Virus record (IMG/VR): IMGVR_UViG_3300012532_000215
Coordinates: 1 to 41,280 of that record
Reading direction: 5' to 3' (one strand)
Origin: a virus
DNA: 41,280 nucleotides
The notes under the pieces were generated by a model, which was not told the DNA's origin, did not search any database, and saw only the letters and a program-made list of their open reading frames with translations. How positions within the stretch are numbered: position 1 is the stretch's first letter; every line of letters starts with the position of its first letter. Positions 1 through 41,280 of this stretch are shown one piece after another. The translations under genes and the position numbers were made by a program.

Positions 1-26
1 GGAGTTCCTAGCCATTGGATCGTCAT
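1..26 (-). CDS. Start of a truncated gene with W-L-G N-terminus (partial)
   Basis: Only the first eight or nine codons are inside the window (MTIQWLGT, continuing off the left edge). A good Shine-Dalgarno, GGAGAAGAACGAG, lies directly upstream of the ATG at 26. The N-terminus closely resembles the protein starting at 6122 (MSIQWIGLGQ) and carries the W-[L/I]-G motif of the neighbouring membrane proteins. It is probably another member of that virion-protein set. Confidence 0.55.
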
Positions 27-39
27 CTCGTTCTTCTCC

Positions 40-834
40 TCAACATGTTGTCGGGCACTCAGGCAAGAGCTCGACGGTCATCGCGCCGGCGACGCGCCCG
101 TAGATCGCTCGCGCAAATGTCGCCAAGAAGCGGTCCTCGGGACGGAGCGCACCCGGATCCGCGATGACCGCGACCTGTCGGTTAGTAGGGTCCGGTTGGT
201 GAACGCTCGCGTAGAAAACGAGATTATAGGGGCCGGGGATCAACTGGTGGAGCCTCCACTCTGTATTGTCCCACGGAAAGCGGATGTCTCGCCAGGTGTC
301 GAGCCAGTCCAGAGGTGAGCCCGGCGGCTGCCCCGCATTCGGCGCAACGTAGGGCAGGAGCGGCGGCGAGTAGAGCAGCGCCGTGTCGAGACCGTTCAGG
401 TTCGGGTCCGTCCCCGGCTGCTGGGCAGCGTCGTAGATGGCAGGAGCCAAGCGGTTCTGGAGGAGCCTCAGGTGCCAACTGATGTTGCCGTCGGAGAAGC
501 TCCAGAAGGGTGAAGTCACCTCAAGCTCGCTCACGATGGACGTGCAGCCGCTCATCTGCTCGCACCGGATCGTCGCCGCCTGGCGCAGGCCATGCAGGAT
601 GATCGCCTTACCCATCGGTATCTGCACGCCGCACAGGCGGATGAGGTAGCGGTTACTCTGCGCAGTCGTGGGCTCTGGGGGGACAACGACGCCAGTGTTC
701 CCCATGTCGCCGACGAAGGGGCTCGAGCCGATGCCGGCCTTGTCGGGATCGAACGACTCGCTCGCCAACTCGACGATGCTCCTACACTGCCAGCGGGCAT
801 CGTGTGCCGGCAGGATGGCGGCGGTGGCTCTCAT
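40..834 (-). CDS. Candidate virion structural protein (264 aa)
   Basis: I do not recognise the family. The ORF can be extended upstream to 945, but the ATG at 834 follows an AGGTGG-type ribosome site and lies 8 bases after the previous stop, so I chose it. The protein has no clear membrane segment. It is rich in Trp, Pro and aromatic residues (for example FPWDNTEWRL) and has a short N-terminal Ala/Ile stretch. It is the third of three similarly spaced genes (2788, 1565, 834) downstream of the Arg-rich protein. That context and the beta-rich look suggest a capsid or vertex protein, which is inference. Confidence 0.6.
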   Translation of the reverse strand: MRATAAILPAHDARWQCRSIVELASESFDPDKAGIGSSPFVGDMGNTGVVVPPEPTTAQSNRYLIRLCGVQIPMGKAIILHGLRQAATIRCEQMSGCTSIVSELEVTSPFWSFSDGNISWHLRLLQNRLAPAIYDAAQQPGTDPNLNGLDTALLYSPPLLPYVAPNAGQPPGSPLDWLDTWRDIRFPWDNTEWRLHQLIPGPYNLVFYASVHQPDPTNRQVAVIADPGALRPEDRFLATFARAIYGRVAGAMTVELLPECPTTC

Positions 835-842
835 GGCCCCAC

Positions 843-1565
843 CTAGAAGCAGCAGTCTATTTCGCGCGCAGCTAGGGCTACCAGTGCCTCGTCGAGAGAG
901 CAGTCGTAGCGCCTCGGCAGCGAGACCGCGTGAAGAGAGATGCACACGTTGTAGGGAATCTCATCGGCAGCAAGTGCCCGAAGGAGCGTGAACGTTGCCG
1001 AGATAGTGCTCGCGCAGCCGAGCACGAAACCGACGGGGCATACGCATTCGAACACCATCTCGATGTTCTCGAGCGGCGTCGGGTCGGCAGAAATGACGTA
1101 GTTCCAGTAGCTTTTGACAATCAGCGTAAAATCGACGTTCGGGTTCAGCTTGTTGAAGTGGTCTGACTGCGCCTTGAAGATCGAGCCCGCGAAGGCGTTC
1201 GGTCGACGCACCGTGTAGGTGATCTTCCGGACCCAGAGGTCTCGGCTGATGACGCCCGCGAGCTGAGCCGAGATGGTCTTACCCGCGGTGCCACTCACGA
1301 AGGAAGCGCAGAGATTGATGATCTCCCACGCCCAAGGACAGTCGGGGATCGTGAGCACCGGCGACAGGCGCGGGACGAGCGCGCCGACACCCAGGTTCTG
1401 AAGCTCAGGAACCTTTGGCCCGACCAGGGCATACGCGAGCTTTGGGTCAGCGAGCGCGACCTCCCCGAAGGTGACTCCTCCGGGAAGGCGCAGGCTCCTG
1501 AGCTCCGAGCCCGAGAGATGGCGGGGAACCAGCTCTACAGGCTCGTCTTTGATCTTGTCGCTCAT
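843..1565 (-). CDS. Candidate virion structural protein (240 aa)
   Basis: Unrecognised family. It starts with ATG at 1565, 8 bases after the stop of the previous gene, and is followed after 8 bases by the next gene. The N-terminal third is polar and Leu/Pro-rich. The centre (around residues 120-200) alternates hydrophobic and polar residues, as in a beta-sandwich, with segments such as VRKITYTVRR and FTLIVKSYWNYVI. The last 50 residues are Cys-containing and end in DCCF. Position between two other structural candidates suggests a capsid component; a jelly-roll fold is possible but not demonstrable by eye. Confidence 0.6.
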   Translation of the reverse strand: MSDKIKDEPVELVPRHLSGSELRSLRLPGGVTFGEVALADPKLAYALVGPKVPELQNLGVGALVPRLSPVLTIPDCPWAWEIINLCASFVSGTAGKTISAQLAGVISRDLWVRKITYTVRRPNAFAGSIFKAQSDHFNKLNPNVDFTLIVKSYWNYVISADPTPLENIEMVFECVCPVGFVLGCASTISATFTLLRALAADEIPYNVCISLHAVSLPRRYDCSLDEALVALAAREIDCCF

Positions 1566-1573
1566 GCTTCACT

Positions 1574-2788
1574 TTAGTCGCGTGCACTCGCTCCAGCGAT
1601 CCCGGCTAGCATGCGGAACCTGTCAGGATCCGTCTTGTTGTCCATCTTTTGCACGAGTCCACCGAGGTAGGGGTTACCAGCGAGAAACTCAGCGCCCGTG
1701 GGGCATGCGCACGCGAAGCGGTAGATGGCCTCCAGGCAGGCGGCCGGAGCGAGCTCGTAGCCGAACGCCTTGATGCCGATGGTGATCTTCCCTCCGGGGA
1801 AGGTGATGACACCCGGACCGCAGCCGTCATTGACTGCCGCACCGGTGAAGCACGACGAGGGGTTTGTCGCCGTGCAGTCCTCTTTTCCGGTCGTCGCCGC
1901 CGCACGCATCTGCTCGAAGAAAGCGTTGTTGTTTGCGAAGGGCACGAAGGAGATGCCGAGCGAGGTGAAGGGGAGAACCGGAATCGGCTGCACAAACCTG
2001 AACATGTTGGGCGCACGCCCCATGAAGTTCGTGTGGCCGAAGGTCGCTCCTGCTTGCGGAGGAGGAGCGCAGATCGATGCGGGCACTCCGTCCGCCCCCG
2101 TCGTCACGATCGTATTGACCGGTAGGAACTGGCAGTTCAGGTCGTTGTTGAGGGCCGAGTCGTTTGCCTCTCGGATGAAAGGCATCGCCGAGACCTGCGA
2201 GCATCCAGCGCCCTCGAAATGAGGCGCCATCTGACACATGCCGATGTCGGAGAGGGGCAGGTCCAGGAGCTGCCAGCGGCGATTGATGATGAACTGGAAA
2301 TTGTAAGCCCGGAAGAGCGCCTCGATGAACCTCCACGTGGGGCTGCCGAACTCGAACACAGCCGGAGTCTGACCCGGCTGCGCAATCGCACCGAGATCGC
2401 AACCAGTCCCACAAGCACCGACTACCTGCGGGGTAGCCGTCGCGTCTGCAGGGCAGTCAACGACGACGCCGCTCTTTGAGAAGCCTACGCCCTCGCCGAC
2501 TGCAACGACGCAGATGCCGCACATGAGAAATGGCGCACCTAGATTGGCGACGAGCGATGCGCTCGTGAAGCGGCCTGGACACTCTCCGACTGGAGTGTCG
2601 ATGTTGAAGAAGTTGATCTGCCCACCAAATTGCGCGTCGAACTGTTTGTTCGAGAGCGGTAGACAAACGGTCGTGACGTCCCAGATGTCGCTGGGGATGC
2701 GCGTGACGCCGACCTGATCGATCGCCTGGAGTTGACCAATTCTGGAAAAATCAATCGGAATCGCCTTCAATTGCTGTGCTCGTGACAT
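1574..2788 (-). CDS. Candidate major capsid protein (404 aa)
   Basis: Unrecognised family. The start at ATG 2788 (MSRAQQLKAI) is preceded by a very strong, purine-rich ribosome site (GGAAGAGAAAAA), the best in this part of the window, suggesting high expression. The protein is Cys-, Gly- and Phe-rich with no transmembrane segment. It contains long beta-like stretches and many Cys residues (for example GACGTGCDLG) that could form disulfides. High predicted expression, size and its place between the Arg-rich core-like protein and two other structural candidates make it the best guess for a major capsid protein. This is inference only. Confidence 0.55.
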   Translation of the reverse strand: MSRAQQLKAIPIDFSRIGQLQAIDQVGVTRIPSDIWDVTTVCLPLSNKQFDAQFGGQINFFNIDTPVGECPGRFTSASLVANLGAPFLMCGICVVAVGEGVGFSKSGVVVDCPADATATPQVVGACGTGCDLGAIAQPGQTPAVFEFGSPTWRFIEALFRAYNFQFIINRRWQLLDLPLSDIGMCQMAPHFEGAGCSQVSAMPFIREANDSALNNDLNCQFLPVNTIVTTGADGVPASICAPPPQAGATFGHTNFMGRAPNMFRFVQPIPVLPFTSLGISFVPFANNNAFFEQMRAAATTGKEDCTATNPSSCFTGAAVNDGCGPGVITFPGGKITIGIKAFGYELAPAACLEAIYRFACACPTGAEFLAGNPYLGGLVQKMDNKTDPDRFRMLAGIAGASARD

Positions 2789-2858
2789 TTTTTCTCTTCC
2801 TTTTTTCGAGGCAAGGACTAACCCTGTCCCGAAGATTTTGTTACTCTTTCGACCGTTC

Positions 2859-4640
2859 TTACTCTTCCTCGCGGAACATGCTGTACATACCGCTCGCCGA
2901 GCCGTTGCTCGGAGCACCGGCAAGACCTGCGACAGTTACCATGGATGACGAAGGAGGAATGACGAGCGGCGCCGGAACGACCGGACCTGGTACCGGCGCT
3001 ACCGGCACCAAGACGGGCGACTGAGCAATCGGCACGCAGTGCCCAAGCGTCGGATCCCATACGGTGCCTGGGACACAGAGGTTTGGGCGACCTGACGGTA
3101 CCGATCCCTCGAGTGCCCGGCACATGGCATACGGCAAGACGACGGTGTTGCCGGGTGCCCAGTAACCGGGCGGGTTCAAGGCATCAATCTGCGCGACATC
3201 GACGCCATAACCTGCGGCAAGCTCATTGACTGAAGGATCGGTGGGTTGGACAACGTACTGACAGCGACGAGCGACCATGTCGGGACAATCGCCGCAGAGC
3301 GTGAGGTCTGGACAATTTGACCAACACCCATCGTGACCGCCACAAATCCCGCAATCGCCCAAGCGCCCGGTCTGGACAAGTACAGGTTGACCAACTTGTC
3401 CTCTACTCGGCTCAGCCGCCTGGGCTTGCGATTTTCCCGAGTACCCGTTGCCTCGACGACCAAGGGTGTAGACGGGACCGGTCGGGGAAACCGGAAGAAC
3501 CGGCATGATGGTCGGAGTCGCTGCCTGATTGGCCGCCAGATTGGTCTCGGAAGCCCAATTGTCGAAGAGACTGTCGACCATGTCCTGCACGCTCTTCTGC
3601 TCGAGGGGGTACATCCGGTTTGCAAGCGTTGCCTCGTTGCCAGCATCCACCTTGAGGGCCATCGGCATCACCCACCAGGTGACCAATTGCTTGGTCAAGT
3701 TGGCGAAGAAGCCGATCGCAGTGCCACCGAGGAGCCACGGCAGAATAGCTCTGCCGCGTACAGCGTATGCGAGTGCGATAGCGCCGACACCGCCAGCCGC
3801 CTGAGCGCCGAGGCGCCAGGCGTCAGGTCGATGATTCTGCGCTGCTGCGGCATTGGCGCCGTACCACGGATTGTTTCCATTCGTGGGTTTTCGCGTCGCG
3901 ACGTATCGATCGAGACCGTCGGCGATGACGAGGCCAAGACCCACGCCCATACCCGCCATGCCGAAGGCGCGGACCGCGGAGACAGTGAATACCTGATTCT
4001 CCATCAGACTCTCATATCCGTCATCCGGATTCTCGAGCAGTCCGAGCGAATCGCGGCGACGATGCTTGAAACGCATTCCTGCGTTCTCGAGCATCATCTC
4101 TTCCTCACGACGACGCCTGCGGCGCGGAGCTGCGCGACGGCGACGGCGACGAGTCGCACGCCTGCCGCGCTGGGTCTCCTCAATGATGATCGGCTGACTC
4201 GACCGACGTACCCGAACGAGCCTCACTCCTCCTTGACGGGATGCGGTGCGAGCTGCAGTTCGGCGACGAGCACGAGCACGACGCCTCACGCGGCGACGCG
4301 GTGCGCGGCGACGAACAGCGCGAGCACGGCGGCGAACGGCGCGGCGACGCCTGCGACGCGGCTGCACGGGAGCTATCGCGACTGCGCGACGCCTGCGACG
4401 TCTGCGAGTCGTCCTGCGAACACCGCGAGTCTTTCGCCGTGCGGCCTGAGCCTTCTTGATGTTCCTACGTGCGGCCGCCTTTTGCTTCGCAGTTGCCATT
4501 CCTTCACCTTTCGGATTTTCCAGTAAACGTCCTGCACGCATTGCTGGAATGCGATCGACTTCCGCACCTTCTTGCGAATGCTCGTCGATTTGCTTTTTGA
4601 TTCGGAGCCATGCGCGTGTTGGCGGGAGATGCTTCGACAT
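2859..4640 (-). CDS. Arg-rich protamine-like virion protein with membrane segments and LysM-like tail (593 aa)
   Basis: The first ATG (4640) overlaps the previous stop as TAATG but has no ribosome site. An internal in-frame ATG at 4499 (MATAKQKAAA) has a strong one (AAGGTGAAGGA), so two products of 593 and 546 aa are possible. After it comes about 120 residues that are extremely Arg-rich, like a protamine or adenovirus core protein, suited to DNA condensation. The middle holds two or three hydrophobic segments (GMAGMGVGLGLVIADGL and the LPWLLGGTAIGFF region). The C-terminal part is Cys-rich, then LysM-like (YVVQPTDPSVNELAAGYGV), then Pro/Val-rich. The motif LLENP occurs twice. Function inferred: genome-condensing, membrane-linked virion protein. 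Confidence 0.7.
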   Translation of the reverse strand: MSKHLPPTRAWLRIKKQIDEHSQEGAEVDRIPAMRAGRLLENPKGEGMATAKQKAAARRNIKKAQAARRKTRGVRRTTRRRRRRRAVAIAPVQPRRRRRRAVRRRARAVRRRAPRRRVRRRARARRRTAARTASRQGGVRLVRVRRSSQPIIIEETQRGRRATRRRRRRAAPRRRRRREEEMMLENAGMRFKHRRRDSLGLLENPDDGYESLMENQVFTVSAVRAFGMAGMGVGLGLVIADGLDRYVATRKPTNGNNPWYGANAAAAQNHRPDAWRLGAQAAGGVGAIALAYAVRGRAILPWLLGGTAIGFFANLTKQLVTWWVMPMALKVDAGNEATLANRMYPLEQKSVQDMVDSLFDNWASETNLAANQAATPTIMPVLPVSPTGPVYTLGRRGNGYSGKSQAQAAEPSRGQVGQPVLVQTGRLGDCGICGGHDGCWSNCPDLTLCGDCPDMVARRCQYVVQPTDPSVNELAAGYGVDVAQIDALNPPGYWAPGNTVVLPYAMCRALEGSVPSGRPNLCVPGTVWDPTLGHCVPIAQSPVLVPVAPVPGPVVPAPLVIPPSSSMVTVAGLAGAPSNGSASGMYSMFREEE

Positions 4641-5254
4641 TATGGACGAACAAAACCTCGGCTGTCAATTACGCAACCCTCTGGCAGCGGGATGCGCCAC
4701 GCGAGAGGCTGAATGCTCGACAGCAGATCAACGGGCGCTTGGTATCGGTGCTCGAACGCTTTGTTGAAACCAAAGCGGCTGTACCGAATGAAGCGAACAC
4801 GAGCCACACGTTTCCACGGACCGCGGGGAATGTCTACAAATCCCGATCGAATCTGCGCGCTGCTGCCGAAGTAGTCCTGCGCTGCGGCGAGATCGGCGCG
4901 GTGCACATCCGACACTTCTCGGCGCCTACTAGTGCGCCAACGGACAACATAAATGTCACATTTATTAAGCAATCTGCCGCTAGCGTCGTTCACCAACACG
5001 TACGACGGGGGCAGCCGAATATCGCTCGGCATCGCCACCGGATCGAGCTTCCTCTCTCCTATGCGCCGCGCCTGCTCCGTCGAAACGAAGCTCACGTGGT
5101 CGCCGCGCACGAGCAGGTGACCGAGCTCGCACACATTGTTTTCGCACACCTCTACCTCGGCGATGCGCGGATCGGGCCCAGCGCTCTCGTCAATCTGCAA
5201 GACGCTTGCAGGATTGTCGCATTCACATTTTTCTTCTTCATTCATCGTGGACAT
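4640..5254 (-). CDS. Unknown protein (204 aa)
   Basis: Family not recognised. The ATG at 5254 gives the full length; a second in-frame ATG at 5245 makes an ATGA overlap with the previous stop and is equally likely. The N-terminal 45 residues are acidic and contain paired Cys (CECDNP, CENNVCEL). The rest is mixed alpha/beta with basic stretches (WRTSRRREVSDVHR). There is no signal peptide or membrane segment. It lies between a glycine-zipper membrane protein and the Arg-rich protein in what looks like a virion-protein operon. Confidence 0.6.
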   Translation of the reverse strand: MSTMNEEEKCECDNPASVLQIDESAGPDPRIAEVEVCENNVCELGHLLVRGDHVSFVSTEQARRIGERKLDPVAMPSDIRLPPSYVLVNDASGRLLNKCDIYVVRWRTSRRREVSDVHRADLAAAQDYFGSSAQIRSGFVDIPRGPWKRVARVRFIRYSRFGFNKAFEHRYQAPVDLLSSIQPLAWRIPLPEGCVIDSRGFVRP

Positions 5255-5664
5255 CCGATGACTGCTTCGACTCGATCAGAGAGCATGATCGTTCTGAAGC
5301 TGCCGCGCGTGAAGTGGCTTGGCGCCTTCTGCCGCAGCCGATACTTGTTCGCAGTGGTATCGATCTTGTGCGCGACGTAGCCGTTACGACGTGCCCATGC
5401 AATTGCCTCGGCGCGTGTGAACTTGTCGCGGTCGAAGAGCAGCGTTTGCACCTGCGTGCCGCGCGGACACGTGCGCCGGTTTTCGAGCAGCTCCCTCCGA
5501 CGTCGCGTGTCACCGCGTTCCGAGCCGAGCACGGCACCGATGCCTCCACCGACGAGTGCACCGGGAAAGCCGAGCAGCACTCCTCCGAGGAGCACACCGA
5601 GGCCTCCGCCGATCGCCATGTTCACTCCGCGCGTTGGGTTCTCTTCGTACTTTTGTTTGGGCAT
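5242..5664 (-). CDS. Glycine-zipper membrane protein (140 aa)
   Basis: The ATG at 5664 (MPKQKYEENP) has a strong ribosome site (GAGGAGATAGAG) and lies just downstream of the solitary CRISPR-like hairpin at 5693-5728. Residues 14-50 form a long Gly-rich hydrophobic hairpin (MAIGGGLGVLLGGVLLGF, then ALVGGGIGAVLG) typical of glycine-zipper membrane proteins. A basic segment with LLENR follows, then a soluble C-terminal domain of about 80 residues that contains DRDKFTRAEAIAWARRNGY. Probably a virion membrane protein given its neighbours; family unknown. Confidence 0.65.
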   Translation of the reverse strand: MPKQKYEENPTRGVNMAIGGGLGVLLGGVLLGFPGALVGGGIGAVLGSERGDTRRRRELLENRRTCPRGTQVQTLLFDRDKFTRAEAIAWARRNGYVAHKIDTTANKYRLRQKAPSHFTRGSFRTIMLSDRVEAVIGCPR

Positions 5665-5692
5665 CTCTATCTCCTCGCGATCACGTAACCAA

Positions 5693-5728
5693 GTCTCGAC
5701 TTCTGTGGGCGTCGAGCTGCCGTTGCTT
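5693..5728 (-). repeat. Solitary CRISPR-repeat-like hairpin
   Basis: This is a near copy of the array repeat in an intergenic gap, 2 bases after the stop of the 6122-5730 gene and about 12 bases before the ribosome site of the next gene. The stem is CTCGAC/GTCGAG, a compensatory variant of the array stem CTCGGC/GCCGAG, with a conserved 10-base loop. It has the same orientation as the array (RNA sense on minus). Confidence 0.85.
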
Positions 5729-5729
5729 T

Positions 5730-6122
5730 TCATCTTTTTGCGACAGCATAACCAAAAATGACACCGATGACCGCAGCGAGTACCGCCACGGGAATTATCG
5801 ATGAGCCGGCAACTTGCTCGTCGCACAGGGGTACTCTGTCCACAGTTTCGGCCATCTTCTCTCGGTTGCCAAAATATCCGCCTTCGATGGCGTTGCACTG
5901 CGCCTCGTCCAAGTACGGACCGTTGGCCGCTCCCGCGCAACTGTCGGCGCGACGCCCCCAGCACGAAGGAAGCGCTGCGATACCTGCACGCAGAAGCTCT
6001 GCGCGCTCTGCCGCCGAAAGCTTGGCGGCGAATTGATCGATCTGCGCCGCCGTCATCGCCCGAAATGTTTCGTGACTTGGAAGAGTGGGCGTCTGACCGA
6101 GCCCTATCCATTGGATGCTCAT
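5730..6122 (-). CDS. Small C-terminally anchored virion-like protein with W-I-G motif (130 aa)
   Basis: Starts with ATG at 6122 overlapping the previous stop. The N-terminus MSIQWIGLGQ carries the motif shared with four neighbouring proteins. The body is Ala-rich and helical (residues 20-50), with four Cys around residues 54-82 (SCWGRRADSC, EAQCNAIEGG). The C-terminus is one membrane helix (IIPVAVLAAVIGVIFGYAVA) ending in AKR. Such a tail-anchored protein fits a membrane-associated virion component. Family not recognised. Confidence 0.65.
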   Translation of the reverse strand: MSIQWIGLGQTPTLPSHETFRAMTAAQIDQFAAKLSAAERAELLRAGIAALPSCWGRRADSCAGAANGPYLDEAQCNAIEGGYFGNREKMAETVDRVPLCDEQVAGSSIIPVAVLAAVIGVIFGYAVAKR

Positions 6123-6964
6123 CGTCGCCTCACGTCGTCAGGATTGTCGAGCAAGCGCGCCGTCGCGAGTGTTCCTCCTCCGCGCCGACTCACGAGCTGC
6201 GCAACGATGTAGAGGGCGAGGAGTCCGACCGCGACGAAGCCGACGGTGCGAATGGTTTTCGGAATCTCCGACTTGCCCGCGGTCGCCTCTGCGGCGCGCG
6301 CTTCGTGCACCTGAGCCGCGCCCTCATAGATCGAATCGGTCATCTGCTTGACCTGCTCGGGTGTGGCGCCCTGCTCGATCTGCTTTACCTGGTTGCTCGA
6401 TATGGTCTCGAACGTCTTTTGCTCGGCGACATTTTCTACGGTCTCGCAGATCGCTTCGACGGCGAAGTACACTGTCACGGCGGCCGCGACGATTGCGAGA
6501 CCGATGATGATCGGCGGCAATATGCCGATTGTACCCGTCACTTTTACGGGTTGGTTCGTCGCGTTCTCTATCTCGACCGGTCTTCCTCCGATGACCTCTA
6601 CTCGAGAAAAATCCCCGTCAACCCTCTCGAACGCGAGAGCTCCGCTCTGGTCAGTGCCGAAGCGCCTCTTGCCCGCGAGCGCCTCGTCCGCGAACCTCGT
6701 CAGCGTCGCGACCATCGAGCCGAGCTCCTTGAAGTCCTGATCGAGGCCACTGTCCCATGCTCCGGTGCGCACCGCGCCCTCGCCTGGATCAACAATGAAC
6801 GGCAAGCCAAGCCTCTCGCGGACGTTCTTCAGGGCAGTTCGCGCACCCGCGGCCCTCGTGAAGGCGTCGCTCACGCCATCGCGAATGGATCGAATGTACG
6901 TTTCCCACGCCATCGCGTTGGGCGCCGCGGCCTGACCGAGCCACTCAGGGGAGATTTTCGACAT
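6119..6964 (-). CDS. Two-span membrane protein with W-L-G-Q motif and LLDNP tail (281 aa)
   Basis: The start MSKISPEWLGQA places the WLGQ motif at residues 8-11. Two hydrophobic segments are visible: PPIIIGLAIVAAAVTVYFAV near residue 155 and VGFVAVGLLALYIVAQLV near residue 245. Between them is a helical, Gln/Glu-rich region. The C-terminus ends in ARLLDNPDDVRRR, which matches LLENPDD in the Arg-rich protein. The gene overlaps both neighbours by a few bases, so it belongs to the same operon. Probable virion membrane protein; family unknown. Confidence 0.65.
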   Translation of the reverse strand: MSKISPEWLGQAAAPNAMAWETYIRSIRDGVSDAFTRAAGARTALKNVRERLGLPFIVDPGEGAVRTGAWDSGLDQDFKELGSMVATLTRFADEALAGKRRFGTDQSGALAFERVDGDFSRVEVIGGRPVEIENATNQPVKVTGTIGILPPIIIGLAIVAAAVTVYFAVEAICETVENVAEQKTFETISSNQVKQIEQGATPEQVKQMTDSIYEGAAQVHEARAAEATAGKSEIPKTIRTVGFVAVGLLALYIVAQLVSRRGGGTLATARLLDNPDDVRRR

Positions 6965-7145
6965 ATCGCTTGCTCCGGATGATTTGAAAGAGGAGGAAGG
7001 ATGCGTTCACGAGCACGCCGACGAAGAGGATCTTCTCGCTCCTCGTCCAGCCGTCTGATCGCGGCTGAGTTTCCACGACGCTCGGTAGAATATCATCTTC
7101 CGTGCCGGCCCCTTGACCGAGCCAAGTTACGCGAGAAGAAGCCAT
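6945..7145 (-). CDS. Small single-span membrane protein with W-L-G-Q motif (66 aa)
   Basis: The reading frame is open to 7385, but the ATG at 7145 (MASSRVTWLGQG) gives an N-terminus like its neighbours and overlaps the preceding gene by 19 bases. WLGQ sits at residues 8-11. An acidic stretch follows, then one membrane helix (KILFVGVLVNASFLLFQII) and a short basic tail. The start choice rests on the shared motif and on gene packing. Confidence 0.6.
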   Translation of the reverse strand: MASSRVTWLGQGAGTEDDILPSVVETQPRSDGWTRSEKILFVGVLVNASFLLFQIIRSKRYVENLP

Positions 7146-7843
7146 GCGACTCCTGCCGCGATTGCGACACCGATGAAGACTGGCAACGCAGAAGACTTCT
7201 TCGGCTGTGACGGGTAGCGAGCAATAATCTCTGCTCCGCGTCCGCTCTCCGCCGCGGCGATGCGCTTTAGCTGCGCCTGCAGCTGTTCGTCTGTCTCGAT
7301 GCCCCAGGTATAGCCCTTGCCCTGAGGCAGGTGGTATTTTGAATGGAGTGCGGCGGCCTCTTGCTGCGCGGCGAAGCTGCCACAAGAGTAGCTGCCGCCA
7401 ATGACCCTGTTGTAGACGCAGTCGTGAAGCACTTTTTCATCGTAGGTACCGCACTTGGGACCGGCACCGCCCTGCTTCACGCGGAGCTCACACAAACGAT
7501 AGCCTGCCTTGAGCGTCTGCACGCCAACGGCCACATCTCGGTTGATGCGATCGAGGTTCTTGCGCGTAGCTTCGTTACTGCCAAAAAAGCTATCTGCCAG
7601 ATCGTAAAAAATGCCGCCGACCCACTCACCTACGGCTTGGCACCAACCTAATTGGGCTGCCGCTTCCGTAGCCCCATAAGTTACCTCGGCCGCTGCATGG
7701 CAGGCGGCTGTACCGGCCGCTCCACCAACAGCTTGCGCATTCTCGCGTGTTGGCGGCCACTCAGCGTGCTGTGCTTCCTCATACGCCGCTTGTCCCGCGG
7801 CGTCCTCGGGGGACTGCTGCGCTTGCCCGAGCCAGGTAATCAC
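7127..7843 (-). CDS. Ala-rich virion-like protein with W-L-G-Q motif and C-terminal anchor (238 aa)
   Basis: I chose the GTG at 7843 because it forms a GTGA overlap with the peptidase gene, has a GGGGGAAG ribosome site and gives MITWLGQAQQ, matching the other proteins; an upstream TTG at 7870 is the alternative. The protein is Ala/Gln-rich, with a Cys-containing centre (KCGTYDEKVLHDC, GSYSCGSF). The C-terminus is one membrane helix (ALPVFIGVAIAAGVAWLLLA) with no tail behind it. A virion membrane protein is likely; family unknown. Confidence 0.65.
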   Translation of the reverse strand: MITWLGQAQQSPEDAAGQAAYEEAQHAEWPPTRENAQAVGGAAGTAACHAAAEVTYGATEAAAQLGWCQAVGEWVGGIFYDLADSFFGSNEATRKNLDRINRDVAVGVQTLKAGYRLCELRVKQGGAGPKCGTYDEKVLHDCVYNRVIGGSYSCGSFAAQQEAAALHSKYHLPQGKGYTWGIETDEQLQAQLKRIAAAESGRGAEIIARYPSQPKKSSALPVFIGVAIAAGVAWLLLA

Positions 7844-8991
7844 GGCCGCTTCCCCCAGCTTATCCACCAAATCTCCCTACCGCTGTGGGGAACTCCATCA
7901 ACGCCGACAAATAAACCCTTTTCGACGAAGCCCTCGCGATCAGGATCAATGCTGGCAGGATTGCTCAAGCACGAGGTCTCGTCACACACGACCTTGACGT
8001 TCGGCACTGATAGGAGACGCTCGCGCGTGAAACGCTCACATTTGCCGAGTGGAAAATCTGTTGATGGGTCGGCATACTGCCACTGGTCGGCGATGCGCAC
8101 TGCAGCGAGCACGTGCTGGATGTTCTTCTGCGTGTTGTAGGCGTGGCCGACGACCATCGTATTTAAACCTACTGAGAGGAAGCTCGACGCGAGCAGAACG
8201 ACCAAATCGTCACAATTTGCAACAGTGACATCGCACTCAGGCAAGTACACGCGGTGGTCTGACGTCTGGATGTCGCAGCACAATGTCAGCACAGTCGCCC
8301 GTTCAATTCGCTCAACGTGCACTCCATCTGGCTCACGTCGCATCGTCTGCGATGACGTGTGCGGCAGCGTCGCGACGTGCGGCTGCGACAGCACCATCCC
8401 CACCTCCAAATCAGTAACCGCTATTCGGCGCTCTTCTTCTCCTTCACGAACGTAGACTTTGTGATTATTGGTGAGGCGCAATTTCGAATCATTTGAGAGA
8501 TGAACGACATCAACGGCGAGGCTACCCTTAGTGACGACGGCTTCAACCACGGTCCAAGAATTCAGTCCCCAAATTCTGTCCTGTGCTCGAAGGCCTCGCA
8601 TGCGAACCAGGATGGGGGCTTCTCCCTTGCACTCCTTGAGAACAAGCGTCTCTTCCGGGAAGCAGTCACCACCGTGGAAGCACGGCGCATCCTTGTCCGT
8701 GCACGCAGTGAGATGCGCGCCGGCGATAAACTCGGTGCCGACAGGATCTGGAACCCAGAGCTTCTTCTGCACGGCGCCAAGCAGCGCCTCTGCTCGACCG
8801 CGCTCATTACCAACCTTTTTACCGCTCCGCCGAGCGCGCTCAAGGCATTCGATTGCCCACGCACGGACCCGCGGGTCAGCTCCTCCCTTGGCTGCCTTGT
8901 CGGCGACAGCATCGAGCGAGCTTCGAACGCCCTGCTCGCCGTACGGGTGTTCTCGCCTCTCGATTTTCGGCTTCCAGTCGGGCGCGGCCAC
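7840..8991 (-). CDS. Transglutaminase-like cysteine peptidase interrupted by a mini-intein (383 aa precursor)
   Basis: The N-extein (1-109) ends in CFHGGD and the C-extein starts CDDLVVLLASSFLSVG, so splicing would create GGDCDD, the catalytic-Cys motif of transglutaminase-like peptidases. The likely His (QHVLAAV) and Asp (QYADPS) follow at normal spacing. Residues 110-259 are a Hint/intein domain. The spliced enzyme would be about 233 aa. The start is a GTG at 8991 without a clear nearby ribosome site (AAGGAG is about 30 bases upstream). Neighbours are small virion-like membrane proteins, so a role in particle maturation or cell-wall entry is plausible. That role is inference; the fold and intein are supported by motifs. 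Confidence 0.8.
   Translation of the reverse strand: MAAPDWKPKIERREHPYGEQGVRSSLDAVADKAAKGGADPRVRAWAIECLERARRSGKKVGNERGRAEALLGAVQKKLWVPDPVGTEFIAGAHLTACTDKDAPCFHGGDCFPEETLVLKECKGEAPILVRMRGLRAQDRIWGLNSWTVVEAVVTKGSLAVDVVHLSNDSKLRLTNNHKVYVREGEEERRIAVTDLEVGMVLSQPHVATLPHTSSQTMRREPDGVHVERIERATVLTLCCDIQTSDHRVYLPECDVTVANCDDLVVLLASSFLSVGLNTMVVGHAYNTQKNIQHVLAAVRIADQWQYADPSTDFPLGKCERFTRERLLSVPNVKVVCDETSCLSNPASIDPDREGFVEKGLFVGVDGVPHSGREIWWISWGKRP
8215..8664 (-). other. Mini-intein (150 aa), inserted directly before the catalytic Cys
   Basis: The segment begins with Cys (CFPEETLVL, block A) and has a block B-like LTNNHKVYV with the T-x-x-H signature. It has LCCDIQTSDHRVYL near the end (block F-like) and finishes ...TVAN followed by Cys, the expected N|C splice junction. 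The usual penultimate His is Ala. There is no room for a homing endonuclease. Block assignments are by eye. Confidence 0.75.
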
Positions 8992-9025
8992 TAAAACTAG
9001 TCTACTCTATCAGCCGAGGGGCTCC

Positions 9026-10606
9026 TTAAGTCTCGATTTCCGTAGGCATCGAGCTGCCTTTTTCCGGTTCAATTACTTCAACTTGTGGCGTGGACGGCTC
9101 TACAGAAGCAGGAGGAGTCTGAACGATTTCCTCGATCGGCACCTTCCTGAAGGCCTCCCACGGGTGCACGTACGGCGTCGGTTCCGCGGCTGGTGGTGGA
9201 GGCGGTGGCCGCTCCCATGTTCGCTGTGGAGTCGCTGCAGGAGCAGGCGGAGGCTCCCATGCCCGCTGCTGAGAAGGCGCTGCCTCCCAAGGATGCGCTG
9301 CGATGGGCCTGCGCTGCGGTTCGGGCGGCAGTGCTCTCTGTTGCTGTTGCTGCCTATGTCTCTCTGCAGCGGCCTCGGCGCGCTCCATGAGTTCGACCTG
9401 CTCGCGCATGCTCTTGGTTCGATTCGTCCCGACTTTGTCGAAGACCTCTCCGACCTTGTCGAGAAAGCCATCGAGCATGCCCTTGTACTTGTCGATGTTG
9501 TAGAGCGTCGGTGCGCTCACTTCGCCATCAACCGCCATGAGTCTCAGCGGTCCGATGTCCTTGAACTTCGCGGGGAAGTCCGGGTCACCAGGAGGAGGTG
9601 GCGGCTCAGCATCAGGAGTTCCCCCACCGACGTGCTGGGCGATGTCGTGTGTGAACGCGTGCACACCGCGAACGATCGAGCTCATCTCCGTCAGCTGCTC
9701 GAGCGGACTCTTCGGCGGCGGGGGCGGTGGTGGTGGCTCTGGAGGCGGTGGCGGCGCGTAGTACTGAGGAGGATAGGAAGCGGCTAACCTCATCTGATCG
9801 AGCTGGTAGCGGTATTCGACGTTCTGCCGCATGAGCTCTTGCAGCATCGTCGCGAGCGTCGGATCGATGCCTGCAGGTATCTGCATGGGCATGGCAGGAG
9901 GTTGCGGTTGTGGTGCAGGCATCGGTTGCGGCTGATGGTACTGCGGCGCAGGCTGTGGCTGATGGTAGTAACCAGGCGCGCCCTGGTAGCCATAGCCAGG
10001 CATCGGTCCTCCCTGGTAGCCGTAGCCATTTGGCGGCCATCCTCCCTGGGGCGGTTGACCTCGGCGCATGTCGTCCTCCTGATTTTTTTGGGCAGCAAAT
10101 TTGATCGTGCCGGTGCCCCAAGACGGCAGCTGGTCGTCGAAGATCGTCCACTTGTACTCGGCCTTGTCGCCCTTCCAATGATTGTCACGGACATAGGCGA
10201 CGAGCGCGCCGTAATCTCTCAGAGCCGACACGGGGTGCTCGGGGATTCCTTCATGCTCCTCAGGCTTGATCTGCTTGATGCGCACGTAGGCATTCGGGTG
10301 AAAGCGCGTAATCTGCATGTAGCGCGTCGCATAGTCCGCGTTCCAGTTCACTCGCGCGACTCCGCCAGTCTTGAGCGACATCACCCTGTTGTGCTCAGCG
10401 ACTAGCCGCGAGCTCTCAGCATCGAGAGGCATCTCCCTCGCTTCCTCCTCGGAAATTTCGGCTTCTGTGAGAGGGTTACCGAACGAGTCAACCGGCGTAC
10501 CCTCGACAAAGAGTCGAGCTGGGTCGACGGCCTTGCCCTCCGTGCCGACCCTGTAGGGCCTTCTCGGCTTGCGCTTCGGCTTCTTTGCTTCGCCGTTCTC
10601 GGACAT
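9026..10606 (-). CDS. Pro/Gln-rich scaffold-like protein (526 aa)
   Basis: Not recognised. Residues 1-30 are Lys/Arg-rich. Residues 70-165 form a compact globular domain (with YMQITRFHPNAYVRIKQIKP). Residues 170-230 are Gly/Tyr/Gln/Pro-rich low complexity (GYGYQGG, QPQP repeats). Helical segments flank proline runs, and the C-terminal 120 residues are Pro/Glu-rich with poly-Gln. The last residues are encoded by a solitary CRISPR-like repeat. The mix of disordered and coiled regions suggests a scaffold or linker in the virion operon, which is inference. It starts 7 bases after the preceding stop. Confidence 0.65.
   Translation of the reverse strand: MSENGEAKKPKRKPRRPYRVGTEGKAVDPARLFVEGTPVDSFGNPLTEAEISEEEAREMPLDAESSRLVAEHNRVMSLKTGGVARVNWNADYATRYMQITRFHPNAYVRIKQIKPEEHEGIPEHPVSALRDYGALVAYVRDNHWKGDKAEYKWTIFDDQLPSWGTGTIKFAAQKNQEDDMRRGQPPQGGWPPNGYGYQGGPMPGYGYQGAPGYYHQPQPAPQYHQPQPMPAPQPQPPAMPMQIPAGIDPTLATMLQELMRQNVEYRYQLDQMRLAASYPPQYYAPPPPPEPPPPPPPPKSPLEQLTEMSSIVRGVHAFTHDIAQHVGGGTPDAEPPPPPGDPDFPAKFKDIGPLRLMAVDGEVSAPTLYNIDKYKGMLDGFLDKVGEVFDKVGTNRTKSMREQVELMERAEAAAERHRQQQQQRALPPEPQRRPIAAHPWEAAPSQQRAWEPPPAPAATPQRTWERPPPPPPAAEPTPYVHPWEAFRKVPIEEIVQTPPASVEPSTPQVEVIEPEKGSSMPTEIET
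9030..9065 (-). repeat. Solitary CRISPR-repeat-like hairpin at a gene end
   Basis: Stem CTCGAT/ATCGAG with the conserved loop and the following GCTGCCTTT arm, in array orientation. It forms the last codons of the Pro-rich gene (SSMPTEIET then TAA) and is followed by AAGGAG in the minus RNA. The stem differs from the array repeat at both partner positions, so pairing is kept. Confidence 0.85.
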
Positions 10607-10612
10607 GGCGAG

Positions 10613-10924
10613 CTACGTAACCACGGGTTCGTCGGCCGCCACGATGCCGGGCACGAGCAGGTTTAGCCTCGAGCGCCAGAGCTGCCTCGTCGCATCCTGC
10701 AGGGCATCAGCTGTCGGAAAGAGCGCATCACCCTGCGCGTTCGTCTCGAGCACTACGGTGCGCTCGATGAAGCAGTCAGTGACGATGCTCTCGTCGCTCA
10801 CGATCGTCATGCCGAGTAAATCGAGCTCGCCGGTGTTCAAGACGATTGCATCCACCTTCGCGAGTAGGTTCGCCGCCGACTGCAAGCCGACACTCACACG
10901 GTAGCTAAGGGTTACCGTTGCCAT
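10613..10924 (-). CDS. Small unknown protein (103 aa)
   Basis: ATG at 10924 overlaps the end of the ribbon-helix-helix gene by 20 bases. The protein is beta-rich and acidic (MATVTLSYRVSVGLQSAANL), with no Lys-rich region and no membrane segment. Family not recognised. Its place between the RHH gene and the Pro-rich protein suggests co-expression with the virion genes. Confidence 0.55.
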   Translation of the reverse strand: MATVTLSYRVSVGLQSAANLLAKVDAIVLNTGELDLLGMTIVSDESIVTDCFIERTVVLETNAQGDALFPTADALQDATRQLWRSRLNLLVPGIVAADEPVVT

Positions 10925-11126
10925 TTGTCTTTCTCTTCTGGATGAGCGGCTCGGTGTCGTACCATCGAGCGATGGCCTGCGCGATGACTGCGCGACGTGA
11001 CACGTGAAGTGCTGCGGCGAGCTCCTCTATCTGATCGAACACTTCCTTCGGGGGATGAAAGCAGATGCGCCGAGTATCATCGAGCCTCGGAGGACGACCG
11101 CGCTTTTTTGTCTCGTCGAGCATCAT
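10905..11126 (-). CDS. Ribbon-helix-helix DNA-binding protein with AT-hook-like N-terminus (73 aa)
   Basis: The ATG at 11126 makes an ATGA overlap with the upstream stop; the open frame extends further but lacks support. Residues 6-11 (KKRGRPPR) resemble an AT-hook. The RHH core follows: beta strand RRICFHPPKEV, helix DQIEELAAALHV, turn, helix SRRAVIAQAIARWY. This architecture is typical of small phage and plasmid repressors that bind DNA as dimers. It may control the virion operon it sits in, but no operator was identified. Confidence 0.75.
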   Translation of the reverse strand: MMLDETKKRGRPPRLDDTRRICFHPPKEVFDQIEELAAALHVSRRAVIAQAIARWYDTEPLIQKRKTNGNGNP

Positions 11127-11620
11127 CCCGCCTGCGGACCGTTCACAGGACGCGCAATAGGCGACGACAGCTGCGCTCGCGCTGGAGCCGGTGTCTCTTC
11201 TGACTGATCGAGCTCGAGCTTGTCCTCGAAAAACTTGTGGATCTCGGGATACGCCTCGAGCATGTTCCACACTTCTTCGACGAACTCGATCTGACCGTTC
11301 AGGTACACGCGCCTGCATGGCACATTGGGGACCTTGTTGATCTCATTTCTGATGGCGTCCGATGTAGGTTTCCGCCCCGCATACACCTCGCCGTAGAAAT
11401 CGAAGAGCGCCTGGCGAAGCTGATCAGGCAAAAGCCATATCTCGTAGTGCGCGGGAGCTGTCAGGATCGAACCGTCCTCGTCCTGCGTCGCCTCCTCGGC
11501 TCTCTCGATGATGAGGGCGACTTTGAACTGCCCCGTCGCGCTCTCGTCTCCCGGCCACTGCTTGCCCACCTGCAGGCTCTTGCCATTGGAGAGGTCGAGG
11601 CGCGTGATGAAGGTCGGCAT
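11123..11620 (-). CDS. Unknown protein (165 aa)
   Basis: The start is uncertain: ATG at 11620 (MPTFITRLDL) or GTG at 11647. The protein is mixed alpha/beta, acidic toward the C-terminus, with a Pro/Ala tail. Segments such as HYEIWLLPDQLRQALFDFYGEVY look well folded. No motif or family is recognised. It is translationally coupled to the RHH gene by ATGA. Confidence 0.55.
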   Translation of the reverse strand: MPTFITRLDLSNGKSLQVGKQWPGDESATGQFKVALIIERAEEATQDEDGSILTAPAHYEIWLLPDQLRQALFDFYGEVYAGRKPTSDAIRNEINKVPNVPCRRVYLNGQIEFVEEVWNMLEAYPEIHKFFEDKLELDQSEETPAPARAQLSSPIARPVNGPQAG

Positions 11621-11678
11621 GTACACGGAAAGGGTACTACACGACACCTGAAAGCGTCAAGTCCTGCCTTTCCGGCGC

Positions 11679-12155
11679 CTAGTGCCTCATGCGCTGAGTG
11701 ATTTTGAACTCTTCGTCGTCGGGGAGCGAGGCCATACGATCTGTGTCCCGGTCTCGGCTTCCATAGGCGCCGAGCTGCCTTTGAAGGGGTTTGAAGCGAA
11801 GAAAGACCCTCTTGCGACTGCGCAACGCTTCCTCCTCCTCGGGCGTCGACAAGGTCGACACAGCGAGCTTCTGCGTCCGCCGCGTCCTATCGACGAGCTT
11901 CTGGTAGAGTGTCATCCGCACCTTGGGCGTCTGTCGACGAGGGTCCCGCGTCACGTCGTCAAATTGGTCGACAAGTCGCACGAAGCGCGCGCGGTCCCAC
12001 CCCGAGGCGTACCAGACCCCGAGCAGCCAGGATGCGGTTGGTAGAGCAATAATAAGGACGATGATCCATTCATTCACAAAGAAATTGCTGACACATGTTT
12101 TTCGAGCCGGCTCGGAGCCGAAGTAGTAGCCGATCCTACATTCAACTTTCGTCAA
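11679..12155 (-). CDS. Single-span membrane protein whose C-terminus contains a repeat element (158 aa)
   Basis: The longest frame starts at a TTG (12155); a GTG further in, just before NEWIIVLIIALPTASWLL, may be the true start. One membrane helix (WIIVLIIALPTASWLLGVWY) is followed by a basic, helical cytoplasmic-type region. Residues about 123-135 are encoded by a solitary CRISPR-like repeat. Behind the repeat, an internal ATG opens MASLPDDEEFKITQRMRH, so a shorter product is possible. The layout resembles an inner-membrane spanin, but no lipoprotein partner is adjacent. Function unknown. Confidence 0.5.
   Translation of the reverse strand: MTKVECRIGYYFGSEPARKTCVSNFFVNEWIIVLIIALPTASWLLGVWYASGWDRARFVRLVDQFDDVTRDPRRQTPKVRMTLYQKLVDRTRRTQKLAVSTLSTPEEEEALRSRKRVFLRFKPLQRQLGAYGSRDRDTDRMASLPDDEEFKITQRMRH
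11751..11786 (-). repeat. Solitary CRISPR-repeat-like hairpin inside a gene
   Basis: Stem CTCGGC/GCCGAG exactly as in the array, loop variant TTCCATAGGC, followed by GCTGCCTTT. It lies in frame near the 3' end of the membrane-protein gene and is read as QRQLGAYGSRD. Array orientation. Confidence 0.85.
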
Positions 12156-12324
12156 TAATTTTCAAATTTTGAGGTTGAGGCGGTTTGCTACGACCGTCTT
12201 TCTGAGGTGATTCGCCTCGCTCTGCCTCCTCCTCGTCTCTCATGCGAGCGAGAACATCATCGACGTCAGGCTCCGAATACCCCATCGCTAAGAGACGCAT
12301 CCTACACTCGGCGTAGATGTCCAT
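12142..12324 (-). CDS. Small acidic protein whose homologue is matched by an array spacer (60 aa)
   Basis: ATG at 12324 (MDIYAECRMRLLAMGYSEPD). The protein is helical, acidic in the middle (DDVLARMRDEEEAERGE) and polar at the end. Family not recognised; the N-terminal part could be a small UBA-like helical unit, but this is weak. Its 5' half (12275-12311) matches a spacer of the array at 35 of 37 positions. One difference is synonymous and the other is Ala to Val. It overlaps the next gene by 14 bases. Confidence 0.65.
   Translation of the reverse strand: MDIYAECRMRLLAMGYSEPDVDDVLARMRDEEEAERGESPQKDGRSKPPQPQNLKIIDES
12275..12311 (+). other. Near-self protospacer (matches array spacer 33991-34027)
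   Basis: The crRNA-sense spacer equals the + strand here except at spacer positions 3 and 13. Bases immediately 5' on the + strand are CTCC, where a type V PAM would lie. The difference at position 3 falls in the expected seed. Confidence 0.85.
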
Positions 12325-12333
12325 GGTCGATCT

Positions 12334-12369
12334 GTCTCGGCTTCCCTAGGGATCGGGTTCTAAACTACC
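12334..12369 (-). repeat. Decayed solitary repeat-like element
   Basis: Starts like the array repeat (GTCTCGGCTTCC) and keeps TAGG and a partial TCGGG arm, but the stem has mismatches in either strand and the GCTGCC arm is lost. It lies between the 60-aa gene and the plus-strand gene. Kept as a probable remnant only. Confidence 0.35.
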
Positions 12370-12373
12370 GAGC

Positions 12374-12670
12374 ATGACGAGCGACGACGATCTTGTCCAA
12401 CACGCAGAACGCGCAGTGGTCGAAGCCGCGGTTGAGTGGGCGAGAGAGCAGAAGATGTCGGCGCCAGCGGTACAGACTCCCGCAGCGTCGAAGCTCCGCA
12501 CGGCCTGCTACATGTTGTACCGCGCGCGCACTATCACGGGCAGGGTACGGCAGGATGAGATCGAGCGTGCGATGGCAGAAAGCGTCTCGACTTCCATAGG
12601 CGTCGAGCAGCCTTTGCACCTTAACGAACCTTGCGCGACTATTTCTGAAAAAAGGCGCGCCAATCGGTAA
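12374..12670 (+). CDS. Lone plus-strand gene, small helical protein (98 aa)
   Basis: Starts at ATG 12374 (MTSDDDLVQHAERAVVEAAV). The protein is acidic and amphipathic with helices such as TPAASKLRTACYMLYRARTI and VRQDEIERAMAESV, which looks like a real coding product. No ribosome site is obvious. The last 30 residues run through a solitary repeat read in antisense and overlap the end of the convergent cupin-like gene by 32 bases. It is the only convincing + strand gene seen. Function unknown; a regulator is possible. Confidence 0.5.
   Translation: MTSDDDLVQHAERAVVEAAVEWAREQKMSAPAVQTPAASKLRTACYMLYRARTITGRVRQDEIERAMAESVSTSIGVEQPLHLNEPCATISEKRRANR
12584..12619 (-). repeat. Solitary CRISPR-repeat-like hairpin downstream of the cupin-like gene
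   Basis: Stem CTCGAC/GTCGAG, loop TTCCATAGGC, then a GCAGCCTTT arm. Array orientation; 20 bases downstream (in minus sense) of the cupin-like gene's stop and inside the 3' part of the plus-strand gene. Confidence 0.85.
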
Positions 12671-13148
12671 ACTCGCGCGTGTCACGATCGAGGAAACCCC
12701 AATTCTTGTTCTTCGGGCCATGCACGAACAGCGTCCAGCAGCCACCGAAGACATCGAGCAGTTCGACGCGATGAAACACGTCATTGGTGAGAACGTTGAT
12801 GTTGCCGGGACGGAACACGCGCTCGCGCACACTAGGCCAGCCTCTCTCTAGACGCTCCTCGCGGTAGCCTCCCGAGAGAATGAGCGACACGCTCCACTTC
12901 CACGGATGAGAATGTAGCTCGCGAGCTTCGTCGTCGCGATGAAAGTGGTGGAGGAACATCCCGTAGCCCGGAACCCACATGATGCCCTCGCGCGGCGTGC
13001 CGTTGATGTCAAACGGGTAGCTGTCGTCCGGCATCTTCGGCTTCTTCACCAGGTAGTAGCGGCTCAAGTACTTCGACTTGCCGTGGCGGTCCATGATGAT
13101 GCGCCTGAGGAACCTGCTTGCGATTTCTTGCAAAAACATCACCATCAC
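12639..13148 (-). CDS. Cupin-like phage protein (169 aa)
   Basis: Starts at GTG 13148 overlapping the thyX stop (GTGA). The central motif FLHHFHRDDEARELHSHPWKW, then SVSLILSGGYREERL and a later H in VFHRVEL, follows the double-stranded beta-helix pattern with metal-binding His/Glu. Such cupin-like proteins of unknown substrate occur in phages and bacteria. The C-terminus (FVHGPKNKNWGFLD) is also typical of the group as I know it. Reaction unknown. Its coupling to thyX suggests a nucleotide or base-modification setting, but that is inference. Confidence 0.65.
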   Translation of the reverse strand: MMVMFLQEIASRFLRRIIMDRHGKSKYLSRYYLVKKPKMPDDSYPFDINGTPREGIMWVPGYGMFLHHFHRDDEARELHSHPWKWSVSLILSGGYREERLERGWPSVRERVFRPGNINVLTNDVFHRVELLDVFGGCWTLFVHGPKNKNWGFLDRDTREFTDWRAFFQK

Positions 13149-13948
13149 CGACTTTCTACAAAGAGCTCGTACGTGCGCGAAAATTTTTCTCGAATGAAGT
13201 TCAAGACCTCATTTGCGTACACGCGGATCTCGTATTGTGCATTTTTAGTTACCCTCAAACGACAGAACCCGAGCCAACCACGCAGATTTGCCGTCGCACG
13301 CATACGGGAGTAGCGACCGACAGGCACCGGCAGGCGCGCAAGCTCCTTCGGTACGCCGAGCTTCAAACCTAGCTGGTACACGCTCTCGGCGTGCTCGTAC
13401 ACGGCACCGAGCTCGTCTAACCATCCCGTCGCGTCGCGCTCGCTGCACTCACCCGCGAGCGACGACGCCTGCTTGTTCTTGGTCGCGCGTGAGCCCTCGA
13501 CAATGCGCTCGATGGTCGGGCAGTAGTTCTCATCCGGCAACGGCACGTAGCGCGCGCTCATCTCGTTGTAGCCGAACGGCACGCGGTGGCGGTGCCACTC
13601 TCGGAACACCATGATCGGCGCCTTCACCTCGACCGTCATGCCCGCCATCTCAAAAGGCGTCGCATGATCGTTCTCCCAGAGGTAGCGCAGGAGCTTCTCG
13701 TCGCCGCCTACAACATCAACATCACAAGCTGTCCAGCAGCCGCTGTGACAGATCTCTGGCGGTTCGCCTTCGCTCAAATATGTCTCATTTTCTGCTACAT
13801 CCCTCCCGCACTTCATGCACATATACTTCGTCCTCGGACCCCAACCGAGAAACCCCTTGTTCGTGCTCATGCGAGCGGCCTCGATGATGCTTTGGTCCGA
13901 ACCCCAGCTCTCGATAAGCTCGATGTAGCCATGATCTAGCACTTTCAT
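13145..13948 (-). CDS. thyX: Flavin-dependent thymidylate synthase ThyX, with a zinc-ribbon-like insertion (267 aa)
   Basis: Makes dTMP from dUMP using FAD/NADPH and methylene-tetrahydrofolate. The ThyX signature is present at residues 120-134 (RHRVPFGYNEMSARY), preceded by HATPFEMAGMTVEVKAP. The C-terminal half has the expected NLRGWLGFCRLR segment. Unusually, residues about 40-78 hold a Cys-rich insert (C44, C47, C67, C71) between GFLGWG and GGDEKLLRYL. ATG 13948 with AAGGTG upstream is the start; the open frame extends to 14122 without support. It sits 5 bases after the preceding gene. Confidence 0.9.
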   Translation of the reverse strand: MKVLDHGYIELIESWGSDQSIIEAARMSTNKGFLGWGPRTKYMCMKCGRDVAENETYLSEGEPPEICHSGCWTACDVDVVGGDEKLLRYLWENDHATPFEMAGMTVEVKAPIMVFREWHRHRVPFGYNEMSARYVPLPDENYCPTIERIVEGSRATKNKQASSLAGECSERDATGWLDELGAVYEHAESVYQLGLKLGVPKELARLPVPVGRYSRMRATANLRGWLGFCRLRVTKNAQYEIRVYANEVLNFIREKFSRTYELFVESR

Positions 13949-13953
13949 TTCTT

Positions 13954-14268
13954 TCACCTTCCTGGCGGTTTCAGCGCCTTCACGTACCCAGACTTCTCCC
14001 ACGGCAATTCGACGCTCTGCGCGCGTCGCGCGTGCTCCTTCTTCTCTTTGTCGGACAGCGAGCTGAAGAGGTTCTCCGCAGGCAGCTCGACGCCGAGCCT
14101 GCCGGCCGCGTCTCGGAGCCACGCGCGCTGCTTGTCAGACAGTCTGCGCTGTCCGCGCATGCTCGGGAACGCTTCGCGCTCGAGGTCGGACAAGACGACA
14201 CCGCCCTCGGCCTCGTTCTGTTCGTCGCGCTCGAGGACGGCGTCGATCAGAGCAGCGTCATTGGTCAT
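13954..14268 (-). CDS. Small polar phage protein (104 aa)
   Basis: Starts with ATG 14268 (MTNDAALIDAVLERDEQ). The region LSDKQRAWLRDAAGRLGVEL resembles a short motif that recurs in phage accessory proteins. A Lys/Glu-rich helix and a basic C-terminus (YVKALKPPGR) follow. No domain is recognised. Lies directly before thyX in the operon. Confidence 0.6.
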   Translation of the reverse strand: MTNDAALIDAVLERDEQNEAEGGVVLSDLEREAFPSMRGQRRLSDKQRAWLRDAAGRLGVELPAENLFSSLSDKEKKEHARRAQSVELPWEKSGYVKALKPPGR

Positions 14269-14292
14269 CGCCGAACATTCCCCTCCGCGAAC

Positions 14293-14508
14293 TCACGCCC
14301 CGCCATCGGTTTCCTTCTTCCTGATCAAACGATCTAAGTAAAAACGTGCCTTCTTTAGGTCCTCGAGCTCGCGACCCTTGTGCTTGGCGCGGGCGACATA
14401 TTTCACGACATTCCCTTCATGAAATCCGAGCTTCCAATCTTCGATCGCATCAATGGCTTCAATTTTTCCGAAGTTGTAGTACTTCGGATGATTCACGGAA
14501 TCCGACAT
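14293..14508 (-). CDS. DUF3310 phage protein (71 aa)
   Basis: Residues 1-60 match the DUF3310 pattern: VNHPKYYN, then IEAIDAIEDW, LGFHEGNVVKYVARAKHKG and EDLKKARFYLDRLI. The family is common in phages and is often near nucleotide-metabolism genes; its biochemical role is not firmly known. ATG 14508 has a strong GGGAGGT ribosome site. The intrinsic terminator at 14526-14558 lies just upstream, so this gene starts a new transcript or depends on read-through. Confidence 0.85.
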   Translation of the reverse strand: MSDSVNHPKYYNFGKIEAIDAIEDWKLGFHEGNVVKYVARAKHKGRELEDLKKARFYLDRLIRKKETDGGA

Positions 14509-14525
14509 GTAACCTCCCGCGAGCG

Positions 14526-14558
14526 AAAAGGTCCCGGAATTGCCAGCTCCGGGACCCT
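14526..14558 (-). terminator. Rho-independent terminator after the cytochrome gene
   Basis: In the minus RNA, GGTCCCGGA and TCCGGGACC form a perfect 9-bp stem around a 9-base loop and are followed directly by TTTT. It starts about 9 bases after the cytochrome stop codon. Confidence 0.85.
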
Positions 14559-14564
14559 TAACCA

Positions 14565-17306
14565 TTAGCGACTCGAAGCGTCGGCGGGATTCGTTCCAGC
14601 CGTTACCTCATCATCATCAAGCACACCATCGGCGTCTCTGTCGATGCCGCGGCGCACGCCTTCACCCAAAGGCATGCATGTGAACGTGTGCGGCTCAGCT
14701 GCAGCGCGCTCGCGGATCTTCGCATCAGTGACCTGAGCGTCACTTGACCTATCTGACTTAAACAGGCCAGAGCCGAGGTAGACGTAGCCGCGCTTGCTCG
14801 TCTTGACGATGAGCTCGCATTCGTGAGCGTCGGCGCGCTGCTCTAGTAGTGTAGCACGTGCCCCAGTCACGGATTGGTTCATGCCAAGCGTTACTTGCTG
14901 GCCAACGATGGGCGCGTGGTTGCTATCGAAGGCGAACATGAAATCGACGACCTGTCGACGTTGCTCGTCGCCTGTCTCACCAGGAGGAAAACCTCCAGGA
15001 TTATCGGGCGTCTGGTCGAACCCTGTTGCTGTCACGAATCGAAATTCCGAATCGGCTTCCCCAGAGTGACCGAACCCAAATCCTCGAATTTGGTCTCCCT
15101 TGAAGCCGAGATCGGTCGGACGAAAGCCGGGATGAAAGGCAAGGCCAAACATTCCGACTTTCTGGTATTGGTTTCGCAGATGCGGCGTCTTGAAGAGGTC
15201 TGGCTCATTTGAGAAACTCATCGTGCCGTCGGTTCCAAAGAAACCGGGGAACTGCGTGAAACCCGCGTTGGCCTGCGGATCGAGCTTGTGACAACCCACA
15301 CATGTAAGCTGGTCAGGCGATTGAGTGATGGTGAAGAACACCTCGCGCCCCAGTGCCTGCGTCGGCGTGAGGGAATTGTCGAGGCGTCGGATTGGATTCG
15401 GCGGGTACATGATCTGCAGCGCGAAGTCCGTATACGCTTGCATCTGCTGCTCGGAGATGGGCTCGCTCCTTCCAAGCAAGCTGCCGAACGCTGGCCGAAA
15501 CTTCTTGAACCCGGCAACCTCATCAAACGCACCATCGTCCGGTTGTGCGCTCGGCTCGGCGAGACTTCCGGTACGATCTCCGCGCCAGTGCATCGGGCCA
15601 TGGTTCGCCATACCGCGAAGGCTCTGTGTGTTCATGGGTCCCTTCATCGGGTGAAACAGGGGCGGCAGCACCCGAGAGCCTGTGACTGGATTCTCATTCG
15701 GTACGACGTCGCCGTCGGGATTACCGAGATCCCACGACGTCGCATCGAAATCACCAAACACGTGACAGCTTGCGCATGCCGAGTCACCGTGACTCGAGGT
15801 CGTTCTCGCATCGTAGTTAAAACTACGGCCCTCGACGATGCTCGCCGGCTCGGGGTTATGCATGAGCATCTTACTCACTTCGCGCTTTGCTTGCGCATCA
15901 ACGATCGCGATGCCGTTGTCGAAGCGCGTGAGGACGTACAATCTGTTCTTGGCCTCATCGAGCACGACACCAGTAGGTCCGCCGCCACTCACCTCGATCT
16001 GGTTGGAAGCGTTCGGAACGAATGTGTCGGCCTCGAGCTCGGCCGTTGAAAACACGCCGACTTTGCTCGAACCGAGCGCGGCAACGTACAATGTCGAGCC
16101 GTTGGAGCTCACGGCCATCGATTGAGGAAAAGCTAGACTCTTCTCGCTCTCGTCATTCGGAACCGGAGCGCAGCAGTGCGAGTAGTCGATGTGCTTATTC
16201 AAGTGCCGCGGCCGGACGTCTCCGGCGCCATCGAGCACGGTGATGCGGCTCTCATGGAGATGGCCGCGAAGGCTGTGGCCGGCGAAGATTCCCGGGCCCT
16301 CGAAGCGTGCGCGGTTATTGGCGTCCGTGTTCGACACGTACACTCGACCGCTCACCGGGTTCACCGCCATATTGAAGAGCACGGTGCCGACCCCGCTGAA
16401 GGTGCCAGCTGGAGCCGGCAGCAGAGCTGGCGGCGAAGCCGTGGCATCTAGCACGAACACGTCTTTATCTGGCAAAAAGAAGCGCACGGACTGGTCGTAG
16501 GTGGTGCCGAGCTCGTCGATCCAATGCTGACCGTCCCAGCCGACGATGAGCGAATTCGGCGCCGCTGGTGTTCCTTCATGATTGGTCGCCGGTGGCGGGT
16601 AAGTGAAGAAGGCCTGCAGCGCGTTGATGACCGTGGTCTGGTTGCCGGTCATGTACCCGGCGGCATATACCCTGCTGCCATCAGGAGAAACAGCGAGCGA
16701 ACGGGGCTTGTCGGTGAACAAGTTCACGATGGCGACGGGATTACCTCCGAGCGACGAGCCGAGGTTATTTGCGTCGAACACCCAGACGTCGGCTCGTCCA
16801 ACCCCGGGCGTGCTGAGCGCGGGATCAATCGGAGCATTCTGCCCGCGGTGTGCCGCCGTGATGAATGCACGATTGCTGGCGAAGACGACATCACGCGGCT
16901 CATCGCCGACGAGCAGCGTGCGCTCGACGCGCAGGTAGCCGTCAAGCCTGACGACGCTGACACTGTCAGAGAGCTCGTTGACGACCCACACCTCCTCATT
17001 TGACCTGACGTTCACCGCTACCGGCTCCAAGCCAACGGCGAGCGAGCGCCAATAGGCGAGGCCATCGCTCTTGACCTTGAAGATCTCGAGCTGGTTGTCC
17101 GGCGTATTCACGGCGAAGAGAAGTAGCCCGTTTGGAGAAAGGGCAAGAGGTCTCACCTGATCGGACTCGAACAAGGAAAAATCCCGAGCTGCGAACAACG
17201 CGGCGCTCTTCTCTCCTGGCTCGGCTATTTTATCATCGCGTTCAGATGAGCATGCGAAGAGAGTCGCGAAAAAGAGAATCATCAATTTCCACTTGTGTTT
17301 TTGCAT
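14565..17306 (-). CDS. Diheme cytochrome c lipoprotein with beta-propeller (913 aa)
   Basis: Residues 1-20 are a lipoprotein signal (KLMILFFATLFACSS, lipobox Cys 19), so the protein should be exported and lipid-anchored. Residues about 50-490 show YVTN/WD-type propeller repeats (LALSPNGLLLFAVN, LAVSPDGSRVYAAG, MAVSSNGSTLYVAALG). Two c-type heme motifs follow, CASCH at 511-515 and CVGCH at 669-673, in a region like MauG/cytochrome c peroxidase proteins. The C-terminus has an acidic Asp-rich stretch (DRDADGVLDDDE) resembling calcium-binding repeats. Its ATG overlaps the previous stop by one base and it ends in a strong terminator. Highly unusual in a phage; likely host-derived. Substrate unknown. 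Confidence 0.88.
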   Translation of the reverse strand: MQKHKWKLMILFFATLFACSSERDDKIAEPGEKSAALFAARDFSLFESDQVRPLALSPNGLLLFAVNTPDNQLEIFKVKSDGLAYWRSLAVGLEPVAVNVRSNEEVWVVNELSDSVSVVRLDGYLRVERTLLVGDEPRDVVFASNRAFITAAHRGQNAPIDPALSTPGVGRADVWVFDANNLGSSLGGNPVAIVNLFTDKPRSLAVSPDGSRVYAAGYMTGNQTTVINALQAFFTYPPPATNHEGTPAAPNSLIVGWDGQHWIDELGTTYDQSVRFFLPDKDVFVLDATASPPALLPAPAGTFSGVGTVLFNMAVNPVSGRVYVSNTDANNRARFEGPGIFAGHSLRGHLHESRITVLDGAGDVRPRHLNKHIDYSHCCAPVPNDESEKSLAFPQSMAVSSNGSTLYVAALGSSKVGVFSTAELEADTFVPNASNQIEVSGGGPTGVVLDEAKNRLYVLTRFDNGIAIVDAQAKREVSKMLMHNPEPASIVEGRSFNYDARTTSSHGDSACASCHVFGDFDATSWDLGNPDGDVVPNENPVTGSRVLPPLFHPMKGPMNTQSLRGMANHGPMHWRGDRTGSLAEPSAQPDDGAFDEVAGFKKFRPAFGSLLGRSEPISEQQMQAYTDFALQIMYPPNPIRRLDNSLTPTQALGREVFFTITQSPDQLTCVGCHKLDPQANAGFTQFPGFFGTDGTMSFSNEPDLFKTPHLRNQYQKVGMFGLAFHPGFRPTDLGFKGDQIRGFGFGHSGEADSEFRFVTATGFDQTPDNPGGFPPGETGDEQRRQVVDFMFAFDSNHAPIVGQQVTLGMNQSVTGARATLLEQRADAHECELIVKTSKRGYVYLGSGLFKSDRSSDAQVTDAKIRERAAAEPHTFTCMPLGEGVRRGIDRDADGVLDDDEVTAGTNPADASSR

Positions 17307-17695
17307 CAGATCTTCCTTGCCTTCCCGTTTAACCCAGAGTGACCATTAAGCTTAGACGATTTCGTTGGCTTTTTCACGTGAAGTGCGATCAAAAAGTCAA
17401 ATAACATGTCCCGCCAGAGCGCATGAGTGAGCGATTCCGACTCTGATACCTCGACTTCACTGTAGCAGAGTCGCCGACCTTCACGCTGGATTCCCGACAA
17501 CTCGTACGCTCTGTAAGCAGTCTGCGCGTAGGCTTTCTCGAAATGGGTCTTGTCTTTCTGATCGACAATTACCCACATCACCCGATGGGGCGGAGGAGGA
17601 GCGAAATCGCGCTCAGGCTCCGCCTGCTCTTTTCTTTTAATTGGTCGCATTCCCGGCTGCAAGACAGCTCGCAAGCCCTTACTCTTTTCGGCCAT
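17306..17695 (-). CDS. Unknown protein (129 aa)
   Basis: ATG 17695 overlaps the end of the HTH gene by 17 bases; its stop overlaps the cytochrome start. Basic N-terminus, Pro run (FAPPPPHR), then a mixed alpha/beta core (RVMWVIVDQKDKTHFEKAY and ALWRDMLFDFLIALHV), and a basic tail. No family recognised. Co-transcription with the HTH protein and the cytochrome gene is likely from the overlaps. Confidence 0.55.
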   Translation of the reverse strand: MAEKSKGLRAVLQPGMRPIKRKEQAEPERDFAPPPPHRVMWVIVDQKDKTHFEKAYAQTAYRAYELSGIQREGRRLCYSEVEVSESESLTHALWRDMLFDFLIALHVKKPTKSSKLNGHSGLNGKARKI

Positions 17696-17966
17696 TAGAC
17701 TTCCTCGGCCGCAGACGCGATTTCTGCACGAGTTGCCGCGTCTTCATCCTGTTCTGCGCCGTAGCCCTCGGAACGAGTTCCACGCGAAGCTCCAGATCGA
17801 GCACTCGGGCGCACTCCCGGAGGGTGCTCTCGAGCATGTTGCTCGTTCTGTAGAGCTGCGGCACCCAGCTCTGCGCACGACCGAGAGCACGAGCGAGTTC
17901 GGCGTTGCTCACTCCCTGCTTCTTGCACGCCTCTAGAATTAATTTACTAAACGGTTTACTCATCAT
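17679..17966 (-). CDS. Cro/CI-type helix-turn-helix regulator (95 aa)
   Basis: Residues 5-60 fit an XRE-type HTH: LILEACKKQGVSNAELARAL, then GRAQSWVPQLYR as the recognition helix, and STLRECARVLDLELRVELV. A basic tail of about 25 residues follows. ATG at 17966 or 17963. It is the first gene after the inverted solitary repeat at 17974-18009 and precedes the cytochrome gene, so it may regulate that transcript; this is inference. Confidence 0.75.
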   Translation of the reverse strand: MMSKPFSKLILEACKKQGVSNAELARALGRAQSWVPQLYRTSNMLESTLRECARVLDLELRVELVPRATAQNRMKTRQLVQKSRLRPRKSNGRKE

Positions 17967-17973
17967 ATGCTTT

Positions 17974-18009
17974 CGATGAAGGCAGCTCGATGCCTAAAGA
18001 AATCGAGAC
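17974..18009 (+). repeat. Solitary CRISPR-repeat-like hairpin, inverted orientation
   Basis: The only copy with the crRNA sense on the + strand. Perfect stem CTCGAT/ATCGAG, loop GCCTAAAGAA, preceded by AAGGCAG. It lies in the 48-base gap between two minus-strand genes. A minus transcript through it would be complementary to the array repeat RNA and could act as an anti-repeat. Confidence 0.75.
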
Positions 18010-18014
18010 ATGAA

Positions 18015-18596
18015 TCATCCGATCCTCCTCGATGAAACAACAGGTTCCTGGTGAACGGAGATGCCTGGTATCTGAATTTTGCCGTCCGAGTTACGTACCG
18101 CGTCCACGATCTTCGCCATGTCCGGCATCAAGAACTGCCGGGGAATGAGCGACGCATCAGTCACGGTCGCGACCCACATGTAGCGAATCGAGACGCCACG
18201 CGGGGCCTCGACATGTGAAACTGCGGCGAGCGCGGTCGAGGCTTCTACCGGCGTTGCGGCTGCGGCAGCGGTGGCGATGGCCCGATCGTTGTCGAGCTGC
18301 TTCTGCTCCAGGTATCCTGCGATGCGCCTCTTGAGAGTCTTCTCGGCGTCCTCGAGCGCGGTCTTCATGGGGCGAAACATGTCGTTCACCTGCTTGAGCG
18401 CTGCGTTCAGGGGCTTTGTAATCGCGGTACGCTTCGCTTCGATGGTGTTGAGCTGCTCCTTCACCCATCGCAACCCCTCGGCGGCGAACTCCTGATCCAG
18501 GTCACACGTGATGGGTAGATCGCGCGTCATCTGCAGAGCGTCACGATTAGACTCGAACTCGGTCGTCGCGGTCTTTGCCAGAACAATGGCTTCCAT
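18015..18596 (-). CDS. Coiled-coil phage protein (193 aa)
   Basis: Starts at ATG 18596 (MEAIVLAKTATTEFESNRDA). Residues 35-100 form a long charged helix (VKEQLNTIEAKRTAITKPLN, then ALEDAEKTLKRRIAGYLEQK), a pattern I associate with phage proteins near replication or recombination genes. An Ala-rich linker follows, then a small beta-rich C-terminal domain (SIRYMWVATVTDASLIPRQF and GISVHQE). Specific function unknown; it follows the resolvase directly. Confidence 0.65.
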   Translation of the reverse strand: MEAIVLAKTATTEFESNRDALQMTRDLPITCDLDQEFAAEGLRWVKEQLNTIEAKRTAITKPLNAALKQVNDMFRPMKTALEDAEKTLKRRIAGYLEQKQLDNDRAIATAAAAATPVEASTALAAVSHVEAPRGVSIRYMWVATVTDASLIPRQFLMPDMAKIVDAVRNSDGKIQIPGISVHQEPVVSSRRIG

Positions 18597-19067
18597 TTAC
18601 ATCCTTCCGAGCTTCCATAAACCGATGCCAACGGCGTCGATCATATTATTGTCAAAATCTTTTGCGCGCGGCCTCTTGGGCAGCAACGCAAGCTCTTCCT
18701 TTCTTAGAGCCGCGAGCACGCGCTTGTTATGAATATCCTTTGGTACGGTGCCCTTCCATGTGCGCGGCCATGTCAGCTGCACATCTGCATTCTGAGCTTC
18801 AAGCCGGCCCTTGATCTCGCCTACAAGACAAGACAAATCGAGCAAGTCATTTGTGTCAATCCGATGCTCGCGCGGGTACCACCGAGGGGCTTCTATGATC
18901 ACACTCCACGTTATACCGCACCAGGGTAGCTCTTTAACACTTCGTACGACACTAGTCTCCACAAGCTTTGACTTCTGAAACAGAGCCCAACCAAGGTTTG
19001 CTCTATCGGCACGCAAACCTGGATCTATAGCGAGAAGATGAGGTGCCGTCCTGATTTCTGTAGGCAT
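18597..19067 (-). CDS. RuvC-like Holliday junction resolvase (156 aa)
   Basis: RNase H-fold resolvase motifs are visible: LLAIDPGLRADRANLGWALF (first acidic residue), VIIEAPRWYP (Glu) and DNNMIDAVGIGLWKLGR (last Asp pair). Expected role: resolving branched DNA during replication or packaging. The ATG at 19067 overlaps the polymerase stop as TGATG and lies inside the solitary repeat hairpin at 19048-19083, whose AAAGGCAG may serve as ribosome site. The open frame extends upstream in the polymerase gene but this start fits the fold. Confidence 0.8.
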   Translation of the reverse strand: MPTEIRTAPHLLAIDPGLRADRANLGWALFQKSKLVETSVVRSVKELPWCGITWSVIIEAPRWYPREHRIDTNDLLDLSCLVGEIKGRLEAQNADVQLTWPRTWKGTVPKDIHNKRVLAALRKEELALLPKRPRAKDFDNNMIDAVGIGLWKLGRM

Positions 19068-19083
19068 CAGGCTGCCTTTGCTT
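19048..19083 (-). repeat. Solitary CRISPR-repeat-like hairpin over the pol/ruvC junction
   Basis: Stem CCTGAT/ATCAGG, changed at several paired positions relative to the array yet fully paired; conserved loop TTCTGTAGGC. The 5' stem arm in the minus RNA contains the polymerase stop and the resolvase start (TGATG). Array orientation. Confidence 0.88.
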
Positions 19084-21064
19084 TCGAAAAATCCCACGGC
19101 ACGAGCCGGCCATCGACCCACACCGGCTTCGCGCTCTTGCTCCACTTACGGCAAAGAAATGGCTCGGCCACCGGCGGCACGTCAGGCAGGAAAGGTTCAG
19201 CACCGACGACCATGAGCCGCGCGAGCTCAACGGCCGCGTCGTGAGCACGCTCGTCGTCCGAAACTTCGACCACAAATTCATCATGTACGAAATTTACTGG
19301 CCTACAGCCGAAGAGCGGTGAGTCCGTCTCGACGTAGCAGGCCTTCGCAACGAGGAAACCAGCAGCCTTCGCGGCATCAGCGGCGAGCGACTGAAACATA
19401 CCGTTCGCCGCTTCAGTAAAGCTCACATCACCGCGGTAGCGATTCGAGTAGAGCTGCTTGATGAGAGGGAACGGAGCGTCGACCTGCGAGTTTACCCAGT
19501 CAAAATACGGCTGGCTTTCTGGCCATGCCTCTTCCCAATAGCCCCTGATCTCGAACGCCTTGTCCTCAGTCACGTCGACGCTGTAGTTCTTGCGCGCGTA
19601 ATGGCGCCAGCTCTTAGCCCCTAGCCCACCAGGGAAGCCGAAGTTCCCCGCCTTGCCGGCCTGACGCGGCTTATAGACGTGGCCGTGAGGGTCGCGCCTG
19701 TAGTCGGCGAACGCCTCGTCGTAAGGGATGTCGAGAATCCTCCGGGCGATCTCAACATGGCAATCGAGACCAGCCCTTAGCATCTCCGCCATCCTCGACT
19801 GACCGAGAACAGCCAAACAAACCTGCGACCATGTCCGGAGTTCGAATTGCGAATAGTCCGACACAGCGTAGATGTGACCGGGGCGTGGGCGGAAACACTC
19901 ACGGACTCCCTCCTCGGTCGGAAGATTCTGCACATTGGGCGTCGACGACGTCCGACCTGTGGAAAGCAACGACTCGTAGCGCACCTTCAGAGGCGTAAGA
20001 ACTGCATCGTTCAGCAGCGGCACATCAGTGGACAACGTCTTCCTCAACGATGATAGCTCCGAGTATTTCTCGAGGACCTCATCGCCTGAATGTTCACAGA
20101 CATCGGCATCCGTCTTCGGCTGAGGTTTGCCTTTCTTGCCCCCGGACGTCATCTCGATGAACATCTTAGCCTGCACGCCGTTGACGATGATGTTATTGCG
20201 CACGCTCTGAACTCGGCCAAAGCTGTTGCGCTGGACATCGAGTGCGAACACGGCGGTGCTGTTATGGTCTGCACCGAGCTCATCGAAGGCCTTTTGCACA
20301 TACGCCGCGACAACGCGCCGCTGCGTGGCCTTGGTGTCGCGCGTCCCATCTTTACGCATGAGCCCAGCGACGACGAGATCTTCGGCAATGCTATCAAACT
20401 TCTGTTGCGTCTTTCTCGCGAACTCCTTCACTCCTGCAGGGTCGGCGATCATTCCCCAGCAGCTCATGAGCTGCAGCCACCACGCCGCACGCGTCTGTCG
20501 GAACTCGTCGTCGAGAAACTGCGTGTCCTCCTCCTGCCTCTGCCAGACGGCGAGCGTCACGACAGCGTCCGCGATCGCGTACTCGCGGGCTTCGGCTGGC
20601 CACCAGTCGACAGGCACGTCCATGAGCTCGCCGAAGCGCAGCTGCCAGCCGCCCTTCTCGAGCTCGATGCCGAGGTGACGCCGGGCTAGGTCAGCGAGAG
20701 AATAGTTGAGCTTCTCGGGCTTGCCATCCACGTTCATGAAGCCGCGGTAGACGCCCATGGCGATGTGGTTCAACTTCTCCCTCACCTCCGTGTCGCTCAC
20801 ACGGTCGGCGGCGTAGACCTCGAAGATGAGCGGCAGGAGGTCTGGCCACTTTGCAGCGAACACGGAGAAATCGAATGCGACATTGTCGCCGACGAGTAAC
20901 GAGTCACCCTCGAGCAGGGCCTCAACGACCTCGCGAGCCTCCGTGTGATGGAAGAGTTCGTAGCTGTCGGTCGCGTCGGCGACGCTCATGCAGACGAGCG
21001 GCGGAGCGAGCCTACCGGCCGCGATGAGTTCCGTCTCGCAGTCGAGGGCGATGCCGGTTCTCAT
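19067..21064 (-). CDS. Family A DNA polymerase with 3'-5' exonuclease domain (665 aa)
   Basis: Replicative or repair polymerase of the virus. Exonuclease motifs: ALDCETEL (Exo I) near the N-terminus, GDNVAFDF (Exo II) and YAIADAVVT (Exo III). Polymerase motifs: VSDYSQFELRTW (motif A, about residue 400), KAGNFGFPGGLG (motif B) and FVHDEFVVE (motif C, about residue 593). No 5' nuclease domain, as in many phage PolA enzymes. ATG 21064 has GGAGAAG upstream and overlaps the stop of the 31-aa ORF. All catalytic residues look intact. Confidence 0.93.
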   Translation of the reverse strand: MRTGIALDCETELIAAGRLAPPLVCMSVADATDSYELFHHTEAREVVEALLEGDSLLVGDNVAFDFSVFAAKWPDLLPLIFEVYAADRVSDTEVREKLNHIAMGVYRGFMNVDGKPEKLNYSLADLARRHLGIELEKGGWQLRFGELMDVPVDWWPAEAREYAIADAVVTLAVWQRQEEDTQFLDDEFRQTRAAWWLQLMSCWGMIADPAGVKEFARKTQQKFDSIAEDLVVAGLMRKDGTRDTKATQRRVVAAYVQKAFDELGADHNSTAVFALDVQRNSFGRVQSVRNNIIVNGVQAKMFIEMTSGGKKGKPQPKTDADVCEHSGDEVLEKYSELSSLRKTLSTDVPLLNDAVLTPLKVRYESLLSTGRTSSTPNVQNLPTEEGVRECFRPRPGHIYAVSDYSQFELRTWSQVCLAVLGQSRMAEMLRAGLDCHVEIARRILDIPYDEAFADYRRDPHGHVYKPRQAGKAGNFGFPGGLGAKSWRHYARKNYSVDVTEDKAFEIRGYWEEAWPESQPYFDWVNSQVDAPFPLIKQLYSNRYRGDVSFTEAANGMFQSLAADAAKAAGFLVAKACYVETDSPLFGCRPVNFVHDEFVVEVSDDERAHDAAVELARLMVVGAEPFLPDVPPVAEPFLCRKWSKSAKPVWVDGRLVPWDFSKAKAA

Positions 21065-21156
21065 TTTCTTCTCCAGAGCCAGCACACGAGCTCAATGGCG
21101 AGCACGCAAAGGGCCGAGGCGGAAGCGCCGTAGACGAAGCTCGGCCAGTACATCAT
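21061..21156 (-). CDS. Tiny membrane protein with W-P-S-F motif (31 aa)
   Basis: Reads MMYWPSFVYGASASALCVLA and continues with one hydrophobic helix to WLWRRK. The start overlaps the zinc-ribbon stop (ATGATG) and its stop overlaps the polymerase start (AAATGA). It resembles the 30-aa ORF at 21320-21412, so the pair probably arose by duplication. Function unknown. Confidence 0.55.
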   Translation of the reverse strand: MMYWPSFVYGASASALCVLAIELVCWLWRRK

Positions 21157-21323
21157 GCGCGCTTCGACTCCCAGGGCTTGAGCCTACGTGCACCCGCTGC
21201 GAGATCTGCACGGCGAACTCTTCTGCATCCGCGACACACGTACTTATATCCATCGGGCATACTCTGGTCCTTATCAAACAGATGCTGAAACAGCCAACGC
21301 TTGCACGTGGAGCAGCGCTTCAT
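21153..21323 (-). CDS. Small zinc-ribbon protein (56 aa)
   Basis: Starts MKRCSTCKRWLFQHLFDKDQ and contains two Cys pairs (CSTC and CRGC) spaced as in small zinc ribbons found in phages, followed by an Arg-rich tail. Presumably binds zinc and nucleic acid. It is sandwiched between the two WPSF mini-proteins, with 4-base overlaps on both sides. Confidence 0.7.
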   Translation of the reverse strand: MKRCSTCKRWLFQHLFDKDQSMPDGYKYVCRGCRRVRRADLAAGARRLKPWESKRA

Positions 21324-21412
21324 CTCGTCGCCCACCAAAAAAATGCAAACGAAATAACGCAGCTCACGGCCCACGCCGCGAACACACCGCACGCGAAGCT
21401 GGGCCAGTGCAT
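21320..21412 (-). CDS. Tiny membrane protein with W-P-S-F motif (30 aa)
   Basis: Reads MHWPSFACGVFAAWAVSCVI and ends in a Trp-rich hydrophobic stretch (FAFFWWATR). The start overlaps the methylase stop as TAATG; the stop overlaps the zinc-ribbon start. Similar to the ORF at 21061-21156 (shared M-x-W-P-S-F-x-x-G). One membrane helix; function unknown. Confidence 0.55.
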   Translation of the reverse strand: MHWPSFACGVFAAWAVSCVISFAFFWWATR

Positions 21413-22023
21413 TAGATCGACACGCTTCCTATGTCAGCGAACGCCTCAGCGAACTTCTGCGAGTCTCCAGCACGGTGAGGCAGGTACACGATGACATTAC
21501 CGTGCGTTGGTGCTTTTCCTGCCTTGCCATTGCTGTCGAACTGGATTCTCTTCTCAGGTACGCAGAGCGGGAACTTCAGGATATCGAGCCACTCTTCGCC
21601 TTGACTGGCCTGTAAGATGTCGAGGCTGAAACCAATAAAAATCGCCTCTTGAGTTCGACCATCCACATACTCCTCTGTGAGCTTTCGCCACCAAGCGACG
21701 GCACGGCTCTTGGTCTTCCAGCGCTCAGCCTCTGCAGCGAACTGCTCCGCTAGTTCGTCGGCCTCCTCCGCTGGCATACTCGTACGCATCTTCTTCGTCA
21801 CGACAAATGCACCGCCTGGCGGGTTCAGAAAAATTCGACCGAACCAGGGATACGTAAGCCCACAATGGGGCGGCGAATAATATATCGTCGCGCGCACGGT
21901 CTTGTTCGCCTCCATGCACGAGGCGGGGTCGAGATCGATCTTGCCCAGCACCTCTCTCGCCGGATCCACGATGAACTTCGGCGTCGCATGTTCGAACGAA
22001 TTAGAGAGATGCTGGGGGATCAC
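21412..22023 (-). CDS. Phage-type DNA N6-adenine methyltransferase (203 aa)
   Basis: Matches the phage Dam-like family: N-terminal EHATPKFIVDPAREVLGKID, LDPASC motif, and the catalytic NPPG in WFGRIFLNPPGG, with a helical middle and a C-terminal strand region that contains HGNVIVYLP. Expected to methylate adenine in viral DNA, often against restriction. It starts at a GTG that overlaps the previous stop (GTGA). Confidence 0.8.
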   Translation of the reverse strand: MIPQHLSNSFEHATPKFIVDPAREVLGKIDLDPASCMEANKTVRATIYYSPPHCGLTYPWFGRIFLNPPGGAFVVTKKMRTSMPAEEADELAEQFAAEAERWKTKSRAVAWWRKLTEEYVDGRTQEAIFIGFSLDILQASQGEEWLDILKFPLCVPEKRIQFDSNGKAGKAPTHGNVIVYLPHRAGDSQKFAEAFADIGSVSI

Positions 22024-22409
22024 GACGCCTCACTGATGAACTCCGCCACGAACTTTCCAAGTTCGTGAGCGTGCTCCTCCATGTAGCGCTCACCCTCAAC
22101 CTCGTTAACGAAACGGACAACCTTCCCGTTGAAAAGCGAGTAGGCGAGCTCCCGTCTCGTAGAATCTCCAATGTAACCGCCGACGTTGATGAACAGAACC
22201 TCATCAGCGAGATCAATTTTGCGAAGATGCAGCTCGTCGAGCTTGATCTTCACTTCCGAGTCCGACTTCATTTGCAGCGCGTCACGCTGCGAGCTGCAGC
22301 CAATCGAGAGCACGATGCGCCCTGCGAGCGTCTCCTCGAGTTGTGCTCTCTGAAAATCATCCAAGAACGCGGTCGAGCCGCACAAGCACACGATCATGGG
22401 ACGTCTCAT
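22020..22409 (-). CDS. Nucleoside 2-deoxyribosyltransferase-like protein (129 aa)
   Basis: The fold pattern is visible: VCLCGSTAFLDDFQRAQ at the N-terminus, GRIVLSIG, LDELHLRKIDLADEVLFINV and GGYIGDSTRRELAYSLFNGK. This corresponds to the deoxyribosyltransferase/DUF4406-type Rossmann-like family, whose members act on nucleosides. Substrate not determinable. ATG 22409 overlaps the upstream stop (ATGA) with AAGG upstream. Confidence 0.7.
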   Translation of the reverse strand: MRRPMIVCLCGSTAFLDDFQRAQLEETLAGRIVLSIGCSSQRDALQMKSDSEVKIKLDELHLRKIDLADEVLFINVGGYIGDSTRRELAYSLFNGKVVRFVNEVEGERYMEEHAHELGKFVAEFISEAS

Positions 22410-22717
22410 ATCTGCGCCTTTTCGACTTGCCTCGCCTGCTCCAGGTTCACGTCGATTGCCTGGTGCACAATTTCCTCGAGTCCCATTTTCTGGAGCCACG
22501 TCGCCGCCAGGGCCAAGAGAAATACCCACGGCGGTACCTCTTGCTCATCAGGCATCCGCGTTCGCAGAGCCGTCTCGGCCATGCTGTGGATCGCGCTGTC
22601 GGTAACACCCCGCGTGTGAAACTCGACTGCAGCCATGCCGAGTAAAAACGACCACGACAGCTGCGAGATGTAAGCCGGATCCCTGGCAAGCTCTGCGAAT
22701 GCTTCTTCAGGTGTCAT
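22406..22717 (-). CDS. Unknown helical protein (103 aa)
   Basis: ATG 22717 (MTPEEAFAELARDPAYISQL) with GAAGGT upstream. All-helical, Ala/Leu/Glu-rich, with WSFLLGMAAVEFH and PPWVFLLALAATWLQ, amphipathic rather than clearly transmembrane. No family recognised. Translationally coupled to the deoxyribosyltransferase-like gene. Confidence 0.55.
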   Translation of the reverse strand: MTPEEAFAELARDPAYISQLSWSFLLGMAAVEFHTRGVTDSAIHSMAETALRTRMPDEQEVPPWVFLLALAATWLQKMGLEEIVHQAIDVNLEQARQVEKAQI

Positions 22718-22775
22718 GAGATTACCTTCAAAAGATCGGCTGGCGGCCATTCCCTAGCCGCCAGCCGTCCTTTCT

Positions 22776-23267
22776 CTAAGCGGCCTCGATGATCGGTGAG
22801 AAATCGTAGCGTGTGAAATCCGTGTTCTGCTTGGTCTTGACCTGCGTCGTCACGAGCCGGAGCCGTACGCCGCAGTAGTCATTGTTGTCGGGGTTCGACA
22901 CTGCCTCATTGACGAGCTCGTCCAAGAGAGGGCTGCGAAGAGCTTCATCCGCGTCGATTTCGGCTACCTGGTTCGTCTCGTACCCGGCACACGCCGCTGC
23001 CCATGCCCTGATGGCCGGAAAGGCCACGGTCGTGTCCTGGAGCTTCTGGAACCAGGAGCCCTTTGACCCAACCGGGTGCTTTTCATGATTGGTCTTTTCC
23101 ACCTCGAACTCGACGATGAAGGCGATGCCCTTGGCCCTCGTATTCTTCAGGATTGTCTTGCGGATGATGACAACGCCATCGAAGTCAGGTTGGAAGAATT
23201 TTCCTCGCTGAAAGATGTCTGCCTTGCCAAGACCTTCAAACATGTTGGTTGCTACTGTCATTTGCAT
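22776..23267 (-). CDS. ssDNA-binding-like replication protein, copy 1 (163 aa)
   Basis: Starts at ATG 23267 behind AAAAAGGAAA. The core reads FDGVVIIRKTILKNTRAKGI, then FEVEKTN, HPVGS, WFQKLQD and IRAWAAACAG. It is paralogous to the protein at 25860-26360. The beta-rich core, acidic C-terminal region and position in the replication module suggest a single-strand DNA-binding protein, but I cannot name the family. C-terminus FTRYDFSPIIEAA. Confidence 0.55.
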   Translation of the reverse strand: MQMTVATNMFEGLGKADIFQRGKFFQPDFDGVVIIRKTILKNTRAKGIAFIVEFEVEKTNHEKHPVGSKGSWFQKLQDTTVAFPAIRAWAAACAGYETNQVAEIDADEALRSPLLDELVNEAVSNPDNNDYCGVRLRLVTTQVKTKQNTDFTRYDFSPIIEAA

Positions 23268-23309
23268 TTTCCTTTTTTAGTATTTCGTTCTGCGCGGGCC
23301 TTGGCCCAC

Positions 23310-24140
23310 TCAGTCTTCTTCGACGACGATCCATCTCTCGCGTGTGAGCAGCACCGGCAGCGTGAAACCCGCCGCGTTCCTATGGCCGCCACCTCCGTAC
23401 TTCTTGGCGATCGCACTCACGTCCGCGCCATCCTCGCCGCGCGAACGAAGCGAGTACTGAAAAGTGCTATCCGCTTTCTGAAACCACGCCACCGCAAACG
23501 GTGCGCTCTCGGCGAGCAGTCCCGCTGTCACGCTGGCTAGCTGGTACTGCGTGTTGACGAATGGCACATCATGGTCCTCGAACTGGACAATGTGCGCGGT
23601 ATCAGCAGCTTTACGCGCGCACATCGCCTCGAAGGCCTGTGCACCAGCACCAAGAGCTCCAGCGACTCCCACGCCAGCATCGTGCAGAATGGTCCAATCC
23701 TGGATCGTCATCGGCGTGCACAGCACCGCCGCGTTGACTGCATGAGAGTTCGGCAAACGAAAGCGCCAAAGGTCTCGGTCCTCGACGTAGTCGACTAGCC
23801 AGGGCCTACTCGATTGCATGAAATAGTCCCACGTCATGCCGGCTCCACTGCGCTCCATGTCGAAGATCGCGTACTGCGCTCCCACGAGCTCCGCCTCGGC
23901 CGTCTTGTGATGGTCAAGCACGATGAACTTCTCGGCCGCTGCGGCGAGCCGGTCGCAGACCAGCCTCTTGAACGAGAAGTCAACGACATAGACTTCTCTG
24001 TCCCTCACCTCATCGTCGGTCGGTGGCTCGTCCGTGTAGTCCATCGGACGCAGCTCTGCATCGCGCAGATATTTGTTCGCTATCCACGCGGCTGTGAACC
24101 CATCTGGGCAATTATGATGATAGATGACTAATGGTTTCAT
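23310..24140 (-). CDS. DHH/DHHA1 phosphoesterase (276 aa)
   Basis: DHH-family signatures: YHHNCPDGFTAAW (motif I), VVDFSF (II), VLDHHKT (III) and EDRDLW, with the C-terminal DHHA1 motif YGGGGHRNAAGF. Such enzymes hydrolyse oligonucleotides or cyclic dinucleotides. In a phage it could act as a nanoRNase or degrade signalling nucleotides such as those of CBASS; substrate is undetermined. ATG 24140 overlaps the helicase stop (ATGA). Confidence 0.85.
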   Translation of the reverse strand: MKPLVIYHHNCPDGFTAAWIANKYLRDAELRPMDYTDEPPTDDEVRDREVYVVDFSFKRLVCDRLAAAAEKFIVLDHHKTAEAELVGAQYAIFDMERSGAGMTWDYFMQSSRPWLVDYVEDRDLWRFRLPNSHAVNAAVLCTPMTIQDWTILHDAGVGVAGALGAGAQAFEAMCARKAADTAHIVQFEDHDVPFVNTQYQLASVTAGLLAESAPFAVAWFQKADSTFQYSLRSRGEDGADVSAIAKKYGGGGHRNAAGFTLPVLLTRERWIVVEED

Positions 24141-25867
24141 GCTGCTCTCCTCCACCACTTTTCCCACCGCGGCCCGCGTCTGCGCGCGAGCTCATCGGCT
24201 GTCATTACGTTCAGACCCGCGAGCAGGACCTTCTGCGGCGAGCCAAAATTGTCATGCACGTAGTGACTATCATTGACGGCCTGCCAGAAGGCACCTATGT
24301 GCTCGCAGCATACCGTCAGCACGTCGAACGTGACATCATCGGCCTCCTGCCCCTCGCGGTGCGTGCGGCCTATCAGCTGCTCCATTTGCAGGCCATTCGC
24401 GGGACAGGCAGTGATGAGGTTCTTGCTCCACCGCGCCTGCAAGTTCTTGCCGCGGTGGTTTGAGCCGAAGCTCGCGACGAAGGGCTGATTCGCTGGATGA
24501 TCCTCGATGTAGTTACCGGCGACGGACAGACCCTTCCGCCCGTAGTAGGTGAGCTTCGCCTCGCGCGCGAGCCGTTCGCCGAACGGCACGTGCTCGGTCC
24601 AGATGATCCCGGCATTCTTCTCAGCCCAATCCGCGCAGTACTCAAGCGCGAAGTCGCTTAACCATATGGCAACGCGGTTTGGTTTGAAGCCCTTCTTCAC
24701 GCGCTGCCACGCGATGAACTCGGGCTGATTCGGGTGCGCATCGCAGACCTGCTTCTCACTGTCGAGCGACCGGCTGTGGCTCAAGACCTCGCGCGTGAAC
24801 TTGTGCCATTCCTTGCGGGCCTCCATCCAATACTCCGGGGCTGGCGGGTCCCAGACATAGTACAGGCCAAGCGAGAGCTCACGCGCGTACTTTCGTAGCC
24901 TCACACCGTCCACAAATGTTCTTCCATCCGGCGTCTCCCACTTGTCCCGCAAGGTCTCGAACGCGCGCTCGATGGCATCAGGCACGGTGATCTCGACGCC
25001 GCTAATAGTCAGCGTCGCGTCACACCCGCTCTCGTAGCTCGCTACGACTCCCGCCGTCTCGATCATACGCCGGCGGAACGCCGAACGCGCCGCCTTGCGC
25101 GAGTCCGTCCTCCAGAGCACTTGCTCCTCAGCATCACAGAGCACCTTGAGCGCGCCGGGGTGCGCTCGCTTGACCTGATCCTTCCTCTCGTCGAGCGCGT
25201 CGGCCCAGAACTCAAGATCGGTGTAGTTACGCGGCACGAACATCCTCTCCGGGCCAAGCGACCACCGTGCGAGGTGCGCAAAATCGTGGAGTGAGCGCTT
25301 GGTCATCGTACCGCTCATCTCGACCATCACCGTCTCGAGGTGATCGTTCATGTACCGACGCACGCGCCGGGTGACGGCCGCAGTCAGGTTAATCAATCGA
25401 TGCGCCTCGTCAGCGATGATGCAGTCGGGCAGGTAGTCTTCGAGCGCGTCGGCGGCCTGCGGCCTGCCGAGCCAATCATAGGTCATAACGCGCAGGTGCT
25501 CGGGAATATCCCAATGCTCCGACAGCTGGCGCCGATCGCGCTCGGTCTTCTTGATGAGGTCGGCGGGGATGAGCAGCAGGGGTCGGGTAGCCAACAGCAC
25601 GACGGGCGAGAGTAACGAAACGATCGTCTTACCAATGCCAACTGAAAGGGGGCCGAACAGCCCCCGGTAGAGACCGAGCTCGTAGAGCGCGAGCGCCTGC
25701 AGCGGCCGGAGCTTCATCGTGCCGTGCGGCGTCTTCAAAATCTCGGTCATCTCGCGCGCGAGCTCAGCCATCTCCAGCTCGGTCCACTGCCGGCGCGGCA
25801 TCTTCGAGACGCGGATGAGCTCATTGCTCAGAGGCACTTCTATTTTTGGAGCAAAGAGCTCAGGCAC
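24137..25867 (-). CDS. SF2 (SNF2-like) helicase (576 aa)
   Basis: Motif I is GPLSVGIGKT (about residue 75), motif II IIADEAH (about 150), motif III-like MSGTMTKR and motif VI LIGRTHREGQ (about 497). The middle contains a long insertion between the two RecA lobes. Likely a DNA translocase or helicase used in replication or recombination. I chose the GTG at 25867 because GGGAGA precedes it; ATG 25801 is an alternative, and the frame upstream of 25867 lies within another gene. Confidence 0.85.
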   Translation of the reverse strand: MPELFAPKIEVPLSNELIRVSKMPRRQWTELEMAELAREMTEILKTPHGTMKLRPLQALALYELGLYRGLFGPLSVGIGKTIVSLLSPVVLLATRPLLLIPADLIKKTERDRRQLSEHWDIPEHLRVMTYDWLGRPQAADALEDYLPDCIIADEAHRLINLTAAVTRRVRRYMNDHLETVMVEMSGTMTKRSLHDFAHLARWSLGPERMFVPRNYTDLEFWADALDERKDQVKRAHPGALKVLCDAEEQVLWRTDSRKAARSAFRRRMIETAGVVASYESGCDATLTISGVEITVPDAIERAFETLRDKWETPDGRTFVDGVRLRKYARELSLGLYYVWDPPAPEYWMEARKEWHKFTREVLSHSRSLDSEKQVCDAHPNQPEFIAWQRVKKGFKPNRVAIWLSDFALEYCADWAEKNAGIIWTEHVPFGERLAREAKLTYYGRKGLSVAGNYIEDHPANQPFVASFGSNHRGKNLQARWSKNLITACPANGLQMEQLIGRTHREGQEADDVTFDVLTVCCEHIGAFWQAVNDSHYVHDNFGSPQKVLLAGLNVMTADELARRRGPRWEKWWRRAA

Positions 25868-26360
25868 GGCGCTCGTCTCCCGAAACAGCAAAATGATAGA
25901 GAACAAAATCACCACTTTTAGAGGCAGTACGCAAACGGCACACACTGTCCGTAAAAATGTTCGAGTCGGGCATATCCGTCGCGTCGAAAAAAGCCCTATC
26001 GTCCAGAGATACGATTCCGCACGCGCGTGCAAACTCGCGCAAATTATCGAACACTAACACCACATCGGAATCAAGCCTCTGCACCCATTCCGATACGCTG
26101 CCGACCAAGTGCTCAGTCTTGTTCGTCTCCAGCACCCCTAGTTTCACAACAAACAAAGAACCCAATGCCGATGTGCTCTTAAGAAACACACTTCGTACGA
26201 CAACCAAACCATCAAAACCGGCCACCATCTCTTCTAACCCCGGAAACACACCGGGTTTCTTGAGGAGTAGATTCAACGCGGGGTGTGTTTCCTTCAACTC
26301 TCGGTTAAGTCGGCGAACGTCTCTTCGAGACAAGTATCCGCTAACATTGGTGCCACTCAT
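25860..26360 (-). CDS. ssDNA-binding-like protein, diverged copy 2 (166 aa)
   Basis: Strong ribosome site (GAGGAGAAGC) before ATG 26360. The central region aligns with the 22776-23267 protein: FDGLVVVRSVFLKSTSALGS, LETN, EHLVGS, WVQRL and LREFARACG. The N-terminus is different and basic (YLSRRDVRRLNRELKE). Base composition is visibly poorer in GC than its neighbours, suggesting a separate origin or acquisition from a relative. Function inferred from the paralogue only. Confidence 0.6.
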   Translation of the reverse strand: MSGTNVSGYLSRRDVRRLNRELKETHPALNLLLKKPGVFPGLEEMVAGFDGLVVVRSVFLKSTSALGSLFVVKLGVLETNKTEHLVGSVSEWVQRLDSDVVLVFDNLREFARACGIVSLDDRAFFDATDMPDSNIFTDSVCRLRTASKSGDFVLYHFAVSGDERRA

Positions 26361-26459
26361 TTAGCTTCTCCTCGCCCTCTTGGCTCTTTTCTTCTGATCG
26401 ATAACGACTAGCACCCTGATCTTGCGCTCGCAGTTGAACGTGTGGTGCGGACATGGCAT
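26361..26459 (-). CDS. Tiny Cys/His-rich basic ORF (32 aa)
   Basis: Reads MPCPHHTFNCERKIRVLVVI and a basic tail; the stop TAA is next to the ATG of the gene at 26360. It is preceded by a 15-codon ORF (26459-26506, MKQQSCPCPDRHAPK) whose TGA overlaps this ATG. The two halves together (CPCPDRH, then CPHHTFNC) look like one zinc-binding unit split by a frame change. Tentative. Confidence 0.35.
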   Translation of the reverse strand: MPCPHHTFNCERKIRVLVVIDQKKRAKRARRS

Positions 26460-26535
26460 CACTTCGGCGCGTGGCGGTCGGGGCAGGGGCAGGACTGCTG
26501 CTTCATTCTTGAATGGCGGCGTGAAAGACTACTGC

Positions 26536-27270
26536 TCACGCCCTCGCCTCCTCTATTGCCTTGTCCCTCGACACGACCTCGAAGGAGAGCTTCTCCGCAT
26601 CCTCGACCGCCATGTAACGGCTCCACACCGTGCCATCCCAGTGAAAGCCCGCGGACTTCACCAAGTCCTTGTCCTTGTACGCCGTCCTCGCGATGAACTC
26701 AGCCTTCGGTCGCGACGCGCGCTGCAGCGCCAGGTGCAGTCGATCGTCGGCCTCGTCACCGAGCCTCTCGAGTAGACGAGCTAGCAAGAGGCAGTCGTTG
26801 ATGGCGCGGTGCGCGCTCGTAACCGCAACGCCGTGGGCGAGCGCTATAGCGACGAGCGAATGGTAGGCAGACGTGACAGGCCACACCATGTCTTCAAGAG
26901 TGCAGACCCATGTCGGCCTAAGAAGATCCGCCGCCCCTTCGTACGGCATGGAACTCTCGAACGAGCTCGCCGCGCGCCACACAAAAGCACGATCGAAATC
27001 AGCCTGGTGTGCGAGCACGATGTCGGCCTGCTGCGCGGCGTGTCCAGCAATCGTCCACGCAATCTCGGGGTCTGTGCCGAATGCCCGCACGCCGGGCGGG
27101 ATGGCGTTAAATATCTCGGCGGCGTTGCCTTCACCGAGCAGCACCGCTGAGTAGCACTCCACCATGCTGCGGTGCTCCACGCTCCAGAGCACGTAGCCGA
27201 GCTCGATCACCTCGTCGTGCTCGCGGTCCAATCCCGAGGTCTCGAGATCCAGAATGAGCACGTTCTTCAT
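26536..27270 (-). CDS. DEDD-family 3'-5' exonuclease (244 aa)
   Basis: DnaQ-like exonuclease: ILDLETSGLDREHDEVIELG (D-x-E, motif I), DIVLAHQADFDRAFV (motif II) and SAHRAINDCLLLARL (motif III, HxAxxD type), so the DEDDh set is complete. It could proofread or trim nucleic acid. The C-terminal 70 residues (KAEFIARTAYKDKDLVKSAG and HWDGTVWSRY) form an extra small domain seen attached to some phage exonucleases. ATG 27270 has AAGGATG upstream. Confidence 0.88.
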   Translation of the reverse strand: MKNVLILDLETSGLDREHDEVIELGYVLWSVEHRSMVECYSAVLLGEGNAAEIFNAIPPGVRAFGTDPEIAWTIAGHAAQQADIVLAHQADFDRAFVWRAASSFESSMPYEGAADLLRPTWVCTLEDMVWPVTSAYHSLVAIALAHGVAVTSAHRAINDCLLLARLLERLGDEADDRLHLALQRASRPKAEFIARTAYKDKDLVKSAGFHWDGTVWSRYMAVEDAEKLSFEVVSRDKAIEEARA

Positions 27271-27461
27271 CGAGTCATCCTTCGAAGCTTCGCGTCTCTC
27301 GCGATGATGAAATCCGCCACGTTCCACTCGCCTTTCTTCACGCGCTCCAGGGCCGACGCCATCGCCTCTGCGCTGCAGTAGCCAGAGCGCACGAGCGCGT
27401 CGCCGATCTTGATGGCATGCCGCATCGCTTCCGGCGTTACGCGCCCGTGCGTTTTTCTCAT
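27267..27461 (-). CDS. Small helical basic protein (64 aa)
   Basis: ATG 27461 overlaps the preceding stop (ATGA); its stop overlaps the exonuclease start. The sequence contains TPEAMRHAIKIGDALVRSGY and AEAMASALERVKKGEWNVAD, two helices that resemble a small DNA- or protein-binding bundle. No family recognised. Confidence 0.55.
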   Translation of the reverse strand: MRKTHGRVTPEAMRHAIKIGDALVRSGYCSAEAMASALERVKKGEWNVADFIIARDAKLRRMTR

Positions 27462-27859
27462 GCGCCCCGCAGCTCCTTCACAAGGTCGTCGATATTGTCT
27501 CTCAATTGATAAAGCACGTCGGCAGCGCGCTTGCACAAGGCCTCGAGCTCGCGGATGCGCTCGTACTGCTTTTGCTCAACATAGTGCTCATCGTGACCAG
27601 ATTTCGATCGTGCTTCATTAGTTGACGCGAGCTGCGCAGCCTTGCCCTTCTTGACTGCCCATTGCGCCATCTTCTCAGCACAAAGTCTGGCCTCCGCGAG
27701 CGCCTCAGGTGCAGTCACTCCGAGACGCTCGCGTAACGCGACCCAGTCTTCGACCAAGATCGACGCGACCGGATCGCGGCCGAGCAAGATGAACATGGGC
27801 TCATCCGGCTCGGCGCGCGAGTAACAGTCGTATTTCCCGGGATTATTTTTTGAGCCCAA
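27458..27859 (-). CDS. Conserved phage protein of NPGKYDC type (133 aa)
   Basis: A TTG start at 27859 with AGGGAGAGAA upstream gives MGSKNNPGKYDCYSRAEPDE. The N-terminal half (NPGKYDCY, EPMFILLGRDPVAS) is of a type I associate with conserved phage proteins of unknown function; the C-terminal half is a coiled coil (ERIRELEALCKRAADVLYQL). It is directly downstream of the solitary repeat 27874-27909; the ribosome site begins at the base after that repeat. Confidence 0.7.
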   Translation of the reverse strand: MGSKNNPGKYDCYSRAEPDEPMFILLGRDPVASILVEDWVALRERLGVTAPEALAEARLCAEKMAQWAVKKGKAAQLASTNEARSKSGHDEHYVEQKQYERIRELEALCKRAADVLYQLRDNIDDLVKELRGA

Positions 27860-27873
27860 CGTTTTCTCTCCCT

Positions 27874-27909
27874 GTCCCGACTTCCGTAGGTATCGAGCTG
27901 CCTTTACGA
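27874..27909 (-). repeat. Solitary CRISPR-repeat-like hairpin upstream of a TTG-started gene
   Basis: In the minus RNA the stem is CTCGAT/GTCGGG, held by two G.U pairs; on the + strand these would be mismatches. The 14 bases after it (AGGGAGAGAAAACG) are identical to the start of an array spacer next to the repeat at 33357. It overlaps the last codons of the nuclease gene. Confidence 0.88.
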
Positions 27910-29202
27910 ACCAAATCTCGACAGATATTCCCTGAGCATCGCATCGGCGAACGTAGCCGATGTCTGCGCAACGCCCTCCTGCATCTCGGCGTCCATCAAG
28001 TCGCCCGGCTCGAGCGTCGCGATGACCGCGCGCTCCGCGCTCGCGGCGAACGTGACCCAGTGGTCCTCGGGCGTCGCTGGCTTCGGCTGCGCCGTCGAGC
28101 CCACGGGCCTACCGCGCTTTCCCTTAGGAGCCTCAGCCTCCGGCTCGGCCACCTGAGTGGGCTCTGCATCCGCGATGACCTCAGCAACCGTCTCCACGGG
28201 CGGCGCGGCGGCTGCGGCCGCCTTCCTCGCCGCTGCACGCTCAGCGAGCTTGTTCCGCGACGGGGCTGTCGGCGCCGGAGCGGGTGCTGCTTGCATGACC
28301 TGCTGTGCTGCCTGCGCTACCGGCGGTGAGTTCACAGCACCGACCGCGGCGCCGTTGGCACCCTTGCGCGCCCTCAGCTTGAGCAAATAGTCTTCCTTGG
28401 CCGTACCTTGACTCATGATGGACCTCAGTCTGTCTTGGGGTGAAAGGTTACACTTACTTTGAAACGGACAGCCCCCGAAGGCCTCGCAGCCCCCGGCATC
28501 GTAAGGCACGTCTATCGCGGTCGTGCCCTCGTCGATGAGAAGCTTCATCTCGTGCGCGCTCTTCACGCTCTGAGTGACGCGGTCCTCTATCATCTCTGGC
28601 GTGAGCTCGGCGCGGACGGCCATCGCGTTCGGTGCGCCGCTCCTGAGACCATAGGTCCACTGAGCGGCAACCTTCGGCGCGCCCGTCTTCACGAGGGCCC
28701 AGGCCGCATAGAGCGTCACCTGCACGTCTTCCTGCATTACGTCGGGCTGGAGCGCCCAGTCGAAGGAGCCCGTGGTCTTGTGGTCGTAGACTGTTGGTAG
28801 TTCCGAACCGCTCGTCGTGTGGCTCGGCCAAGCAACCCCGCACTTGAAGGGCATCCACAAGTCGAGCTGCATGATGAACCGCACACCGCCAATGGTGATG
28901 CCGGCACCCATCTCGACGCACTCGGGGTCGACGAGGTGCGGAGGGGGCAGGTGCGGGAGCATCATCTGCGCCACGCGCGCCTCCTGTTTTCCCGATGGCG
29001 GCACGCGCTTCTTCAGCCAGAGCTCGAGGTATCGGTGCACCCGAATACCGAACTCGGCGAACTTGTTCGGCGCCCTCTCTGCGCCGTCGAGCCACTCCCA
29101 CGCCCACTTTCGGGGGCAGAGCTCGTAGGTGGAGACCTGACTCGGTGAGCATTCGTTGATCGCCTGAGCGCTCGCTAAGTTCTGGCTTATACCCTGTAGC
29201 AT
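27904..29202 (-). CDS. PD-(D/E)XK nuclease of RecB/Cas4-like family (432 aa)
   Basis: Typical N-terminus CSPSQVSTYELCPRKWAWEW, then GIRVHRYLELWLKK (His motif), a central VYDHKTTGSFDWA (D...K catalytic strand) and DVQVTLYAAWAL (Q-x3-Y motif). The late Cys cluster (CEAFGGCPFQSKCN) with the first Cys suggests a 4Fe-4S cluster as in AddB/Cas4. The C-terminal 110 residues are Ala/Pro-rich and probably disordered. ATG 29202 (MLQGISQNLASA) was chosen over an upstream frame extension to 29397. Likely recombination or end-processing; no Cas1/Cas2 is nearby. Confidence 0.8.
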   Translation of the reverse strand: MLQGISQNLASAQAINECSPSQVSTYELCPRKWAWEWLDGAERAPNKFAEFGIRVHRYLELWLKKRVPPSGKQEARVAQMMLPHLPPPHLVDPECVEMGAGITIGGVRFIMQLDLWMPFKCGVAWPSHTTSGSELPTVYDHKTTGSFDWALQPDVMQEDVQVTLYAAWALVKTGAPKVAAQWTYGLRSGAPNAMAVRAELTPEMIEDRVTQSVKSAHEMKLLIDEGTTAIDVPYDAGGCEAFGGCPFQSKCNLSPQDRLRSIMSQGTAKEDYLLKLRARKGANGAAVGAVNSPPVAQAAQQVMQAAPAPAPTAPSRNKLAERAAARKAAAAAAPPVETVAEVIADAEPTQVAEPEAEAPKGKRGRPVGSTAQPKPATPEDHWVTFAASAERAVIATLEPGDLMDAEMQEGVAQTSATFADAMLREYLSRFGS

Positions 29203-29219
29203 ATGATCCGTCAACTTTT

Positions 29220-29525
29220 TTATTCCGCGGCCTGCGCCGTTGCGCTCGCGCACGAGGTCGGTTGGTACCTCCAGTAGCGCAGGTGCGACAGCAATCCCTG
29301 CTCGTGACCGAAGTGCCGACCGCAGAGGACGCAGGCGCACACCCAGGGCAGCGAATCGCTGAAGAGGCTGCGGCGAAAGTTGGAAGCATACTGCCATCTG
29401 TCTTGCTCTAGCTTGAGGCCTCTTCGGTCGCGATCGCGCAGGACATGGCGAAAGACGCGGCGCTCTTGCGTGTGGCTCGGGATGCGCGCGGCCTCGGCGA
29501 AGATTTCGAGGATAGCTCGGTACAT
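29220..29525 (-). CDS. Small C2H2-type zinc-finger protein (101 aa)
   Basis: ATG 29525 follows the previous stop by one base. A zinc-finger-like element CACVLCGRHFGHEQGLLSHL is visible around residues 63-82. The N-terminus is helical and Arg-rich. No ribosome site is obvious, so translation may be coupled. Function unknown; a DNA-binding accessory protein is possible. Confidence 0.5.
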   Translation of the reverse strand: MYRAILEIFAEAARIPSHTQERRVFRHVLRDRDRRGLKLEQDRWQYASNFRRSLFSDSLPWVCACVLCGRHFGHEQGLLSHLRYWRYQPTSCASATAQAAE

Positions 29526-29526
29526 T

Positions 29527-30030
29527 TTAAATTACCGGAGAAAGGCTCGGATCCTTTTGGCGACTGTAAAAAGCTTCGAAGGTTTCACCTAGCTGTAAGT
29601 GGCGAATCTGACCAAGCATCTCCTTCTCCTGTTCGTCTATCGACCAGGGCGTGACAAGAACCCAAACAAAAGGGTTCCAATATGAAGCGTAAAGGCGGAG
29701 CTGACGAACGCAGTCAGCAATACTCACACGTTCGATCTTCACTTCGATGCCGATAGCAAATTCGTGGTAACGGTCCTGCTTCACCCATAGGACGAGATCA
29801 ACAAACCCAATCGTCGTCTTGTATTGACCTTCGCCTTTCTCGATAGGCATTTCGAACTCCGCTCTTGTCCCTTCTAGGTGGGCAACCGTGGTCGGATCTA
29901 CTACTTTCACAACTTCCAATGCCGTGTTCGGCTGCGCGAGATATTGACAGGCGGCATCGTGCTTCGAATTTTTCTTATCTGCATCACCAAAAGCTAGTCG
30001 TGCAAGAAGTGTTCGATCATGTGCATGCAT
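29527..30030 (-). CDS. PD-(D/E)XK-like nuclease domain protein (167 aa)
   Basis: ATG 30030 has AAAGGAAC upstream. The segment FVDLVLWVKQ, then AIGIEVKIERVSIADCVRQL, shows the D...E-x-K and Q pattern of the restriction-endonuclease-like fold. Otherwise alpha/beta with no extra domain. Probably a small nuclease; substrate unknown. It follows the primase-helicase by 16 bases, so it belongs to the replication operon. Confidence 0.6.
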   Translation of the reverse strand: MHAHDRTLLARLAFGDADKKNSKHDAACQYLAQPNTALEVVKVVDPTTVAHLEGTRAEFEMPIEKGEGQYKTTIGFVDLVLWVKQDRYHEFAIGIEVKIERVSIADCVRQLRLYASYWNPFVWVLVTPWSIDEQEKEMLGQIRHLQLGETFEAFYSRQKDPSLSPVI

Positions 30031-30046
30031 CTTGTTCCTTTTTGTT

Positions 30047-32461
30047 TTAGTTCTGTACTGAACTTAAAGCGACTTCTGTCGTAGGTTTGCTCAATGCTTC
30101 CTCTATCTGCTCGCGATCTGCGAAGCCTGACTTCTCAGCCCACGCGACGAGGTTCTCAACATTGAAGATGCGGTAGTTTACTCGAACGCCCATCTTGTTG
30201 ACGTAGCGCAGGCGTTGATCATTCTTGCCATTCGTGTTCTCGCAGAGTGCGCTCAAGTCGGAGGCGAGGTGGCCCGTCGTTGGGCAACGCTCGTTCGGCA
30301 CGTAGTGATCCCAGCAGTTGAGCAGGCCCTGCGCGTTGACGAGCAGCTTGCCCTCCTTGATTCGCACAAACCCCTGACCGCGCGCATCGTTGTCGAACTT
30401 CTTTGGGTTCAAGAGATACCCGGTGAGCCACTGGCAGACCGCCGAGCGCACGCCCGTCCTCGTCGCGAGCGCTCGGTGCAGGCTCTCATCCTCGACGCGC
30501 ATGAGGAAGCGGCCATCGGGCTTCCACGGGTGATTCTCGATGAGCCACATCACGTGCTCGGCGATGCGGTCGCCGCGCACCCACTCGCTCGTATCGGTAT
30601 CCTTCAGGTAGTCGGCTGCCTCGGACTGCACGCGCACGTGAAAATAACGCTCGATGATCGCCTCTATGTCGTGCGCCGAGAGGTTCTCCGGCGTCGAGAG
30701 CACGTTTTCGTTGTTCGCGGCGATGATGGTACGCGTCGCGCCTTCCATGAATGCCGTCGGCTGAAATTTTCTTTTGAAGGGGCGATCGGTCTGCTGGATG
30801 TGGTGGCGGAGTTCTGCGTTCTTCGCGTAGCCGCGGAAGTCCTTGGGCAGCTGCTCGTCGGCAAAGCACAGGGGGCACCTGGCGATGACATCGTTGAAAT
30901 CAGAGAGTGCCTCATCGAGCGGCGTCGGCATGCCCTTGGTCCAGAGACGCGCGACGCCGTTGGCGAGCAGTCCCTTACCCGTGCTCTTCTTGCCCGTGAG
31001 GAAGAGTGCAACGCAAGCGCTCTCGAGCTTGGTCACCGCAGCGAGCCACGTCTTGACGTGCTCGTACTTGTCGCCAGCGAGGATCTGCAACCAGAGATCG
31101 ATGTTAGCGTGGAAGACGGGATCGATCTTTCTTAGGGGGCACGGCGCTTCATGAAGCGTGCGCGTTTGCTCTTCGTAGTGAGCCCTCTGCGCCTTCAGGT
31201 CGAGCACGATCTTCTCAGCGACGGTGCCGTACTGGCTGGCAAGCTGATTGAAGGTCTTCGGGATGACGCTGCCGTCCTTCTGCGTCTTGAACAACTGCAC
31301 GCCCGCCGAGCTCGCTGGAGCGAGATCGCGGAGCGCCGCTGTGAACATGTCGTCCTTGGTGAACGGACCGACGTAACTACCCGCGCCCCCATCAACACGT
31401 CCGACGAAAAAGTAAAAGCTGCCGCCACGCTGGATGATCCAACGCTTGTTGATCTCCGGGCCAAAGGAAGCGAGCTCGTCGAGCGAGTACGGGTCGTCGC
31501 GACCGTTCTTGAACGCCTCTCGGATGCGCTGGCGGTGCTCGTTGTCCTGCCTCACCTCCTCGAGCCGAATGTTCTCCTGCTGCTTTCGGATCTTCCTTGC
31601 GACGACTTCGACCGTCGGCGCCCCCTCGGCAATGCGAGCCATTCGGTCGCACGAGAGCCTGAAGCACTCGGCGATAGACTCCGGCGTGCGGTCAAAGAAG
31701 CGCTGGGCCAGGACGGGCGCTAGCCGGAAGAAGAGCACATTGTCGCGGTTGCTCGGCTCGGCAAAGGCTTCTCCGTTTAGGACCTTGATCAGCAGCTCTC
31801 CTATCTCGGCCTGCTTCTCGTCTGATCTCTTTCGGGCGAGAGCCCTCGCGAAGCGCTCGAACTCGTCGCGTGAGAGGGCATACTGCTCGGCAGACGGCGC
31901 CTCGGCGACAATCCATGGCTCGAGCGCCATGACAGCGTCGACGTCGAGGGGCTCACCCTCGAAGAGCAGCGAGAAGTTCTTGTCCTCGGTGCCGGCAGGC
32001 GCATACGGTCCGAAATAGATGCGAGCCGGGTTTCGGCACTTGGGGTCGCAGACTCCGCCAAAGAGCGTGTTGGCCCTCGCCCAAAAATCGGCCCATGCGG
32101 CGCCGGGGACGGGCCTAGAGAGCGGGATCACGGGTCGGAGGCGCCAGGGGCCCTCGGCGTGGCTCCACGTCGTGTAGACTCTCGCAGCGAGCCCCAGGTC
32201 TTGGATGAGCCCAGTGAGCTCCAGGGCCTGGTCCTCGCGCAGGTGATCGGCGTCGAGTACGAGGGCCGAGACCTCGGTGACGAGCCGGTCGAGCCGATTC
32301 GAGGCACCTTCAGGGAAAGCGGCCGGGCTGAATGCCGGGCACTGCTCTTTCACCGTCCGGGAGTAGTCGTGCTCGGCGAATTGCTGGGCTAGCTCCTCCC
32401 AGGACCCCTCCCACGACCGCGGCACCTCGTCGTAAGCATTCGGAAAGAGAGAGATCTTCAT
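30047..32461 (-). CDS. Primase-helicase, AEP-like N-terminus plus D5/SF3-type ATPase (804 aa)
   Basis: The N-terminal third has an archaeo-eukaryotic primase-like acidic motif (ALVLDADHL, about residue 67) and RIYFGPYAP, consistent with a primase or primase-relic domain. The ATPase has Walker A LTGKKSTGKGLLANG (about residue 490), Walker B-like CFADEQ and a sensor region RTIIAANNENVLS. The C-terminus resembles a winged-helix DNA-binding tail. Expected to start and unwind viral replication. It is the first gene downstream (minus) of the TGTCCCA-box region; the ribosome site AAGAGGG abuts the ATG. Confidence 0.85.
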   Translation of the reverse strand: MKISLFPNAYDEVPRSWEGSWEELAQQFAEHDYSRTVKEQCPAFSPAAFPEGASNRLDRLVTEVSALVLDADHLREDQALELTGLIQDLGLAARVYTTWSHAEGPWRLRPVIPLSRPVPGAAWADFWARANTLFGGVCDPKCRNPARIYFGPYAPAGTEDKNFSLLFEGEPLDVDAVMALEPWIVAEAPSAEQYALSRDEFERFARALARKRSDEKQAEIGELLIKVLNGEAFAEPSNRDNVLFFRLAPVLAQRFFDRTPESIAECFRLSCDRMARIAEGAPTVEVVARKIRKQQENIRLEEVRQDNEHRQRIREAFKNGRDDPYSLDELASFGPEINKRWIIQRGGSFYFFVGRVDGGAGSYVGPFTKDDMFTAALRDLAPASSAGVQLFKTQKDGSVIPKTFNQLASQYGTVAEKIVLDLKAQRAHYEEQTRTLHEAPCPLRKIDPVFHANIDLWLQILAGDKYEHVKTWLAAVTKLESACVALFLTGKKSTGKGLLANGVARLWTKGMPTPLDEALSDFNDVIARCPLCFADEQLPKDFRGYAKNAELRHHIQQTDRPFKRKFQPTAFMEGATRTIIAANNENVLSTPENLSAHDIEAIIERYFHVRVQSEAADYLKDTDTSEWVRGDRIAEHVMWLIENHPWKPDGRFLMRVEDESLHRALATRTGVRSAVCQWLTGYLLNPKKFDNDARGQGFVRIKEGKLLVNAQGLLNCWDHYVPNERCPTTGHLASDLSALCENTNGKNDQRLRYVNKMGVRVNYRIFNVENLVAWAEKSGFADREQIEEALSKPTTEVALSSVQN

Positions 32462-33221
32462 CCCTCTTGACCCGATGAAACGACTTTGTTACTGTTCCTG
32501 CAGGTCGAGCAGCGCATTTGCTCTACTCAAGAGCTCCGGGGCTTTCCAGTTTCCCGGGGCTCTTGGCCTTTCTGGGGTGAGGATCCGTTATGCCCGAGTA
32601 CGGGGCTACATGTCAAGGCATCGGAGATCGACGGGGGTGTTGGGGTCTGTCAGCCCCAAATGTCCCAATGTCCCAGCTCATCGATGGCATTTCTTGAGCC
32701 TACATCGAGAGCCCAGACCGAGTGTCCCAGTGTCCCACCGTGTCTCAGTTGGCAAGTGGGACACACCTAACCACCCGTAACTACCCAACAAAAACACTGA
32801 ACATTCGACCCCACTGGAAAAGCTACTGAGACGCACCTAAGTGCTCGACAGCAATGAAGAAAGGATCGAATGTCCCAGTTGACCCCATCGCCGAACCATA
32901 TACAGATGTAAAACACAAGTGTGTTTTTCTCATATATATGGTTTGTTGATGGGACATTGAGACACTGGGACAAATGGTAGTTTCTTCCGAGAGAAATGGT
33001 ACAAAAAGTGTCCCACTACAGGCACACGGTAATGGGACACTGGGACAAAATAACTATAAAAACTTTATTTAATAAATGATTTCCAGTGTCAATTTAACTG
33101 AGAAAATGATCTTGAATTAAAAATGCTGTTTTGAGGTACGCAAAGAATGAATTTCCGATTTTTTTGGCTGTGCAAAAAGTTCTACGCGAATTAAAATGGT
33201 GAGCTACGAGGTCCGCGCCGT
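32462..33221. promoter_or_regulatory. Intergenic region between CRISPR array and replication operon; candidate origin/operator
   Basis: About 760 bases without a convincing gene. It holds 11 copies of TGTCCCA or its complement between 32661 and 33047. There is an AT-rich block at about 33045-33130, and an inverted repeat at 32529-32564 (AAGAGC-CCGGG against CCCGG-GCTCTT). Such clustered short repeats beside an AT-rich stretch and upstream of a primase-helicase are typical of replication origins or repressor sites. No promoter boxes are assigned. Confidence 0.6.
32661..33047. repeat. Iteron-like TGTCCCA boxes (11 copies, both orientations)
   Basis: TGTCCCA at 32661, 32669, 32723, 32731, 32871 and 33009; TGGGACA at 32757, 32950, 32966, 33033 and 33041; a one-base variant at 32741. 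Several form 8-base tandem pairs; others are divergent, so a dimeric initiator or repressor is plausible. Confidence 0.8.
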
Positions 33222-35190
33222 GTTGCCGATTTTTGTAGGCATCGGACAGCCTTTGTATGTGCATGTGCGGACACATGGCGAAGTCTCGGTTTCTGTAGGC
33301 GCCGAGCTGCCTTTGGGCTACTGCTGCATGGGACGCAGCCTGCGTTTTCTCTCCCTGTCTCGGCTTCTGTAGGCGCCGAGCTGCCTTTGGGCCATCGAGC
33401 GCTTGGAACTCGACGGGGTAGCTATTCCGGTCTCTGCTTCTGTAGGCGCCGAGCTTCCTTTGGGTCGTGAGAGGCGCACCGCGGTCCAGCAGATGGGTGA
33501 GGGTCTCGGCTTCTGTAGGCGCCGAGCTGCCTTTGGGCCGGCTACTTACCCTGCAATTTTGGGCACTGTCAACGGCGCGTCGAACACACTGTCGACGCCT
33601 AGTCTCGGTTTCTGTAGGCGCCGAGCTGCCTTTGGGCCTGCACAATGAGACCGGCGAGATCATCTCCTTCGATGTCTCGGCTTCTGTAGGCGCCGAGCTG
33701 CCTTTGGGCTTGCTCACATCGCGCCACTCGCAGCCCAGCTCCATGTCTCGGCTTCTGTAGGCGCCGAGCTGCCTTTGGGCGACGCCGCGCGTGCAAGTTC
33801 ACTAAACCCTTGTCTCGACTTCTGTAGGCGCCGAGCTGCCTTTGGGCCTTGTCAGGTGGGGAGCGCAATCGCCTGCACCTCGCGTCTCGACTTCTGTAGG
33901 CGCCGAGCTGCCTTTGGGCGCGCGGCTGTTGGTGGTCCTTGCACAGTCGATCGTGTCTCGACTTCTGTAGGCGCCGAGCTGCCTTTGGGCCCGAGTGTAG
34001 GATGCGTCTCTTAGTGATGGGGTACTCGTCTCGGCTTCTGTAGGCGCCGAGCTGCCTTTGGGCCCTCCTCGAAGCAGCCCGCGAGCATGGCTTCGACGTC
34101 TCGGCTTCTGTAGGCGCCGAGCTGCCTTTGGGCGATCCGCAGCAGCTCTGCCCCGCGTTCGGTCTTGGGCTTCTTGTAGGCGCCGAGCTGCCTTTGGGCA
34201 ATCAAGACCCGCCCGGACAGCCCTAGATCGCGCGCATGTCTCGGTTTCTGTAGGCGCCGAGCTGCCTTTGGGCCTGTCAGGGGCGCGGCCGTACATCTCC
34301 GTCTCGGCTTCTGTAGGCGCCGAGCTGCCTTTGGGCGCCTGCACCGGAGCGCGGCTTCCTCTACGCGCTGTCTCGGCTTCTGTAGGCGCCGAGCTGCCTT
34401 TGGGCTCTTTTTAGACACATTACACCCTGTAGCCATGTTAACCCGTCTCGGCTTCTGTAGGCGCCGAGCTGCCTTTGGGCCGCGGGTGTGACGCGCGCCG
34501 AGCTGCACGCCCCGCGGAGCGTCTCGGCTTCTGTAGGCGCCGAGCTGCCTTTGGGCGCGCCATCGCGCGATTGAGGAGCTACTCCGCGCCACGTCTCGGC
34601 TTCTGTAGGCGCCGAGCTGCCTTTGGGCGCTGAAGAGAATGGTGTGGGGCGGCCCGACTCCCATGTCTCGGCTTCTGTAGGCGCCGAGCTGCCTTTGGCC
34701 TAAGCTTGATGATGCCGTCGTCTCGGCCTCTGTAGGCGCCGAGCTGCCTTTGGGCGTCGGGTTTGGCCTTGCCACGCTTGTCCAGTGCCTGGTGTCTCGG
34801 CTTCTGTAGGCGCCGAGCTGCCTTTGGGCACGCAAGCGGCCGGCTCGTGGCTGTGCATTCGCTGTGTCTCGGCTTCTGTAGGCGCCGAGCTGCCTTTGGG
34901 CCCTGACGCTTCGCGGTCTCGTCGGGATCCGGGACTGGGTCTCGGCTTCTGTAGGCGCCGAGCTGCCTTTGGGCACCGAAGTGCAGCTTCTTCGACACGC
35001 TCGAGCACTGGTCTCGGCTTCTGTAGGCGCCGAGCTGCCTTTGGGTGCGCGCACGGCGACGCCGAGGAGCAAGCGCTCGCCCGTCTCGGCTTCTGTAGGC
35101 GCCGAGCTGCCTTTGGGGCCGACAAGGCCAACGACGATGGCGGCGCCGAACCTCGTCTCGGCTTCTGTAGGCGCCGAGCTGCCTTTGGGT
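33222..35190 (-). CRISPR. CRISPR array, 27 repeats of 36 bp plus one decayed terminal repeat
   Basis: Intact repeats start at 33283, 33357, 33430, 33503, 33602, 33674, 33745, 33812, 33884, 33955, 34028, 34098, 34162 (variant), 34238, 34301, 34370, 34445, 34521, 34593, 34665, 34720, 34794, 34866, 34939, 35011, 35083 and 35155; a diverged one lies at 33222-33257. Spacers are mostly 33-40 bp, with outliers of 63 (33539), 19 (34701), 27 (34274) and 28 (34134). In minus (crRNA) sense each repeat ends in a hairpin CTCGGC/GCCGAG followed by AC, the type V layout with the hairpin next to the spacer. The effector-proximal end is the more uniform one, and decay is at the far end, so the leader is at the effector side. 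G.U-only variants (33812, 33884, 33955) support minus-strand transcription. No cas1 or cas2 is in the window. Confidence 0.97.
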
Positions 35191-35245
35191 ATGCCCTGGG
35201 GGGACATAATGGTATCACGTACTTGCACCGCGATCTGCGAGATGT

Positions 35246-36685
35246 TCACTCAGCCGCCGTGTCGATGAGCTGATTTGCCGCGTTATTTGCATCCTGATCT
35301 CTCTGAGCATCACACTGCTCGCAGTAGAGCACTACATCGCGCACTCGGTCGCCGGTAAGCTCACATCCGCATACACTGCACACCATTGTGCGTCGTTTGA
35401 TCGTGGCGAGTGTAGCGCGCTCGCCGAATACGCTCTGGACCTCGGCTCGCAGAGACCCCGGTGCCACGAGGAATCGGACGTGGCGCGCCTCGGGAATCTC
35501 GGTCGGTTGGTCTCTCGAGATGAGCGTCGGCAGGTCGTAGTCCTCCATGACAACGGAGCCGTATTTGGCCGCGAGCGAGCGCACCCACAAGCGGTAGATC
35601 TCTCGGCGCTGGCGAAGGACCTTGGCGTACTCGTCGCGCTCCCACTGATAGAGATGCCGATCGCGCCTGGCCCAGTGCTCCGCAGAGATCGGCTCGCCTT
35701 CGATAGGCACGCGACCGAGCTCTCGGTGCGTCGCGCTGGGGTCCCTCAAGGCTTCGCGTCTCGCACGCGTGCGCCCGCGGGCATCGCCGAGGTAGGCCAC
35801 CGCTGCATCGTCGGCGAGTCCTCGGAGCGACTCGGAGTGCCGGAGTTTGTCAATGAGACGTCTCGGCAGGATGAGCTCGTCCGTCGAGCCCTCGTCGGTC
35901 GCCACGTAGGCGATGCGCACTCCGCGGTCTCCCAGCGACCTCCAGCCGAAGTTGATGGCCGCTCGGCCGCTGCCGTACTGGCGCTCCGGGCGCTCGTGGC
36001 GCATCGTGACGTGCACCGAGTAGACATAGCGGTCGCCGACCCGCTCGACGCAGATGAGGGCTCGGACGACCTGGACGCCTGGCGGCAGTGGGCGGTGGGC
36101 GATGACGGGCAGCGTGACGTGGATGCCGAGACCGAGGTAGAGCCGCGCCGTGACGCGGCCCTCAGGTGCCGATAGGCGCAGCGAGCCCCTGCCGGAGAGT
36201 ACATCGTCGGTCGTCGCACCCGAGCAGGCCTGGATATTTGCCCCGAGGCGACCTGTCCCGTCAAATCGACGGAATCGTGCGCGGAATTTGGTCGGATCGA
36301 GGCCTATTTCGCGCACCTGGGCGTCCTGATTTCCATCGGCATCAGGCGGCCTCTGTATTTTGATTTGCCTTACTTGGGCGAACCATCGCGCGCGCCCTGA
36401 GACCTTGCGCGGCGCGCGGTAGGGCGACTTTGCGGCGCGGCGTACATCGGCCTCGATGGCCTGATAGGTGCCCCAGCCGAGGCCACATCGCGATCGCAGC
36501 CAGCAACTCATCTCGGCATGGACGAGCTTGGCCGCCGAGCGCTCGACGCCGCTCTGCTCGGCGATGATGCGCCAGTTCAGGAGCTCGACCAGGGCATTGC
36601 GGTAGCGGCATGCGAGGCGGAGCTGCGTGAGGAGGAGATCGAACCCCTCGGTTGGTTTGAGAGCGCCATAGCGGTAGACGATCAT
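35246..36685 (-). CDS. Miniature type V (Cas12/TnpB-like) effector, probably nuclease-dead (479 aa)
   Basis: C-terminal RuvC and zinc-ribbon architecture: RuvC-I region AAINFGWRS with Asn245 where the catalytic Asp is expected, RuvC-II VVMEDYDL (Glu381), zinc ribbon C436-x2-C439 ... C455-x2-C458, and RuvC-III DQDANNAANQ (Asp465). The N-terminal 240 residues (starting MIVYRYGALKPTEGFDLLLT) would form the recognition and wedge parts. Size is close to TnpB and the smallest Cas12 proteins. ATG 36685 overlaps the previous stop (ATGA) and has AAGGAAAC upstream. The array begins 55 bases after the stop on the same strand. Predicted: crRNA-guided DNA binding and silencing without cutting. Residues 110-121 are encoded by a repeat-like hairpin. 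Confidence 0.88.
   Translation of the reverse strand: MIVYRYGALKPTEGFDLLLTQLRLACRYRNALVELLNWRIIAEQSGVERSAAKLVHAEMSCWLRSRCGLGWGTYQAIEADVRRAAKSPYRAPRKVSGRARWFAQVRQIKIQRPPDADGNQDAQVREIGLDPTKFRARFRRFDGTGRLGANIQACSGATTDDVLSGRGSLRLSAPEGRVTARLYLGLGIHVTLPVIAHRPLPPGVQVVRALICVERVGDRYVYSVHVTMRHERPERQYGSGRAAINFGWRSLGDRGVRIAYVATDEGSTDELILPRRLIDKLRHSESLRGLADDAAVAYLGDARGRTRARREALRDPSATHRELGRVPIEGEPISAEHWARRDRHLYQWERDEYAKVLRQRREIYRLWVRSLAAKYGSVVMEDYDLPTLISRDQPTEIPEARHVRFLVAPGSLRAEVQSVFGERATLATIKRRTMVCSVCGCELTGDRVRDVVLYCEQCDAQRDQDANNAANQLIDTAAE
36323..36358 (-). repeat. CRISPR-repeat-like hairpin inside the effector gene
   Basis: Perfect stem CCTGAT/ATCAGG, loop TTCCATCGGC, followed by GGCCTCTG. The stem is identical to the solo copy at 19048-19083. 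In frame it encodes QRPPDADGNQD. Array orientation, so the effector mRNA carries a potential Cas-binding hairpin. Confidence 0.8.
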
Positions 36686-37134
36686 TTTGATGTTTCCTTT
36701 TTTGAGACTGCGTGCAACAGCGATGTGCGCGCAACCTTGCCAGTGCCGTTGCAGGCTGAACATTTGACCCATACCGTTCCGCGATCTCCTATCGCCTCGC
36801 CGAGGTGGGCTGCATCTATCTTCTGCAGCTCGTCGCATTCGGCCCGCGACGCGGTGAGTTCAGCCCGAAGCTTCGTTTCGCGCAGCTCTATTGCCGGCAC
36901 CAAAACTCCTCGAGCCATTGCGCTGTTCAAGTCGCACTGCGTGATGGATCGAGCAACGCGGCGAACACATTCTTCCGCGGTTTCCATCGCCTCTTGATTG
37001 CCTTCTGTCTCCAAAGGCTCGGTGCGCCACCGGTCTTGGTCGCATTCGGCGCAGTCCTCCTGTGGCACAGCGTGCTCCTTACATATGTGGGCGAAAGGAT
37101 CGAGTAGCTTGTTCTTCTTCGCGGGCGGTATCAT
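36682..37134 (-). CDS. Cys-motif protein coupled to the effector (150 aa)
   Basis: Starts MIPPAKKNKLLDPFAHICKE; HAVPQEDCAECDQDRW near residue 21 and CSACNGTGKVAR near residue 124 are zinc-type motifs, the latter like the DnaJ CxxCxGxG unit. The centre is a helical charged stretch. Its stop overlaps the effector start (ATGA), so both should be translated together. It could be an accessory factor or just a neighbouring phage protein; family not recognised. Confidence 0.65.
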   Translation of the reverse strand: MIPPAKKNKLLDPFAHICKEHAVPQEDCAECDQDRWRTEPLETEGNQEAMETAEECVRRVARSITQCDLNSAMARGVLVPAIELRETKLRAELTASRAECDELQKIDAAHLGEAIGDRGTVWVKCSACNGTGKVARTSLLHAVSKKETSK

Positions 37135-37520
37135 CTCATCCTCCTAGCTCTCTCGAGCGTCGGCTCGATTTGTTCTTCTTTGTCCACGATTTCTATTTCC
37201 ACGCCGGCAATCTGCCGGAGGCTCATTTTGACAACGCTCGCACCCATGCGGACTAGGGGGTTCGGCACGTGCGCGATGATGAGAGTGAGACCGCGTTTCT
37301 TTTGCTTGCTAAATCCTTCGACCGCGGCCTTGACCGCGTCGTACGCGTAGCTCGTCGCTCCGGCGGCGAGAAAGATCCAGTAGGACCCTCCCAGTAGCCG
37401 CGCGTAATCGAGCGTCCAGTCGTGCACGTCAGATGCGCTGATACGGCCCTCGGGGATGGTTACGATGACGCCGTCAGCGCGGCGGGTTGTTTTCTGGGGC
37501 ACCTTTCTTGACCCTTTCAT
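37131..37520 (-). CDS. Unknown alpha/beta protein, STAS-like in outline (129 aa)
   Basis: ATG 37520 (MKGSRKVPQK). After a basic N-terminus comes VIVTIPEGRISASDVHDWTL, GGSYWIFLAAGATSYAY, a long helix and LTLIIAHVPNPLVRM, an alternation of strands and helices like STAS/SpoIIAA domains. The assignment is by shape only. It overlaps both neighbours. Confidence 0.55.
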   Translation of the reverse strand: MKGSRKVPQKTTRRADGVIVTIPEGRISASDVHDWTLDYARLLGGSYWIFLAAGATSYAYDAVKAAVEGFSKQKKRGLTLIIAHVPNPLVRMGASVVKMSLRQIAGVEIEIVDKEEQIEPTLERARRMR

Positions 37521-37977
37521 AATCCCTCGCGGCTTCCGCGATCTCCTCGTCAAACTCCGAGTACCCCATCGTGGCAACAGGTAGGCCTTCGGCCTCGATC
37601 ACCTCGACGCCAAGTTTCTCGCGAGCCTCCCGGAGTTCCTTGGTCAGGCGCTTGATTTCTCCTAGTCTCTCATCGTCGAATGCTTTGGCGGCCGTCAGAA
37701 ATCCGAAGAGCCACTTGGGGATCTCCTCGACCGTGACGAGGGGGTTACCAGCAACACACGTCTGGATGACCTGCTGGATGAGCTTGAGTGTTCCAATTTC
37801 TTCTCGCGGTTTCAGCGTCTCGCCATTGAGGAACAGCTCGGCGGCGTGAATTAGCCACTTTCGATCTTCATCGTCTGTGGCGATCATGAGAGCGAAACCT
37901 CTGACGTGCGCTGCGGCATAGAAGTCAGCGCTTTCTACAGCCAGCTCGTTGTCGGTGATCTTCTTTTTTATATCCAT
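37474..37977 (-). CDS. Unknown protein (167 aa)
   Basis: ATG 37977 (MDIKKKITDNELAVESADFY). Helical, with FALMIATDDEDRKWLIHAAE in the first half and a coiled coil (GEIKRLTKELREAREKLGVE) in the second. No family recognised. It overlaps the preceding gene by 10 bases and the following one by 47. Confidence 0.55.
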   Translation of the reverse strand: MDIKKKITDNELAVESADFYAAAHVRGFALMIATDDEDRKWLIHAAELFLNGETLKPREEIGTLKLIQQVIQTCVAGNPLVTVEEIPKWLFGFLTAAKAFDDERLGEIKRLTKELREAREKLGVEVIEAEGLPVATMGYSEFDEEIAEAARDYERVKKGAPENNPPR

Positions 37978-38177
37978 GTGATCCTCTTTCTTGGTGCTGT
38001 GTCGAGAGCTCGGTGCGCTGCGAGTAGCGCTCTCTTGTCTCCGACTTCTCGGATGAAAAGACGAACCTGATCGTAGACGTCACGCCCTTGGACGAACCTT
38101 ATGCATGTTCGTCCAGACTGGAGCTCGAGGCCACGCAGCAGCGCGACCGAGCACGTGAATGCGGCGTCGTAGGTCAT
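37968..38177 (-). CDS. Small unknown protein (69 aa)
   Basis: ATG 38177 overlaps the previous stop (ATGA). Sequence MTYDAAFTCSVALLRGLELQ and then a helix-rich basic part (VYDQVRLFIREVGDKRALLA). No domain recognised; part of the string of small accessory ORFs upstream of the effector. Confidence 0.5.
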   Translation of the reverse strand: MTYDAAFTCSVALLRGLELQSGRTCIRFVQGRDVYDQVRLFIREVGDKRALLAAHRALDTAPRKRITWI

Positions 38178-38392
38178 TCGTGCTCGAGTTCCTGATCGAG
38201 TTCGCGCTCGTCGGCGGCCCACTCGTCCTGTAGGCGGGTCAGTAATACCTCGATGCTGTTGGCGGCGTAGAGCGCTGCGCGATGGGTGAATCTATAGCCG
38301 ACGTCGCTGTATGCGGCCGACTTCACCTTCTCCACGAGTGCTAGGGCCTGTGCTAACCCCTCGGTCAATTCGTCGATTTTCCCTTGGTTCAT
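38174..38392 (-). CDS. Small helical protein (72 aa)
   Basis: Starts MNQGKIDELTEGLAQALALV; entirely helical and acidic at the C-terminus (EWAADERELDQELEHE). Resembles small phage coiled-coil proteins; no specific family. It ends in an ATGA overlap with the next gene. Confidence 0.55.
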   Translation of the reverse strand: MNQGKIDELTEGLAQALALVEKVKSAAYSDVGYRFTHRAALYAANSIEVLLTRLQDEWAADERELDQELEHE

Positions 38393-38395
38393 CAG

Positions 38396-38785
38396 TCAAT
38401 TGTCTCCGAAATATCTTTTCTCTTTTCTTTTCTGTGTCTTTAATTCGAATAGAAATCTTCTGCGCCCCGTGCCGACCGCGTGCAAGAGTCGAGCCGCCTT
38501 CGATTGTTGAGAGAGCCAGCGCGATAGCCAGTCGGATGCGAACGCGCCGCTCGGGTGTGCGTACCAGGCGATGCCCTTGCCGCGAAACACTCGGCCGTCA
38601 TCGAGTACTACCTCTTCCTCGCCGCTCTCGAGCCGGCGCCACGTGAAGATGCCAGGTCTTTTTCGATTAAAAATCCGCTTGGCTAAGTCACGGATTGGAA
38701 GCGTTTCGAGAATGTAGAGCGTTGTAGTGACGAATACACCGGTCAGTCCGCCAGCGATGAAATATAGAATCTCGTCACCGGTCAC
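38396..38785 (-). CDS. N-terminally anchored membrane protein (129 aa)
   Basis: A GTG start at 38785 gives MTGDEILYFIAGGLTGVFVT; residues 6-28 are one membrane helix. The soluble part holds VVLDDGRVFRGKGIAWYAHP and a Lys/Arg-rich C-terminus. It begins 12 bases downstream of the solitary repeat 38798-38833, with AGG right after the hairpin as a possible ribosome site. Function unknown. Confidence 0.55.
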   Translation of the reverse strand: MTGDEILYFIAGGLTGVFVTTTLYILETLPIRDLAKRIFNRKRPGIFTWRRLESGEEEVVLDDGRVFRGKGIAWYAHPSGAFASDWLSRWLSQQSKAARLLHAVGTGRRRFLFELKTQKRKEKRYFGDN

Positions 38786-38797
38786 AGTTTCGACCTG

Positions 38798-38833
38798 TCC
38801 CGATTTCTGTAGGCATCGAGTAGCCTTTTCATG
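38798..38833 (-). repeat. Solitary CRISPR-repeat-like hairpin between two genes
   Basis: In the minus RNA the stem is CTCGAT/ATCGGG with one G.U pair (a mismatch on the other strand); loop TTCTGTAGGC identical to the array. It overlaps the stop of the 82-aa gene and sits directly before the start region of the next gene. Confidence 0.88.
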
Positions 38834-39077
38834 CTTGTCCCACTATTCGCGCACTCGTGTGAGCTTCTCGAAATACTTTGATATCGAAGCTGTGTTGAGC
38901 CTCGCGGACCGCGACCTCAAAATCGGTCGCGCTCTCGCCGACGCCGATGTGCTGAGCGTTCGCGCTCCGAATCAGGACGATGAAGCTGCCGAGCTCGACG
39001 AATGCGAGCATGAGGGCATCGTTGTCGTCAAGCCATTTTTTGAGCTGCTTTGCTTCAATGGGGGTCATCGTGTTCAT
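38829..39077 (-). CDS. Unknown protein (82 aa)
   Basis: Starts MNTMTPIEAKQLKKWLDDND (or MTPIE at 39068). A short helix is followed by ALMLAFVELGSFIVLIRSAN and a beta/helix C-terminus. No family recognised. The start overlaps the HTH-like gene's end; the stop lies in a solitary repeat. Confidence 0.55.
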   Translation of the reverse strand: MNTMTPIEAKQLKKWLDDNDALMLAFVELGSFIVLIRSANAQHIGVGESATDFEVAVREAQHSFDIKVFREAHTSARIVGQA

Positions 39078-39300
39078 TCTCCAGTTTCTTCGGCACCCAC
39101 GTGCGCATCGGTACGGCGCCCTCGGTCGCGTCTTCTACCCGAACGGCGAACTCGACGCCGACGCCGCCTCGCTTGCCTCGCAGGATCTTGCTGAGCTCAC
39201 TGCCATCCAGGCCATGATGGATGGCGAAGCGGTGCGCGCTCATTCCGCGGTCGATGAGCCACTGCTTGAGCAGAGCTGCGCCTGGCAGGTAGGTCGTCAT
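39055..39300 (-). CDS. HTH-type DNA-binding protein (81 aa)
   Basis: ATG 39300 (MTTYLPGAALLKQWLIDRGM). The pattern AHRFAIHHGLDGSELSKILR followed by GKRGGVGVEFAVRVEDATEG matches a Cro/XRE-like helix-turn-helix. It ends with a short Trp-containing basic tail. Candidate phage repressor or antirepressor of the accessory region; targets unknown. Confidence 0.7.
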   Translation of the reverse strand: MTTYLPGAALLKQWLIDRGMSAHRFAIHHGLDGSELSKILRGKRGGVGVEFAVRVEDATEGAVPMRTWVPKKLENEHDDPH

Positions 39301-39401
39301 GCTTTTTTTGCTCTCTTCTTGGGAGCTAGCGACTGCATCCCATTCGCGGCGGAGGTTGTATTCCAGTAGCAGGTTCGGGTGTTGCAGGGGATGTAGGCCA
39401 T
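39297..39401 (-). CDS. Tiny ORF (34 aa)
   Basis: Reads MAYIPCNTRTCYWNTTSAAN and ends in a Lys-rich tail (PKKRAKKA). AAAGAGAT precedes the ATG and the stop overlaps the HTH gene start. Packing supports translation; function unknown. Confidence 0.4.
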   Translation of the reverse strand: MAYIPCNTRTCYWNTTSAANGMQSLAPKKRAKKA

Positions 39402-39407
39402 ATCTCT

Positions 39408-40040
39408 TTATCCAATTCTTAGAAATGTGAGCGCCGCATCGCGCGCCTTGTTCAGCCGCACCATCGCGTCGTGGTCGCCGCCCGAGTCGGGGTGGGCCTG
39501 CTTCGCGAGCTCTCGATAGCGCTCTTCTACATCCGAGGCATTGACGGCCATGCCGCTCAGCTTGAGCACCGTGCGCCAATCGTCTTCCGAGCTAGCCGGC
39601 GGCAGCGCCGCGAACCCCGTGAACGCGCGGTTCAGGATCTCGCTCGAGCCAGTTCTCTCGAGCGTGCGAAGGGCCTCGAGAGCGAGTCCTACAGCGCGGA
39701 GGTTCTCTCGCACCGTGCGCCACTTGTCGCACGCGATGACGCAGCGTTCGGTGTGAGTGCGTTTATCGGTGTCAACGCCCATCTTCGTCCAGTACACAGC
39801 CACACCGGGATCTTGAGGCTCGGCGTAGCCGCTCGCGTAAGGCAAGCCATTGCTCTTGGGTGGGACGTTGCTAGACAGGACGACGTCACAATCACGTACG
39901 CCCATGAGCCTCAGCGAGTGCACGACGCTGTCTCGTGCTTCTCGGAAACTCACCTTGTAGCGCGAGCTCTTGCGACGAAGCGATGGCGTGCGCTCCCAGC
40001 CAGGGGGCCAGGTGAGCGGAAAGATTTCAATACCTTGCAT
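39408..40040 (-). CDS. J-domain phage protein (210 aa)
   Basis: The N-terminal domain opens with IFPLTWPPGWERTPSLRRKS and contains strand/helix segments with RDCDVVLSSNVP. The C-terminal 55 residues are a J-domain: DVEERYRELAKQAHPDSGGD with the HPD motif, then MVRLNKARDAAL. J-domains recruit Hsp70; here the phage may borrow host DnaK for assembly or replication. ATG 40040. I have seen the two-part layout in other phage proteins; its target is unknown. Confidence 0.75.
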   Translation of the reverse strand: MQGIEIFPLTWPPGWERTPSLRRKSSRYKVSFREARDSVVHSLRLMGVRDCDVVLSSNVPPKSNGLPYASGYAEPQDPGVAVYWTKMGVDTDKRTHTERCVIACDKWRTVRENLRAVGLALEALRTLERTGSSEILNRAFTGFAALPPASSEDDWRTVLKLSGMAVNASDVEERYRELAKQAHPDSGGDHDAMVRLNKARDAALTFLRIG

Positions 40041-40041
40041 C

Positions 40042-40260
40042 TCATTTCCTTAGTCGTAGAGCCCTCTCAGAAGCTCGAGTTGCTAGTTCCTTCGCGCTCT
40101 GCAGCGAATCGCCCAACTGCAGCAAGCGTAGTGCGCGACAGACATTATTGAAGCAGTCCTCCAATAGCTCGGCGTGAGGCGAGTTCAGTCGGCGGAGTTC
40201 TTCGGCAGCTGCCGAGCCCACTTCTTCGAGCGCTTGGCGAATTTCGTGTAGTTCATTCAT
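40042..40260 (-). CDS. Small helical protein (72 aa)
   Basis: Starts MNELHEIRQALEEVGSAAAE; helical throughout with LLEDCFNNVCRALRLLQLGD. The ATG overlaps the previous stop. No domain recognised. Confidence 0.5.
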   Translation of the reverse strand: MNELHEIRQALEEVGSAAAEELRRLNSPHAELLEDCFNNVCRALRLLQLGDSLQSAKELATRASERALRLRK

Positions 40261-40403
40261 TTTCGTCCTTCCAGACCGCGAGCATAAGCCCGCACAAGCT
40301 CGAGTCCGATTGCTTCCATGAGCTTGCGCCTGTGCTCATCGCTCATGTGCGGCGCGTCGGCGAGCACGCGGTCGATGGCTTGGCGAAGCCAAGAGTGTTT
40401 CAT
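40257..40403 (-). CDS. Small basic helical protein (48 aa)
   Basis: ATG 40403 (MKHSWLRQAIDRVLADAPHM) overlaps the lipoprotein stop by ATGA. The sequence is helical, basic and ends in ARGLEGRK. Longer frames upstream lack support. No function assigned. Confidence 0.5.
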   Translation of the reverse strand: MKHSWLRQAIDRVLADAPHMSDEHRRKLMEAIGLELVRAYARGLEGRK

Positions 40404-40708
40404 GGGTAACAAGGCCCCGAGGATCCGGTCATTTTGCACCCACACTCTTCGTTTTCTTGACAGCAGGCATCTGTAGAGACGACGCGAACGCACGTCGGAC
40501 ATTCGGCCAAGATGCATGTTCTGATTGCTGATTCAGGTACGATTTCGTAGGCATCTTGGTCGGCGATGTCGGCGTCCACGGTTAGAGCTCCGCCGGAGCC
40601 ATCCGAGTCTATTGGGCCGTCTTCAGGTTCCCCGTATCCCGCTCTGTAAGCGTGCGATGAGCAGCCGAGTGCGAGCAGCGCCACGATTGTGAATTTGATG
40701 TTGGTCAT
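40400..40708 (-). CDS. Cys-rich small lipoprotein (102 aa)
   Basis: Signal peptide with lipobox IVALLALGCSS (Cys 16). The mature part is acidic (EPEDGPIDSDGSGG and VDADIADQDAYE) and its last 40 residues hold nine Cys, including CPTC, CC and CGC, suggesting a disulfide-rich fold outside the cytoplasm. No family recognised; superinfection exclusion or a spanin-like role is possible. The ATG overlaps the previous stop. Confidence 0.65.
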   Translation of the reverse strand: MTNIKFTIVALLALGCSSHAYRAGYGEPEDGPIDSDGSGGALTVDADIADQDAYEIVPESAIRTCILAECPTCVRVVSTDACCQENEECGCKMTGSSGPCYP

Positions 40709-40926
40709 TTTTCCTCTTCAGATGGCTCAGTTTTTTTGCTCGTGACCGCTGTAAGTATCGCACTGAGTGCTGCGGCCTCGACTCGATCGAGCCGGATATA
40801 ATCGGATGAACTTTCGTTCACACAATCCAGTTCGTCGACATATGGCGGGTACTTACTGAGGAAAATTTGTCCGTCCAATACCCAGATACATGCCTGGCCT
40901 ATACGATAGACAATGATCTGTTTCAT
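40705..40926 (-). CDS. Small protein, homologues apparently matched by two array spacers (73 aa)
   Basis: Reads MKQIIVYRIGQACIWVLDGQ, a beta-rich start, then an acidic middle and helix RLDRVEAAALSAILTAVTSK. The segment LDRVEAAAL aligns with the peptides encoded by spacers 34975-35010 and 34337-34369 (LERVEEAALR and RVEEAALRC). It is coupled to both neighbours by ATGA overlaps. Function unknown. Confidence 0.6.
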   Translation of the reverse strand: MKQIIVYRIGQACIWVLDGQIFLSKYPPYVDELDCVNESSSDYIRLDRVEAAALSAILTAVTSKKTEPSEEEK

Positions 40927-41132
40927 AGTTTATCTCGAGTTTCTCCAACTCTGCACTTCGATGTTTCGGAGAGCTCCTTCATGATTGCGTCCTGCCTTGC
41001 AACGGACAGCTCTGTTGCCTGCGCTAGCAGCCAGCCGACGACCCATGCCGCGCCCGCGTCCGCGGGCTTTCGGCACATCGCCTCCTCGACCATTTCAGAG
41101 AGCCATGCTCGGGCGCAGGGGCAGGGGGTCAC
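40923..41132 (-). CDS. Small unknown protein (69 aa)
   Basis: A GTG at 41132 with GAGGTGAG upstream gives MTPCPCARAWLSEMVEEAMC. Helical, with an early CPC motif, a Trp-containing hydrophobic helix (AGAAWVVGWLLAQATELS) and a polar end. The frame upstream to 41210 lacks support because another gene ends there. Function unknown. Confidence 0.55.
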   Translation of the reverse strand: MTPCPCARAWLSEMVEEAMCRKPADAGAAWVVGWLLAQATELSVARQDAIMKELSETSKCRVGETRDKL

Positions 41133-41280
41133 GTTCTCACCTCGTAGTTCGGGGGCCTCTTGACCTCGCGCAGCGGATAGTTGAGCGGCAGTGCGACGTA
41201 GTCCTCGCACTCGAAGCGCCGCCCGGTTACCGGGTCGACGCCGCGCAGGTGCCGGACCGCGAGCACGCCCTCGCCCGAGA
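41129..41280 (-). CDS. 3' end of a gene cut by the window edge
   Basis: The frame SGEGVLAVRHLRGVDPVTGR and on to the TGA that overlaps the next GTG start looks coding (HLRGVDPVTGRRFECEDYVA). About 50 residues are visible. No family is recognised from this part. Confidence 0.5.
   Translation of the reverse strand, partial: SGEGVLAVRHLRGVDPVTGRRFECEDYVALPLNYPLREVKRPPNYEVRT

Follow-up and report, generated by a model that had tools for sequence, protein, structure and literature searches.

A short N-terminal peptide on unrelated, mostly membrane-anchored proteins of two viruses: a candidate docking tag

Bacterial microcompartments and encapsulins take up unrelated cargo by means of short terminal peptides (encapsulation peptides and cargo peptides, respectively); both are nonviral and have no tie to membrane anchors. 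Among viruses, T4 provides the closest logic: a short N-terminal peptide, the CTS, is common to diverse internal virion proteins (PMC3012670, PMC9958956, PMC5694885), its conservation being stated for IPII and IPIII only in PMC9958956. A CTS of this kind is removed by the prohead protease and can also send foreign proteins into the particle. In the tectiviruses PRD1 and PR772, P16 has a transmembrane helix that fastens the vertex complex to the membrane, and PRD1 P7 is a lytic transglycosylase (PMC6750898, PMC10589892). Phage SSIP-1 is described as icosahedral, with an internal membrane and two capsid protein types (PMC6356626).

The window analyzed here is a 41,280-nucleotide stretch, positions 1 to 41,280 of virus record IMGVR_UViG_3300012532_000215; we compared it with one distant relative, IMGVR_UViG_3300005844_000040, whose capsid-like protein is 46% identical. 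The likeness to T4 lies in the logic of a short shared N-terminal peptide on diverse proteins, not in its sequence. In T4, the scaffold core of a tailed head houses the cargo, and gp21 takes off the N-terminal peptide. In the present two viruses, most tagged proteins have a hydrophobic stretch toward the C terminus, tag-like copies are also found inside a chain, and no T4-like head gene (portal, terminase, prohead protease) was found among the scanned proteins of the two records, both fragments. Tectiviruses resemble these viruses in combining a membrane-anchored protein (P16) with a transglycosylase (P7); they differ in that the portions of PMC6750898 and PMC10589892 used here mention no shared N-terminal tag, and five window proteins gave no tblastn match in the phage collection. 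The only phage match of the relative's peptidase (exteins joined) is the SSIP-1 structural protein gp34, a weak match (E 0.02) to a protein whose C-terminal hydrophobic stretch has a mean of 1.68. SSIP-1 lacks a tag cluster, since W[LI]G was seen in just 1 of its 268 frames and the longer tag in none, and the capsid candidates found no convincing match there. "WLGQ" as a whole word is absent from the searched open-access papers, a scope outside which most subscription papers fall, and searches for N-terminal tags of membrane phages showed none among the titles and abstract openings listed.

The tag and its carriers

W-[LI]-G lies no more than 16 residues from the start in four complete window proteins and in a fifth running off the window edge, all encoded on the minus strand (Table 1); the five starts listed in the preliminary description of this DNA are correct as given there. 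Together with 11 starts in the relative, this makes 16 tagged starts and 15 complete tagged proteins. The consensus for both viruses is [IV]-[QTE]-[WH]-[LI]-G-[mostly Q], 3 to 8 residues past the start Met; the residue after G is Q in 10 of 16 and otherwise S, T, A, R, or L. Because tag codons differ synonymously while the peptide stays, the signal resides in the peptide, and a DNA element is ruled out. The 16 starts share with a T4-type CTS its conserved N-terminal peptide, which in T4 is about 10 to 20 residues long and is borne by several internal proteins, an internal virion location being presumed here.

Table 1. Features of the window and of its relative
Record	Coordinates	Strand	Feature	Tagged start	Remarks
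Window	1..26	-	Truncated tagged gene	MTIQWLGT	Tag W codon at 14-12
Window	843..1565	-	Untagged second capsid candidate, 240 aa		Guess from size and place; 57% identical in relative
Window	1574..2788	-	Untagged capsid candidate, 404 aa		Guess from size and place; 46% identical in relative
Window	2859..4499	-	Untagged, very basic protein, 546 aa		Hydrophobic stretches and LxEN motifs; 62% identical in relative
Window	5730..6122	-	Tagged protein, 130 aa	MSIQWIGLGQ	C-terminal hydrophobic stretch; ATGA overlap with upstream gene
Window	6119..6964	-	Tagged protein, 281 aa	MSKISPEWLGQ	Two hydrophobic stretches; C-terminus LLDNPDDVRRR
Window	6945..7145	-	Tagged protein, 66 aa	MASSRVTWLGQ	One hydrophobic stretch
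Window	7127..7843	-	Tagged protein, 238 aa	MITWLGQ	GTG start; C-terminal hydrophobic stretch
Window	7840..8991	-	Candidate transglutaminase-like cysteine peptidase, intein-split		Intein about 8215-8664, directly before predicted catalytic Cys
Window	9026..10606	-	Untagged Pro-rich protein, upstream of peptidase		Similar gene precedes peptidase in relative
Relative	18318-19025		Homologue of 7127..7843	MITWLGRPRWLGQ
Relative	19004-19192		Homologue of 6945..7145	MGTVRAVTWLGQ
Relative	19189-20289		Homologue of 6119..6964	MSAIQWLGQ	63% identical without tag
Relative	25851-26474		Syntenic gene of 1..26	MTQIQWLGS	C-terminal hydrophobic stretch

Conservation in a distant relative and tests against chance

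The relative was found with the pattern P-D-P-x-G-T-E-[FY]-I; alignment searches recovered it alone, a genome-contig collection gave nothing, and searches with capsid-candidate, peptidase, or primase proteins singly found no relatives. Nine viral contigs from a start-tag pattern were taken as chance matches (frames at the matched ATG of just 1 to 54 codons), two more from a further pattern search were judged unrelated, and MW202816, to which the polymerase led, has replication genes in common, although its annotation is that of a tailed phage. All four of the relative's homologues of window tagged genes keep the tag, as the preliminary description had proposed to check by searching relatives for the motif; the 130-residue window protein has no counterpart between the matching neighbor genes.

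Tests on the window alone bear on the most skeptical reading, that the tag is chance or a reader's pattern finding. W[LI]G occurs in the first 16 residues of 5 of 46 called genes, a list that includes 35246-36690, a wrong-frame call containing a stop; shuffling of residues reached at most four (once in 20,000) and never five. Gene starts and gene lists were the analyst's choices. A blind search for shared 3-mers in a reduced alphabet among 14 virion-side window genes reached at least five sharing genes in 658 of 20,000 shuffles (3.3%), so the window by itself is only moderately convincing. Genes of the relative beyond the window's cut point provided a held-out test: none of the 16 matches the window (tblastn, E 0.01), and 5 of these 16 called genes (2 on the opposite strand) start with W-[LI]-G, versus at most three, once, in 50,000 shuffles, and two more have H-L-G-Q. 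When any frame start was counted, 6 of 252 frames in the window and 12 of 272 in the relative had W[LI]G near it, compared with 1 of 198 in MW202816, 1 of 268 in SSIP-1, and 0 of 34, 1 of 30, and 0 of 54 in the controls L003, L004, and L020, of which L003 and L004 had been picked by a tag pattern. The held-out genes confirm that the tag is real; they and the control phages leave chance strongly disfavored, with a negligible share of our belief.

The tagged proteins had been described as otherwise unrelated, and this holds in both viruses: with the first 18 residues removed, matches at E < 0.01 among the 15 were limited to three window-relative orthologue pairs, with three weak pairs at E 0.014 to 0.086 within the relative. 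Since only orthologues resemble each other outside the tag at E < 0.01, paralogy of the tagged proteins is ruled out. The shared start might instead be a seam between cassettes, left over from one ancestral gene or marking a recombination junction for cargo fusion, and without present function. The genes overlap tightly, gene 26474-28360 of the relative has three further tag-like copies inside its chain (residues 111, 248, and 407), and its product shares LGQ-x-x-L-[RK]-S-P with that of gene 30969, all of which would suit such a seam. Retention of the peptide in distant orthologues, despite synonymous codon variation, argues against it, and we consider it very unlikely.

Membrane anchors, enzyme cargo, and the neighboring peptidase

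The membrane helices predicted earlier for the four complete window proteins correspond to hydrophobic stretches within the last 45 residues in all four (17-residue Kyte-Doolittle mean, 2.28 to 2.56; C-terminal cutoff, 1.6). Such stretches were present in 4 of 4 tagged versus 0 of 8 untagged window proteins (p 0.002) and in 8 of 11 tagged versus 4 of 15 untagged proteins of the relative (p 0.045); the two tests are not independent, because the viruses inherited three tagged genes in common. The three tagged exceptions are the products of 19189 (helices further in), 30969 (none), and 31412 (1.36 against the cutoff of 1.6); the four untagged proteins that pass include that of 32451.

Behind the tag lie a CAP domain (residues 31-157, 4.4e-26) and an M23 peptidase domain (residues 32-128, 5.7e-18), both above cutoff, and a transglycosylase-like SLT match (residues 34-87, 1.3e-3; 18.7 bits, under the cutoff of 21.3). 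The SLT call is backed by tblastn to phage transglycosylases, with alignments starting at residues 8 to 28 among the 20 matches listed. By eye, other tagged cargo includes Cys-rich and Pro-rich proteins.

Enzymes acting on peptidoglycan need to reach the outside of the cytoplasm, and the tag might be a membrane-insertion or translocation signal through which host or viral insertion machinery fixes the topology of proteins without signal peptides. The 15 complete tagged proteins have no N-terminal hydrophobic core of a Sec signal peptide or lipobox: over residues 1 to 35, the 12-residue Kyte-Doolittle maximum is ≤1.39 in all 15 and ≤0.91 in 14, while most have a strongly hydrophobic stretch near the C terminus, as this reading would expect. 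Against it, the tag is short and appears too little hydrophobic for Sec, the tagged 30969 protein has no helix, and the untagged 32451 protein has a C-terminal one; we find it quite unlikely.

In the window and in the relative alike, the first tagged gene begins within the end of the peptidase gene; in the window, the overlap is between the peptidase stop and the GTG start at 7843. The joined window exteins matched Transglut_core (E 0.051; 14.3 bits against a cutoff of 23) and a CEP76 peptidase-like family (E 0.022), both below cutoff, and there was no relevant PDB match for the peptidase. C110, H143, and D158 are invariant in three sequences with exteins joined (D-C-D ... H-V ... D-P), and we take them to be the Cys-His-Asp catalytic residues of a transglutaminase-like peptidase. 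Another motif that recurs, [LY]-x-[EDQ]-N, picked only after being noticed, is at least as good a candidate processing site as the tag.

The tag had been read as a sorting or processing signal, perhaps cut by this peptidase. Sorting fits a peptide shared by unrelated, mostly membrane-anchored proteins and found also in the relative; cleavage by the neighboring intein-split peptidase is possible but unsupported. A combined version, in which the tag would lead proteins to the assembling particle and the peptidase would cut at or after L-G-Q, has a precedent in T4 gp21, which removes N-terminal peptides of internal proteins, and is consistent with the overlapping genes, the kept Cys-His-Asp, and the often small residues just past the tag. 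The variable residue after G, the internal tag-like copies in 26474-28360, the LxEN motifs as alternative sites, and the location of the peptidase's SSIP-1 match in a virus where the tag is not seen all weigh against it, and we regard this version as unlikely.

Virion type and the proposed role of the tag

AlphaFold gave no usable model of either capsid candidate (mean pLDDT, 29 and 39), and neither had a PDB sequence match up to E 1. The relative's capsid candidate gave weak tailspike matches in phages (tblastn, E 0.1 to 0.8) and no match in a plasmid search; homology to SSIP-1 capsid proteins was rejected, with profile-comparison probabilities of ≤1.2% for three virion-side protein pairs against 21 selected SSIP-1 proteins. 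Scanned proteins of the two fragmentary records had no terminase, portal, or tail family match (PHROG/Pfam) and no packaging ATPase of the PRD1 lineage; the window primase has a weak phage match (tblastn, E 3e-3). The host is probably bacterial, and we infer that the virion has an internal membrane.

The peptide looks like an address label that gathers unrelated proteins in one place, probably the virus particle. Our preferred reading from sequence, with a probability of roughly 0.5, is that it may be a docking or sorting tag for virion proteins that are mostly anchored at their C termini. The C-terminal helix of most tagged proteins would sit in the viral membrane, and the tag would dock on a single virion component shared by all of them, for example the inner face of the capsid or the vertex complex; because the helix holds the end opposite the tag, each protein would be fixed at both ends. 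The variable middles, including enzymes that cut the cell wall, would be cargo for crossing the cell envelope. Virion presence, a common receptor, and a tag that stays on are what we infer for this docking model. More tentatively, at somewhat below even odds, the [IV]x[WH]LGQ tag and C-terminal helix may form a new two-ended loading code that brings an open-ended, exchangeable set of cargo to the capsid's membrane-facing side, the viruses belonging to a lineage of membrane-containing phages not yet described.

In our view, how proteins are selected into membrane-containing phage particles is poorly known. If the docking model is true, sequence would be enough to predict, by the tag, which proteins are virion membrane proteins; the tag would also flag envelope-penetration enzymes and would serve as a short handle for bringing enzymes of choice into membrane particles.

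Tagged genes in the window and in a relative

The preliminary description had listed five neighbouring starts carrying a short W-[L/I]-G motif, and all five are present in this linear virus record (table). A degenerate DNA search pattern, built on P-D-P-x-G-T-E-[FY]-I of the peptidase, matched one contig, the relative IMGVR_UViG_3300005844_000040 (43,599 bases); both records are fragments. They share gene order, a capsid-like protein (46% identity, E 1.3e-99), a basic protein (62% identity), a 240-aa protein (57% identity), and the peptidase, which an intein splits at the identical point in both. The tag is retained in the relative's homologues (MITWLGRPRWLGQ, MGTVRAVTWLGQ, and MSAIQWLGQ), and the gene at the position of the window's truncated gene starts MTQIQWLGS. 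Nothing at the corresponding place in the relative is a counterpart of the window protein 5730-6122.

W[LI]G falls within the first 16 residues of 5 of 46 called window genes, a number reached 0 times in 20,000 residue shuffles of those genes. A blind search for any common 3-mer in the 14 virion-side window genes, which is the fairer test, reached at least 5 in 658 of 20,000 shuffles, so independent data were needed. Past the window's cut point, the relative has 16 called genes, none of which matched the window by tblastn at E 0.01. Five have W[LI]G starts (MVEWLGQ, MAIQWLGS, MNLTWLGA, MITWLGQ, and MGSRVEWLGQ), against a maximum of 3 (once) in 50,000 shuffles, and two others start with H-L-G-Q (MHAYAHLGQ and MHVYSHLGQ). 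Among frames of at least 60 aa with any start codon, W[LI]G occurred in 6/252 from the window and 12/272 from the relative, compared with 1/198 and 1/268 in the control phages MW202816 and SSIP-1 and 0/34, 1/30, and 0/54 in three further contigs, including two retrieved with a tag pattern. We conclude that the tag is real, conserved, and broader than the preliminary description could see.

Coordinates of the features discussed (window positions unless marked L014, a stretch of the relative)
Feature	Position	Strand	Remark
Peptidase gene, intein-split	7840-8991	-	upstream of four overlapping tagged genes
Tagged gene, MITWLGQ	start 7843	-	GTG start
Tagged gene, MASSRVTWLGQ	start 7145	-
Tagged gene, MSKISPEWLGQ	start 6964	-
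Tagged gene, MSIQWIGLGQ	start 6122	-
Fifth tagged start, MTIQWLGT	start 26	-	continues past window edge
Proteins with [LY]-x-[EDQ]-N	2859-4640, 5242-5664, 6119-6964, 6945-7145		LLENP, YEENP, LLDNP; homologues in L014
Capsid candidates with [LIF]-G-[QE]	843-1565, 1574-2788; L014 8424-9719, 9764-10480
CRISPR array	33283-35183		26 repeats (up to 6 mismatches)
530-aa effector	35246-36838	-	adjoins array
Solitary repeat copy	5693-5721	-
Solitary repeat copy	9030-9058	-
Solitary repeat copy	11751-11779	-
Solitary repeat copy	12584-12612	-
Solitary repeat copy	17981-18009	+
Solitary repeat copy	19048-19076	-
Solitary repeat copy	27874-27902	-
Solitary repeat copy	38797-38825	-

Tag anatomy, cargo, and probable membrane anchors

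In the 16 tagged starts (5 from the window, 11 from the relative), 3 to 8 residues precede the tag W (14/16) or H (2/16). I or V stands at position −2 in 12/16, and Q, T, or E at position −1 in 14/16; L (15/16) or I (1/16) and then G follow, with Q after the G in 10/16. Tag codons vary synonymously (GGT, GGC, GGG, GGA; CAA, CAG; CTC, CTA, CTT); thus, the peptide is shared and the DNA is not, placing the signal at the protein level. A 628-aa relative protein has further LGQ copies at residues 111, 248 (VQWLGQ), and 407, so the signal is not necessarily terminal. The tags themselves are not hydrophobic, and the word WLGQ was not found in the open-access literature searched. The tagged proteins are otherwise unrelated, as first described: with the first 18 residues left out, matches below E 0.01 linked orthologues only, and three weak pairs inside the relative lay at E 0.014 to 0.086. 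Separately, the four capsid candidates of the two viruses have FGE, IGQ, LGQ, and LGQ inside their first 35 residues, resembling the tag core without W.

In line with the membrane helices noted earlier, all four complete tagged window proteins have a strongly hydrophobic stretch close to the C-terminus (cut-off 1.6), versus 0/8 untagged proteins (p 0.002); the relative gave 8/11 versus 4/15 (p 0.045). Its three tagged exceptions are 19189, with hydrophobic stretches further inward, 30969, without any, and 31412, scoring 1.36. None of the four had a convincing Pfam or PHROGs match. In the relative, one tagged protein has a CAP domain (4.4e-26) and another an M23 peptidase domain (5.7e-18), each exceeding its Pfam cut-off; also tagged is a transglycosylase-like protein (SLT, 1.3e-3, below cut-off) with tblastn matches in 302 phage records, several annotated as lytic transglycosylases; among the 20 matches listed, alignment starts at residues 8 to 28, so the tag lies largely ahead of the enzyme. 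Elsewhere in the window, a 913-aa protein (14565-17306, − strand), whose start looks lipoprotein-like by eye, matches a beta-propeller family (Lactonase, 1.6e-8) and, weakly, a di-haem peroxidase, and is an unusual phage cargo.

A CRISPR array and its solitary repeats

The effector adjoining the CRISPR array matches the PADLOC models Cas12f (2.4e-53) and Cas12u1 (1e-50) and a solved Cas12m chain, 23vw_A (1.3e-29). Cas12m is not known to cut the DNA that it binds. The repeat hairpin also occurs outside the array, in eight solitary copies (at most 8/29 mismatches) that are scattered across the window, mostly close to gene ends or starts; none was found in the relative at up to 8 mismatches. The stem has compensatory changes (4 of 6 pairs altered on both sides), with 98.3% of cells paired across 8 solitary and 2 array copies. 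One possible role for these embedded hairpins is to serve the phage-encoded Cas12m-like protein as guide or processing sites.

Virion type, peptidase, and a proposed docking role

Among the scanned window and relative proteins (part of the open frames of two fragment records), none matched terminase, portal, tail, or known capsid families. The relative peptidase minus its intein matched a single entry among 50,697 phage records, SSIP-1 gp34 (E 0.02); the window peptidase, its exteins unjoined, matched none. The Cys-His-Asp triad is identical in all three proteins, and gp34, annotated as structural, carries a C-terminal hydrophobic stretch. SSIP-1 is described as an icosahedral phage containing a membrane and capsid proteins of two types (PMC6356626). 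Three virion-side protein pairs of window and relative, compared by profile with 21 selected SSIP-1 proteins, showed no capsid homology, and AlphaFold models of both capsid candidates had low confidence (mean pLDDT 29 and 39). We therefore favor, as yet unproven, a tailless virion that encloses a membrane as the setting of the tagged proteins. The DNA polymerase of MW202816.1, annotated as a tailed phage, resembles that of the window, with 29% identity over 97%, which suggests that replication genes have been exchanged.

The preliminary description had proposed a sorting or processing signal, and its sorting half, as docking, is the one we favor, at roughly even odds. A cleavage signal is possible, though less likely. 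The peptidase is a plausible maturation enzyme; what connects it to the tag is its gene position. The intein interrupts it immediately ahead of the predicted catalytic Cys, and it would therefore be inactive until spliced. The inteins occupy the same site in different forms: 150 residues in the window (8215-8664) and 345 in the relative, where Hint and LAGLIDADG are weakly matched. Another motif, [LY]-x-[EDQ]-N (frequently LLENP), chosen after being noticed, occurs 9 times in 12 virion-side window proteins (mean of 1.3 and maximum of 6 over 1,000 shuffles) and 13 times in 19 virion-side relative proteins (mean 1.7, maximum 6), against 3 times in 4,127 residues of eight other window proteins; it is a possible processing site in virion-side proteins of the window and the relative alike. 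T4 and giant-phage proteases are described as cleaving after Glu.

The logic of a docking tag is akin to that of the T4 capsid targeting sequence, described as an N-terminal peptide of 10 to 20 residues on internal proteins that gp21 later cuts away (PMC3012670, PMC9958956, PMC5694885), except that most tagged cargo is membrane-anchored. Since T4-type head genes were looked for and not found in the scanned proteins of both fragment records, cleavage is putative, and most cargo has this anchor, we do not count the tag as such a sequence. Tectivirus P16 is described as linking the vertex complex and the membrane (PMC6750898). Tagged cargo would bridge similarly: a membrane helix would anchor it at one end, and the N-terminal tag would bind its other end to one common component, for which the inner capsid face and the vertex complex are the likeliest candidates.

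What the first reader, a model, noticed from the sequence alone, without database searches (positions are those of the whole stretch)
19048..19083. Repeat hairpin that contains a stop/start junction and its own Shine-Dalgarno
In the minus RNA the element reads AAAGG, then TGATG within the 5' stem arm: the polymerase ends and the RuvC gene starts inside the hairpin. Other copies (9030, 17974, 38798, 33222) also place ATG 8-9 bases after AAGG. The element could gate translation, opened or closed by the effector.
Basis: partly seen in the sequence, partly recalled or inferred. Interest (0 to 1): 0.7.

Follow-up and report, generated by a model that had tools for sequence, protein, structure and literature searches.

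The report
Phage CRISPR repeat copies between genes
A phage that carries its own CRISPR system, with an effector of a DNA-binding rather than DNA-cutting kind, also has nine stray copies of that system's RNA repeat, mostly where one gene ends and the next begins; one holds the stop of one gene and the start of the next, which suggests that the CRISPR protein may also control the phage's own messages.

Summary
The 36-mer at 19048-19083 (minus) contains AAAGG, the pol A stop and the start of a RuvC-like resolvase (TGATG). It is a solitary copy of the repeat of a phage-borne type V-M (Cas12m) array at 33283-35190; the effector (35246-36685) has Asn for the first RuvC Asp. Nine copies lie outside the array. 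A model built only from relatives' repeats finds 9 of 9 (E 1e-11 to 2.5e-5; next non-array hit 0.15). All nine keep the six-pair stem (four pairs changed on both sides) and the final AC, as in the solved Cas12m2 crRNA scaffold. They cluster at stop codons (5 to 7 of 9 within 21 nt, by gene set). Fourteen records with related pol show no Cas12m and no convincing copy. The translation-gate idea is partly supported: at 19048 SD, stop and start lie in the scaffold, but only there does the ATG open a gene; one copy is antisense, two lie well inside reading frames. Best reading (0.4): docking or processing sites for the phage's own Cas12m on its mRNAs. Rivals: relics, delocalised guides, decoys. New variant of a known kind. 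No function was tested.

The parts
19048..19083 (-). solitary V-M repeat at the pol A / resolvase junction (the finding)
   Evidence: relatives-only model E 8.6e-7
19075..19079 (-). SD-like AAAGG, partly in the 5' strand of the possible pseudoknot (19077-19074 with 19065-19062)
   Evidence: sequence; pair counts
19067..19069 (-). stop codon TGA of DNA polymerase A, in the 5' stem arm
18597..19067 (-). RuvC-like Holliday junction resolvase, start ATG 19067-19065 inside the element
   Evidence: 156 codons; three relatives' homologues hit phrog_1770 (E 2.7e-7, 2.4e-6, 1.2e-4), the window protein only weakly (phrog_159 0.027, phrog_1770 0.093)
19067..21085 (-). DNA polymerase family A
   Evidence: PF00476 4.9e-21, phrog_17 1.4e-52
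33283..35190 (-). CRISPR array, 27 repeats of 36 nt; 23 of 27 spacers are 30-40 nt
33223..33258 (-). degenerate terminal repeat of the array, 5 of 6 stem pairs; found by R1, not by the relatives-only model R3
35246..36685 (-). Cas12m effector, 479 aa counted from the start shared with relatives (ORF open to 36838); RuvC-I Asp replaced by Asn245
5693..5728 (-). solo repeat just inside the start of a gene that overlaps the previous stop (ATGA); an alternative ORF 5242-6111 runs through it
9030..9065 (-). solo repeat encoding the last codons of 9026-10606, ending at its stop
11751..11786 (-). solo repeat inside ORF 11679-12155, 70 nt before its stop
12584..12619 (-). solo repeat 21 nt after the stop of 12639-13148 (also inside the overlapping ORF 12365-12832, of unproven status)
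17974..18009 (+). solo repeat, antisense, in the gap between the exonuclease stop and the next start; absent at this junction in relative L041
27874..27909 (-). solo repeat at the stop of the PD-(D/E)XK gene 27904-29397; followed by 14 nt identical to the start of array spacer 26
36323..36358 (-). solo repeat inside cas12m, overlapping a 23-aa insertion absent from the two aligned relatives
38797..38832 (-). solo repeat at the stop of 38829-39077, upstream of GTG start 38785

Best explanation
The element is an ectopic crRNA scaffold of the phage's own type V-M system, one of nine outside the array, mostly at gene junctions. Shown: homology to the array repeat, conserved scaffold pairing, the effector gene, the junction bias, and that SD, stop and start of the pol A / resolvase pair lie inside the scaffold. 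Inferred: Cas12m binds the folded scaffold in the mRNA as it binds pre-crRNA. At 19048 this would hide the SD and ATG and block reinitiation on the resolvase gene, while ribosomes finishing pol A would open the hairpin when no effector is bound; at the other junctions binding, perhaps with cutting just upstream of the scaffold as in pre-crRNA maturation, would separate neighbouring genes. The copy inside cas12m would give negative feedback.
For: Nine copies found by an independent model. Stem paired in 54 of 54 cells of the nine; four of six pairs change on both sides; covariation 0.322 against 0.185 shuffled, reached by 0 of 500 (related sequences can exceed such shuffles). All six pairs intact in 9 of 9 solos although up to 8 of 12 stem letters differ from the array consensus, against 22 of 27 array repeats. 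Final AC 9 of 9, the G before the stem 8 of 9, corresponding by position to base-specific contacts in Cas12m2 (PMC10442227, passages). Within 21 nt of a stop: 7 of 9 in a hand-curated gene set (2e-6), 6 of 9 in an uncurated minus-strand set (4e-5), 5 of 9 in a both-strand set (1.2e-3). 8 of 9 in sense with the minus-strand genes. The first four repeat letters are not kept in the solos. In relative G002 three copies lie directly before the cas12m start; in G001 a truncated copy starts at a TAA and in G017 one holds a TAG (those ORFs were not otherwise checked).
Against: No binding, processing or expression data. The ATG opens a gene in 1 of 9. One copy is antisense; 11751 and 36323 lie well inside reading frames. 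Purifying selection against insertion inside genes would also give a junction bias. Folding z-scores are ordinary (-0.35 for this copy; -1.88 to +1.29 for the nine and one array repeat). The pseudoknot has only one pair with a change on both sides, and its A-U pair fails in 7 of 20 sequences. Apart from arrays, the cluster of seven in G001 and the three before cas12m in G002, those two records (246 kb) show one weak distant copy (E 0.001, in which 150 of 164 and 150 of 187 first-look candidates were scored). The curated gene set and the 21-nt cut-off were chosen after seeing the copies.
Confidence: 0.4

Rival explanations
1. Dispersed relics: repeat copies were scattered by recombination and tolerated where they do least harm, between genes. 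The structure is inherited from several paired ancestral repeats and there is no function.
For: No copy at the 17974 junction in L041 nor at the pol/resolvase junction in L041, L042 and L043 (in L041 an extra gene of about 300 bp lies between); a 23-aa insertion inside cas12m, about one repeat plus spacer in length; one copy antisense; two copies share the same stem variant (19048, 36323).
Against: No stem pair is broken in nine copies that carry 37 stem differences in all; random substitution would leave all pairs in 0.3-6% of copies with 2-8 stem changes, though shared ancestry makes these not independent.
Confidence: 0.27
2. Delocalised guides: each solo plus the next 20 nt acts as a crRNA that sends Cas12m to other DNA, as in CreR/CreTA or CAST homing; own DNA is spared because the repeat replaces the PAM.
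For: Scaffold complete up to position -1. The 14 nt after solo 27874 equal the start of array spacer 26, directly after a repeat in both places, unlikely by chance.
Against: None of 10 downstream sequences (nine solos and 33223) has a TTN-anchored match of 8 nt or more elsewhere in the window; but the PAM of this effector is not known and the host is unknown.
Confidence: 0.15
3. Decoys like RNA anti-CRISPRs (Racr): the copies soak up a host's or rival's Cas12m.
For: Solitary repeats in viral genomes are known to do this for other types (PMC10651486, passages).
Against: They would also inhibit the phage's own system, encoded in the same genome; most lie in or between genes on the coding strand. 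Promoters of separate small RNAs were not looked for.
Confidence: 0.12
4. Ordinary translational coupling (TGATG) with a chance hairpin.
For: Relatives L042 and L043 couple the same genes by GTGA without the repeat; z-score -0.35.
Against: Relatives-only repeat model hits this site at E 8.6e-7; eight further copies.
Confidence: 0.03

Closest known systems
Type V-M CRISPR-Cas (Cas12m)
   Same: Effector homologous to solved Cas12m chains (23vw_A, E 4.3e-47 with the three-sequence profile); N-E-D type RuvC as listed for clades 3 and 4 (PMC10442227, passages); 36-nt repeat with the same two-helix layout
   Different: Carried by a phage whose pol relatives (14 records) show no Cas12m; repeat copies spread through the genome
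Solitary repeat units / Racr RNA anti-CRISPRs
   Same: Single CRISPR repeat copies in a viral genome
   Different: Here the cognate effector and array are in the same genome; nine copies, mostly at gene junctions, two well inside reading frames
Ectopic repeats of CreTA / CreR / scaRNA
   Same: Repeats outside the array, diverged in sequence but kept for effector use (PMC9458426, passages)
   Different: No guide with a PAM-anchored match elsewhere in the window; most copies sit in or between genes on the coding strand
Translational operators bound by a protein (such as ribosomal protein leaders; recalled, not looked up)
   Same: At 19048 SD and start lie in a structured RNA that a protein could bind
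   Different: Binding not shown; the protein would be a CRISPR effector

Membership tests
Type V-M CRISPR-Cas | Cas12m-family effector | tested here: met
   phmmer 1.3e-29 and profile 4.3e-47 to a Cas12m chain; PADLOC's Cas12f and Cas12u1 models 2.4e-53 and 1e-50 (that library has no hit named Cas12m); Pfam only 0.24
Type V-M CRISPR-Cas | non-canonical RuvC triad, no DNA cleavage | tested here: inconclusive
   Asn in RuvC-I in 3 of 3 aligned effectors; activity not testable
Type V-M CRISPR-Cas | 36-nt repeat forming the two-helix crRNA scaffold | tested here: met
   pair counts, (second helix weakly supported); layout from PMC10442227 passages
Type V-M CRISPR-Cas | 5'-TTN PAM | tested here: inconclusive
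   no convincing spacer target: (20 of 114 plasmid records listed); exact 23- and 20-nt patterns of spacers 17 and 26 in IMG/VR; the others not scanned there
Racr / solitary repeat unit | single repeat in a viral genome outside an array | tested here: met
Racr / solitary repeat unit | not associated with cas genes | tested here: not met
   cognate cas12m and array in the same genome
Racr / solitary repeat unit | inhibits a host CRISPR system | not testable with these tools
   needs experiment; host unknown
CreR / CreTA ectopic repeat | diverged repeat outside the array that keeps effector recognition positions | tested here: met
CreR / CreTA ectopic repeat | guide partly matching a promoter next to a PAM | tested here: not met
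   0 of 10 downstream sequences with a TTN-anchored match of 8 nt or more in the window; host genome not available
Protein-bound translational operator | SD and start inside the bound structure | tested here: met
   for 19048 only
Protein-bound translational operator | protein binding represses translation | not testable with these tools
   no binding or expression data

The most novel reading that the evidence does not exclude
The phage has turned its Cas12m, of a kind that binds DNA without cutting, into a genome-wide post-transcriptional regulator: crRNA-scaffold operators at gene junctions let one effector set the translation or processing of many phage genes, including its own, with array crRNAs competing for the same protein so that guide supply tunes phage gene expression.
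Probability: 0.25. Interest if true: 0.88.

Novelty: new variant of a known kind. Interest (0 to 1): 0.62.

Why it matters
Ectopic CRISPR repeats are known as decoys or as sources of guide RNAs that act on DNA. Scaffold copies inside viral operons, with the cognate DNA-binding effector in the same genome, would be a third use: cis-acting mRNA elements read by a CRISPR effector. It is directly testable with one protein and a 36-nt RNA.

Tried and rejected
AlphaFold on the three-sequence effector alignment gave pLDDT 39.9 and was neither used nor fold-searched (two searches were waits). No Pfam family for the resolvase; PHROGs label it through relatives. No Rfam family in the window at gathering scores. 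Effector relatives: 2 in IMG/VR from the single protein, a third from the alignment; none confirmed among 15 pattern matches in genome contigs. The repeat pattern with fixed stem letters found nothing in IMG/VR, a looser one only G002 and nothing in genome contigs. Primase relatives: none by its patterns in IMG/VR, although pol loci L042, L044, L045 and L052 do encode one (first four hits listed of 5 loci). Near-match search of window 15000-36838 against phages: none. Cas1 sought and not found in 0 of 4 records (window, G001, G002, G017; control rings in 9 of 14). Spacers against 16 held relative loci: none within about 22% mismatches. CreR-like self-targets sought and not found. Chance as sole explanation rejected. 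A five-letter flanking repeat (ATCAT) at 17974 was noticed by eye; no such repeat was seen by eye at 19048, 27874 and 38797, the rest were not looked at, so a transposon reading was not pursued. A simple identity scan (20 of 35 or more) also lists about 20 weak places outside the array that I do not count; plain shuffles give 0-5 on the plus strand alone.

Full report
What is there. On the minus strand the 36-mer 19083-19048 holds an SD-like AAAGG, the stop of a family A DNA polymerase (PF00476, 4.9e-21) and, overlapping it by one base, the ATG of a 156-codon RuvC-like resolvase. Three homologues in relatives hit the PHROG for Holliday junction resolvases (E 2.7e-7, 2.4e-6 and 1.2e-4), the window protein itself only weakly (0.027 and 0.093).

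What it belongs to. The same sequence, as GCCCAAAGGCAGCTCGGCGCCTACAGAAGCCGAGAC, is the repeat of a 27-repeat CRISPR array on the minus strand (33283-35190) with a degenerate terminal copy at 33223. The gene on the 5' side of the array (35246-36685; its start is set by comparison with two relatives) encodes a Cas12m: phmmer 1.3e-29 and a three-sequence profile 4.3e-47 to a solved Cas12m chain. The first RuvC Asp is Asn in all three aligned effectors, matching the NED type listed for Cas12m clades 3 and 4 (PMC10442227, passages). Cas12m2 of that paper binds DNA and silences without cutting; whether this effector cuts is not known. No Cas1 was found in the window or in three records with related effectors (0 of 4).

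Nine copies outside the array. A covariance model that includes window copies finds them at E 8e-12 to 1.4e-9; the terminal repeat has 5e-9, two damaged array repeats 1.6e-7 and 6e-5, and the next hit 0.6. A model built only from 14 repeats of two relatives finds 9 of 9 solos at E 1.2e-11 to 2.5e-5, next non-array hit 0.15; it does not find the terminal repeat 33223. A hairpin-aware scan gives all nine at 20.25 or more while 30 Markov-simulated windows reach at most 18.0; 33223 scores 18.0.

Structure. In the nine solos the stem is paired in 54 of 54 cells, four of six pairs change on both sides, and the covariation score is 0.322 against 0.185 for shuffles, reached by 0 of 500 (related sequences can exceed such shuffles without structure). 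The number of further pair types is no higher than in shuffles (403 of 500 reach it), and 24 of 500 reach the number of doubly changed pairs. Nine of nine keep all six pairs although up to 8 of 12 stem letters differ from the array consensus; 22 of 27 array repeats do. A second helix between columns 7-10 and 19-22, a pseudoknot with the first, is paired in 91.7% of cells in the solos and shows one double change, in relative L009; its A-U pair fails in 7 of 20 sequences. The layout is that of the solved Cas12m2 scaffold: there too the 3' arm is -8 to -3 (in what that paper calls the pseudoknot; its 5' arm lies two letters nearer), and C(-1) and a G.A pair with A(-2) are read base-specifically (PMC10442227, passages). 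Letters A and C at these last positions are kept in 9 of 9, the G next to the stem in 8 of 9. The first four repeat letters are not kept. Free-energy folding alone is unremarkable: z -0.35 for this copy, -1.88 to +1.29 over the nine and one array repeat.

Where the copies lie. A stop codon lies within 21 nt for 7 of 9 in a gene set that I curated after seeing the copies (tail 2e-6), 6 of 9 in an uncurated minus-strand set (4e-5), and 5 of 9 in a both-strand set that includes doubtful plus-strand ORFs and counts stops of either strand (1.2e-3). Exceptions: 36323 inside cas12m, overlapping a 23-aa insertion lacking in two relatives, and 11751 inside a reading frame. 9030 and 5693 are in frame with the end of one gene and the start of another, and 12584 also lies in an overlapping ORF of unproven status. 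Eight copies are sense, 17974 is antisense. GATGCC occurs in 5 of 9 plus 33223; only at 19048 does its ATG open a gene.

Origin. A search with the polymerase gave 24 pattern matches in IMG/VR, of which 14 encode a relative. None of those 14 records shows Cas12m (which has no positive control of its own) and the best repeat hit in them has E 0.012 (7 of 14 have some hit at E 0.5 or less); several are fragments. L041, whose polymerase is 81% identical, lacks the copies at both junctions it covers (its pol and resolvase are separated by an extra gene of about 300 bp); L042 and L043 couple pol and resolvase by GTGA with no repeat. The pol end GCAGC.TGA is shared with L041 and L043, so part of the 5' arm may be old coding sequence. 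The copies therefore probably came with, or after, Cas12m in this lineage. Records with related effectors have few distant copies: G002 three directly before cas12m; G001 a second cluster of seven and one truncated copy at a TAA (E 0.001); G017 a pair at 104471 and 104522 (the latter holding a TAG) and one at 4151. In those scans 150 first-look candidates a record were scored, of up to 187.

How it most likely works. See Best explanation: an effector docking or processing site in mRNA, which at 19048 also covers SD and start. Anatomy is shown; binding, cutting and effect on translation are inferred. Against it: one antisense copy, two copies well inside reading frames, the ATG used once, ordinary folding energy, few copies in relatives, and a junction bias that purifying selection alone could give.

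Known and new. Single repeats in viruses are known as Racr (PMC10651486, passages) and ectopic repeats as CreTA/CreR parts (PMC9458426 and PMC13131331, passages); V-M is described on plasmids and some prophages (PMC11656645, passages); virus-encoded type V effectors including Cas12m relatives are mentioned in PMC12607003 (passages). Eight literature searches (open-licence PMC, listings capped at 10-20 papers, passages seen of six papers, none read whole) showed me no paper on repeat copies in viral operons beside their own effector; that is a limited search.

Noticed in passing
27860-27873 and 33343-33356 (minus): The 14 nt after solo 27874 (AGGGAGAGAAAACG) are identical to the start of array spacer 26, directly after a repeat in both cases; an exact 20-nt pattern of the spacer found nothing in IMG/VR.
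   Followed up: partly
12275-12311 (+) and 33991-34027 (-): Array spacer 17 matches the window itself at 35 of 37, inside small ORF 12142-12324; its first 12 nt also match at 37559 (+). Both sites are preceded by CTCC.
   Followed up: partly
about 12334-12350 (minus): A half repeat (CCTAGGGAAGCCGAGAC) lies just upstream of the start of the ORF hit by spacer 17; not counted among the nine.
   Followed up: no
L063 1300-1692: At one end of record G001 (110300-110692) is a second cluster of seven strongly diversified repeats; one has a CATGG/CCATG stem.
   Followed up: partly
L066 4409-6800: Record G017 carries an irregular, degenerate array with many repeats at spacings of about 42-152 nt beside a Cas12m 30% identical in the best segment.
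   Followed up: partly
26536-27327 (minus): DEDDh-type exonuclease (PADLOC DEDDh 5.1e-17; PF00929 1.2e-5), a family that PADLOC lists as CRISPR-associated.
   Followed up: no
32480-33200: Stretch with no clear gene (one 68-aa mechanical ORF), AT-rich toward the array end, with several GGGACA/TGTCCC words, between primase/helicase and array (seen).
   Followed up: no

What the first reader, a model, noticed from the sequence alone, without database searches (positions are those of the whole stretch)
27860..27909. Solo repeat and array repeat share the same 14 bases of downstream sequence
After the solo repeat at 27874 the minus RNA reads AGGGAGAGAAAACG; the spacer after the array repeat at 33357 begins with the identical 14 bases, then diverges. 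By chance this is very unlikely. It implies exchange between solo repeats and the array, or that the solo element's flank acts as a guide (pseudo-spacer). The shared bases include the ribosome site of the gene at 27859.
Basis: seen in the sequence. Interest (0 to 1): 0.83.

Follow-up and report, generated by a model that had tools for sequence, protein, structure and literature searches.

The report
Solitary CRISPR repeat shares spacer start
A bacterial virus that carries its own DNA-binding (apparently non-cutting) CRISPR system also has nine single CRISPR repeats scattered through its genome, mostly between genes, and one of them is followed by the same 14 bases that begin a spacer in the virus's CRISPR array, so the two could make guide RNAs that start alike.

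Summary
AGGGAGAGAAAACG occurs exactly twice in the 41,280-base phage record: directly behind the solo repeat 27874-27909(-) and as the first 14 bases of spacer 26 (33319-33356) behind array repeat 33357-33392(-). In that register chance is about 2e-6. The gene beside the array (35246-36685) is a Cas12m, so the phage carries a type V-M CRISPR system of its own. Nine solo repeats, all detected by a model trained only on array repeats, keep the crRNA pseudoknot of Cas12m: 54/54 pairs in the main helix, four of six with compensatory changes. No pol relative shows Cas12m or solos; the nearest one lacks solos at two homologous junctions. Other Cas12m phages carry degenerate mini-arrays, and Rctr197k carries two solos far from its array. 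The 14-base sharing is a one-off (no other solo flank shares more than 3 bases), so it is best read as a single transfer between this junction, or kin, and the array, not a general rule. No solo guide has another seed match of 10 bases or more in the record. I favour cis-acting Cas12m-binding RNA elements in phage mRNAs; trans-acting guides remain possible. Function is untested.

The parts
27874..27909 (-). solo repeat of the finding; 30-nt core 27874-27903 = AGGC|AG|CTCGAT|ACCT|ACGGAA|GTCGGG|AC
   Evidence: found at E 1.2e-7 by a covariance model built only from array repeats
27860..27873 (-). 14-base flank AGGGAGAGAAAACG, identical to the start of spacer 26; would be guide positions 1-14
27458..27859 (-). 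ORF of 133 aa, TTG start directly behind the 14-mer; no family match
27904..29397 (-). PD-(D/E)XK exonuclease gene whose stop codon (27904-27906) lies in the 5' end of the solo repeat
33319..33356 (-). array spacer 26 (38 nt); its first 14 bases (33343-33356) equal the solo flank; its last 24 can form a 7-bp hairpin
33223..35190 (-). CRISPR array, 28 repeats including a degenerate last one (33223-33258) and one damaged (34164-34199), 27 spacers, repeat GCCCAAAGGCAGCTCGGCGCCTACAGAAGCCGAGAC
35246..36685 (-). Cas12m effector, 479 aa, RuvC residues N245-E381-D465 by alignment, zinc ribbon
   Evidence: PADLOC Cas12u1 1e-50; PDB Cas12m 23vw 1.3e-29; 41% identical to G001 Cas12m
5693..5728 (-). solo repeat between two genes, 28 nt before ATG 5664
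9030..9065 (-). solo repeat at the 3' end of gene 10606-9026
11751..11786 (-). solo repeat near the 3' end of ORF 12155-11679
12584..12619 (-). solo repeat overlapping the 3' part of a plus-strand ORF 12374-12670
17974..18009 (+). solo repeat in the gap between genes 18596-18015(-) and 17966-17679(-), opposite to them; absent from relative L034, where the genes nearly abut
19048..19083 (-). solo repeat holding the stop codon of DNA polymerase and an ATG in frame with the next gene; absent from relative L034
36323..36358 (-). solo repeat within the cas12m reading frame, reaching into a 23-aa insertion absent from G001 and G002 Cas12m
38797..38832 (-). solo repeat between two genes, 11 nt before GTG 38785
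12334..12369 (-). probable decayed solo repeat (3' half only), 9 nt before ATG 12324; not found by the covariance models
12275..12311 (+). protospacer-like match of spacer 17 (33991-34027), 35/37, 5' flank GGCTCC

Best explanation
The site is a stand-alone crRNA unit of the phage's own type V-M (Cas12m) system, one of nine, sitting in the transcript between the exonuclease gene and a small downstream ORF. Shown: it is a structure-preserving relative of the array repeat, and its flank equals the first 14 of the roughly 17 guide bases that Cas12m uses. Inferred: (1) the 14-base identity is the trace of one DNA transfer between this junction, in this phage or a close relative, and the array (repeat-to-repeat recombination, or acquisition of a kin protospacer); (2) Cas12m binds, and may process, the solo hairpin in the phage mRNA, which here would cover the ribosome site directly behind it, so the solos act in cis as Cas12m-responsive control or processing elements at gene junctions; (3) any crRNA released from this one would have the same seed as spacer 26 and could address the same DNA. 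The identity is real, the solo as a Cas12m-binding element is likely, and the regulatory step is a hypothesis.
For: A model built from array repeats of three phages only finds all nine solos at E 3e-6 or better and nothing else below 0.06. In the solos the pseudoknot helix is paired in 54/54 cells with compensatory changes in 4 of 6 pairs (0/500 shuffles reach the covariation score), and loop AA and 3' GAC are invariant. The layout matches the Cas12m2 crRNA, in which A(-2) and C(-1) are read by the WED domain and the heteroduplex is 17 bp (PMC10442227). Cas12m is encoded beside the array. Pol relatives without detectable Cas12m lack solos. Solos are insertions at two junctions by comparison with L034. 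Eight of nine lie on the same strand as the array and most genes. Other Cas12m phages place repeats where cis control is plausible: G001 has three directly before the cas12m start codon. Prefix identity is not chance.
Against: No RNA or binding data. Distances from solo to start codon vary (9-38 nt); several of the nine are not directly in front of a gene on their strand, and one lies inside cas12m, so no single cis rule fits all. The 27909 solo has diverged about 20% from the array repeat in its core while the 14 bases are identical, which fits poorly with a simple old copy of repeat plus flank. Folded alone, the mRNA stretch is not unusually stable (z 1.65; pseudoknots not modelled). Covariation could partly predate the solos, if they came from different array variants.
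Confidence: 0.42

Rival explanations
1. Trans-acting guide: the solo makes a crRNA that leads Cas12m to the same external target (host or competing phage) as spacer 26, and the shared 14 bases are kept by selection for that target.
For: Scaffold intact; 14 of about 17 guide bases shared (PMC10442227). In relative G001 the flank behind the repeat before cas12m matches a recurring motif of that genome, 15/15 at 41337 and 13-14/15 at three further sites.
Against: No other seed match of 10 bases or more in this record for any of the solo flanks. At two sites the flank is native junction sequence, not a spacer. Only one solo shares bases with the array. G001 sites have no consistent 5' flank that looks like a PAM.
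Confidence: 0.24
2. Passive footprint: solos are pieces of array DNA moved into gene junctions by recombination, with no present function; the 14-mer is one such piece.
For: Insertions at junctions with short shared words at their borders (GGCAGC and AGGAC at the pol gene). A decayed solo exists (12334-12369). Variable placement, one inverted, one inside cas12m.
Against: No helix cell broken in 54 despite much sequence change; contact bases invariant.
Confidence: 0.18
3. Spacer 26 was acquired by the ordinary route from a related phage that has the same leader in front of a different gene; the solo plays no part in the identity. (This concerns the origin of the identity only and is compatible with any function of the solo.)
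For: Arrays of these phages do hold spacers against kin: spacer 17 matches this phage 35/37 (5' flank TCC) and a G002 spacer matches cas12m 34/36 (5' flank TTC). Gene swaps at gene boundaries are common in phages (general knowledge).
Against: The shared stretch begins exactly at the solo's end, which this route does not predict; the flank in this phage (GAC) does not resemble the two observed TCC/TTC flanks; no such relative was found.
Confidence: 0.3
4. RNA anti-CRISPR (Racr): the solos titrate Cas12m of the host or of a competing phage.
For: Solitary repeat units in phages can do this, including against a type V system (PMC10651486).
Against: This phage has a matching Cas12m of its own, which would be inhibited; nine copies within gene junctions; no bacterial genome with this repeat found.
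Confidence: 0.1
5. Chance coincidence.
For: Unanchored 14-base matches of spacers in this record occur by chance.
Against: In the register of the repeat end the expectation is 2e-6.
Confidence: 0.01

Closest known systems
Type V-M CRISPR-Cas (Cas12m, formerly V-U1); Cas12m2 structure PMC10442227, ortholog set PMC11013384
   Same: Effector similarity, non-canonical RuvC triad, self-contained crRNA scaffold with a pseudoknot and 3' AC, no adaptation genes seen.
   Different: Phage-borne, short effector (479 aa), NED-type triad, accompanied by nine solo repeats, mostly at gene junctions; activity untested.
Solitary repeat units / RNA anti-CRISPRs (Racr), PMC10651486
   Same: Single CRISPR-like repeats without an adjoining array in intergenic stretches of a phage.
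   Different: Here the same phage encodes the matching effector and array; nine copies; one flank matches a spacer of the array.
Viral mini-arrays used in competition between related viruses (review PMC11656645)
   Same: Spacers matching kin phages (spacer 17; the G002 spacer against cas12m).
   Different: Full array of 27 spacers plus an own effector, rather than borrowing the host's.
Degenerate crRNA-like regulators of cas genes (CreR type; from memory, only mentioned in papers found)
   Same: Degenerate repeats directly before cas12m in G001.
   Different: In the window there is none before cas12m, and no partial target of a solo guide in the record.

Membership tests
Type V-M (Cas12m) CRISPR system | Effector homologous to Cas12m with RuvC and zinc ribbon | tested here: met
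Type V-M (Cas12m) CRISPR system | Non-canonical RuvC triad reported for Cas12m clades (HDD, NED, DND and others) | tested here: met
   N245-E381-D465 by alignment; list of triads in PMC10442227
Type V-M (Cas12m) CRISPR system | Repeat folds as stem plus 6-bp pseudoknot followed by AC | tested here: met
Type V-M (Cas12m) CRISPR system | No Cas1/Cas2 adaptation genes in the locus | tested here: met
   no such family among the ORFs scanned; not every small ORF was scanned
Type V-M (Cas12m) CRISPR system | PAM-dependent DNA binding without cleavage | not testable with these tools
   needs biochemistry; two near-self protospacers have TCC and TTC in front
Solitary repeat unit (SRU) | Single repeat-like element in a viral genome, apart from an array | tested here: met
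   nine copies
RNA anti-CRISPR (Racr) | Mimics a repeat of the host's CRISPR system | tested here: inconclusive
   no bacterial genome with the repeat in genome contigs; the phage's own system matches; host unknown
RNA anti-CRISPR (Racr) | Inhibits CRISPR interference | not testable with these tools
   needs an assay
CreR-type crRNA-like regulator | Guide with partial match to a cas promoter or other regulated site in the same genome | tested here: not met
   no second seed match of 10 bases or more for any solo flank in this record, apart from spacer 26

The most novel reading that the evidence does not exclude
The phage uses its Cas12m on two levels: against DNA through the array, and as an RNA-binding or processing regulator of its own messages through dispersed solo repeats, so that its mRNAs double as guide precursors, and guides pass between messages and array.
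Probability: 0.25. Interest if true: 0.85.

Novelty: new variant of a known kind. Interest (0 to 1): 0.6.

Why it matters
Solitary CRISPR repeats in phages are so far explained as decoys against the host. Here a phage with its own Cas12m carries nine structurally maintained solo repeats, mostly at its own gene junctions, which suggests that a viral CRISPR effector may control or process the virus's own transcripts. The shared 14 bases give a concrete case for asking how arrays without adaptation genes gain spacers.

Tried and rejected
Searches for relatives by repeat pattern in bacterial genomes (none) and viral contigs (only G001 and G002). Exonuclease protein in viral contigs: no relative, so the junction at 27859 could not be compared directly. 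A 13/14 match in the L034 methylase gene was rejected as chance: 0.28 such matches were expected in the DNA searched. Targets of solo guides in the record: none. Array against phage and plasmid records: no match. Rfam: no known RNA family. The AlphaFold model of Cas12m from three sequences was poor (pLDDT 42) and was not used. A PAM-directed insertion model for the solos was considered; the one junction with an empty site whose flank can be read (pol, CGA in front in L034) does not support it. 'Array born from a solo' was considered; the repeat before spacer 26 is the array consensus, not solo-like, so it was dropped.

Full report
1. The observation. The window is a complete IMG/VR virus record of 41,280 bases. 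On the minus strand a repeat-like element (27909-27874) is followed by AGGGAGAGAAAACG and then TTGGGC...; the array repeat at 33392-33357 is followed by the same 14 bases and then CAGGCTG.... The 14-mer occurs nowhere else in the record. Any-register 14-base matches between a spacer and the record are not rare, but the shared register (both directly behind the repeat end) gives an expectation near 2e-6; the next best solo-spacer pair shares 3 bases.

2. What carries it. The ORF next to the array (35246-36685, start at MIVYRYGALKP) is Cas12m: PADLOC Cas12u1 1e-50, PDB Cas12m 23vw 1.3e-29, 41% identical to a Cas12m beside a similar array in a 135-kb phage contig, G001. Its RuvC residues align as N-E-D, one of the non-canonical triads listed for Cas12m (PMC10442227). 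No Cas1/Cas2 family was seen among the ORFs scanned. The structure prediction was too poor to use.

3. The solo repeats. Besides the array there are nine solo repeats (5693, 9030, 11751, 12584, 17974 on plus, 19048, 27874, 36323, 38797) and a decayed one (12334). A covariance model trained only on array repeats of three phages finds all nine at E 3e-6 or better, with nothing else below 0.06. They fit the layout stem 5' (4) - AG - helix 5' (6) - stem 3' (4) - loop (6) - helix 3' (6) - AC, which is the Cas12m2 crRNA pseudoknot with a slightly longer loop (PMC10442227). In the nine solos the 6-bp helix is paired in 54 of 54 cells, with compensatory double changes in four of six pairs; the first stem also covaries between phages (AGGC/GCCT against AGGG/CCCT). 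The conserved 3' AC, read by the protein in Cas12m2, never varies. This argues for retained recognition by Cas12m.

4. Where they sit. Eight of nine are on the strand of the array and of most genes, usually at a gene end or junction; start codons follow at 9-38 nt in several cases. DNA-polymerase relatives with full-length records are mostly 43-47 kb phages, so the record is probably most of the genome. None of these relatives shows Cas12m or solos. The closest, L034 (81% in DNA polymerase), lacks the solos at both junctions that can be compared: the two genes flanking 17974 nearly abut there, and at the polymerase end it has a further ORF instead. The solo at 36323 reaches into a 23-aa insertion of Cas12m absent from both close homologues. 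The solos are therefore insertions, at least at these sites, some with short shared words at their borders.

5. Other Cas12m phages. G001 has three degenerate repeats directly before the cas12m start; G002 has a degenerate run at its other contig end. Rctr197k (GenBank KX853510), with a distant Cas12m and its own array, has two solos in a tRNA cluster 64 kb from the array. Dispersed or stand-alone repeats thus recur beside phage Cas12m.

6. Meaning of the 14 bases. No other solo flank, in the window, Rctr197k, G001 or G002, shares more than 3 bases with an array spacer of its own phage. So the sharing is one event, not a rule. Possible routes are repeat-to-repeat recombination and acquisition from a related phage. 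Kin-directed spacers exist: spacer 17 matches this phage 35/37, and a G002 spacer matches the cas12m gene 34/36. I cannot decide between the two routes; the 20% divergence of the solo core against identity of the flank disfavours a simple old copy, and the exact start at the repeat end disfavours independent acquisition.

7. Mechanism. Cas12m processes pre-crRNA and binds DNA over about 17 bp without cutting (PMC10442227, PMC11013384). If it binds the solo in the mRNA, it would lie against AGGGAG, the presumed ribosome site of the next ORF. This cis model (0.42) fits strand bias and structural constraint. The trans-guide model (0.24) is weakened by the absence of further targets in this record, though G001 offers a suggestive case: the flank behind its third repeat matches a recurring genomic motif, 15/15 at 41337 and 13-14/15 at three other sites. 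Passive footprints (0.18) fit the insertion pattern but not the maintained helices. The confidences given to the rivals overlap, because the origin of the identity and the function of the solo are separate questions. All functional steps are inference.

Noticed in passing
L021 (G002) 1850-1885, spacer behind repeat 204-233: A spacer of the G002 phage array matches the cas12m gene, 34/36 in G002 itself and 25/26 in G001: phage Cas12m arrays may target each other's effector.
   Followed up: partly
window 33991-34027 and 12275-12311: Spacer 17 matches this phage's own small gene with 2 mismatches, next to the decayed solo repeat at 12334-12369.
   Followed up: partly
G001 28974, 41337, 47184, 50949, 109274; G002 43126: Recurring motif GCAACTTTT(C/T)GGG, in several copies with CCTACCCGG upstream; in G001 one copy directly follows the repeat before cas12m.
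   Followed up: partly
L081 (KX853510 175344-175695): Two solitary Cas12m-type repeats within a phage tRNA cluster, one followed by what looks like the 3' part of a tRNA.
   Followed up: partly
L003 (G001) array, repeats at contig 26372 and 25860: Two spacers 93% identical and in the same register within one array, suggesting repeated capture from variants of one site.
   Followed up: no
window 32650-33100: AT-rich stretch with repeated TGTCCCA words between the primase gene and the array, unlike the rest of the record.
   Followed up: no
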